DNA of 36,562 nt, taken from the NCBI GenBank assembly GCA_902788785.1, contig CADALT010000024.1:1-36562 (forward strand). The letters run 5' to 3'. Shown piece by piece: positions 1-36,562 of the stretch. The notes under the pieces are model-generated. The model did not search any database, had not been told where the DNA came from, and was given only the letters and a program-made list of their open reading frames with translations. Origin of the DNA: an uncultured Ruminococcus sp. GTDB lineage: Bacteria; Bacillota; Clostridia; Oscillospirales; Ruminococcaceae. The position numbers and the translations under genes are program-made. Within the stretch, counting starts at the first letter, position 1; every line of letters begins with the position of its first letter.

Positions 1-165
1 CTATGCCTTTTTTATTCCCATTTCATCAATCACTTTCAACAAAGCTGCACTTTCAACTTTGGCTGTTTTGCCTATTGATTTTTCTTAGCAGGTTTCATAT
101 AAATATTTGCTTTTGTTATTATATCATATTTGCACAAATAAATCAATAGTTTAGCCTGCAATATA

Positions 166-200
166 TAAAAAAAGATGCAAAAGCATAGCCTTTACATCTT
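166..200 (-). terminator. Rho-independent terminator after the PAP2-like gene
   Basis: Read leftward, AAGATG and CATCTT arms (172-177 and 195-200), with an inner AAAGG/CTTTT pairing, are followed by a run of T. It lies directly downstream of the stop codon of the gene at 207-671. Confidence 0.7.
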
Positions 201-206
201 CTATCA

Positions 207-671
207 TTATTTCAGGAAAGCGTTATAAACTATCAGCGAATTCACTATACCCAGCATAACACCTGCTGCGACCTGCGAAGGTGTATGCCCGACGAATTCC
301 TTCAGCTTGACCTCGGGCAGCTTTTCGGAAGCAAACAGTTCAACGGTCTTTATCATCTCATTCAGTATAGTCGCCTGCTTGCCTGTTTCAAGCCGTACAC
401 CCATTGCATCGTGACAGACCACGACTGCGATTATGCCGGCAACGGCGAATTCCACCGTATCAAGTCCCTTGACCAAGCCTATTATCGCTGCAAGAGATGT
501 AACGGTTGCGGAATGTCCGCTTGGCATACCGCCATCACCGAACAGCCTTGACATATCCAGCTTTTTATTGACTATAGCGTGTATGATGGTCTTTAGTACC
601 TGAGCTTCGCCCCAGGAAGCCAGCGCCGTTATCACATATACATTCGAGAACAGTTCATATATATATTTCAT
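207..671 (-). CDS. Divergent PAP2 family protein (DUF212, YuiD-like)
   Basis: A 154-residue integral membrane protein resembling the YuiD/DUF212 branch of the PAP2 (phosphatidic acid phosphatase-like) superfamily. Visible family marks are GDGGMPSGHSA near residues 45-55, the HDAMGVR segment around residue 87, and the HTPSQV motif near residue 128. Hydrophobic segments cover the N-terminus, the middle and the C-terminus. The length matches the family. The ATG follows a GAGGT ribosome-binding site. The gene is monocistronic, with its own promoter and terminator. The substrate is unknown; members are often called acid phosphatase/vanadium haloperoxidase-related, but activity is not established. 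Confidence 0.88.
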   Translation of the reverse strand: MKYIYELFSNVYVITALASWGEAQVLKTIIHAIVNKKLDMSRLFGDGGMPSGHSATVTSLAAIIGLVKGLDTVEFAVAGIIAVVVCHDAMGVRLETGKQATILNEMIKTVELFASEKLPEVKLKEFVGHTPSQVAAGVMLGIVNSLIVYNAFLK

Positions 672-701
672 ATCATTACCTCTTTTGTCTTTAATATTTT
701 T

Positions 702-730
702 ATTATACCATATTTCAGAGCGAATGTAAA
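702..730 (-). promoter_or_regulatory. Promoter of the PAP2-like gene
   Basis: On the minus strand TTTACA (725-730) and TATAAT (702-707) are separated by 17 bp, about 30 bp upstream of the start codon. Confidence 0.7.
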
Positions 731-841
731 GATATTGTCGAAGTTCGGTTTTTCAGCTAAAAATCACATTTTGCAACTGCCCGTTGCGGAATTTCAAACT
801 TTAGTTGGTAGAATTTCACATTAAAATGGACTATAATATAT

Positions 842-967
842 TACAGAAAGAGAGACAACCGAACGGGTGCTGAGAGGCAGTCGTTCAAAACCTTCACCTA
901 AAAAACATATACACCAAAACCACCAAAATTTTACGCCCGAACAAAATTGCTCGGGCGCTCTTTTTTT
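842..967 (+). ncRNA. Candidate small RNA with its own terminator
   Basis: The 386-base gap between two leftward genes holds a compact rightward unit. A TATAAT box (832-837) lacks a clear -35 element. A hairpin follows with arms 861-870 and 877-886 and a six-base loop TGAGAG: ten positions, one mismatch, one wobble. Then comes a C- and A-rich stretch with no evident structure containing CCTTCACCT and ACCACC, and finally a terminator. No convincing ORF is present. The unpaired CCU-type stretch resembles anti-Shine-Dalgarno seed regions of Gram-positive small RNAs. That role is inference; expression is unproven. Confidence 0.5.
934..967 (+). terminator. Terminator of the candidate small RNA
   Basis: Perfect 7-bp GC-rich arms CGCCCGA (934-940) and TCGGGCG (951-957) are followed by CTC and seven T. 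The T-run exists only on the plus strand, so it serves a rightward transcript, although both flanking genes point left. Confidence 0.8.
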
Positions 968-1057
968 AACAAGTCAAGGAGAATTTGGGTAATATGACGG
1001 AATTTATGCAAGCAAATTGCGTGCAAAGCCGTCAGGCGGTAGTTGTGCGGTGTTGCC

Positions 1058-2206
1058 TTAAGCCTTTGCAGGACGCTTATCCGTCAGTGCAGGGCGTTTT
1101 TGTTTTTTCTCCTCTTCTTCAAGTCCTGCTATCAGGGCTTTTTTACCTTGGCTCGCCAGCTGGGAGAGGGCTTTCTTTGCGGCAGCCTGCTGTTCGGGAG
1201 ACAGGGCTTTAAGGGCTTTTATTATAGCTGCAAATGATTTTCGCTTATTCTGGTGCATCCCCTTGAAAGTTTCGCTGTCGGAAGCTTCCAGCACACCGAA
1301 TACGGCATCGACGAAAGTACGTCTGTCCTTATCGTCCAGAGAACTCAGCCAGCTGCTCATAGTTCTGTTTATGAACACGCCTGTTTTTGAGAGTTCTTCG
1401 GCGTAGTCAAAACTATTCGCCCGAACCTGCCAGGAGTATGCCAGATGCTGCATTATACCGCTGGCGGTACTCTTGATTATGCGGTGTTCTATGGTGCCGG
1501 AAAGCAGCTGACCTACCAATGATGACTGGGGTATCACACTGACTATCCTGCCCGACACGGCATTATACTCCTTAGATGAAGTTATCTCGTCCTTGAAGCC
1601 CGGACCGTCAAAGGAATATATGCGCTTTACTCTCTGCTGCATATCCTCGGGACAGAATGCTGCTGCGTATACCGCAAGATTTCCGCCCTTTGAATGTCCG
1701 CCCAGCACGAGAGTACGGGTATCATCTTTAAAATGCTTTTTTATGTATTCCACCGCCATGCACTGGGCAGGTGTTTCGTCCATGAAGCTTATATTGCAGT
1801 CTTCCTTCCAGCCTGCGATAGAACCGTCTGTGCCACGGTATGACACGAAAACGAAGTCATCCAGTATACAGGTCAGGGCTGCGAACTGCAAATCTATGGG
1901 CGGATTGACCACATTCATATATGCGGCGACTTTCATATCAGCAAAACGCTTTGACTCGGACATTTTACGCATCAGCTCCACGTCCTGATCGAAGCTGACT
2001 ATCCTGACTTCTTCGGGTATCTTTTTCGCATCGAACTTAGAATAGACCTCTTTCAGCAAAAGCGGTCCATCCATCTCAGCAGACACTATACCCTCCGCAG
2101 GAAAATAGCTTAGCTGTGCCAGCAGCAAAGCGTCGACCTCATTGAACGGCGATACCGAAAAAGGCACATCGCCCCTCCAGTCAAGATACTCCAGCATATC
2201 TGCCAT
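1058..2206 (-). CDS. DUF2974 (Mbeg1-like) alpha/beta hydrolase
   Basis: About 382 residues, matching the DUF2974/Mbeg1-like group of lipase-fold hydrolases common in Clostridia. The nucleophile elbow LGGHSKGGNL lies around residue 172 (Ser in GHSKG), preceded by the VSYRGTD strand typical of class 3-like lipases. A later FDGPGF strand follows. The C-terminal 60 residues are Lys/Ala/Glu-rich and probably helical. Start: the leftmost ATG abuts AAGGAG with no spacing; the ATG at 2206 (MADMLEY) has an 8-base spacer and is preferred. There is no signal peptide, so it is probably cytoplasmic. The substrate is unknown. Confidence 0.82.
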   Translation of the reverse strand: MADMLEYLDWRGDVPFSVSPFNEVDALLLAQLSYFPAEGIVSAEMDGPLLLKEVYSKFDAKKIPEEVRIVSFDQDVELMRKMSESKRFADMKVAAYMNVVNPPIDLQFAALTCILDDFVFVSYRGTDGSIAGWKEDCNISFMDETPAQCMAVEYIKKHFKDDTRTLVLGGHSKGGNLAVYAAAFCPEDMQQRVKRIYSFDGPGFKDEITSSKEYNAVSGRIVSVIPQSSLVGQLLSGTIEHRIIKSTASGIMQHLAYSWQVRANSFDYAEELSKTGVFINRTMSSWLSSLDDKDRRTFVDAVFGVLEASDSETFKGMHQNKRKSFAAIIKALKALSPEQQAAAKKALSQLASQGKKALIAGLEEEEKKQKRPALTDKRPAKA

Positions 2207-2243
2207 ATCCATCATCTCCTTGATGTTTTTATCTCTTACCGGA

Positions 2244-2272
2244 AGTATAGCACATATTTATGAAAATGTAAA
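2244..2272 (-). promoter_or_regulatory. Promoter of the DUF2974 hydrolase
   Basis: Minus strand TTTACA (2267-2272) and TATACT (2244-2249) with a 17-bp spacer. Confidence 0.65.
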
Positions 2273-2298
2273 GAAAACTATGTCAAAGGTTTATCACT

Positions 2299-2817
2299 TT
2301 AGTGGATATAATCATATTCCGTCTTATCCATATATGCTAGCTGATAGTCACAATCTAAGTCTTCATCTCTATGATCTCTAATTTTATAATCATCCATACT
2401 AGTAAGATTTCCAAGTTTAAACATTCTGGTAAACATCTTACCATTAGCAGAACCTACTGCAACTTTTTCATCATTCTCTAAAACAGCTATATAATATATT
2501 CCTTGATATTCATCTGTTTCTTCAAAAGACACAACTTCCTGACCTGTATGATCTTTGATCACTTTACGTATACACTCTTCCATAGGATACTTTTCTTCTT
2601 CCACTTCTGTTTGTGTTATTTCAGTCGTTGTAGTTTCGGTGGTAGTAGTGGTTTCGGGGACAGTCGTGGTGATGACTTCGGTTGTGGTAGTCTCGGCTGT
2701 GGTCGTAGTTGTGACCGTTGTCTCTGCGGCAGGTGCTTGGGTACTGCCGCAGGCTGTTAACGTTACAGCGGATATTATTACGGCACAAGCAGTAATTATA
2801 GTTTTAATATTTTTCAT
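2299..2817 (-). CDS. Thr-rich lipoprotein of unknown function
   Basis: About 172 residues. The N-terminus is a lipoprotein signal: KNIK, a hydrophobic core, and a lipobox ending LTAC. A 45-residue linker of almost only Thr, Glu and Val follows, a typical wall-spanning linker in Ruminococcus. The C-terminal 100 residues form a small domain (from EKYPMEECIRKVIKDHTGQ to the end) that I do not recognise. It resembles small secreted beta-rich domains with alternating strands. The start at 2817 is chosen because AAAGGAG lies 8 bases upstream. Being a lipoprotein, it should be anchored on the outer face of the membrane. Its promoter carries a perfect operator-like repeat. Confidence 0.75.
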   Translation of the reverse strand: MKNIKTIITACAVIISAVTLTACGSTQAPAAETTVTTTTTAETTTTEVITTTVPETTTTTETTTTEITQTEVEEEKYPMEECIRKVIKDHTGQEVVSFEETDEYQGIYYIAVLENDEKVAVGSANGKMFTRMFKLGNLTSMDDYKIRDHRDEDLDCDYQLAYMDKTEYDYIH

Positions 2818-2854
2818 GATATACACTCCTTTTATTGGTGATTATTATATTTTC

Positions 2855-2883
2855 ATTATAGGACAAATAGTCCTATTTGTCAA
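2855..2883 (-). promoter_or_regulatory. Consensus promoter with internal inverted repeat
   Basis: Minus strand TTGACA (2878-2883) and TATAAT (2855-2860) with a 17-bp spacer. The spacer and -35 box contain GACAAATAG-N2-CTATTTGTC (2862-2881), a perfect 9-bp inverted repeat, as expected for a repressor blocking the Thr-rich lipoprotein gene. Confidence 0.8.
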
Positions 2884-2904
2884 GTATATTTCAAATAAAA
2901 TATA

Positions 2905-2949
2905 TGTAGATATATACATAGTATTTACTTATATCTATGAATATCTACA
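2905..2949. promoter_or_regulatory. Operator-like repeats upstream of the XRE genes
   Basis: TGTAGATAT (2905-2913) and ATATCTACA (2941-2949) are perfect 9-bp inverted repeats, with an extra ATATCTAT copy at 2931-2938. A TATAAT box lies just downstream at 2959-2964. The layout suggests autoregulation by the adjacent Cro-like proteins, which is inference. Confidence 0.45.
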
Positions 2950-2991
2950 CTGTTTCTGTATAATATGTATATAGATGCAAGAGGTGATAAG

Positions 2992-3222
2992 ATGTCGGGG
3001 AAAATAGTAATAACTCTCGATGAATACCGCAAATCGAGGGGTATATCGAAATATAAAATATGCCGTGCCTGCAATCTGCAGCAGACACAGCTGAATTCAT
3101 ACTGCAACAACAAGCTGGCAAGGGTCGATCTTTATGTGCTGACAAGGATATGCGACTTTCTCGAATGTGATCTATCCGACATCATCAAATATATCCCGCC
3201 TGAAAAAGAGGACGTAAAATGA
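2992..3222 (+). CDS. XRE/Cro-type HTH regulator (small)
   Basis: A 76-residue Cro/C1-type helix-turn-helix protein. The HTH spans roughly residues 10-65, with the pattern SKYKICRACNLQQTQLNSYCN, a conserved LARVDLYVLTRICDFLECDLSDIIKY tail, and no other domain. This tail is typical of the short YozG-like XRE family. The ATG at 2992 is preferred over an upstream ATG because GAGGTG lies 5 bases before it. It overlaps the next gene by four bases (ATGA), so the two are translationally coupled. Target genes are not visible; the repeats upstream at 2905-2949 and at 2862-2881 are candidates. Confidence 0.85.
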   Translation: MSGKIVITLDEYRKSRGISKYKICRACNLQQTQLNSYCNNKLARVDLYVLTRICDFLECDLSDIIKYIPPEKEDVK

Positions 3223-3431
3223 TATTTCCAAGAATAAAAGAACTGCGTGAGTACAACGGCAAGACTCAGAAAGAGATATCGGGATATCTTTCCTGCGACC
3301 AATCGCTGTACTCAAAATACGAGCGTGGTGGGCGTGAGGTGCCTGTTATCATCGTAATAAAGCTTGCAAAGTATTATGGTGTGAGTTGTGACTATATCCT
3401 AGGGCTTACAAACAATAAAACACGATACTAA
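3219..3431 (+). CDS. XRE-family transcriptional regulator
   Basis: A 70-residue stand-alone HTH_3 protein: RIKELREYNGKTQKEISGYL, the recognition helix CDQSLYSKYERGGREVP, then IIVIKLAKYYGVSCDYILGLT, the standard XRE end. It overlaps the upstream XRE gene by ATGA and is followed at once by a terminator, so the two form a complete two-gene unit. Two tandem small XRE proteins of different subtypes may regulate as a pair or antagonise each other. No toxin or phage genes are adjacent. Confidence 0.87.
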   Translation: MIFPRIKELREYNGKTQKEISGYLSCDQSLYSKYERGGREVPVIIVIKLAKYYGVSCDYILGLTNNKTRY

Positions 3432-3458
3432 ACTCCTGTTCAGATGCAGGAGTTTTTT
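3431..3458 (+). terminator. Terminator of the XRE pair
   Basis: AACTCCTG (3431-3438) and CAGGAGTT (3447-3454) form a perfect 8-bp stem followed by T. Confidence 0.85.
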
Positions 3459-3536
3459 ATTTAAAAGTTGTTCTGTCCGAGGGGTTTGGGGACAATACAA
3501 TTTTTCAATAATTGTCTTTTTCTTAGCAATCAATAG

Positions 3537-3566
3537 TTAGACTTATGTGGGCGTTGATATTATAAT
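3537..3566 (+). promoter_or_regulatory. Promoter of the GH39 gene
   Basis: TTAGAC (3537-3542), 18-bp spacer, TATAAT (3561-3566). Just upstream, GACAAT (3491-3496) and ATTGTC (3511-3516) form a 6-bp inverted repeat followed by T-rich sequence. It could be an operator or a weak terminator. Confidence 0.55.
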
Positions 3567-3622
3567 AAAGTAAAAGCAAAGATGTCATACCAAATTTGCT
3601 TTTAGATAAGGAGGTCATCTTT

Positions 3623-5101
3623 ATGGAAAAAATAATAGTGAATGACAGCAAAACTTTTGATTTTTATAACAATGTGGATCACTGCGTAGGCACAGGCAGG
3701 CTGGGTCTTGCGCTGACTGAGGAATATCTCTCGCAGCTTAAAATGGTACAGGAGGAGATAGGCTTCAAGAACATCAGAGGACACGGTCTGTTCTCGGACG
3801 ATGTGGCTATTTATCAGGAATATGAGGAGGACGGTGTGACCAAGGTCGAGTACAACTACACCTACATCGACCGCATATTCGACAAGTTCCTTGAACTGGG
3901 CATACGTCCTTATCTGGAACTGGGTTTCATGCCTGAAAAGCTTGCCAGCGGCACTCAGACCATTTTCTACTGGAAGGGCAACACAACTCCCCCGAAGGAT
4001 TACAAGATGTGGACAGATATGGTCATCGCTCTGCTTGAACATCTCCGTGGGCGTTACGGCGAGGAGGTCCTCGACTGGAACATAGAGGTCTGGAACGAGC
4101 CTAATCTGCCGGGTTTCTGGAAAGATGCCGATATGCAGGAATATTTCAAGCTGTTTTTGGAGACTTTCAAGGCTATCAAGGCTTACGACAGCCGTTTCAA
4201 GGTGGGCGGACCTGCGATATGCGGTGTAAAGGACGCTGAATGGATAGAGGCTTTCATGAAGTTCTGCAAAGAGAGCGGCATAAAGCCCGATGCAGTCACA
4301 CGCCACCACTACACTGTGGAATTCCCCGAGAGGATAGGTCACTACGACTACTCTAAGCTTGAAGACCCCTATGCAAGGATAGAAAATCTACAGTCCACAA
4401 GGGATATAGTGGACTCCTTTGACGAGTTCAAGGGACTGCCTATACACATCACGGAGTTCAGTACATCCTACACTCCCAAGGGCGTTATACATGACACTAA
4501 CATCAATGCGGCATATCTTGCACAGCAGCTTTCACGTCTGGGCGATATGAACGAAAGCTATTCCTACTGGACATTCGGCGACGTATTCGAAGAGCAGGGC
4601 GTACCTTTCTCGCTGTTCCACGGCGGATTTGGTCTGGTAGCAGCAGGCAATATACCCAAGCCCACATTCCACACATTCTCTTTCTACAAGCAGCTGAAAA
4701 ACTTTGGCGAGACCTGTGTGTTCAAGGACAACAACACTGTTATAGTCAAGGGTGAAAAGGGCTATGCAGGCATACTCTGGAACATTGACGGAGATGAGTT
4801 TGAGCGCAGTATCGCTCTGCCTGCAAACGGCGAATACACACTCATCACCAAGACCGTTGATGAAGAATGCTGCAATCCGCTGAAGATCTGGCACGATCTG
4901 GGCGAACCTGCTTATCCCACCAAGGAACAGACCGCACTGATACGCTCCTCGGCTTATCCTCTTATAAAGAGCGATATAATTAACGGCGGAGAGTTTGCGG
5001 TGAACGTCAAGAAAAACGGCGTGGTATACTTCGAGCTCACAAAGCGTGAGTATACACCCGACAGAGGTTATGATTACGACAAGGTAATAAACTTCCACTG
5101 A
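3623..5101 (+). CDS. GH39 beta-xylosidase
   Basis: A 492-residue glycoside hydrolase family 39 enzyme, expected to release xylose from the non-reducing ends of xylo-oligosaccharides with retention of configuration. The acid/base Glu lies in VWNEPNLPGFW (E159) and the nucleophile Glu in HITEFSTSY (E278), close to the positions in characterised GH39 xylosidases. A (beta/alpha)8 barrel occupies about residues 20-350, followed by a beta-sandwich. The length is normal and no signal peptide is seen, so it works in the cytoplasm on imported oligosaccharides. The start at 3623 follows AAGGAGG. It is monocistronic, with its own promoter and terminator. Confidence 0.9.
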   Translation: MEKIIVNDSKTFDFYNNVDHCVGTGRLGLALTEEYLSQLKMVQEEIGFKNIRGHGLFSDDVAIYQEYEEDGVTKVEYNYTYIDRIFDKFLELGIRPYLELGFMPEKLASGTQTIFYWKGNTTPPKDYKMWTDMVIALLEHLRGRYGEEVLDWNIEVWNEPNLPGFWKDADMQEYFKLFLETFKAIKAYDSRFKVGGPAICGVKDAEWIEAFMKFCKESGIKPDAVTRHHYTVEFPERIGHYDYSKLEDPYARIENLQSTRDIVDSFDEFKGLPIHITEFSTSYTPKGVIHDTNINAAYLAQQLSRLGDMNESYSYWTFGDVFEEQGVPFSLFHGGFGLVAAGNIPKPTFHTFSFYKQLKNFGETCVFKDNNTVIVKGEKGYAGILWNIDGDEFERSIALPANGEYTLITKTVDEECCNPLKIWHDLGEPAYPTKEQTALIRSSAYPLIKSDIINGGEFAVNVKKNGVVYFELTKREYTPDRGYDYDKVINFH

Positions 5102-5112
5102 TAATATCAAGA

Positions 5113-5150
5113 CAAGGGGCTGTTGCGCAGTTGCAGCAGCCCCTTGTTTT
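5113..5150 (+). terminator. Terminator of the GH39 gene
   Basis: CAAGGGGCTG (5113-5122) and CAGCCCCTTG (5137-5146) form a perfect 10-bp stem followed by TTTT. Confidence 0.85.
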
Positions 5151-5547
5151 AATCATATTTTGATATTATATAGTCGGGACGTACTGCGTCCTTATCGAGT
5201 GTCCATTCGCCGTCATGATATGCATAGCAGACCGTGCCGATATCGCCTGACTGCACCCAGATATTATAGTTATCTTTTTCCCAGCAGACACCGTAGAAAT
5301 CAAGCTTTCGCACAGGCTCAAAGTAGAAGACCTCTTTGCCGTCGGCATCGGTTATGGATATGCCGACCATATTATCTTTGAATACGGGAGTGCTCTCATA
5401 TTTAAAGTCATAGCTCTGACATATACCGATGTAGAAGCTGCCGAAGTGTTCATTAGTCACTGCTTCATTCTCGGAGTTATCCCTGCCATTATGCGAGCAC
5501 GAACCCAACATTATACAGGCAGCTGCCATTATGAGCGCCCTTTTCAT
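5149..5547 (-). CDS. Small lipoprotein of unknown function
   Basis: A 132-residue protein with a short signal peptide and lipobox (IMLGSC), giving a mature lipoprotein of about 115 residues. The body has many short beta-like segments and aromatic residues (FYIGICQSYDF, VFYFEPVRKLDFYGV, NIWVQSGDIGTVCYAY). I do not recognise the family. Its ATG overlaps the stop of the upstream FAD reductase by one base (TGATG), so it is translationally coupled to it. Close coupling suggests a shared job, but the reductase lacks an export signal. Confidence 0.65.
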   Translation of the reverse strand: MKRALIMAAACIMLGSCSHNGRDNSENEAVTNEHFGSFYIGICQSYDFKYESTPVFKDNMVGISITDADGKEVFYFEPVRKLDFYGVCWEKDNYNIWVQSGDIGTVCYAYHDGEWTLDKDAVRPDYIISKYD

Positions 5548-7214
5548 CAGAGTGCTCCCATGGCGTGCTTAGCAGCTATCATGCCGAAGGTATAGCATCT
5601 GCCCAGCGAAAGACCTGTCTGGTGGAATGGGTAATCTCCGCCGCCGTAGAAAGGTCCGCCCAGATTGCCCACACAGTACAGACCGTCTATGGGCTTGCCG
5701 CACTCGTCCAGCGCCTGACCGTTCTCATTCACCACAACGCCCGAAACTTCCGCAGATACACGTATATGCTTGCGTGCGCCCCAGAAAGGTGCTTTTTCTA
5801 TCTTATGCATATACTTCGCAGGCTTGCCCATATCCTCATCTATGCCCGTTTCACAGAGTTCGTTATATCTGTCGATGGAGGCTTTCATTTTATCATAGGG
5901 CAGACCCAGCTCAGCCGCAAGTTCTTCCAGGGTATCACAGCGGTGCAGGTCGATAAGGTTTTTGAAAACGCCCTGCGGATCTTCAACAGCCCCGGGAATG
6001 AACTTCTCCATTACAGCAGGCGGTACCATGCCGCTTACAAATTCGTCCTTATCCCAGTTTACATAGTCGCTGTCATATATCGCACAGTACCAGCCCTTTG
6101 AACCGTCCCGGTGGTCGGCATCGAGCATACTGCCCTTGAATGAAGGCTGGGTCTTCAGGATATTTCCCATGTAGACAAATCCCGTATACTCATTGGTGAA
6201 ACGCTCGCCCTCCATATTCAGGAACAAGAAAGGCTCTTCAAACATCAGTGCGGAGTCGAAATCGTGCATCATTTTGGTATGACCGATATTCTCCATCTTA
6301 GCGCCTGCGCTGATGGCAAGCACATGACCGTCGCCTGTTTTGCCGAACTGTTTCTTATCGAACTCGGCAATATCGGGACACCAGCGGCTGACCATCTCGG
6401 GATTATTGGTATAATCGCCTGTGGCAAGTATGACCGCCTTAGATGCATTGAACTGTATGTATTCGCCGTCCTTGGTCTTGCCTATAACACCTGTGACTCT
6501 GCCGTTTTCTTTCAAGAGTTTCACCGCAGGGGTCGAGAAGAAAGGCTCCAGCTGAGGGTGCTTTTCCCTGACATTATCCAGCACCTTGCGCAGTGCATGG
6601 CCTACGTTCTTGGGCTTGGGACCTACCCAGGGCGCCCAGAAATAGCAGTGGTCATCGCCGTAGTCATAGCTTTGCTCCCTGTCCTTCCAGACACCTGTGA
6701 AATCGCCGCTGGTGCTGATGAACGCACAAAGACCCTCGCCGTCGTTGAGAAGCTTTGCGCTCTCCTTATTGTTATCGACCTTGCTGCCGTCACCGTACTC
6801 GGTCTCCTTAGTCATGCCTGCACGGTTCCAGAACCACATCATGGCTTCCTCGGAGTGTTCTGCATAGGCACGAAGCTGTTTGGTATCAGCTCTCCAGTCG
6901 CAAAGACCGTTGGTGTGATGTATCCACTTCGCTATACCTGCCTTGGTGGAACGTGATTTGATTATGGCTGAACCGCAGTTGCCCTGGGATACCACACCGC
7001 TGGCTTTTTGCAGCAGTGCGACCTTAGCGCCCAGTTCAGCTGCCCAGCCTGCCGCAGGAACACCTGCTGCACCTGCGCCCACCACAACGATATCGTAGTC
7101 AAGCACCTTTGAGGGCACTATATCGCCCAATTCACAGCACGAAGCGTCTACCTCATCAAGGGTAAGACCCTTTGGCACATCACATTCTTTGTTGATATTC
7201 TGTCTCTCTTCCAT
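5547..7214 (-). CDS. FAD-dependent oxidoreductase (fumarate reductase/succinate dehydrogenase flavoprotein-like)
   Basis: A 555-residue FAD_binding_2 family flavoprotein. The dinucleotide-binding motif VVVGAGAAGVPAAGWAAELGAKVALLQK lies near residues 43-70. A second FAD contact, ILATGDYTNN, is near residue 280, and the C-terminal GLYCVGNLGGPFYGGGDYPFHQTGLSLGRC is the usual FAD-clamping end. The capping domain probably supplies the substrate residues (RYNELCETG, PFWGARKHIRVSAE). Such enzymes reduce fumarate-like alpha,beta-unsaturated acids (fumarate, urocanate, acrylate analogues) or act on ketosteroids. The substrate cannot be read here. No FMN-binding or cytochrome domain is fused and there is no Tat signal. 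Expression runs from a strong promoter with an operator-like repeat. Confidence 0.83.
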   Translation of the reverse strand: MEERQNINKECDVPKGLTLDEVDASCCELGDIVPSKVLDYDIVVVGAGAAGVPAAGWAAELGAKVALLQKASGVVSQGNCGSAIIKSRSTKAGIAKWIHHTNGLCDWRADTKQLRAYAEHSEEAMMWFWNRAGMTKETEYGDGSKVDNNKESAKLLNDGEGLCAFISTSGDFTGVWKDREQSYDYGDDHCYFWAPWVGPKPKNVGHALRKVLDNVREKHPQLEPFFSTPAVKLLKENGRVTGVIGKTKDGEYIQFNASKAVILATGDYTNNPEMVSRWCPDIAEFDKKQFGKTGDGHVLAISAGAKMENIGHTKMMHDFDSALMFEEPFLFLNMEGERFTNEYTGFVYMGNILKTQPSFKGSMLDADHRDGSKGWYCAIYDSDYVNWDKDEFVSGMVPPAVMEKFIPGAVEDPQGVFKNLIDLHRCDTLEELAAELGLPYDKMKASIDRYNELCETGIDEDMGKPAKYMHKIEKAPFWGARKHIRVSAEVSGVVVNENGQALDECGKPIDGLYCVGNLGGPFYGGGDYPFHQTGLSLGRCYTFGMIAAKHAMGAL

Positions 7215-7243
7215 TTTCCGAAATGATCCTTTCGCTCAATTTG

Positions 7244-7304
7244 CCGAACGCTGCATACGTTCGGTATCAATATTTATTATAACACATTTTATTCATGCTT
7301 TCAA
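7244..7304 (-). promoter_or_regulatory. Promoter and operator of the FAD reductase gene
   Basis: Minus strand TTGAAA (7299-7304), 17-bp spacer, TATAAT (7276-7281). Just past the expected transcription start lies CCGAACG-N7-CGTTCGG (7244-7264), a perfect 7-bp inverted repeat placed where a repressor would block elongation. Confidence 0.75.
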
Positions 7305-7315
7305 TACCACACGTT

Positions 7316-7348
7316 AAAAAATGCCGTTTCATAGGTACGAAACGGCAT
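7316..7348 (-). terminator. Terminator of the LytTR operon
   Basis: ATGCCGTTTC (7321-7330) and GAAACGGCAT (7339-7348) form a perfect 10-bp stem. Read leftward it is followed by a T-run (7316-7320). Confidence 0.85.
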
Positions 7349-7354
7349 TTCATA

Positions 7355-8077
7355 TTATTCTTCGGGATAAGCCATATCAAGTGTCAGGCTGCCTTTAACA
7401 TCGGCTGTGCTGAAATACTCTTCATCCATTCTTTCGCCGCCCTCCACATATTCTTGGGTGGTTATGCCGCAAAACTCCAGGTCGAGAGTGCCGTCAAAAC
7501 CATCTGCATCGAGGGCATAGAGCACTGCACTTTCGGGAGTGCCTATGAAGCTGGCAGCGCCGTCTGCATTGGTGCTGCGGTAATCCATCTTCATGCGCAG
7601 TGTCTTGACATCTTTGCCGCCGTCATCCACACAGATGAGCATTCTGGGCAGCACACCGTACAGGCTGTCATCTGCGGTGTAGCAATAGAATGTTGTATCG
7701 CCGTCATTGTAGGTGGTCATATCATAGCCCTTGATATCAGCACCTGTGGTGTAGCCCGAGAATGGACTGTCTTCGAGGGCAGTCTCACCAACTGCTCTGA
7801 GAGAAGGCTGTGCCATGCCCATTTCCATGCCTCTGTTCTGAGCCGAATAGAAAGCCCTTGACACAAGTATCGTCAGGATAAGCCCCAGCGGTATTACACA
7901 TACCAGCGTTATCACGAAGAATAACAGGGGTGACATCATTTTCTTTCCCTCAGACCTGCCCTGCGAGAGCCTGAGTGCTATCTTCCTTTTGTACACTGCC
8001 ATATAGACTGCTAAAGCAAGTCCTACAAATGCTGCGATAACCAGTGCGATAATAATAAATACCCATGCGATTCCCAT
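7355..8077 (-). CDS. Membrane protein paired with a LytTR regulator
   Basis: A 240-residue protein with two transmembrane segments (about residues 5-28 and 48-72) separated by a basic cytoplasmic loop (KRKIALRLSQGRSEGKKMM), then a 165-residue acidic, probably extracytoplasmic domain. I do not recognise the family. It lies 15 bases downstream of the LytTR gene in the same operon. LytTR regulators are often encoded with a membrane protein that inhibits them (the LytTR regulatory systems), and this gene occupies that position, but it is larger and unlike the usual DUF3021 partner. Start follows AAAGGAG. Confidence 0.7.
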   Translation of the reverse strand: MGIAWVFIIIALVIAAFVGLALAVYMAVYKRKIALRLSQGRSEGKKMMSPLLFFVITLVCVIPLGLILTILVSRAFYSAQNRGMEMGMAQPSLRAVGETALEDSPFSGYTTGADIKGYDMTTYNDGDTTFYCYTADDSLYGVLPRMLICVDDGGKDVKTLRMKMDYRSTNADGAASFIGTPESAVLYALDADGFDGTLDLEFCGITTQEYVEGGERMDEEYFSTADVKGSLTLDMAYPEE

Positions 8078-8092
8078 TTTGTTTGTCTCCTT

Positions 8093-8539
8093 TCAAATGC
8101 CCATAAATTCTTTGAATATGTAATAGTATGTTCTGGTCACATCGACCTTTGAGCCGTCCGACATTGTCAGTACGAATTTCTGACTGAGTGAGGGTCTGAT
8201 GCTCTTGATATGTTCCGCCGAGACTATCACCGAGTTGCTGACACGTATGAATTCCTCGGGGTCAAGTATCTCCTCCAGCCGCCGCAGACGTTCTGTGAGT
8301 TTATACTCATCACCGCCGCAGTGGGCGATTATGTCGTGAGCGAAGCTTTCGATGTGTGAGATATCTTTGGTGTTGAGCCTGAATATCTCGTTATCATGCC
8401 TGCCTATCAATCGGCTGACATATACGTTTTTCTCGGAGAGTATCAGCTGCGCACCATCATCTATCTCGACACCCATGGCGGTCAGTTCTTTAAATATTTG
8501 TGAGTAGTTTTCCTCACTGACCATAAGCTTTATCTTCAT
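8093..8539 (-). CDS. LytTR-domain DNA-binding regulator
   Basis: A 148-residue protein with a C-terminal LytTR domain over about residues 45-145 (VSRLIGRHDNEIFRLNTKDISHIES, then RRLEEILDPEEFIRVSNSVIVSAEHIKSIRPS). This is the classic LytTR pattern. A short N-terminal region (1-40) replaces the receiver domain, so it is not a two-component response regulator. LytTR domains bind direct repeats upstream of their targets. It heads an operon with the two-TM protein downstream. AAAGGAG precedes the ATG. Confidence 0.87.
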   Translation of the reverse strand: MKIKLMVSEENYSQIFKELTAMGVEIDDGAQLILSEKNVYVSRLIGRHDNEIFRLNTKDISHIESFAHDIIAHCGGDEYKLTERLRRLEEILDPEEFIRVSNSVIVSAEHIKSIRPSLSQKFVLTMSDGSKVDVTRTYYYIFKEFMGI

Positions 8540-8570
8540 TGGCTTATCTCCTTTCCCTTGCTGTGTCTAT

Positions 8571-8599
8571 ATTATAACCTGCTAAGCGAAAAAAAGCAA
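8571..8599 (-). promoter_or_regulatory. Promoter of the LytTR operon
   Basis: Minus strand TTGCTT (8594-8599), 17-bp spacer, TATAAT (8571-8576). Confidence 0.6.
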
Positions 8600-8669
8600 T
8601 ATCTTCGGAACAGCTTGCATCATACAGCGCATAGTTTGCACAGTCAGGGTGATACTTAGCACTGAACTA

Positions 8670-8698
8670 TTGACTTTAGGGGTCAGAAGTGCTATAAT
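8670..8698 (+). promoter_or_regulatory. Promoter of the RNHCP leader and gene
   Basis: TTGACT (8670-8675), 17-bp spacer, TATAAT (8693-8698). It gives a leader of about 175 bases before the RNHCP start codon. Confidence 0.75.
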
Positions 8699-8766
8699 TT
8701 ACTTGCCGATGATCGCAATAACTTTTTATCGATCACGTATGATTATTGATATGAAAAGGAGTTTGC

Positions 8767-8802
8767 ATGAAAACTAATATTACAATGGAGATTGCAGCAT
8801 AG
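8767..8802 (+). CDS. Putative 11-codon leader peptide
   Basis: ATG at 8767 preceded by AAAAGGAG with a 5-base spacer encodes MKTNITMEIAA and stops at 8800-8802. The stop codon touches a strong 11-bp hairpin (8803-8836). It is too short for gene callers but has a better ribosome-binding site than many genes here. Its position between promoter, hairpin and the RNHCP gene is that of an attenuation leader peptide. Translation is inferred. Confidence 0.5.
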   Translation: MKTNITMEIAA

Positions 8803-8877
8803 CCGGAAGGTCAGCTGCATCTTAGTGACCTTCCGGAAGTTAGGAAGAATTTAAAACTAACTTATCTATGGAGGTCA
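8803..8877 (+). promoter_or_regulatory. Leader hairpin able to compete with the RNHCP ribosome-binding site
   Basis: CCGGAAGGTCA (8803-8813) and TGACCTTCCGG (8826-8836) form a perfect 11-bp hairpin without a following T-run. The 3' arm TGACCTTCC can instead pair with GGAGGTCA (8870-8877), the Shine-Dalgarno of the RNHCP gene: 8 bp with one bulged U. The two states exclude each other, consistent with translational control. Confidence 0.55.
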
Positions 8878-8880
8878 AAA

Positions 8881-9303
8881 ATGAACAGAGAAAATAAAAG
8901 AAAGTCTTTTGAAAAGGGCTATTATAAAACACACGCTTGCAATGACACATTCACCTGCAAATTCTGCGGCAGGACGGTCGTGCCCGAGGGCGCAGGATCA
9001 TCTCACAGGAACCACTGCCCGTACTGTCTGGCAAGTCAGCATCTGGATATCGAACCGGGTGACAGGCTGGCTGACTGCGGCGGCGTTATGGAGCCTGTAG
9101 CGGTATGGGTCAGGAAGAATGGCGAATGGGCGATAATACACAGGTGCAGGATATGCGGAGCTCTCAGTTCCAACAGGATAGCTGCCGATGACAACCCCAT
9201 GAAGCTGATGTCCATTGCGATGAAGCCCGTTTCATTCCCACCCTTCCCGTTGGAGCGCATCGAAGAGATGACAAGGCTGATGGGCGGCGAGGGAGAACTT
9301 TAA
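8881..9303 (+). CDS. RNHCP domain protein
   Basis: A 140-residue RNHCP-domain protein. The namesake motif HRNHCPYC is near residue 45, and CKFCG near residue 26 supplies the first cysteine pair. The later HRCRICGALSSNRI segment near residue 92 gives a second CxxC. The arrangement suggests zinc-ribbon metal sites. The biochemical function of the family is not known to me. It is preceded by a leader peptide and hairpin and followed by a strong terminator, so it is monocistronic. Start ATG 8881 with GGAGG 6 bases upstream. Confidence 0.85.
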   Translation: MNRENKRKSFEKGYYKTHACNDTFTCKFCGRTVVPEGAGSSHRNHCPYCLASQHLDIEPGDRLADCGGVMEPVAVWVRKNGEWAIIHRCRICGALSSNRIAADDNPMKLMSIAMKPVSFPPFPLERIEEMTRLMGGEGEL

Positions 9304-9335
9304 TTTACGAGCATCAAAAGCTCACAGAAACATAC

Positions 9336-9367
9336 AGCATCGGGAGCGTTCTCCCGATGCTTTTTTT
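9336..9367 (+). terminator. Terminator of the RNHCP gene
   Basis: AGCATCGGGAG (9336-9346), CGTT loop, CTCCCGATGC (9351-9360) and seven T. Confidence 0.9.
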
Positions 9368-9395
9368 GACAGGTAAAGTCAACAGGAGTTAAAAC

Positions 9396-10133
9396 ATGAA
9401 AAGACTATTGCTCATAATACCCGAGCTGCTGCTTTTTGCGGTATTCTCGATCTCTCCCATAGCGAATGAGGGTATGCTCTGCGGCATGGTATTCGCTGTA
9501 TTTCTGATAGTTATAACGCTGATCTTCCCACTGATGAAAAAGCTTTGGGAGAAAAGGGCAGGCAGGGCGGTACTGCGTTTCTTTCCGGGAATAACCATTA
9601 TAGGTGGGATATATGCGGCAGTGCTTTCGGGAATGATGATAGGGGCTATGAACGCAAAAGCAGAGTCCCCCGAAGTGCTGATAGTTCTCGGGTGTCAGGT
9701 GATAGGCGATGAACCCTCGGAGATGCTGCAAAGCCGACTTGATGCAGCCTATGATGCTATGGAAAAATATCCTGATGCCATATGTATTGTCACAGGCGGA
9801 AAGGGCAATGGCGAGGGCATCACCGAGGCGGAGTGCATGGAAAGATACCTCACCAAAAAAGGTGCTGACAGCAGCCGTATAATAGTGGAGGACAAGGCAA
9901 CCTCCACCGAGGAGAACCTGAAATATTCCTTGCAGCTGACCAACAAGCGTGATATAGCCATAGTCACCGACGGCTTTCATCAGTACCGTGGGGCACTGGC
10001 GGCAAAGAATGAGGGCGCACAAAAGGTCAGAGCCATATGCGCAGATACGGATATACGGGTGCTGCCATCGTTCCGGGTACGTGAATGGCTGGGTATAAGC
10101 AAGATATATTTACAGCAGCTTTGCAATTCATAA
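9396..10133 (+). CDS. DUF218 (YdcF/ElyC-like) membrane-anchored protein
   Basis: A 245-residue protein with three N-terminal membrane segments (about residues 2-20, 25-48 and 65-85), then a DUF218 domain. Signature segments are VLIVLGCQV, SRLDAAYDAM, IVTGGKGNGEGITEAECMERYL, EDKATSTEENLKYS and VTDGFHQYRG. The DUF218 fold occurs in YdcF, SanA and ElyC, linked to cell-envelope integrity in other bacteria; no enzymatic role is assigned here. ATG follows CAGGAG. It appears monocistronic, with no obvious terminator. Confidence 0.83.
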   Translation: MKRLLLIIPELLLFAVFSISPIANEGMLCGMVFAVFLIVITLIFPLMKKLWEKRAGRAVLRFFPGITIIGGIYAAVLSGMMIGAMNAKAESPEVLIVLGCQVIGDEPSEMLQSRLDAAYDAMEKYPDAICIVTGGKGNGEGITEAECMERYLTKKGADSSRIIVEDKATSTEENLKYSLQLTNKRDIAIVTDGFHQYRGALAAKNEGAQKVRAICADTDIRVLPSFRVREWLGISKIYLQQLCNS

Positions 10134-10163
10134 CAGGAATAGTTCGCCATTCAATATAGATAT

Positions 10164-10254
10164 TTGCTATTTTGAAAAAAATGCTATATAATATATTAAA
10201 CGACATATATTTCTATACATCGGACACTCATCGAAACAAGTATCATAGTTTCGA
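10164..10254 (+). promoter_or_regulatory. Promoter and leader repeat of the dockerin esterase
   Basis: TTGCTA (10164-10169), 17-bp spacer, TATAAT (10187-10192). Downstream in the leader, TCGAAAC (10231-10237) and GTTTCGA (10248-10254) form a 7-bp inverted repeat that could be an operator or a hairpin. Confidence 0.55.
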
Positions 10255-10336
10255 CAAGTGGACTATGTAGAATTTCTAATGTCATTTACTATAGCAAAGA
10301 GCTTAATACGTTATCACAGAATGGATGGTGGAAAAC

Positions 10337-11608
10337 ATGATGATAAAAGCACTTACAAGGTCTGCGGCTTTTGTAGCTGCGCTCCTGCTGACACTTACTG
10401 CCTGCGCTGAACAGCAGGACAGCGAAAGCAAAAATGATACCACTATAACATCGGCTGCACAGGCTGAATCGGCAAACGACAGCAGCGCTGTGGATAAAGC
10501 CGAGAAAGAAGAAAGTCAAGCCGAAGCACCGACATCAGATGAAGTTCACGAAGAAGAGAAAGCGGATGACATTTACTCAGTGCCGACCGAATACGACCTG
10601 CCCGATGATGTATTTGATAAACGTGATGATGTGGATTACGGCACGATACTCACAGATGTGGAGTATTTTTCCACCACGGCGGACGACTACAAGCAGTGCA
10701 ACATACTTCTGCCCGCAGGCTATGATGAGAATGAGAGCTACCCTGTGATGTACGTTATACACGGCTGGGGCGGCAACCACACCAACCAGATAAAGCAAGA
10801 CTCCTACCTGACACTGCTTTACGGGAATATGCTGCATGACGGGCTGACTGTGCCGCAGATAATCGTAAATGTGGATATGTATACCGACAAGCAGGCGGAC
10901 AAGGAGAGCAAGTCCGATGAAGAACTGCGTTTTATTTATGACAAGGTGGTAGATGATATAGCTGTTGACCTTATGCCGTACATCGAGGAAAACTTCCCCG
11001 TCAAGACAGGCAGGGAGAACACAGCAGTGGCAGGTGTTTCGCAGGGCGGTGCGGAATCGCTGACAACGGGTTTCAAGTGGCTTGACAAATTCGGATACAT
11101 CTCGGGATTTGCCCCAGACTCGGGAGTGATACCCACCGATTATTACAAGGGCACTTTCTGGAACACGCCGTACTTTGAGGAATTTCCCATGCCCGATGAA
11201 GATGAAGTGCCTTACTATCTATATATGACCTGCGGCACTGAGGACCCGTGGAATCTGGATGTCACGAAATACTATGCTCAGGTCTGGGACGAGATGGGGC
11301 TTAAACATCAGACGGACTATCCCGAGGGCTATGCGCACAACTACAAGTTCTGGAGACAGTGTTTCTACAACTATCTGCGCAGGACATTCACTGTACCCGT
11401 TCAGCCGAAAGCAACGCTCGGAGATGCAAGCGGTGACGGCGGAGTGGATGTAACAGACATCTCCATGATGGCGGCTCATATAAAAGGGATACACTCATTG
11501 ACGGCAAGTGCGCTGATGCTGGCGGACGTTGACCGCAGCGGCAGACTGAATGTAAGTGACATCGCCATGACTGCGGCACACATTAAAGGCATACGGGCGC
11601 TGAAATAA
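10337..11608 (+). CDS. Dockerin-containing carbohydrate esterase with lipobox
   Basis: About 423 residues in four parts: a signal peptide ending in a lipobox (LTAC, Cys23); an acidic Ser/Glu-rich linker to about residue 90; an esterase-D/feruloyl-esterase-like alpha/beta hydrolase with oxyanion-side VIHGWGGN and nucleophile AGVSQGGAES; and a C-terminal type I dockerin with two calcium-binding repeats (DASGDGGVDVTD and DVDRSGRLNVSD). Such esterases remove acetyl or feruloyl groups from xylan. Dockerins plug enzymes into a cellulosome, while a lipobox would tether to the membrane, an unusual combination. The ATG at 10337 has GGTGGA upstream; 10325 and 10340 are alternatives. The P1 peptidase follows 18 bases later. 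Confidence 0.85.
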   Translation: MMIKALTRSAAFVAALLLTLTACAEQQDSESKNDTTITSAAQAESANDSSAVDKAEKEESQAEAPTSDEVHEEEKADDIYSVPTEYDLPDDVFDKRDDVDYGTILTDVEYFSTTADDYKQCNILLPAGYDENESYPVMYVIHGWGGNHTNQIKQDSYLTLLYGNMLHDGLTVPQIIVNVDMYTDKQADKESKSDEELRFIYDKVVDDIAVDLMPYIEENFPVKTGRENTAVAGVSQGGAESLTTGFKWLDKFGYISGFAPDSGVIPTDYYKGTFWNTPYFEEFPMPDEDEVPYYLYMTCGTEDPWNLDVTKYYAQVWDEMGLKHQTDYPEGYAHNYKFWRQCFYNYLRRTFTVPVQPKATLGDASGDGGVDVTDISMMAAHIKGIHSLTASALMLADVDRSGRLNVSDIAMTAAHIKGIRALK

Positions 11609-11626
11609 ACGCAAAGGAGCGTTGAT

Positions 11627-12595
11627 ATGAAAGAGATAGCGATAACCGAGATAGAAAACATAGCCATAGGTCAGGCAGAGGATACCGTGGCAGGCACAGG
11701 CTGTACGGTTTTTATAAGCAAAGATGGCATGGCGGCAGGGCTCGATATACGTGGCGGAGGTCCCGCATCGAGAGAAAGCGGACTTATGGATCCGCTTGCG
11801 GCGGCACAGACGATACACGCTGTGGTCTTATCGGGCGGCAGTGCCTATGGTCTGGGTGCGTCTGATGGTGTTATGCAGTATCTGGAAGAAAACGGCATCG
11901 GACTTGATGTGGGCGTAACGAAAGTTCCGCTGGTGGTGCAGTCGGATATATTCGACCTTACCGTGGGCGACTCAAAAGTTCGTCCCGACAGGGAGATGGG
12001 TTATGAAGCGGCAAAACGTGCGCTTAATTCACCAAATTACAGGGACGGAAACTTCGGCGCAGGCTGTGGTGCGACTGTGGGCAAGATATGCGGCATGGAG
12101 CGCTGCATGAAATCAGGTATAGGCAGCTATGCCATCGAAACAGGCGGCTTGAAGATAGGCGCAGTGGTCGTGGTCAATGCTTTCGGAGATATATTCGATC
12201 ACCGCACGGGCAGCAAGCTCGCAGGACTGCTCAATGAAGAAAAAAACGGCTTTGCAGACACCACCGAGGTGATGTACAGCCATATAGCTCCCGTGGAAAA
12301 CAAGTTTGTTTCAAACACGACCATAGGCATAGTCATGACCAATGCCAAGTTTGACAAAACACAGCTGTGCAAGCTGGCAGGCATGGCGCATGACGGCTAC
12401 GCACGTTCCATAAGACCCGTACACACCTCGGTGGACGGTGACAGTATATATGCGGTATCGCTGGGGAATGTGGCGGCTGATATGGATACGGTGGGCGTAC
12501 TTTCGGCAGAGGTCATGAGCGAGGCGATAACAAGGGCAGTAAAAAATGCAGACAGTGCATATGGAGCTATAAGTGCAAAGGAGCTGAAAAGCTAA
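11627..12595 (+). CDS. P1 family (DmpA-like) aminopeptidase
   Basis: A 322-residue member of peptidase family S58/P1 (L-aminopeptidase/D-esterase, DmpA type), an Ntn-hydrolase-like autoprocessing fold. Diagnostic segments are GCTVFISKDGMAAGLDIRGG, VLSGGSAYGL, NFGAGCGATVGKI and VSNTTIGIVMTNA. By analogy autocleavage should occur between Asn230 and Thr231 in SNTTIG, making Thr231 the nucleophile of the beta chain. The protein has no signal peptide. It lies 18 bases after the dockerin esterase with AAAGGAG before its ATG, so the two are probably cotranscribed, without an obvious functional link. Confidence 0.87.
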   Translation: MKEIAITEIENIAIGQAEDTVAGTGCTVFISKDGMAAGLDIRGGGPASRESGLMDPLAAAQTIHAVVLSGGSAYGLGASDGVMQYLEENGIGLDVGVTKVPLVVQSDIFDLTVGDSKVRPDREMGYEAAKRALNSPNYRDGNFGAGCGATVGKICGMERCMKSGIGSYAIETGGLKIGAVVVVNAFGDIFDHRTGSKLAGLLNEEKNGFADTTEVMYSHIAPVENKFVSNTTIGIVMTNAKFDKTQLCKLAGMAHDGYARSIRPVHTSVDGDSIYAVSLGNVAADMDTVGVLSAEVMSEAITRAVKNADSAYGAISAKELKS

Positions 12596-12797
12596 GGAAA
12601 CCCTGCGCAACCATTGTGTGGCAGATGACTAAAAAACGAAGCTGATGTATGATCCGTCAGCTCCGTTATATTTATATCAAGCCTTTGCAGGTTCAGCGGA
12701 AGTATCCTCGCTGCGCCTGAATATCGCCTTGAAAGCAGACTCAAACATTACAAGGTGGGTCTTCCTCGGGTCAAACACCTTGCAGGCAAGCTGTATA

Positions 12798-14222
12798 TCA
12801 CTTGCGCTCGGAGAGTTTCATGGCAAATTTATCCTTGGGCTTGTCCTCGGGAACAGAAGTCGGGTACTCTCCCGTGAAGCAGGCACTGCAATATCCACTG
12901 TGACCCACAAGGGCGCTTAGTTCCTCCACAGGGAGATAGCCCAGGCTGTCGGCACCTATGAGTTTTGCTGTCTCCTCCACCGTATGCTTGCAGGCGATGA
13001 GGTTCTCGCAGGAGTCTATATCCGTGCCGTAAAAACAGGGGTGGGTAAAGGGCGGGGCGGAAACACGGAAATGTATCTCCTTAGCACCTGCCTCACGCAG
13101 CAGTGCCACTATGCGCTCGGAGGTCGTGCCACGTACTATTGAGTCGTCTATCAGCACTACACGCTTGCCGTCAACGGTCTCTTTTAGGGCGGAAAGCTTT
13201 ATCATGACCTTATTTGAACGTGAACTCTGCCCGGGAGAGATAAATGTTCTGCCGATGTACTTATTCTTGATGAGCCCGATACCGTAGGGTATGCCCGATG
13301 CCTGCGAATAGCCCAGTGCCGCATCAAGCCCCGAGTCGGGGACACCGATGACCACATCAGCCTCGGCAGGACAGCGCTCTGCCAGTATCCTGCCTGCACG
13401 GAGTCTTGCGGAATGTACGGATATACCGTCGATACAGGAGTCGGGGCGAGCAAAATAGATATACTCGAATATGCAGGTGCGGCGAGGTTTTGTGCGGCAG
13501 TGTTCGGTCATGGAGACAACACCATCCTTTGAGAACACCAGTATCTCACCGGGTTCGATGTCACGAACGAATTTTCCGCCAATGGCAGAAATTGCGCAGC
13601 TTTCGGAGGCTACCACAAAGCTGCCGTCATCAAGTGTACCGTAGCACAGCGGTCTGAAGCCGTAGGGGTCACGGGCGGCGATAAGCTTGGTAGGTGACAT
13701 CACTGCCAGCGAATAAGCGCCGTCAATAATATCCATAGCCGCAGAAACACTTTGTTCGATGGAGGGCTGTTTCAGGCGCTGTCTTGTGATGATATATGCG
13801 ATTATCTCGGTATCCGAGGTAGTATGGAAGATAGCGCCCTCAAGTTCGAGCTTGTCACGAAGTTCAGAGGCATTGGAGAGGTTGCCGTTATGTGCCAGCG
13901 CCATCCTGCCCTTTCGGTGGTTCACCAGTATGGGCTGACAGTTTCTGCGCTCGCTGCCGCCTGTGGTGGAATAGCGCACATGACCCACAGCTATATTTCC
14001 CTGCGGCAGTTCTGACAGAACCTGCGGAGTAAAAACATCGCCCACCAAGCCCACATCCTTATGGGCAGCTATGACACCATCATCACATACAGCTATGCCG
14101 CAGCTTTCCTGACCACGGTGCTGGAGCGAATACAATCCGTAGTAAACAGGTTCTGCCAGTGCTGACCTGACAGGTGAGAATATACCAAAAACTCCGCACT
14201 CTTCATGGATACTTCCAAACAT
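12798..14222 (-). CDS. purF: Amidophosphoribosyltransferase (PurF)
   Basis: Glutamine phosphoribosylpyrophosphate amidotransferase, the first step of purine synthesis (PRPP plus glutamine to phosphoribosylamine). 474 residues from the ATG at 14222, chosen because GGAGGTG lies 5 bases upstream; an in-frame ATG at 14282 lacks a good site. The N-terminus MFGSIHEECGVFG suggests an 8-residue propeptide removed to expose the nucleophile Cys9. The glutaminase domain covers about 9-240 (RYSTTGGS, HNGNLSNA) and the PRPP site is VVLIDDSIVRGTTS. Cysteines in RRTCIFEY, HPCFYGTD and GYCSACF match the 4Fe-4S ligands of the Bacillus-type enzyme. It stands alone, not in a pur operon. Confidence 0.95.
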   Translation of the reverse strand: MFGSIHEECGVFGIFSPVRSALAEPVYYGLYSLQHRGQESCGIAVCDDGVIAAHKDVGLVGDVFTPQVLSELPQGNIAVGHVRYSTTGGSERRNCQPILVNHRKGRMALAHNGNLSNASELRDKLELEGAIFHTTSDTEIIAYIITRQRLKQPSIEQSVSAAMDIIDGAYSLAVMSPTKLIAARDPYGFRPLCYGTLDDGSFVVASESCAISAIGGKFVRDIEPGEILVFSKDGVVSMTEHCRTKPRRTCIFEYIYFARPDSCIDGISVHSARLRAGRILAERCPAEADVVIGVPDSGLDAALGYSQASGIPYGIGLIKNKYIGRTFISPGQSSRSNKVMIKLSALKETVDGKRVVLIDDSIVRGTTSERIVALLREAGAKEIHFRVSAPPFTHPCFYGTDIDSCENLIACKHTVEETAKLIGADSLGYLPVEELSALVGHSGYCSACFTGEYPTSVPEDKPKDKFAMKLSERK

Positions 14223-14289
14223 TGTGACACCTCCAAAAGAATAAAAAGCGCCCATAAAAGCCGAAGCTCTCATGAACGCCATTGCTCAC

Positions 14290-14333
14290 ATCTATAACAT
14301 ATAGATATTATCACACGAAAAAGCAAAAGTCAA
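14290..14333 (-). promoter_or_regulatory. purF promoter with inverted repeat
   Basis: Minus strand TTGACT (14328-14333), 17-bp spacer, TAATAT (14305-14310). ATCTATA-N3-TATAGAT (14290-14306) overlaps the -10 edge and start site, a candidate operator for purine control. Confidence 0.55.
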
Positions 14334-14456
14334 CCTTTCGTGCACTGCTTTTTACCCTAAAAATCAGACAGTACCGATTTTTTGTCAGAAAATCCCAAAT
14401 ATACTCAACGGTTTTTGTCACAAATTGTCCGAGTGACCGATATTGCAAAAAACCTC

Positions 14457-14485
14457 TTGACAATCGGCTGCGGATGGGGTATAAT
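14457..14485 (+). promoter_or_regulatory. Consensus promoter of amt
   Basis: TTGACA (14457-14462), exactly 17 bp, TATAAT (14480-14485). The 436-base gap between purF and amt holds this promoter, a leader of about 165 bases with two hairpin-plus-T elements, and the purF promoter. Confidence 0.85.
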
Positions 14486-14504
14486 GCACTTGTGAACAGC
14501 AAAG

Positions 14505-14543
14505 GAGCTGCGGTCGGGTAAGGCTGCGGCTCTTTATTTGTTT
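14505..14543 (+). terminator. First leader hairpin of amt (possible attenuator)
   Basis: GAGCTGCGG and CTGCGGCTC (about 14505-14532) can form about nine pairs, two of them wobbles, followed by TTTATTTGTTT. A mutually exclusive small hairpin, CAGC-AAAGGA-GCTG (14497-14510), shares the left arm. Confidence 0.45.
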
Positions 14544-14592
14544 ACAGGAAGAAGCTTCTCATATCTTTCAAAAAAACATATCCGGCACAAGG

Positions 14593-14645
14593 AGGTGCTC
14601 ATGTCCGTGACTAAGGTCCGAGACATGAGCACCTTAAATTTTTTT
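14593..14645 (+). terminator. Strong terminator in the amt leader
   Basis: GGTGCTCATGTC (14594-14605) and GACATGAGCACC (14622-14633) form a perfect 12-bp stem, followed by AAA and seven T (to 14645), ending one base before the amt Shine-Dalgarno. The left arm also holds an SD (AAGGAGG, 14589-14595) and an ATG (14601). Confidence 0.8.
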
Positions 14646-14780
14646 CGGAGGGATAAATATGTATGCAGAACTTTTAACGCAGGATGTTCAGACAGCTGCG
14701 AGCGAAACGACCTTCGGGGTCTGGTTCATGATAGCCGTTGCACTGGTATTTTTCATGCAGGCAGGCTTCGCAATGGTTGA
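14601..14780 (+). CDS. Putative leader ORF running through the amt terminator
   Basis: AAGGAGG (14589-14595) sits 5 bases before ATG 14601, opening a frame of 59 codons that runs through the terminator stem and into amt in another reading frame, stopping at 14780. The amino-acid sequence (starting MSVTKVRDMSTLNFF) is not recognised. A ribosome using this start would melt or block the terminator, so it may be a regulatory ORF, not a protein gene. It may also be chance. Confidence 0.35.
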   Translation: MSVTKVRDMSTLNFFRRDKYVCRTFNAGCSDSCERNDLRGLVHDSRCTGIFHAGRLRNG

Positions 14781-16437
14781 GGCAGGATTCACAAGGGCTA
14801 AAAACGCAGGAAACATCATCATGAAAAACCTGATGGATTTCTGTATCGGTACAGTGGCATTCATCGCCATAGGCTTTGGTCTGCTGCTGGGCGAGGACGC
14901 CATGGGACTTATAGGCAAGCCGGGGTTTGATATTTTCACAGCCTACGGCAGTTTTCAGTGGGATCAGTTCGTATTCAATCTGGTATTCTGTGCGACCACG
15001 GCTACCATCGTTTCGGGCGCAATGGCTGAGAGAACAAAGTTCCTCTCCTACTGCGTATACTCGGGTATCATCAGTGCGCTGATATATCCCATCGAGGCTC
15101 ACTGGATCTGGGGCGGCGGCTGGCTGGCACAGCTGGGCTTCCACGATATCTCGGGTTCATGTGCGATACACATGGTCGGCGGTATCTGTGCACTGATCGG
15201 TGCTAAGATGGTAGGTCCCAGGATAGGCAAATTCACAAAGACCAAGGACGGCGAGATCAAGGTAAACGCTATCCCGGGTCACAACCTGACACTGGGTGCG
15301 CTGGGCGTATTCATACTGTGGTTCGGCTGGTACGGCTTCAACCCTGCGGCAGCTTCAAGCGTAGGTCAGCTGGACTCCATCTTCCTTACAACAACTGTCG
15401 CACCTGCCATCGCAACAGTTACCTGCATGGTATTCACATGGCTCAAATACGGCAAGCCCGATGTTTCCATGTGCCTGAACGCTTCGCTGGCAGGTCTTGT
15501 GGGCATCACAGCAGGCTGCGATGTCATGGACTGCTTCGGCGCTATAATGGTAGGTATCGTTTCGGGATTTTTAGTATGTTTCGGTGTATGGTTCTTAGAT
15601 CACAAGCTGCACATCGATGACCCCGTGGGCGCTGTCGGTGTACATATGATGAACGGCATCTGGGGCACTATCGCAGTTGGTCTTTTCGCAACAAAGTCAG
15701 CTCCCGGATATGCTATACAGGCAGCAAGCGGCGGTATCGCTGCAGAGGGTCTGTTCTACGGCGGCGGCTTTACACAGCTGGGACTTCAGCTGCTGGGCTT
15801 TGTATCCGTAGCAGCCTGGTCAGCAGCAGCTATCACTGTAACTTTCGTTATCATCAAGCACACACTGGGTCTGAGAGTTTCCGAACAGGAAGAAGTTCTG
15901 GGTCTTGATGTTACAGAACACGGTCTGGTATCGTCTTATGCCGACTTCGCACCTTCAATGGGTGATGCAAGTATGCTGGGCTATACAAAGGACGATGCAA
16001 AGAGCGTAAAGAGAGTACCCGTAAGCAAGGCCATCGAGGTGGAGAGCTATACTACACCATCTCTTGACGGTACACCAAAGCTTACAAAGATCGTAGCTAT
16101 CTTCAAGCAGCAGCATTTGCAGGAATTCGTTGCTGCAATGGAGGATATAGGTGTGACGGGCATCACTGTCACAAACGTGCTGGGCTGCGGTATCCAGAGA
16201 GGTCAGGCGCACTATTACAGAGGCGCTAAGCTGGAGGCTACCCTGCTGCCAAAGGTAAAGGCTGAGATAGCAGTCTGCAAGGTGCCTGTTGAGAAGGTCA
16301 TCGAGACAGCCAGCGCTGTACTGTACACAGGCAACATCGGTGACGGCAAGCTGTTCATCTACGACCTTGAAAACGTCGTAAAGGTAAGAACAGGCGAACG
16401 TGGCTGTGCAGCATTGCAGGATGTGAGCGCAAGCTAA
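14659..16437 (+). CDS. amt: Ammonium transporter with fused C-terminal PII domain
   Basis: A 592-residue fusion. Residues 1 to about 410 are an 11-TM Amt/MEP ammonium channel: the VEAGFTRAKNAGNI segment, the ATTATIVSGAMAER signature, and the pore histidines H171 (AIHMVGG) and H329 (GVHMMNG). After a linker of about 60 residues, residues 474-585 form a complete GlnB/GlnK-type PII domain, with T-loop near 508-528, LPKVKAEI, and ATP-site TGNIGDGKLFIYDLENVVKVRTGE. PII normally binds Amt as a separate protein and plugs the pore when 2-oxoglutarate is low; here sensor and channel are one chain. The Tyr51 uridylylation site is Leu525, so covalent control is unlikely. GGAGGG precedes ATG 14659. Confidence 0.93.
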   Translation: MYAELLTQDVQTAASETTFGVWFMIAVALVFFMQAGFAMVEAGFTRAKNAGNIIMKNLMDFCIGTVAFIAIGFGLLLGEDAMGLIGKPGFDIFTAYGSFQWDQFVFNLVFCATTATIVSGAMAERTKFLSYCVYSGIISALIYPIEAHWIWGGGWLAQLGFHDISGSCAIHMVGGICALIGAKMVGPRIGKFTKTKDGEIKVNAIPGHNLTLGALGVFILWFGWYGFNPAAASSVGQLDSIFLTTTVAPAIATVTCMVFTWLKYGKPDVSMCLNASLAGLVGITAGCDVMDCFGAIMVGIVSGFLVCFGVWFLDHKLHIDDPVGAVGVHMMNGIWGTIAVGLFATKSAPGYAIQAASGGIAAEGLFYGGGFTQLGLQLLGFVSVAAWSAAAITVTFVIIKHTLGLRVSEQEEVLGLDVTEHGLVSSYADFAPSMGDASMLGYTKDDAKSVKRVPVSKAIEVESYTTPSLDGTPKLTKIVAIFKQQHLQEFVAAMEDIGVTGITVTNVLGCGIQRGQAHYYRGAKLEATLLPKVKAEIAVCKVPVEKVIETASAVLYTGNIGDGKLFIYDLENVVKVRTGERGCAALQDVSAS

Positions 16438-16470
16438 ATAACATATACACTTCCCCGCATAAAATGCAAA

Positions 16471-16506
16471 CGAAAGACCCTTCCGCAATAACGGAGGGGT
16501 CTTTCG
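16471..16506. terminator. Bidirectional terminator between amt and the DUF2716-like gene
   Basis: CGAAAGACCC-TTCCG (16471-16485) pairs with CGGAGGGGTCTTTCG (16492-16506), a 15-bp stem between two convergent genes. T-runs are weak on both sides. Confidence 0.65.
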
Positions 16507-16507
16507 C

Positions 16508-16975
16508 TCATATATGATCTGTTATTCCAAGCTCGGTCTTCAGCTTTTCAAATTCATTTATCAGTTCTTCGCCCATAACATATATCTCTTTACGCCACGG
16601 ATGCCCGAAGATAGCGAAGTCAAGATCCCGTGAAATGAAAAAGTGATAGTCGCCGTCGGGATAATAGCTCGGGAAATACACATTACAGTTTCTCTGCCTG
16701 TCTTCATACCAATAATCAAGCGGTATCTCCTCATCGGGCGAGAAAACGAAACAATCATGATGCAGGTCAAGGGCGTACATCTCATTTTTGCATAGCCTTT
16801 TCAAAACAGCGTTCACAAGGCTTTCCTCCGTCTGTGTCCACAGCTTTGCAAGACGGTATTTTTTGTTCACAGAGGGCAGATCCAGCCAGTCCTCACGATC
16901 TGTACAAAAACCGTATACATCATACACCATATCCCAAAGTTCGTCATATTTTTTCTTATCGAGAATTACCTGCAC
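16508..16975 (-). CDS. DUF2716-like protein
   Basis: 155 residues from a GTG at 16975, chosen because GGGAGG lies 8 bases before it; a longer frame from 17017 lacks a better site. The C-terminal half has the aromatic pattern of DUF2716 proteins: FVFSPDEEIPLDYWYEDRQ, YFPSYYPDGDYHFFISRDLDFAIFGHPW, and YVMGEELINEFEKLKTEL. There are no signal peptide or membrane segments, so it is a cytoplasmic protein of unknown function. It is flanked by convergent amt and by the suf operon end. The family call is from memory of the pattern. Confidence 0.6.
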   Translation of the reverse strand: MQVILDKKKYDELWDMVYDVYGFCTDREDWLDLPSVNKKYRLAKLWTQTEESLVNAVLKRLCKNEMYALDLHHDCFVFSPDEEIPLDYWYEDRQRNCNVYFPSYYPDGDYHFFISRDLDFAIFGHPWRKEIYVMGEELINEFEKLKTELGITDHI

Positions 16976-17045
16976 TGCACACACCTCCCGCAGCATTTCT
17001 TTATAAAAATATACCACACCGAGGCAGATATGTCAACCAAATAAA

Positions 17046-17086
17046 ACACCGCAGCCCAGCCGAAAACTCGTAAGGTACTGCGGTGT
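17046..17086 (-). terminator. Terminator of the suf operon
   Basis: ACACCGCAG (17046-17054) and CTGCGGTGT (17078-17086) form a perfect 9-bp stem. Read leftward, TTTTATTTGG follows, just past the Rrf2 stop codon. Confidence 0.8.
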
Positions 17087-17090
17087 TATC

Positions 17091-17540
17091 TTAAATATAA
17101 TACATATAATTCTCTTTTTTGTCCGAGTTATCACGGTACTCCGAGATAAGGTCCGCAAGGGTCATGCGCTCGGTAAAGCGGCGCATATAACCGTTGAGTT
17201 TATCCCACAGACATGAGTTCACAGAAGAACGTATGCCGCCTGCTTCCTCACCGCCGTTTTCCGCAACATCAGCAAGAATACTGTTATCCAGAGCATTCAG
17301 TATATCGCAGAGATATATCTTATCCGCAGGACGTGACAGCACGTAGCCGCCCCTTGAACCTTTCTGACCTCTTACAAATCCGCCCTGTCTCAGCCCGATG
17401 ATTATCTGCTCCAGATATTTCTGAGAGATATTCTGCCGTTCCGATATATCCGCAGAGGACACTGCATTGCCGTTCTCGCTGTTGATGGCGATATCAGTCA
17501 GGGCGATCAATCCGTATTCCACTCGTGTTGAAACTTTCAT
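17091..17540 (-). CDS. Rrf2-family transcriptional regulator (suf operon)
   Basis: A 149-residue Rrf2-type winged helix repressor: KVSTRVEYGLIALTDIA start, HTH around ISERQNISQKYLEQIIIGLRQGGFVRGQKGSRGGYVLSR. It lacks the three-cysteine Fe-S ligand set of IscR; the whole protein has only Cys78 and Cys110, so it resembles CymR-type sensors of cysteine status more than iron-sulfur sensors. It overlaps sufU by 4 bases and closes the suf operon, so it likely regulates it. TCCTA-N9-TAGGA in the suf promoter leader is the likely site, repeated at the CooS-like operon. Confidence 0.88.
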   Translation of the reverse strand: MKVSTRVEYGLIALTDIAINSENGNAVSSADISERQNISQKYLEQIIIGLRQGGFVRGQKGSRGGYVLSRPADKIYLCDILNALDNSILADVAENGGEEAGGIRSSVNSCLWDKLNGYMRRFTERMTLADLISEYRDNSDKKENYMYYI

Positions 17541-17977
17541 GGTGCCCCCCCTTGTCCATAGTTATCCAGAAGACCGCAGAGAGTCTTCCAGCCGAGGGTC
17601 GCACACTTTACTCGTGCAGGCATTTTAGAGATATTTTGCAGCGCTCCTGCTTCTTCCAGCTCATCAAGCTCGTCCTCTGAGATCTCGCCGCCTATCATTT
17701 TGGTGAAAAGTCCGCTGAGATGACGTGCTTCATCAAGGGTCTTGCCAATGACGAGATCAAGCATTATATCGGTGGAAGCCTGCGAGATGGCACAGCCCAC
17801 GCCCGTGAACGAACCATCCTTTATCACACCGTTTTCGATATTCAAATGCAGGGTAAGGGAGTCACCGCAGGTAGGGTTCAGACCATCGTTCGAGCAGGTA
17901 GCACAGCTAAGTTCATGCAGGTGCATGGGGTGGAGATTATGGTCGATAAGCACCTCATTATAGAAATTATCCGCCAT
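17537..17977 (-). CDS. sufU: SufU-type Fe-S scaffold/sulfur-transfer protein
   Basis: A 146-residue IscU-fold protein of the SufU type. Three conserved cysteines that bind zinc or cluster: Cys37 in NPTCGDS with Asp39, the GCAISQASTDIM cysteine, and the final one in KCATLGWKTLC. The 18-21-residue insertion typical of SufU (GEISEDELDELEEAGALQ) is present between the second and third cysteine. SufU accepts persulfide sulfur from SufS. It overlaps sufS by 11 bases and Rrf2 by 4, both signs of coupling. Confidence 0.93.
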   Translation of the reverse strand: MADNFYNEVLIDHNLHPMHLHELSCATCSNDGLNPTCGDSLTLHLNIENGVIKDGSFTGVGCAISQASTDIMLDLVIGKTLDEARHLSGLFTKMIGGEISEDELDELEEAGALQNISKMPARVKCATLGWKTLCGLLDNYGQGGAP

Positions 17978-19190
17978 AGCCCATTCGCCCCCTTATGCTT
18001 TTAAGTGTGGTCAGGAACTTTTCGATGTCCTGCTCATCGTTATAATACGCAAGGCTCATCCTTGCAGTGGACTGTATCCCCAGATGCTCATGCAAAGGCT
18101 GTGCGCAGTGATGACCTGCTCTGATGGCGATATTGTCGCTGTCGAATATGGCTGCGATATCGTGGGGATGAACACCGTCAACAGTAAATGTGATTATCCC
18201 GTGGTGCTCCTGCGCCTTGTCCGAGCCCACAATATGAACATGGTCGATTTTTTTCATCTCGTCAAAAGCCAGTGCAGTCAGCTCGCTCTCACGGCGTGTG
18301 ATATAGTCATAGCCGACCTCATTGGTGATATAGTCTATTGCCGCATGAAGTCCCACTGCTCCGCCGACATTTACAGTACCTGCTTCAAATTTATGGGGCA
18401 GTTCCGCAAAGGTCGCACTGTACTTTTTGACCACGTCGATCATTTCACCGCCGTACAGAAAAGGCGGCATTTTATCAAGAAGCTCTTCACGTCCGTAAAG
18501 CACGCCTATGCCCATGGGCGCATAAAGCTTATGCCCCGAAAATGCGAGAAAATCCACACCGAGATCAGCCACGTCCACCGCCATATGAGGCACGCTCTGT
18601 GCACCGTCGCAGATGATAACTGTCCTATTTTTGTGACAGATATCCGCAAACTCCCTGATGGGATTTATCCTGCCGAATACGTTGGATACCTGGGCTATGG
18701 CGAAGAGTTTCGTTTTGGGTGTAAGAGCATTTTTCAAGCTTTCAACAGAGTATCCGCCATGCTCATCACATTCAAGATAATTCAGCTTTGCACCGGTTTT
18801 GTTGGCAAGTATCTGCCAAGGCAGAAGGTTTGAATGGTGCTCGGATACTGCAATGAGTATCTCATCATCTTCTGCAATATTAGCATTGCCCCAGCTGTAT
18901 GCAATAAGATTCAGGCTTTCGGTGGCATTGCGTGTGAAAACTATCTCCTTAGTGCTTTTTGCGCCAATAAATCTGCGCACGGCTTCACGGGCATTCTCGT
19001 ATGCATCGGTCGCCTTGACGCTCAGGTCGTAAAGTCCACGCAGAGGGTTCGCATTCTCCTCACGGTAGTATCTCTCCACTGCATCGAGCACCTGTGCAGG
19101 CTTCTGGGTAGTTGCCGCATTATCCAGATAGACCAAATTTTTGTACACTTCAAAAGTCGGCACAGCACTTTTGAAATTTACCTTACTCAT
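17967..19190 (-). CDS. sufS: SufS cysteine desulfurase
   Basis: A 407-residue group II PLP-dependent cysteine desulfurase that takes sulfur from cysteine and passes it to SufU. Signature segments: NLVYLDNAATTQKP, the VFTRNATESLNLIAYSW binding loop, DGAQSVPHM, FSGHKLYAPMG with the PLP lysine, and RAGHHCAQPLHEHLG with the active-site cysteine near residue 362. The start is taken at 19190 (MSKVNFK), inside the last codons of sufD, an 8-base overlap. An upstream in-frame ATG would extend far into sufD and is less likely. Confidence 0.95.
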   Translation of the reverse strand: MSKVNFKSAVPTFEVYKNLVYLDNAATTQKPAQVLDAVERYYREENANPLRGLYDLSVKATDAYENAREAVRRFIGAKSTKEIVFTRNATESLNLIAYSWGNANIAEDDEILIAVSEHHSNLLPWQILANKTGAKLNYLECDEHGGYSVESLKNALTPKTKLFAIAQVSNVFGRINPIREFADICHKNRTVIICDGAQSVPHMAVDVADLGVDFLAFSGHKLYAPMGIGVLYGREELLDKMPPFLYGGEMIDVVKKYSATFAELPHKFEAGTVNVGGAVGLHAAIDYITNEVGYDYITRRESELTALAFDEMKKIDHVHIVGSDKAQEHHGIITFTVDGVHPHDIAAIFDSDNIAIRAGHHCAQPLHEHLGIQSTARMSLAYYNDEQDIEKFLTTLKSIRGRMGYGG

Positions 19191-20070
19191 CTTCCTCACC
19201 CCACTGCAAAGCCTCTGAAATACGGGCTTTGGTTTGATCGTCACCTATCTTGGAGATGACCTGCATGAGCCTGGAGCGTGCCGCAAGCTCATATATTTTT
19301 TCTTCGCTGATTCCCCTGGACTTCATGTAGAAGATGTGGTTTTCATCCAGCTTGCCGATGGATGCGCCGTGGCTGCCCTCCATGTCTTCCTCTGCACAGA
19401 GTATCAGCGGAACTGTACGGTTTTTTACCCTGCTATCCAAAAGCAGTACATTCTCCTTCTCGCTGCCCTTGGCCGCCTTTGCGCCTGTTTTGAAATCGAT
19501 AGTTCCCTTGAAAGTTTTTTCTGCTGTGTCTTCAAGCACACCGTTAACGGTTATCTCGGAGGTGCTTTTTTTGCCGAAATGTTCAGCTATCAGGTTGATA
19601 TCAAGCTTGTCCTCACCTGTCAGGCGGTAGCCTATATCCGCTGTAAAAGCAGCGCTGCGGCCTGCAAGCTCGGTCTTTATCTCGCTGACTGTCTTCTCGC
19701 CGCCAAGATATACCTGCACAAGCTCAAATACGGCATTTTCATCGACCTTTGCGGCTACTTCGGAAACTGCGCCTGTCTCATTCTCAAAGACCTGCACCAG
19801 CCTTACTTTTGCCCCGTTATGCACATTTATTTCTGTCGCAAGGGATATTTCGCCCGACGACTTGATATACTGCACGACCTCGGAAGTCTCACCGTTTTGG
19901 GCATCTATTGTAAATTTCGAGCTTTCCGTCACATCGTTCCTGATGATATCCTTGTCCGCAGAAACGCTCACATTTTTAGTTTCATATTTTTTGATCTCAT
20001 GTTCTACCCCGTTAACACCGAGCCAGCGAAAAGTCGGTACAGGGAGCTTATTCAAAATTGTCTTTTCCAT
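19183..20070 (-). CDS. sufD: SufD subunit of the SufBCD assembly complex
   Basis: A 295-residue SufD-like protein with the SufB/SufD beta-helix core. It is shorter than the E. coli protein (423 residues) and lacks much of the N-terminal helical region, as seen in other clostridial SufD proteins. The C-terminal SHGASIGKLDENHIFYMKSRGISEEKIYELAARSRLMQVISKI matches the conserved end that contacts SufC. It lies 12 bases after sufB. Together with SufB and SufC it forms the scaffold on which Fe-S clusters are built. Confidence 0.9.
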   Translation of the reverse strand: MEKTILNKLPVPTFRWLGVNGVEHEIKKYETKNVSVSADKDIIRNDVTESSKFTIDAQNGETSEVVQYIKSSGEISLATEINVHNGAKVRLVQVFENETGAVSEVAAKVDENAVFELVQVYLGGEKTVSEIKTELAGRSAAFTADIGYRLTGEDKLDINLIAEHFGKKSTSEITVNGVLEDTAEKTFKGTIDFKTGAKAAKGSEKENVLLLDSRVKNRTVPLILCAEEDMEGSHGASIGKLDENHIFYMKSRGISEEKIYELAARSRLMQVISKIGDDQTKARISEALQWGEEDE

Positions 20071-20082
20071 GATATTCTCCTC

Positions 20083-21492
20083 CTAGCCGATACTTCCCTG
20101 CATCTCAAGACCGATAAGATTGTTCATCTCAACCGCATATTCCAGCGGCAATTCCTTTGATACATTATCCGCAAAGCCACGCACTATCATCGCCTTGGCT
20201 TCGTTCTCGCTAAGACCTCTGGACATGAGATAGAATACAGCCTCATCACTTATCCTGCCGATCTTAGCCTCGTGTCCGATATCTGCTTTATCGGTCCTTA
20301 TGTCCATCACGGGCACGGTATCGGAACGGGATATGCTATCGAGCATAAGCGACTCGCAGTTCACTGCCGACTTGCTTCCCACTGCATTTTCCTTGACCAC
20401 AACAGCACTTCTGAATGTGCTTACTCCGCCGCTCTTCGAGATGGACTTTGTATCCATGTATGAAGAAGTCTCGGGCGCATTATGCACGATCTTCGCACCG
20501 GTGTCAAGATTCTGACCCTCGCCTGCGAAGGTTATACCCGTGAATTCTGCGCTTGCACCTCTGCCGTTTAATATGCTCATAGGATAGAGGTAGCTTACGT
20601 GCGAACCGAAGCTGCCCGACACCCACTCGATCTTGCCGCCTTCTTCCACAAGCGCACGCTTTGTATTCAGGTTATACATATTCTTCGACCAGTTTTCAAT
20701 AGTGGAATAGCGCAGTGTTGCGCCTTTGCCCACATAAAGCTCTACACAGCCTGCGTGCAGTGCCGCCTCGTAATATTTTGGCGCCGAACAGCCCTCTATA
20801 AAGTGCAGATACGAGCCTTCTTCCAGGATTATCAAGGTGTGCTCAAACTGACCTGCTCCCCTTGCATTAAGTCTGAAATATGACTGTAACGGTATTTCCA
20901 AGTGTACATTTTTCGGTACATATACAAATGAGCCGCCCGACCACACCGCACCGTGCAGTGCTGCGAATTTATGATCTGTGGGAGGAACGAGCTTCATGAA
21001 ATGCGTGCGTATCAGATCGGCATACTTCGGGTCATGCATTGCGCTTTCAAGGTCGGTATAGATAACGCCGGACTCCGCAACCTCCTTGCGCACATTATGG
21101 TAGACCAGCTCGCTGTCATACTGCGCACCCACGCCTGCCAGGCTCTCACGCTCTGCCTGAGGTATGCCAAGGCGTTCAAAGGTCTCCTTGATATCCTCGG
21201 GAACATCCTCCCAGTTGGTATTCATACGGCTTTTCTGACGTATGTAGGTAACGATATTGTCAAGGTCGAGCCCCTCGATGGACGGGCCCCAATCTACCAT
21301 GGGAGTTTTATTATATATTTCCAGCGACTTCAAACGCAGTTCCCTCATCCAATCCGGATCGCCTTTTTCGTCGGATATCTCTTTGATTATATCTGTGCTG
21401 ATACCGCTGTCGAGGAATTCGCCCTCGTCCTCCTCATAACGGAAATCGTACAACGAACGGTCTATATCAGCGACCTGTGTTTTCTCTTTCAT
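20083..21492 (-). CDS. sufB: SufB scaffold subunit
   Basis: A 469-residue SufB. The conserved C-terminal NCESLMLDSISRSDTVPVMDIRTDKADIGHEAKIGRISDEAVFYLMSRGLSENEAKAMI carries the cluster-linked cysteine and the SufC-contact helix. The N-terminus has the usual SufB extension (DIKETFERLGIPQAERESLAGVGAQYDSE). ATG at 21492 is favoured, with GGGGTG just upstream; a GTG two codons earlier is possible. It begins two bases after the sufC stop. Confidence 0.95.
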   Translation of the reverse strand: MKEKTQVADIDRSLYDFRYEEDEGEFLDSGISTDIIKEISDEKGDPDWMRELRLKSLEIYNKTPMVDWGPSIEGLDLDNIVTYIRQKSRMNTNWEDVPEDIKETFERLGIPQAERESLAGVGAQYDSELVYHNVRKEVAESGVIYTDLESAMHDPKYADLIRTHFMKLVPPTDHKFAALHGAVWSGGSFVYVPKNVHLEIPLQSYFRLNARGAGQFEHTLIILEEGSYLHFIEGCSAPKYYEAALHAGCVELYVGKGATLRYSTIENWSKNMYNLNTKRALVEEGGKIEWVSGSFGSHVSYLYPMSILNGRGASAEFTGITFAGEGQNLDTGAKIVHNAPETSSYMDTKSISKSGGVSTFRSAVVVKENAVGSKSAVNCESLMLDSISRSDTVPVMDIRTDKADIGHEAKIGRISDEAVFYLMSRGLSENEAKAMIVRGFADNVSKELPLEYAVEMNNLIGLEMQGSIG

Positions 21493-21494
21493 GC

Positions 21495-22241
21495 TCACAC
21501 CCCACTGACTATCGACTCAAAACCATTTTCCAGCACATTATAAGCCAGCTGTCCGCTGCCCTCTTTAGCCACCTTGCCATCAAGGAGTATGTGTGTCCTG
21601 TCCACCTGCATAGCTTCCAGTATCTTCGCATTATGGGTGATTATAAGCAGCGTGCCGCCCACCTTTTTGCGGTACTCTTCAATGCCCTTGGAAACGGTCT
21701 TTACCGCATCCACATCAAGTCCCGAATCGGTCTCATCCAGTATGGCAAGCTTAGGCTCCAACACCAGCAGCTGAAGTATCTCCGCCTTTTTCTTCTCACC
21801 GCCCGAAAAGCCCACATTCAGGTCACGGTCGGCATACTCACTGTCCATACCCAGCAGTTCCATGGCTGCTTTTAGCTTCTTCTTGAAATCCCAGAGCTTT
21901 ATACGCTTGCCCGTGGTCTGTTCAAGGGCATTTCTGAGGAATTCCGAGAGGGTTATGCCGGGGATCTCTATAGGGTTCTGGAATGAGAGGAATATGCCTT
22001 TCTTTGCCCTTTTATCGGGGCTTTCCTCGGTTATATCTTCACCATCGAACACTATATGTCCGCCTGTTATGTTATATTCCGGGCTGCCCATGATGGCACA
22101 GCCGAGGGTAGATTTACCTGCGCCGTTCTGTCCCATCAGCACATGAGTCTCGCCCTCCCCCACAGTAAGCGATACACCGTGGAGTATCTCCTTATCTTCA
22201 GCACTAACGCTGAGATCATCTATTTTCAACAATTCTGACAT
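21495..22241 (-). CDS. sufC: SufC ATPase
   Basis: A 248-residue ABC-type ATPase of the SufBCD complex: Walker A GQNGAGKST, ABC signature NVGFSGGEKKKAEI, Walker B KLAILDETDSGLDVDA and H-loop ITHNAKIL. It is cytoplasmic and not a transporter. ATG at 22241 (MSELLKID) has AAAGGA 8 bases upstream; the in-frame ATG three codons earlier has none. First gene of the operon sufC-sufB-sufD-sufS-sufU-rrf2. Confidence 0.96.
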   Translation of the reverse strand: MSELLKIDDLSVSAEDKEILHGVSLTVGEGETHVLMGQNGAGKSTLGCAIMGSPEYNITGGHIVFDGEDITEESPDKRAKKGIFLSFQNPIEIPGITLSEFLRNALEQTTGKRIKLWDFKKKLKAAMELLGMDSEYADRDLNVGFSGGEKKKAEILQLLVLEPKLAILDETDSGLDVDAVKTVSKGIEEYRKKVGGTLLIITHNAKILEAMQVDRTHILLDGKVAKEGSGQLAYNVLENGFESIVSGV

Positions 22242-22266
22242 TTGTATCATCCTTTCAAAAAAGTTT

Positions 22267-22323
22267 TCCTATTTCTTAAATAGGATTTATATGTATTATA
22301 GCACACATTTCCTACCATGTCAA
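22267..22323 (-). promoter_or_regulatory. suf operon promoter and Rrf2-type operator
   Basis: Minus strand TTGACA (22318-22323), 17-bp spacer, TATAAT (22295-22300). Around the start of transcription is TCCTA-N9-TAGGA (22267-22285), extending to a CCTATTT-N3-AAATAGG palindrome. A 19-bp site with the same ends sits at the CooS-like operon promoter. Proposed Rrf2 binding site. Confidence 0.7.
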
Positions 22324-22373
22324 TAGGCTTTCGCAAAATTTCCAAAGTTTAAGCTAGTTAACTATCGGCGGTG

Positions 22374-22402
22374 TTGATACTGCTGTATATTTGTGCTATA
22401 AT
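22374..22402 (+). promoter_or_regulatory. Promoter of the multi-pass membrane protein gene
   Basis: TTGATA (22374-22379), 17-bp spacer, TATAAT (22397-22402), divergent from the suf promoter with 50 bp between the -35 boxes. Confidence 0.75.
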
Positions 22403-22431
22403 AACAATATCATCTTTAAGGAAGTGTTATA

Positions 22432-23271
22432 ATGAACGAACCCGTCACCGAAGCTTACGGCTCTCTTAACAGTATCGAACAGCTGAAACAAGCCATGTAC
22501 GACCCCATGGGCAAGCCCGTGGTCATAAACGGTATACCCGACAACTATGTTCCGCAGAAGACCGAGGAGAACGCCCTCAAAAACAAGGTCGAAGATGTGC
22601 TGTCGGTGATATTCATCATATACTTCATCGCTGCGATAGTAGGCGGCATGGGCTTAGGTGAATACGACAAGCTTCTGGGCATTGCCTGCTTCGGCTCGCT
22701 GTTTCTGGTGGTGGGGCTGATAGTTACATTCAAGACCATAGGCGCAGGCATGAATCCTCTGGTGCTCTTGTTCCCGTATATAGGGGCACTGATGACGGGA
22801 ATACCTATCTACAACATATATTGCAGAACTCACCATGAACTTACGCCTGTAAGCTTTGACAGCATCGTAGTGCTGATATTGCGGAGCTTTTGCGTAGTTG
22901 GTGCGGTAGTGATAGTATTCTCCATAACGAATCATTTCAGGAGAATGGCAAGATGCTCCGAGATCGTCGATGCGAGATGCATCTTCCTGAACTACCAGAT
23001 AAAGCAAGGACACGATGCCGCAGGCCGCAGCCGCAACTACAGGATATATTCCCCCACATGGCAGTACGAGAAAGACGGTACGGTCTATGTGACGAGCGAG
23101 TACAGCTCATCGAACTTTGAAACAGCACGGGTAGGCTCGGTTTCAAAGATACGCATCGACCCGAGAACACCGTGGATCATCTACCGTCCGAATAAACTAA
23201 AAGTGTTCATCCCCTGCTTCATCGGCGTGATGTTCATAGTTTTGCCGTTGGTGGCACTCAGAGTAATATGA
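22432..23271 (+). CDS. Multi-pass membrane protein with DUF3592-like domain
   Basis: A 279-residue protein with about five membrane segments (near residues 57-77, 84-102, 107-127, 140-162 and 256-275) and a hydrophilic domain (about 180-250) before the last one. That domain has the pattern SPTWQYEKDGTVYVTS...VGSVSKIRIDPRTPWIIYRP, which resembles DUF3592, a small beta domain often placed between two membrane helices. Function is unknown. AAGGAAG precedes the ATG. It is monocistronic, between its own promoter and a terminator. Confidence 0.72.
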   Translation: MNEPVTEAYGSLNSIEQLKQAMYDPMGKPVVINGIPDNYVPQKTEENALKNKVEDVLSVIFIIYFIAAIVGGMGLGEYDKLLGIACFGSLFLVVGLIVTFKTIGAGMNPLVLLFPYIGALMTGIPIYNIYCRTHHELTPVSFDSIVVLILRSFCVVGAVVIVFSITNHFRRMARCSEIVDARCIFLNYQIKQGHDAAGRSRNYRIYSPTWQYEKDGTVYVTSEYSSSNFETARVGSVSKIRIDPRTPWIIYRPNKLKVFIPCFIGVMFIVLPLVALRVI

Positions 23272-23282
23272 TAGAATTTTAC

Positions 23283-23312
23283 GATGCCGCTATCAAAAGC
23301 GGCATCTTTCAT
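23283..23312 (+). terminator. Terminator of the membrane protein gene
   Basis: GATGCCGCT (23283-23291) and AGCGGCATC (23298-23306) form a 9-bp stem followed by a short T-rich stretch. Confidence 0.75.
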
Positions 23313-23440
23313 TTCCACAAAATGGTTATTTTTTGAGAGACAGTCTTTCATTCTTAAACAATGTGCGAAAATCATATGGTCCATAAATGTACAAAAAGCA
23401 AAAATGTGATTATTTCGTTATTTATATGATGTGAATTTTG

Positions 23441-23469
23441 TTGACAGAAATTTGGTAATATGTTATAAT
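23441..23469 (+). promoter_or_regulatory. Promoter of the EAL gene
   Basis: TTGACA (23441-23446), 17 bp, TATAAT (23464-23469). The leader (about 90 bases) holds a small hairpin GTCCG/CGGAC and a possible 25-codon ORF starting at 23523 behind AGGGGG. Confidence 0.85.
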
Positions 23470-23563
23470 TATAATGTGTTAGAGTAGATTTATGTCCGTT
23501 GGTGTCGGACAGGGGGAAATTGATGGCCGCTTTATCGGCGGATCATTGCGAGGTATATTTATC

Positions 23564-25630
23564 ATGGACAACAATATTGTTTTTCTTCACGGTTTTTTGA
23601 CCGAACTTCGGCAGGTGTGTACCGAAGAACAGCTTGAAGATGTCATCCAAAAGTACAGCAGCAAGTGCGAAAATGATGAACAGCTGCAAAAACTTATAGA
23701 AGACGGTGCCGAGCTTTGCAAAGATCTTATCAGCGCAAGGAGCAAGTTGGCTCTGATGCCTGATGCACAGCGCATAGCCATGCTTACGGAGTCTGAACGC
23801 TGGGAGCTGGCAGAGACTGAAAGGCTCATGTTAGGCAATCTTTTTGACTACCATTTCCAGCCGATGGTCAATACATCCGACGGCAGCATTTATTCCTACG
23901 AGGCATTGATGCGCCCGAAGAGCGAACTCTGCCCGAATCCTTATCACATACTTAAATATGCTGATATAATGGGCAGGCTCAATTCCATCGAGTTCGCCAC
24001 ATTCCTGAATGTTCTGAACATGATAGACAAGAACAAGGAAAAATTCAACGGTCATAGGGTATTCATAAACAGTATCCCAAGGACCAAGCTGAGCAACAAA
24101 CAGCAGCGGATAGTGGTCGAGCTTCTGATGAAGCACAGCGAGACTGTAGTAGTAGAGCTGACCGAACAGGCTGAACTGGAAGAAGACGAGCTGGACGAGA
24201 TCAAGGAGCGCTACCATAATATGGGTGTCGAGATAGCCATCGACGATTACGGCACGGGCTATTCAAATGTAAAGAACCTGCTCAGATATATGCCGAACTT
24301 CGTCAAGATCGACCGTTCGCTCCTGAGCAATATACAGGACAATCCCAAAAAGCGCCATTTTGTCAGAGAGATAATAGATTTCTGCCACGAAAACGAGATA
24401 ATCGCACTGGCAGAGGGTGTGGAGACCGCTGAGGAACTGCGTGAAGTGATACTGCTGGGTGCAGACCTTATACAGGGCTTTTACACCGCACCACCCTCCC
24501 CCGAGCCCGTCAAAGAGATCTCCCACGAGATAATCCAGGAGATGAAGCGCTACAGGCAGGAGCGTGAGGACGGCAAGGGACAGCGCATCTATTCGGCTGA
24601 CAGCAGTGAAAGAGTGCAGCTCGATAAGCTCATAAAGGACGATCTGCAATGTCTGCTGGTAGGCACTAAGGGCAGCGGCAGCGTAACTGTTATAGGCAAC
24701 CCCACGATAGATACCGAGGTACATATCGAGACCGTCAAAGGCTTCAAGGGCACTATAGTGCTGGATAATGTGAGGCTTTCCAACATAAAGATGAGACCCT
24801 GCATAGATATTGCCGATGACAGCGAGGTAACGCTGGAGCTTTGCGGAGAGAATATACTTAAACTGGGCGGCATACGTGTTCCCGAAAGCTCAAAGCTCAC
24901 TCTGGCAGGCGACGGTGATCTTCGCATAGATCTTAAAGATGTGGAATATTACGGCATAGGCAATGATATGAAGCACCGCCACGGCGACCTTATACTGAAA
25001 AGCAAAGGTCAAGTGATGATACGCACCCACGGCAGAACAGGCGTGGGCATAGGCTCGGGTCTCGGCGGAAAGATAGTCATGAGTTTTGGCAGATACGACT
25101 TTAATATGAACGGCGATATCGGTATAGGCGTTGGTGCGGTATACAAAGATGCCGAGGTCAGCGTAGACTCCTGCGATATCAGCGGTGAGATGCTGATGGC
25201 TACAGGTTCCATATTCGGTTCGGTAAACGGCAGCTGCAAGCTGGATATAAATATGTCGTCCATAATCATGGCAGTATCGGGCAGAGAGATCGTTTGTCTG
25301 GGTACGATCGCAGGTGATACGGCAGAAATAGACCTGCACGACTCCAACGCACTGCTCGGCATGAGAGGTCTGCGTGGTTCGACTATCGCCGCAATGGAAG
25401 GCAATACCAAACTCAAGGTAGAACGTGCAAGTCTGAAAATAACCTCCGGCGGTCAGAGCGTTCTGGCTCTGGGCGGATTTTCCGATGATAACGAGATAGT
25501 GCTCAACCATGTCAGTGCCGACATCAAGCTCGACACCGCAGTTGAAAACGAAAAATACACCGACCCAGCAAATTATACCATCAACAACGGTAAATTCCAT
25601 CTTGAACTGAACGGTAAAGAATTATCATAA
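23564..25630 (+). CDS. EAL-domain c-di-GMP phosphodiesterase fused to a beta-helix
   Basis: About 688 residues from ATG 23564 (GAGGT upstream); a frame opens further upstream at 23492. Residues 1-90 are helical and unrecognised. Residues 95-345 form an EAL domain that keeps the residues needed for c-di-GMP hydrolysis: YEALMRP (Glu113), the FINSIP Asn, VVELTEQ Glu, AIDDYGTGYSN Asp pair, FVKIDRS Lys, AEGVET Glu and LIQGFY Gln. Residues about 375-688 are repetitive short strands rich in Gly, Asp and Ile (IGIGSGLGGKI, GIGVGAVYKDAEVSV), predicted right-handed beta-helix resembling the carbohydrate-binding DUF4353-like type. No signal peptide or membrane segment, so the whole protein is cytoplasmic. 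Confidence 0.87.
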   Translation: MDNNIVFLHGFLTELRQVCTEEQLEDVIQKYSSKCENDEQLQKLIEDGAELCKDLISARSKLALMPDAQRIAMLTESERWELAETERLMLGNLFDYHFQPMVNTSDGSIYSYEALMRPKSELCPNPYHILKYADIMGRLNSIEFATFLNVLNMIDKNKEKFNGHRVFINSIPRTKLSNKQQRIVVELLMKHSETVVVELTEQAELEEDELDEIKERYHNMGVEIAIDDYGTGYSNVKNLLRYMPNFVKIDRSLLSNIQDNPKKRHFVREIIDFCHENEIIALAEGVETAEELREVILLGADLIQGFYTAPPSPEPVKEISHEIIQEMKRYRQEREDGKGQRIYSADSSERVQLDKLIKDDLQCLLVGTKGSGSVTVIGNPTIDTEVHIETVKGFKGTIVLDNVRLSNIKMRPCIDIADDSEVTLELCGENILKLGGIRVPESSKLTLAGDGDLRIDLKDVEYYGIGNDMKHRHGDLILKSKGQVMIRTHGRTGVGIGSGLGGKIVMSFGRYDFNMNGDIGIGVGAVYKDAEVSVDSCDISGEMLMATGSIFGSVNGSCKLDINMSSIIMAVSGREIVCLGTIAGDTAEIDLHDSNALLGMRGLRGSTIAAMEGNTKLKVERASLKITSGGQSVLALGGFSDDNEIVLNHVSADIKLDTAVENEKYTDPANYTINNGKFHLELNGKELS

Positions 25631-25635
25631 AAACC

Positions 25636-25665
25636 AGCCCCTGTCGGGAAGACAGGGGCTTTTTC
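25636..25665 (+). terminator. Terminator of the EAL gene
   Basis: AGCCCCTGTC (25636-25645) and GACAGGGGCT (25651-25660) form a perfect 10-bp stem followed by TTTT. Confidence 0.88.
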
Positions 25666-25681
25666 ATCGTCTGAAATCATA

Positions 25682-25996
25682 TTATCTTTTCTCGGATATG
25701 ATACTGCGGATAGTATTCTCGGGGTCTTTTATGAGCACGATGACTGTCCATAGCACCAGTGCCAGCACCACGGTGGAAAGTCCTAAAAACGTGTCATTCA
25801 CCAGTTCTGCCGCAGATGGCATGAAGTATACTGCGCCGTCCTCCAGATAGCCCACAGCCGCATCCACCAGCCACATCAGCGACGCGCCCCAGAACATATA
25901 GAGCAATACGCCTGTTTTGAGCTTTCTCGCCTTGGGTGAAGTGTACCAGATAAGTGTGCAGACGACTGCTGCAAGTATCGTTATGAGCAATGTCAT
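25682..25996 (-). CDS. Small membrane protein, last gene of the CooS-like operon
   Basis: A 104-residue protein with three predicted membrane segments (about residues 2-18, 28-50 and 68-90). Not recognised. There are no obvious metal-binding motifs or cysteines. It overlaps the preceding gene by 4 bases (ATGA), so it is translated with it. It is the last of six genes running from the binding protein to here. Confidence 0.7.
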   Translation of the reverse strand: MTLLITILAAVVCTLIWYTSPKARKLKTGVLLYMFWGASLMWLVDAAVGYLEDGAVYFMPSAAELVNDTFLGLSTVVLALVLWTVIVLIKDPENTIRSIISEKR

Positions 25997-26367
25997 GAAG
26001 TTGCACCCGCTTTCTCGACAGTTTCGTTTTTCGCAGCTTTAAGGTGTTTTTCCGCCGCCACCGTCAGTGCCCATACCGCCGTCACAAGCACTGCCATCGC
26101 TGTGCCCGATGTCGCCATCTCATGGAGCATCTCAGCGGTATCCGCAGGGTCTGATGCTGCCGTCAGGAACGGGAAGAACGGCGATATCTCACCGTGCCAG
26201 AGGTGCTCGAAAGCCAGCAGTCCCGAGCCGCCCCAGAGCATACCGTTAAGTCTGCCCAGCCTGTTTATAAAGCTTATTTTGTTCTCGTCCTTTACCTTAT
26301 CGGCAAGAGTTTTGTTTAATACCGTGGTCACCACAGCCTCAGCTGTGGGCACTAAAAAGCAAGCCAT
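25993..26367 (-). CDS. Small membrane protein downstream of the CooS-like gene
   Basis: A 124-residue protein with two or three membrane segments: residues near 40-60 (LNGMLWGGSGLLAFEHLWHG) and 85-105 (MAVLVTAVWALTVAA), plus the N-terminal ACFLVPTAEAVVTTVL. Two His residues (FEHLWH) sit at a membrane edge. The family is not recognised. It begins 11 bases after the CooS-like stop with AAGGAGG, and overlaps the next gene by 4 bases. Possible partner of the CooS-like protein or the transporter. Confidence 0.72.
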   Translation of the reverse strand: MACFLVPTAEAVVTTVLNKTLADKVKDENKISFINRLGRLNGMLWGGSGLLAFEHLWHGEISPFFPFLTAASDPADTAEMLHEMATSGTAMAVLVTAVWALTVAAEKHLKAAKNETVEKAGATS

Positions 26368-26378
26368 ACTTATCCTCC

Positions 26379-28484
26379 TTATTTATCCCAGCCCAGAGCT
26401 TTCCTCTTTGCTTTCATATCTTCAACTATCTTTTCGCCCAGCTTTACGGGGTCTGTATCCACATTCATGGACGAGCCCAGTGTTTCGAGCGTACCGTATT
26501 TCAAAAATTCTATAACGTTCTTTGAGCCGTATATCTGCGCTTCAACACAATGGTAGGAGCTTATGCCGTTGAGCCTGAAACCGAGGGCAGCATCTATGCC
26601 CTTTTCGTTGCCCCATTCGGGGGAAGAGAATGCGTAGGGCAGTTCATACATCTTATGACCCAGTTCGTTGGCTATGCCTGCAAATATTCCCGAAGAACGT
26701 GTATTGTCGATACATTCGCCAACGTGCCATACAGGCGGCAGGTCGGGTGTCAGGAACTCTCTGAGGCTGTCCCCTGCCTTGTCTATGCCCGATACTGCAC
26801 AATAACCCAGCTTCATCAGCGGGAACGATGCACAGCCGTTGGAGATTATCAGCACATTGTTTTTAAGCAGCACATCAGCCACATCGACTATGCACTTCTC
26901 GTAAAGCACCTTGGGATTATTGCAGCCCACCATGTTGACGATACCCAGTATCCTTCCGTCACGTATCGCATCAGCCAGCGGCTTGAAGCTGCCGAAACGC
27001 TTGCAGATGTACTCCACCGAGAAGCCCACCTCAGCTTCGACCTCGTAGGGCGGTATGTACACGGGTATGCCCTTTCTCGCCTCAAAGCTGTCAATTGCAC
27101 GGCGGACTATCTTCTCAGCCAGCTCCTTGGTCTCACCGATATTTGAGTGGTGATGGTCATACTCATAACGTTCTGCACCGGGCAGTCTTGCAGACTCTGA
27201 TGTGGTAACAACCACTGTCTTGAAGCAGTGTGCGACCTCCATTATGGACGGGAAAACGTCCTGCACATCAGCCACCCAAAGGTCCAGCGCACCTGTGCCC
27301 AGCACCAGTTCAGCCGAGACCGCATTCGACAGCGGCACTACGCCTGCATATCTGTACATAGCCGAAAGTCCCGAACAGCAAATACCGTAAAATCTTATGC
27401 CCTTTGCGCCCTTGGACTTAGCCAGTTCTATCAGGTCATCACGCTTGCCTGCTTCAACTATCTGGCTTACCAGCAGCGGCAGATGTCCGTGTACTGCGAT
27501 ATTCACATAGCCCTTTTCCAGCGCACCGATATTGACCTTTGATGTCACTCTGTCGCCTACACCGAACAGGCTGTCTGTTGCGATAGATGCGCCTACGACT
27601 CCCGAGAAAGTGAACGCAAGTCCGCACCTCAGGAACTGCTGCATCACCGAGCGCCAGTCGCCGTCCGTGGCACAGCCTGATTTATGATACGCCTCAAAAA
27701 CCTCGTGATATGCGCTGACAGGCAGTATATCAAGATCCTTCCAGACCTGCTGTCTTTCGGGCAATGCACAGGCGGATATAGTCTTATACTCGTCGGGAAC
27801 AGTTCTCGAAAGATCGTCCAGCAATGCGTCCGCAAGATCTTTTGCGACGTTTTTCAGCTGTCTGTTCTTCTGCTTTATGCCGAAAGCTTCGGCGGTAGAA
27901 CGTATCTTCTGTTCGCCCAGTATCGGCACATCGAGCTTGCCCTCCGCTGCCCATTTGAGCGCCAGCATAACTTCCCTTGCGTGCATACCGTGCTGTGCTG
28001 CACCTGCTGCCGCCGAACGCAGCAGATTTCTCGCAACGATGAGGTCAGCATCGGCACCGCATACGCCCTTGGGTGCTTTTGCAGTGATACGACATGGACC
28101 CATGTTACATATCTTACAGCATATGCCTGCAAGCCCGAAATTACACTGGGGCTTCTGCTTGTCAAAACGGTCAAAAGCAGTATCTATACCCAGCTGTTCC
28201 ATGCGCAGGAGCATCTCTCTGACCGCAGGGTCGGGGGTCTGTTCGATGACATCCTGCTTGCTGGGGAAAGTTTTGCGGTATTCCGAGACCGCATTCATAT
28301 AATCCTTGATGAAAGCTTCTCTGTCCTCTTCACCGCCCTCGTTATGGTCGGACTTCAATATGACCGTAGGCACACCATGTTCATCGAAGCCTATGATATT
28401 TCGGTGAGAATGTATGTGTGCAGGACCGTGGTCATGGTGGTCATGATGGTGTTCGTGGTGGTGTTCGTGATTATGTTCACTCAT
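26379..28484 (-). CDS. CooS-family protein with altered C-cluster ligand (deviant CO dehydrogenase)
   Basis: A 701-residue protein homologous throughout to the anaerobic Ni-CODH catalytic subunit. D/B-cluster cysteines are intact: Cys114, 122, 123, 126, 131 (CNFGLAGICCKICNMGPC) and Cys142 (GVCGAD). C-cluster region: VHGH histidines near 332-334, Cys370 (GICCSG), Cys521 (MVGCNNP), Cys551 (SNGCAS) and Cys591 (VGECIDN) are present, and so is Lys628. The segment ADVQDVFPS has Asp409 where true CODHs have DVQC, so a cluster-ligand cysteine is missing. Proteins lacking one canonical cysteine, such as CooS-V of Carboxydothermus hydrogenoformans, have a hybrid Fe-S-O cluster and no CO oxidation activity. 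The N-terminus has 14 His in 27 residues. ATG 28484 has CAGGAG 9 bases upstream. Substrate unknown. Confidence 0.9.
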   Translation of the reverse strand: MSEHNHEHHHEHHHDHHDHGPAHIHSHRNIIGFDEHGVPTVILKSDHNEGGEEDREAFIKDYMNAVSEYRKTFPSKQDVIEQTPDPAVREMLLRMEQLGIDTAFDRFDKQKPQCNFGLAGICCKICNMGPCRITAKAPKGVCGADADLIVARNLLRSAAAGAAQHGMHAREVMLALKWAAEGKLDVPILGEQKIRSTAEAFGIKQKNRQLKNVAKDLADALLDDLSRTVPDEYKTISACALPERQQVWKDLDILPVSAYHEVFEAYHKSGCATDGDWRSVMQQFLRCGLAFTFSGVVGASIATDSLFGVGDRVTSKVNIGALEKGYVNIAVHGHLPLLVSQIVEAGKRDDLIELAKSKGAKGIRFYGICCSGLSAMYRYAGVVPLSNAVSAELVLGTGALDLWVADVQDVFPSIMEVAHCFKTVVVTTSESARLPGAERYEYDHHHSNIGETKELAEKIVRRAIDSFEARKGIPVYIPPYEVEAEVGFSVEYICKRFGSFKPLADAIRDGRILGIVNMVGCNNPKVLYEKCIVDVADVLLKNNVLIISNGCASFPLMKLGYCAVSGIDKAGDSLREFLTPDLPPVWHVGECIDNTRSSGIFAGIANELGHKMYELPYAFSSPEWGNEKGIDAALGFRLNGISSYHCVEAQIYGSKNVIEFLKYGTLETLGSSMNVDTDPVKLGEKIVEDMKAKRKALGWDK

Positions 28485-28505
28485 TGTAAGCATCTCCTGT
28501 AAAGA

Positions 28506-29276
28506 TCAAATGTTATATTCAATATAGTCCTCGGCTTTCATGTTGAAAAGCTCGAATATCTTGTCACGCACATAGAGGAAGTCCTCGTTGGTGCGGTCAC
28601 GGTGTGAACCCAGCGGCACTTTAACGATACTTTTTATCCTGCCGGGGTCAGCCATCATTACAACTATCCTGTCCGAAAGATATACTGCCTCTTCGATATC
28701 GTGGGTCACGAATATCATGGTCTTTTTCTCCTCACGGGAAATTTTCAGTATATCCTCCTGCAATTTCATTCTGGTTATTGCATCCAGTGCGCCGAAGGGT
28801 TCATCAAGAAAGATGATGTCGGGGTCTGCCGCAAGACCTCTTGCTATGGAGACTCTCTGCTGCTGACCGCCCGAAAGCTGTCTCGGATAGCGCTTCTCAT
28901 AGCCCTCAAGTCCCACCAGTTTCAGATACTTAGCGCAAAGCTCATCTCGCTGTGCTTTGGGAACTTTTCTTGCATCAAGCCCCAGCTCGATATTCTTTCT
29001 TACATTTCTCCAGGGCAACAGACCGTAGTTCTGGAAGATGGTTATATTGCGCACCGAAGGCTCTTTGACCTCTTTGCCATCTATTTTCACGCTGCCGCTG
29101 TTCAGCTTTTCAAAACCTGCCAGAGTGTTCAGCAGCGTGCTCTTACCGCAGCCCGAGGGTCCCAGCAGGCAGATGAATTCGCCCTTGTCAATATCCAGCG
29201 AAACATTATCCAGCGCATTGAATTCCTTGCCGTCCTGAACATATTTTTTGCAGGCATCTTTAACTTCTATATACAC
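28506..29276 (-). CDS. ABC transporter ATP-binding protein (NitT/TauT type)
   Basis: A 256-residue SsuB/TauB-like ATPase: Walker A LGPSGCGKSTLL, Q-loop NYGLLPWRN, signature LSGGQQQRVSIARGL, Walker B DIIFLDEPFGALDAI, and H-loop FVTHDIEEAVYLSD. The start is taken at GTG 29276, with GGGGAGG 8 bases upstream and one base after the permease stop; the longer GTG overlaps the ribosome-binding site. Members move nitrate, sulfonates, taurine, bicarbonate, or riboflavin- or thiamine-related compounds; the substrate here is unknown. It belongs to the CooS-like operon. Confidence 0.93.
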   Translation of the reverse strand: MYIEVKDACKKYVQDGKEFNALDNVSLDIDKGEFICLLGPSGCGKSTLLNTLAGFEKLNSGSVKIDGKEVKEPSVRNITIFQNYGLLPWRNVRKNIELGLDARKVPKAQRDELCAKYLKLVGLEGYEKRYPRQLSGGQQQRVSIARGLAADPDIIFLDEPFGALDAITRMKLQEDILKISREEKKTMIFVTHDIEEAVYLSDRIVVMMADPGRIKSIVKVPLGSHRDRTNEDFLYVRDKIFELFNMKAEDYIEYNI

Positions 29277-29277
29277 G

Positions 29278-30036
29278 CTACACACCTCCCCAGGCTTTGA
29301 GAATACGTTTTTCTATGAGTTTAAGCGCACCGTCCAGAAGTATACCAATGACGCCGATGACCAGTATGGTCGCAAGTAGTATATCCGCACGGATATTGTT
29401 CCTTGCATCTATAAGCTGATAGCCGAGCCCGGACTGTGCGCCGACCATCTCGCCTGCCACCAGGAATATCCACGCTGTACCCAGTGCAAGATGTATGCCG
29501 TTGGCTATCTGCGGAAATGCTGCGGGGAATACGACTTTCCAGGTCAGTGCAGGCTGAGTTATGCCGAAATTCTTTGAAACTTTCAGGTATATGGGGTCGA
29601 TGTTCTTTACCGCAGCCACCGTTGAAAGCAGCACAGGGAAGAACGCCGCAATGAATATCATTGCTATGGCAGGTATATCGCCTATACCAAAAAGCAGTAC
29701 GATAAACGGCATCCACGCTGTGGGCGATATGGGACGCAGCAGCTGCAATGCAGGGTCGATATACTTGAAAAGTCCGGGTATCCTGCCCAGTATGAGTCCC
29801 AGCACCACTGCTGCCAGCACCGAGCTCAGATAACCTGCGGCAAAGCGGTACATACTGGTGGAGATATTCTCTGCCAGCTTACCGTTGTACACCATTTCGA
29901 CCAGTGCATCAAGTGCCATCTTAGGTGATGGGAACAGCGCCTTATCATAGCTGCTGACTGTGAACAGCAGCTGCCATATCAGTATCAGAGCTGCCAGCGA
30001 TATAACAACATTTTTCAGAGAGATCAGTTTTTTCAT
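29278..30036 (-). CDS. ABC transporter permease (SsuC/TauC type)
   Basis: A 252-residue inner-membrane permease with about six membrane segments. The binding-protein-dependent transport motif is around residues 155-185 (NFGITQPALTWKVVFPAAFPQIANGI), the EAA-like loop that meets the ATPase. It follows the binding lipoprotein by 14 bases and is followed directly by the ATPase gene. Typical length for the NitT/TauT family. Confidence 0.93.
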   Translation of the reverse strand: MKKLISLKNVVISLAALILIWQLLFTVSSYDKALFPSPKMALDALVEMVYNGKLAENISTSMYRFAAGYLSSVLAAVVLGLILGRIPGLFKYIDPALQLLRPISPTAWMPFIVLLFGIGDIPAIAMIFIAAFFPVLLSTVAAVKNIDPIYLKVSKNFGITQPALTWKVVFPAAFPQIANGIHLALGTAWIFLVAGEMVGAQSGLGYQLIDARNNIRADILLATILVIGVIGILLDGALKLIEKRILKAWGGV

Positions 30037-30050
30037 GGTATCACGCCTTA

Positions 30051-30974
30051 TCAGAGATCATTTTTAACAAAATCGGAATATGCAGGAGGCTCTTCAGAAA
30101 GCCCGTAGGACTTGACCTTTTCCACCAGTGCATCATAAGCTTCTTCGGTTATCTCAAGGTCATCGTAAGATATCCACTCCAGAGACATATCCAGCACTTC
30201 ATCGGACTGCGAGAGATATTTCTTTGCAGTTTCCTTAGCCTTCTCCTTGGTGAGTTCGGCACCTGCCGCTTTGTAGCTGTCAACGAAGTTCTTTGCGTCC
30301 TCGGGACGTTCGTTTATGAACTTATCGGTCAGCACCAGACCGCAGCAGATGGAGTCCTCCCACAGTTCATCAGACCTGTACAGCACCTTGCCTGCACCGA
30401 TGGAAACTCCCATTGCCCCGAAAGGTTCAGCCACACAGTAAGCATCTATCTGTCCGCTTGCCAGTGCCGAGGGCATCTCGGTGGGGGCAAGCTCGGTGAT
30501 ATTCACATCTTCTACTGTCAGCCCTGCCTTTGCCAGCGCATCATTTATCAGTATATTATGAGATGACTGCCTGTGGGGTATGGCGATGTTTTTGCCTTTT
30601 AAGTCCTCCGCAGACTCGATATCGTTCTTCACCACGATCACATTGCCGTCATGATGTCCCAGCGCCACCGCCTTGATGCCTATACCCTCCTGCTTGGACT
30701 TCATTGCCAGTTCCATCAGCACCGAAGCTCCGTCAACACGGTTTGAGTTGAGCGCATCTGTAAGTTCGTTCCATGAGCCGTACTTGACCAGTTCGACCTT
30801 TACGCCCTCCTTAGCCTCCAGTTCATCAGCTTCCTCCAGCACTGCCAGCGAATGGGTTATGGGCAGATAGGCTATCCTGACCACTTTTTCGTCCTTTGTC
30901 TCACTCTTGCCGCAGGCTGTTGCCGACAGGGCTATGACCGCAGCTGTCACTATCGCAGATATTTTCTTTTTCAT
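30051..30974 (-). CDS. ABC substrate-binding lipoprotein (NMT1/SsuA-like)
   Basis: A 307-residue binding lipoprotein: signal MKKKISAIVTAAVIALS with lipobox ATAC, then an NMT1/THI5/SsuA-type two-lobe fold. Typical segments: RIAYLPITHSLAV, YGSWNELTDALNSNRVDGASVL, GKNIAIPHRQSSHNILINDAL, TEMPSALASGQIDAYCVAEPFG. The start is taken at 30974 (MKKK) with AAAGGAAG 8 bases before; an ATG 12 codons upstream lacks an SD. The ligand cannot be read from sequence; the pocket segment includes HHDGN. First gene of the CooS-like operon. Confidence 0.9.
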   Translation of the reverse strand: MKKKISAIVTAAVIALSATACGKSETKDEKVVRIAYLPITHSLAVLEEADELEAKEGVKVELVKYGSWNELTDALNSNRVDGASVLMELAMKSKQEGIGIKAVALGHHDGNVIVVKNDIESAEDLKGKNIAIPHRQSSHNILINDALAKAGLTVEDVNITELAPTEMPSALASGQIDAYCVAEPFGAMGVSIGAGKVLYRSDELWEDSICCGLVLTDKFINERPEDAKNFVDSYKAAGAELTKEKAKETAKKYLSQSDEVLDMSLEWISYDDLEITEEAYDALVEKVKSYGLSEEPPAYSDFVKNDL

Positions 30975-31028
30975 ATAAATACTTCCTTTCATATCAATCA
31001 TATTATTCATAGTTATTTACTAGGTGTT

Positions 31029-31062
31029 ATTTTACAACATTTATCCTAGTTTGTCAATAGGA
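31029..31062 (-). promoter_or_regulatory. Promoter and Rrf2-type operator of the CooS-like operon
   Basis: Minus strand TTGACA (31052-31057), 17-bp spacer, TAAAAT (31029-31034). TCCTA-N9-TAGGA (31044-31062) overlaps the -35 box. The same arms and spacing occur at the suf promoter. A second repeat, ACTAGG (31019-31024) with CCTAGT (31045-31050), flanks the -10 box. Confidence 0.72.
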
Positions 31063-31157
31063 GTTTTGGTATTTCCTTCAAAATTGGCACACTTCATATA
31101 ACTTAACAAACACTTTAACTTTCACTTGTGCATAAACGACAAAGCAGTTTATACGAC

Positions 31158-31199
31158 AAAAAAGCTCCGCAGACTTGTGCATTTATCCGTCTGCGGAGC
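31158..31199 (-). terminator. Terminator of the lipoprotein esterase
   Basis: GCTCCGCAGAC (31164-31174) and GTCTGCGGAGC (31189-31199) form a perfect 11-bp stem; read leftward it is followed by six T. Confidence 0.9.
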
Positions 31200-31209
31200 A
31201 TATAATATC

Positions 31210-32139
31210 CTATTGTGTATCAAGAAAATCCAGTATCAGGCTGTTGGTATCTATACCCGTTATCTTCTCATCGCCCCAGGAATGTCTGCCGTCCTTTACG
31301 TCCAGCACCCAGACCTGTTCACGCCTGCCCTCGGCGCTGTACTTTGTAAGCTGTGAACCCTTGCCCACCAGGGTCTTATCTGTCATGGCTAGTCCGTTCA
31401 CCTGCACCCAATGCGCCATAACGTCCTCTATGGCGGGGGCTTTTGAGAATTTTGCGCTGCCGTCGCTGTTTTTGGGCACAACATCATCTTTTTCGCCGGT
31501 TATCTGAAAGATCCCGCATGGAGTGAGATCATTCCTTTTCGCCCAGATACTTTCGGGCATCATGCCTGCCACACTCACCACCGACCTGAAAGTGCCGCTT
31601 GCCTGTGCAGCAAGGCGATGGGTCATAAATGCACCGTTGCTGAAACCCACCGCATAGGTGCGCTCTTTATCAAAGGAGTATTCCTGCGCAAGATACTCTG
31701 CCAGTGCTTTCAGAAATCCGACATCGTCATTGCCGTCAGCACCGATGCCCGAATTCCAGCCGACAGGTGCCGTGCGGTCATTGGGGTCCTGCGCACCTGT
31801 GACATATACTACCCCATATCCACGGGGAACAGCGGCTTGCTCAAAGTGCGTCATACTACGGAAATCCTCTGCGGTATTTCCGCTGCCATGCAGCATGATG
31901 ACAAGCGGCGCCTGCTCGGTAACCTCAGGCATATCCATAATAAACTCGTGATGCACGCCGTCATAAGTACAGCTGAATTTACCGTCGCTGTCCTTTGTTA
32001 CTTCAAGAGACTTATCGGCTGCGGTGTCATTTTCTATAGTGACACTATCCGCCGCTGTGACTTTTTCCGTATTGCCCTTACCGCAGCCCGTCACCATGAA
32101 CATAAATACAGCCGCAAATATCAAAAATCTCGACCGCAC
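31210..32139 (-). CDS. PHB-depolymerase-like/LpqC-type esterase lipoprotein
   Basis: A 309-residue secreted lipoprotein: signal with lipobox VTGC near residue 19, an acidic linker, then an esterase of the PHB depolymerase/LpqC/feruloyl-esterase group. Visible marks: VIMLHGSGNTAEDF (oxyanion side), AVGFSNGAFMTHRLA (Ser nucleophile in GFSNG), ITGEKDDVVP (Asp), and KDGRHSWGDEK (His). These enzymes remove acetyl, feruloyl or other acyl groups. In a fibre degrader a xylan esterase role is plausible, without direct proof. Starts at a GTG (32139) behind GGGGAGGGAGC. The promoter has a large inverted repeat around the -10 box. Confidence 0.88.
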   Translation of the reverse strand: MRSRFLIFAAVFMFMVTGCGKGNTEKVTAADSVTIENDTAADKSLEVTKDSDGKFSCTYDGVHHEFIMDMPEVTEQAPLVIMLHGSGNTAEDFRSMTHFEQAAVPRGYGVVYVTGAQDPNDRTAPVGWNSGIGADGNDDVGFLKALAEYLAQEYSFDKERTYAVGFSNGAFMTHRLAAQASGTFRSVVSVAGMMPESIWAKRNDLTPCGIFQITGEKDDVVPKNSDGSAKFSKAPAIEDVMAHWVQVNGLAMTDKTLVGKGSQLTKYSAEGRREQVWVLDVKDGRHSWGDEKITGIDTNSLILDFLDTQ

Positions 32140-32157
32140 AGCGCTCCCTCCCCTCTA

Positions 32158-32199
32158 CATCGTTTGCTATATTATATAATATCCAAACGATGCTGTCAA
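32158..32199 (-). promoter_or_regulatory. Promoter and operator of the lipoprotein esterase
   Basis: Minus strand TTGACA (32194-32199), 17-bp spacer, TATAAT (32171-32176). CATCGTTTG (32158-32166) and CAAACGATG (32184-32192) are perfect 9-bp inverted arms flanking the -10 box. GCTGTC-AA-GACAGC (32192-32205) also overlaps the -35 box. Confidence 0.75.
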
Positions 32200-32408
32200 G
32201 ACAGCACACTGTCTAATATGCCTAATAGCATCCCCAAACCGATCATAGCGAGCACCAGGAATATGGTAGTTATTACTGGGTTTTCCTCTTTCTTTTCGAC
32301 AGGTTTGGGGGCGGGCTTCTTACGGTGACAGCAGTTCTTATCATTCAATAATTTATCGCCGTCCTCCGAGGTCAGCAAATAGATCAAAAATTCATCAAAC
32401 ATATCCAT
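32196..32408 (-). CDS. Small single-pass membrane protein
   Basis: About 70 residues from ATG 32408, chosen for the strong GAGGAGGTG just upstream; a longer frame lacks one. An acidic N-terminal helix (MDMFDEFLIYLLTSEDGDKLL) is followed by CCHRKKPAPKPVEKKEE, then one membrane segment at about residues 47-68. Not recognised. It lies directly upstream of the esterase promoter, in the same direction, so may be partly cotranscribed. Confidence 0.6.
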   Translation of the reverse strand: MDMFDEFLIYLLTSEDGDKLLNDKNCCHRKKPAPKPVEKKEENPVITTIFLVLAMIGLGMLLGILDSVLS

Positions 32409-32491
32409 AAGAACACCTCCTCTATGTCTGTAAACATTATAGCACATATCCTTTGATTTGTGGTAACTTTTTTTGGACTTTTGCGCTATAC

Positions 32492-32520
32492 TTGACATTT
32501 GTGCGCAAATGAGTTAAACT
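32492..32520 (+). promoter_or_regulatory. Promoter of the NifX-MBL pair with internal palindrome
   Basis: TTGACA (32492-32497), 17 bp, TAAACT (32515-32520). CATTTG-TGCG-CAAATG (32496-32511) fills the spacer, a likely repressor site. Confidence 0.7.
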
Positions 32521-32554
32521 TAAAATATATTATTTACTATTGAAAGGAAGCAGT

Positions 32555-32944
32555 ATGATGAGGATAGCAGTAACATATGAAAACGGTATGATATTCCAGC
32601 ATTTCGGCAAAACTTCGCAGTTCAAGCTTTATGATGTGGATAACGGTAAAGTCGTAAACGAACAGGTGGCAGACACTCTTGGGGCAGGTCACGGTGCACT
32701 GGCAGGTTTTCTAAAAAGTGTGGGTGCTGATGTGCTTATCTGCGGCGGTATCGGCGGCGGCGCACAGGCTGCACTGAACGAGGCAGGCATAACTCTCTAC
32801 GGCGGAAACACAGGCTTTGCTGATGATGCTGTGGCGGCTTATCTGGCAAACACGCTGGTACAGAATGCTTCGCCCACCTGTGACCACCACGGTCAAGAAC
32901 ACGGCGAGGGTCATTCCTGCGGCGAACACAAGTGCGGTGAATGA
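32555..32944 (+). CDS. NifX/NafY-type (Fe-Mo cofactor-associated) domain protein
   Basis: About 129 residues from ATG 32555 (AAAGGAAG upstream; the next ATG is possible). One dinitrogenase FeMo-cofactor binding domain: MRIAVTYENGMIFQHFGKTSQFKLYDV near the start, ADTLGAGHGALAGFLKSVGADVLICGGIGGGAQAAL, and GITLYGGNTGFADDAV. The C-terminal 24 residues are His/Cys-rich (CDHHGQEHGEGHSCGEHKCGE), suited to metal binding. No nitrogenase genes are nearby, so it is one of the many NifX-domain proteins with a non-nitrogenase role in Fe-S or metal handling. The MBL gene starts one base after its stop. Confidence 0.85.
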   Translation: MMRIAVTYENGMIFQHFGKTSQFKLYDVDNGKVVNEQVADTLGAGHGALAGFLKSVGADVLICGGIGGGAQAALNEAGITLYGGNTGFADDAVAAYLANTLVQNASPTCDHHGQEHGEGHSCGEHKCGE

Positions 32945-32945
32945 T

Positions 32946-33755
32946 ATGAAGATAGTAACTCTGGTGGAGAATACCTGCGGAGATGAGCGCTGTATAGCCG
33001 AACACGGACTTTGTATCTATATCGAGACCGAACGCCACAAACTCCTGCTGGATTCGGGGCAGACCGATGCCGTGGTGAAAAATGCGCAGGCTTTGGGCAT
33101 AGACCTTACTGCGGTGGATACGGTGATACTCAGCCACGGCCACTACGACCATTCGGGCGGTATAATGCCATTCTCCGAGATAAACAAGAGCGCACGCATC
33201 ATCATGCAGCGCACCGCCGCAGGCGAACACTATAACGGCGAGCGCTACATCGGCATCGACAAGGCGATACTCTCTCTGCCGAACGTTATGATGGCAGACG
33301 GCGATATCAGACTTGATGACGAGCTTTATATTTTCAGCGGCATACAGGGCAGGCGCTGTTATCCCGAGGGCAACAGAAAACTTACCTGCGAAAAAGACGG
33401 CATAAAAGTCCCCGATGATTTTGCCCACGAACAATGCCTTGTTATAACTCAAAACGGCAAAAACTGGCTGCTTTCGGGCTGTGCCCACAACGGCATACTA
33501 AACATACTCGACCGCTACAGAGAGATTTTTGACAGCGACCCCGACTATGTCATCAGCGGTTTTCATATGATGAAAAAGGACGGCGAGTATACCGATGAGG
33601 AAAAAGCCGTTATCCTCGAGACTGCACACGAACTCTCGAAGATGGACACCATTTTCTACAGCGGACACTGCACGGGCATACCTGCATTTGAGATGATGAA
33701 AGAGATCATGGGCAGCAAACTTATAGCTTTGCACAGCGGCACACAGATAATATAA
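32946..33755 (+). CDS. MBL-fold metallo-hydrolase
   Basis: A 269-residue metallo-beta-lactamase-fold protein. The metal site VILSHGHYDHSGG (His64, His66, Asp68, His69), a second His in SGCAHNG, and HMMKKDG and SGHCTG late motifs match the 7,8-dihydropterin/RFA-P synthase-like MBL subgroup found next to NifX-type genes in many anaerobes. Function is not established. The ATG at 32946 lies one base after the NifX stop, so translation is coupled; GGTG serves as ribosome-binding site. Confidence 0.85.
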   Translation: MKIVTLVENTCGDERCIAEHGLCIYIETERHKLLLDSGQTDAVVKNAQALGIDLTAVDTVILSHGHYDHSGGIMPFSEINKSARIIMQRTAAGEHYNGERYIGIDKAILSLPNVMMADGDIRLDDELYIFSGIQGRRCYPEGNRKLTCEKDGIKVPDDFAHEQCLVITQNGKNWLLSGCAHNGILNILDRYREIFDSDPDYVISGFHMMKKDGEYTDEEKAVILETAHELSKMDTIFYSGHCTGIPAFEMMKEIMGSKLIALHSGTQII

Positions 33756-33767
33756 GCATAACTTCTA

Positions 33768-33801
33768 AAAGGCATACCGTGATGATGCGGTATGCCTTTT
33801 G
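33768..33801 (+). terminator. Terminator of the NifX-MBL pair
   Basis: AAAGGCATACCG (33768-33779) and CGGTATGCCTTT (33788-33799) form a perfect 12-bp stem followed by T. Confidence 0.85.
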
Positions 33802-33913
33802 TGATATTCTACAAACTACAGAGCGTATATTTGTATGTATTGCTCATAACAAGTTCACAGCGAACTGTTTTAATATTCAAGTATACGAAAATATCTTTGT
33901 AATAAAATATTCA

Positions 33914-33942
33914 TTGAATGCCTGCGTTTAAAGTAGTATAAT
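33914..33942 (+). promoter_or_regulatory. Promoter of the SulP gene
   Basis: TTGAAT (33914-33919), 17 bp, TATAAT (33937-33942). Confidence 0.75.
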
Positions 33943-33993
33943 AATGAAGTTGTTTTAAAAAATTTATATCTACATGATGGGAGTTGCAGAATT

Positions 33994-35673
33994 ATGGAAG
34001 TTGTGAAGAAAGCCCGTGTCAAGGCGACAGAGGAAAAGCTTAAGCCGAAGCTTTTCTCCGTATTAAAGGGGTATACACCTCAGCAGTTCATCAAGGACGT
34101 TACCGCAGGTGTGATAGTTGCGATAATCGCACTGCCTTTGTCTATCGCACTGGCGCTGGCATCGGGCGTTAGTCCCGAGCAGGGTCTGTATACTGCGATA
34201 GTTGCAGGTTTCCTCGTATCGTTCTTAGGCGGCAGCCGTGTGCAGATAGCAGGGCCCACAGCCGCATTCGCCACGATAGTTGCAGGCATAGTCGCATCTC
34301 AGGGCATGGACGGTCTGGTCATATCGACCATAATGGCAGGCATGATAATGATAGTCATGGGTCTGTGCCGCTTCGGCAAGCTGATAAAGTACATACCCGG
34401 TACGATCACCTCGGGTTTCACATTTGGTATCGCCGTGACCATACTAATTGGACAGATCAAGGACTTTCTGGGACTTACTTTCAAGAATTCCCCCATCGAG
34501 ACCGTTGACAAGGTCGAAGAGATATTCAGATGTATCGGTACTATCAACCCTATGGCTGCGCTGATAGGACTTATCTCGCTGGCAATACTCATACTCTGGC
34601 CCAAAAAGCTGGAAAAGATACCTGCCTCGCTGATAGCTGTCATCGTATGCTCTGCCATAGTAAAGCTGACTGATATGAACGTAAACACCATCGGCGACCT
34701 GTACACCATATCCAACCAGCCCCCAAAGTTCGCTCTGCCCGAGGTAAGCTTTGCAAGGATAAGGTCGCTTGCGCCATCAGCTTTCACCATCGCACTGCTG
34801 GCAGCAGTGGAATCTCTTCTCTCCTGCGTGGTCGCAGACGGTATGATAGGTTCAAAGCACCGCTCGAATATGGAGCTTATCGCACAGGGTGCAGCTAACA
34901 TCGGCTCGGCACTTTTCGGCGGTATACCTGCAACAGGCGCCATCGCAAGAACCGCCGCTAACGTAAAGAACGGCGGCAGAACTCCTATCTCGGGTATGGT
35001 ACACTCGGTGGTCGTACTGCTGATACTTGTACTCCTTATGGGATATGCAGAGCTGATACCCATGCCCACCATCGCAGCTATACTTTTCATCGTAGCTTAC
35101 AATATGAGCGGCTGGAAAAATATCAGAGATACCATAAAGACAGCCCCCAAGAGCGATATAGCTGTTCTGCTGACCACTCTGGTGATGACAGTGGTATTCG
35201 ACCTTGTGGTAGCCATCGGCGTTGGCATGGTAATGGCTTCACTGCTGTTCATGAAGAGAATGGCTGATGTCACCGAGGCACACACCTGGGTAGATGATGA
35301 CGATGAGGACACCGACCCCGATAATATCCAGCTGAAACATATACCCGAACATACAAAGGTATATGAGATAAACGGTCCCATGTTCTTTGCAGCTGCCGAG
35401 AAGTTCAGCTATATGCTGGATGATGAGGATACCGATGTACTGGTGATCCGTATGCGTAACGTGCCTGCTGTGGACGCATCGGGCGTTGCTGCACTGACAG
35501 ACGTTGTCGAGCGCTGCGGCAAGAAGAATATCAATGTGGTATTCTCCCACGTAAACGAACAGCCCATGCACGCCATGCAGAAGGCAGGTCTCACCGAGAC
35601 CGTGGGCAGCGAGAATTTCTGCGACCATATAGATACCGCACTGCTGCGTGCGCAGGAGATAGTATCTACCTGA
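33994..35673 (+). CDS. SulP-family anion transporter with STAS domain
   Basis: A 559-residue SLC26/SulP carrier: about 10-14 membrane segments over residues 33-420 with the SulP signature LPLSIALALASGVSPEQGLYTAIVAGF, the GPTAAFATIVAG pore segment and a GGIPATGAIARTAANVKNGGRTPISG loop. The C-terminal STAS domain (about 440-555) follows an acidic linker (WVDDDDEDTDPDN); its VDASGVAALTD loop is the usual STAS phosphorylation-site region. Members carry sulfate, bicarbonate or dicarboxylates; not decidable here. ATG behind GGGAG. Confidence 0.92.
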   Translation: MEVVKKARVKATEEKLKPKLFSVLKGYTPQQFIKDVTAGVIVAIIALPLSIALALASGVSPEQGLYTAIVAGFLVSFLGGSRVQIAGPTAAFATIVAGIVASQGMDGLVISTIMAGMIMIVMGLCRFGKLIKYIPGTITSGFTFGIAVTILIGQIKDFLGLTFKNSPIETVDKVEEIFRCIGTINPMAALIGLISLAILILWPKKLEKIPASLIAVIVCSAIVKLTDMNVNTIGDLYTISNQPPKFALPEVSFARIRSLAPSAFTIALLAAVESLLSCVVADGMIGSKHRSNMELIAQGAANIGSALFGGIPATGAIARTAANVKNGGRTPISGMVHSVVVLLILVLLMGYAELIPMPTIAAILFIVAYNMSGWKNIRDTIKTAPKSDIAVLLTTLVMTVVFDLVVAIGVGMVMASLLFMKRMADVTEAHTWVDDDDEDTDPDNIQLKHIPEHTKVYEINGPMFFAAAEKFSYMLDDEDTDVLVIRMRNVPAVDASGVAALTDVVERCGKKNINVVFSHVNEQPMHAMQKAGLTETVGSENFCDHIDTALLRAQEIVST

Positions 35674-35732
35674 ATCAGTTTTTGCGTTATAAAAAAGCCG
35701 TCTATTAAGACAGATACCTATATAGAAGTTTT

Positions 35733-35762
35733 GCCCCTGAGTGTTACAAAGCACTCAGGGGC
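35733..35762. terminator. Hairpin between the SulP and methyltransferase genes
   Basis: GCCCCTGAGTG (35733-35743) and CACTCAGGGGC (35752-35762) form a perfect 11-bp stem between convergent genes. T-runs are weak on both strands, so its terminator role is uncertain. Confidence 0.5.
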
Positions 35763-35798
35763 ATTGTGAATATTTATGTTGCTAAGCTAAATCAGAAT

Positions 35799-36449
35799 TT
35801 ATTCGATTGCTTTCAGCACAGAAGTCGGTCCCCAGCTGTTCAAAACTGAAACAGATGAAAAACCCGCTTTATTTAAGGCTTCTATTTCGTGTTCAACTGT
35901 TAATGGAGTATCGTAATGATAAAAAGTATCGTCCGCTATGTTTTGTTCTTTTTTCAAGCGAAGCAGCTCTGCACGGCGAAAACACTCTTCTTCATCGGAC
36001 TTTGCAAAATAATCCGTAAGGATGAAGCTTCCTCCGGGTTTCAGCGCTTTTAGGAGTTTCGCATACAGTCGTATTTTCTCCTCCCCTGTAAAATGGTGAA
36101 GAGATTCCACAGACACCGCTGCATCAAAAGAATTCTCGCCAAACGGCACATCAAAATACGAGCCCAAAATCAAAGTCATATTCTTATCAGGAAATTTGTT
36201 GCGCAGTGCCTCAAGCATACCCGGTGCAAGGTCGATGCCCGTAACCTCCGCCGAAGGCACCAGTTCAAAATAGTAACCAAGTTCCAACCCTGTTCCGCAG
36301 CCCAAATCAAGAAGGCGTGTGCCGGCAATTTGTGGCAGGCAGCTTGCTGTGTACGGATAGAATTCCTTTGCGGAATCAATACAGGTTAATTGATGTTCTT
36401 CGTACCCACTTAATCTGGCATCAAAGAATTCACCCATTTTTTCAAGCAT
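35799..36449 (-). CDS. Class I SAM-dependent methyltransferase
   Basis: A 216-residue Rossmann-fold methyltransferase. Motif I is LLDLGCGTGLELGYYF near residues 45-60, motif II VTGIDLAPGML, motif III DAAVSVESLHHFT, and post-III LKALKPGGSFILTDYF. Substrate not predictable. The ATG follows GGAGGT. It converges with the SulP gene. Confidence 0.88.
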   Translation of the reverse strand: MLEKMGEFFDARLSGYEEHQLTCIDSAKEFYPYTASCLPQIAGTRLLDLGCGTGLELGYYFELVPSAEVTGIDLAPGMLEALRNKFPDKNMTLILGSYFDVPFGENSFDAAVSVESLHHFTGEEKIRLYAKLLKALKPGGSFILTDYFAKSDEEECFRRAELLRLKKEQNIADDTFYHYDTPLTVEHEIEALNKAGFSSVSVLNSWGPTSVLKAIE

Positions 36450-36485
36450 TTTTCATACCTCCATAAATTCCGATTTGGTACAATA

Positions 36486-36536
36486 AAAGAGTAGAAAAGC
36501 GATGTGTCCAAAGCATTGCAAAGCTACTCTTTTTTT
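36486..36536. terminator. Terminator-like hairpin at the window end
   Basis: AGAGTAG (36488-36494) and CTACTCT (36524-36530) with an inner GCGATG/CATTGC pairing, followed by six T on the plus strand and by TTTTATTG on the minus strand. It probably ends transcripts from outside the window or from the adjoining 36.45-36.56 kb stretch. No gene is seen to its right. Confidence 0.6.
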
Positions 36537-36562
36537 ATTACAATAAGAGAGAAAAGGTCCGG

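Follow-up and report, generated by a model that had tools for sequence, protein, structure and literature searches.

The window analysed here, positions 1 to 36,562 of contig CADALT010000024.1 of an uncultured Ruminococcus sp., carries a CooS-type protein that we read, with a probability of about 0.5, as a CooC-independent and probably nickel-containing variant of the clade B (group B-1) carbon monoxide dehydrogenases (CODHs) with a metal supply of its own. The protein has an aspartate at the position of a C-cluster cysteine. This exchange is not new, and by its sequence the protein matches the published clade B and the features of its structural group B-1. What is new is a pair of small membrane-like proteins, x124 and x104, with their nickel-gene contexts, a contrast in the distribution of CooC, and a suf-like operator. 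The gene belongs to a six-gene minus-strand operon in the order binding protein, permease, ATPase, CODH, x124 and x104, with short gaps or none between the genes. Its features are:

25636..25660, minus strand: terminator-like hairpin after x104, at the operon end
25682..25996, minus strand: x104, unannotated membrane-like protein of 104 amino acids, partner of x124
25993..26367, minus strand: x124, unannotated membrane-like protein of 124 amino acids, with conserved M1-A2-C3 and E54-H55-x-W57-H58-G-E60
26379..28484, minus strand: CooS-type protein (prismane/CODH family) with clade B group B-1 features (TIGR01702, PF03063, fold match, alignments)
27258..27260, minus strand: codon of Asp412 (= Asp409) at the CODH-II Cys333 position (translation, alignments)
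28401..28475, minus strand: His-rich N-terminal segment HNHEHHHEHHHDHHDHGPAHIHSHR of the CODH, of low confidence in the structure model
28506..29285, minus strand: ABC transporter ATPase of NitT/TauT type (PF00005; the top-scoring NCBIfam models are NitT/TauT ones, none reaching its cut-off)
29278..30036, minus strand: ABC transporter permease of NitT/TauT type (PF00528)
30051..31010, minus strand: NMT1-like substrate-binding lipoprotein; nearest solved structure 3un6, 40% identity
31029..31057, minus strand: promoter-like TTGACA-17-TAAAAT ahead of the gene for the binding protein (the region has 10 such sites; shuffles predict 8.7)
31044..31062, no strand: palindrome TCCTA-N9-TAGGA over the -35 hexamer, a candidate operator

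The CODH reading frame spans 26379-28493 and encodes 704 amino acids when read from an upstream in-frame ATG at 28493, which is a possible start. The start at 28484 (MSEHNH...) chosen in the initial annotation is the better fit, with an AGGAG 9 nt before its ATG that directly abuts the upstream ATG; Asp409 counted from 28484 is Asp412 in the 704-residue form. The protein scores 493.3 bits against TIGR01702, above the cut-off of 478, and also matches PF03063. Its N-terminus holds 16 histidines within the first 75 residues. The AlphaFold2 model, built with 29 sequences, has a pLDDT of 84.3, with nearly all of residues 1-56 below 50, and superimposes on the canonical Ni-CODH fold of CODH-II with a TM of 0.93 on the target. 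Foldseek places CODHs on top (6t7j, 6elq, CODH-II), and CooS-V appears at rank 48.

An aspartate in place of a C-cluster cysteine had been claimed from the sequence, and the alignments bear this out. We take the aligned columns to correspond to the CODH-II residue numbers used here. In a HMMER alignment that includes CODH-II, the DVQD segment falls on the DYQC/DVQC of 6t7j, 6elq and CODH-II, with no cysteine there, and Asp409/Asp412 occupies the Cys333 position. Across 110 aligned CODHs (the window protein and L002-L110, some partial), this column holds Asp in 99, Glu in 2 (L085, L086) and Cys in 9 (L102-L110), the Cys-type rows each being 33-35% identical to the window protein. The other C-cluster ligands (H337, C373, C524, C554 and C594) and the D/B-cluster cysteines are retained, as the initial annotation had stated, and so are the acid-base residues H168 (CODH-II His93) and K631 (CODH-II Lys563). 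The columns of His337, Cys373, Cys524, Cys554, Cys594, His168 and Lys631 are invariant or have one deviant row each in the 110-row alignment. A departure from CCTGNE in the neighbouring segment was also proposed; this is true only of the TGNE part, since the segment reads GICC and keeps both cysteines. Compared with CODH-II (PDB 1su6), the protein shares the fold, the B/D-cluster cysteines, five of six C-cluster ligands, His93 and Lys563, but it lacks the complete five-cysteine C-cluster of a canonical CO-oxidising Ni-CODH, with Asp at the Cys333 position, and no CooC was found. The earlier view that it is not a canonical CODH is supported.

The same annotation drew a parallel to CooS-V and proposed a reductase mis-annotated as a CODH, a function that is possible but not favoured here. 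The two proteins are alike in having a CODH scaffold with one C-cluster cysteine replaced by a carboxylate. At residue level, however, the parallel fails: CooS-V of C. hydrogenoformans changes the first ligand, with Cys295 replaced by Glu according to the available text of PMC9311411 (PDB 7b7q), and the window protein changes the second, Cys333. Group D-1, which includes CooS-V, is further described in the portions of PMC6344411 at hand as having Tyr at the acid-base His, and no ABC operon appears in that description. The window CODH has neither D-1 substitution, keeping the Cys295 equivalent (Cys373) and the acid-base His (His168). A different substitution at a different ligand means that CooS-V data cannot simply be transferred to the window CODH. 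The hybrid-cluster protein (HCP) model TIGR01703 gives no match to the window CODH at E <= 0.001, and a search of the same assembly with the HCP model gives no match either.

Group B-1 is defined, in the part of Inoue et al. 2019 (PMC6344411) available to us, by a His-rich N-terminus, Asp/Glu at the second C-cluster cysteine and complete acid-base residues, and NitT/TauT ABC neighbours are given as a clade B trait. The window protein has Asp412, the His-rich N-terminus and the NitT/TauT ABC neighbours, together with a Type II D-cluster, the remaining C-cluster ligands and the acid-base His/Lys at the CODH-II positions. Excerpts of a 2026 eLife survey (PMC13056359) present the R. flavefaciens CODH (RfCODH) as a clade B example with ABC genes upstream, report ABC genes in 64% of clade B operons and almost none with a maturase, and state that the function of clade B could not be deduced and that a first biochemical study of any member is awaited. 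A gut survey (PMC11338639, in extract) likewise gives the ABC context without a function. Set against these descriptions (PMC6344411 and RfCODH in PMC13056359, as excerpted), the protein itself shows no difference, and no maturase is found in either. The clade B descriptions in the same excerpts of PMC6344411 and PMC13056359 contain no mention of x124/x104, their nickel-gene contexts or a suf-like operator.

In a 32-row tree built without named clade references, all 23 Asp/Glu rows cluster together at 100/100, joined to the rest by a long stem. This group and L102 are split from the 8 other CODHs (100/100) under a midpoint root, and the L102 branch is long. L102 is a Cys-type CODH of about 36% identity with binding-protein, permease and ATPase genes adjoining, and its position beside the Asp/Glu rows agrees with Cys as the ancestral state of clade B, as published. 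The nearest named genomes by CODH are Ruminococcus, largely from the rumen, at 94-95% identity. The CODH-ABC operon also occurs in metagenome-assembled genomes labelled Spirochaetales, Thermoguttaceae or planctomycete (L027, L053, L060, L061, L073 and L076), with CODHs 84-89% identical; either horizontal transfer or mis-binned contigs would account for these.

The tie between the ABC importer and the CODH, already suggested for the window, is supported across relatives. At least one ABC gene lies beside the CODH in 74 of 80 named loci, and in the other six (L015, L029, L031, L041, L074, L079) the CODH is at a contig end. x124 is found beside the CODH in 33 of the 80, in 10 of these upstream of it instead of downstream; in nine of the ten the ABC genes follow the CODH, and in L074 they are cut off. 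x124/x104 thus remain with the CODH when the ABC genes are on its other side (9 of 33 x124-bearing loci). For the remaining 47 of the 80 loci, among them those of Butyrivibrio, no x124 was found next to the CODH; contig ends truncate some of these loci.

The model of the binding protein (pLDDT 87.8) matches 3un6 from Staphylococcus aureus, with a TM of 0.91 on the target and 40% identity; TauA, SsuA, NrtA and CmpA rank behind it, and the other 49 matches listed have 14-23% identity. The PDB title of 3un6 names zinc, which may originate from crystallisation. H53, H119 and C222-C223 are kept between the two proteins, and these positions are invariant in 23 operon binding proteins. The same homology was noted by Inoue et al. 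(PMC6344411, in the text available), who proposed uptake of a metal, for example nickel, through the importer and its insertion by the His-rich region. Structure titles of solved NitT/TauT-family binding proteins name taurine analogues, sulfonates, nitrate and bicarbonate as ligands. In a separate locus (L163:5698-8248), x104/x124 directly adjoin another NitT/TauT-like ABC ATPase and binding protein, and no CODH was found in that stretch.

x124 and x104 look membrane-like from their hydrophobic stretches, and the residues of x124 conserved across 81 distinct sequences (M1-A2-C3, E54, H55, H58 and E60) could bind metal. Searches against Pfam, NCBIfam and PDB sequences returned chance-level matches only, x124 was not found in viral contigs, and a search of open-licence papers gave no description of either protein. 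They are likewise not described among the nickel genes in the portions of PMC545781 and PMC7782429 that were checked.

LarC inserts the nickel of the nickel-pincer cofactor. Of 391 genomes of the class, 41 carry x124, most of them lacking a full-length CODH match, and LarC is present in 36 of these 41 versus 139 of the 350 others (Fisher p 2e-9; the genomes are related and relatedness is ignored, so the p values for x124 are optimistic). LarC is common without x124 and x124 is rare without LarC; the 139 class genomes with LarC alone indicate that nickel use does not require x124. x104 adjoins x124 in 27 of 30 x124 loci (L113-L142). Lar, urease, Ech large subunit and CODH genes were sought beside x124: LarB/LarC/LarE adjoin it in 18 of 41 genomes (17 by locus inspection, G376 from x124 and LarC coordinates), Ech-like hydrogenase genes in one and a CODH in one, and in 21 of 41 no nickel gene was identified there (5 of the 21 by LarC coordinates only). 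These counts come from partial inspection of about 36 of 41 genomes (30 loci with ~1.5 kb flanks, and 20 stretches with larger flanks covering 5 further genomes), the remaining 6 being judged by LarC coordinates alone and genomes with several x124 copies being incompletely covered. NCBIfam models above cut-off identify LarE and LarB (L154), LarC (L156, L174) and LarB (L173) beside x124.

The Ech-like context, in G072, is the weakest nickel context of x124. Here x124 precedes the Ech-like genes, and the large subunit carries RICGIC and DPCISC, which we take to be [NiFe] motifs; its best NCBIfam model is NADH-quinone oxidoreductase subunit D, below cut-off, as is the match of a HypA-like protein. 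Three genomes of one genus (L150, L151 and L152, in G183, G062 and G029) have x124/x104 while neither LarC nor urease was found in them, and by eye the neighbours in L150 and L151 include a permease-like protein and an aldo/keto reductase-like gene. These genomes are possibly a counter-example to the nickel link, or they have another nickel system.

Within the family, x124 is present in 15 of 148 genomes, distributed as follows:

Beside a clade B CODH (6): G000, G424, G484, G417, G491, G444
Inside urease clusters (3): G392, G499, G505, with urease alpha in all three and UreC and UreG above cut-off for G499
Beside Lar genes (5): G432, G445, G453, G459, G478
Unlinked (1): G492, with LarC elsewhere in the genome

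All six family genomes with an Asp/Glu-type CODH (76-100% identical) have x124 adjoining it, compared with x124 in 9 of the 142 others (Fisher test over all 148, p 4e-7). x124 is absent from the six family genomes with only 29-36% identical CODHs (G452 and G532, with fragmentary CODH matches, left out of this group), five of which have LarC; LarC is present in 3 of 13 other x124-free family genomes. No LarC was found in the six clade B family genomes, and G484 has urease elsewhere. A urease match in G000 (38 positions, 31 bits, just above the model cut-off) was read as another amidohydrolase, and two weak HypB matches in the source genome fall below cut-off. x124/x104 therefore go along with whatever nickel system a genome has, suggesting that the clade B CODH, too, is a nickel system. 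By this guilt by association, x124/x104 look nickel-linked.

The initial annotation reported no CooC, CooF or ACS gene in the window, and none was found among 30 of its 84 open reading frames of at least 90 amino acids scanned with Pfam, the other 54, largely overlapping frames, lying outside the scan; the same 30 include no hydrogenase gene. Elsewhere in the source assembly, which is 90.57% complete, the search found no CooC either (best match 29 bits). A CooC encoded beside a non-B CODH (L187) was used to search 42 genomes. All 14 genomes chosen as having a high-scoring non-B CODH (one being the query's own) give a match of at least 207 bits; this set was picked by high CODH score and is not blind, since a CooC-like gene had already been seen in all seven CODH regions first examined. 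Four of these 14 also carry the clade B type (three Asp/Glu, one Cys-type; G263, G295, G318, G261), and there CooC lies by the other CODH. In contrast, the search found no CooC in any of the 22 clade-B genomes that lack a high-scoring non-B CODH, where scores reach at most 55 bits. This includes six genomes (G136, G201, G222, G242, G366, G112) with a second CODH of 30-32% identity, so the absence of CooC is not peculiar to the Asp type. Nor was it found in six x124 genomes without CODH (G453, G392, G499, G505, G432, G459). An Asp/Glu-type clade B without CooC fits either an enzyme that uses no nickel or a different insertion route.

The CODH operon may share its control with the suf operon of the window, whose features are:

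17091-22285, minus strand: suf operon (names from Pfam), its promoter with two TCCTA-N9-TAGGA-type palindromes
17091..17540, minus strand: Rrf2-family regulator at the suf operon end (PF02082; TIGR00738 above cut-off, CymR and IscR models below)
17537-17977, minus strand: sufU (Pfam)
17967-19244, minus strand: sufS (Pfam)
19183-20070, minus strand: sufD (Pfam)
20083-21498, minus strand: sufB (Pfam)
21495-22250, minus strand: sufC (Pfam)
22267..22285, no strand: second exact TCCTA-N9-TAGGA site, lying after the suf -10 and before sufC

Exact TCCTA-N9-TAGGA occurs at two sites in the 2.95-Mb assembly, both in the window. A reversed control pattern occurs four times, so the number of sites is not notable, and the argument lies in their locations and in the relatives. 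The two promoters have the same layout, with one palindrome over the -35 and another after the -10; by eye, the -35 palindrome is exact in the CODH operon and has one mismatch in suf, and the one after the -10 is exact in suf and has two mismatches in the CODH operon. Among 76 operon-start regions from 86 loci (window included; related regions, not independent), 22 contain a palindrome with at least 9 of 10 matches, whereas 20 shuffles average 0.95 and never exceed 4; with other spacings the counts are 2 (N7), 5 (N8), 1 (N10) and 0 (N11). The Rrf2 regulator is predicted as the likely reader of both palindromes. Such shared suf-like control would tie the CODH to Fe-S status, a prediction compatible with both main readings of the enzyme. 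An inverted repeat around the -10, ACTAGG-N20-CCTAGT, was found in no other locus examined and was dropped for TCCTA-N9-TAGGA. No riboswitch or other RNA was found near the operon, and the whole window gives two chance-level matches.

We infer the nickel content and the reaction of the window CODH from this body of evidence. The enzyme would still assemble a Ni-Fe-S C-cluster, with Asp as ligand of the iron that Cys333 holds in CODH-II. Nickel would enter through the ABC importer, x124/x104 or both, be held by the His-rich tail and be inserted without CooC, and the enzyme would catalyse a two-electron redox step of CO/CO2 type or a closely related one. The operon is probably under an Rrf2 regulator shared with suf, which would make the enzyme track Fe-S cluster status. 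More tentatively, x124/x104 may form an undescribed nickel-handling membrane pair that serves nickel-pincer, urease, Ech-like hydrogenase and clade B CODH systems, with clade B as a CooC-independent Ni-CODH lineage that has an Asp C-cluster ligand. Should nickel handling by x124/x104 prove true, a new family would join the nickel homeostasis of gut and rumen Clostridia. Their recurrence with undisputed nickel enzymes makes the question of whether clade B is degenerate or repurposed testable, as the question of whether nickel is present in the Asp-type C-cluster, and it raises a second one, whether a CODH can mature without CooC.

That CooC was not found in the 22 clade-B genomes lacking a high-scoring non-B CODH counts against nickel, as this would be expected if nickel were unused. 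The nickel reading is also weakened by the 47 of 80 loci in which no x124 was found beside the CODH, by the 21 of 41 class genomes with no nickel gene identified next to x124, and by the three genomes with neither LarC nor urease found. An enzyme with an Fe-S-O hybrid cluster and no nickel, comparable to CooS-V or HCP, with hydroxylamine, NO or another oxidant as substrate under stress, would also agree with the loss of one cluster cysteine; control shared with suf would suit a stress role, and a CODH variant could fill the niche in an assembly that has no HCP model match. This is nonetheless unlikely. CooS-V alters Cys295 and D-1 has Tyr at the His, both of which are kept here with Cys333 altered; the protein scores above the TIGR01702 cut-off, and the HCP model does not match it at E <= 0.001; and x124/x104, which recur with Lar, urease and Ech-like hydrogenase genes, speak more for nickel than for an Fe-S-O cluster free of it. 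The importer allows another account, in which the cluster holds a different metal or is an all-iron cubane and the transporter brings in a small substrate for reduction by the enzyme, for instance an anion like nitrate, cyanate, a sulfonate or bicarbonate. The ligands of solved NitT/TauT-family members agree with this, and the linkage of CODH and importer is the most constant feature of the loci (74 of 80 named loci). We regard it as quite improbable, however, given that the nearest solved binding protein is zinc-titled at 40% identity, versus 14-23% for the other 49 listed matches, and that non-systematic inspection revealed no further shared substrate-processing enzyme.

A decayed CODH that persists as a structural remnant is highly improbable. 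One ligand is changed, a maturase was not found, and a degenerated function is raised as an option for clade B in the available part of PMC13056359. However, dN/dS is 0.03 against L002 and 0.016 against L012, the two measurable pairs of seven (dS is saturated in the other five), and the conserved ligand columns and the 94-95% identity across named Ruminococcus genomes are likewise at odds with decay. Purifying selection on the CODH indicates that the Asp variant is a conserved state, neither an error nor decay.

Elsewhere in the window, the plus strand encodes an esterase with a dockerin domain, a cellulosome-type protein (10325-11608), a 592-amino-acid ammonium transporter fused to a C-terminal P-II domain (14659-16437), and a SulP-type sulfate permease with a STAS domain (33994-35673).
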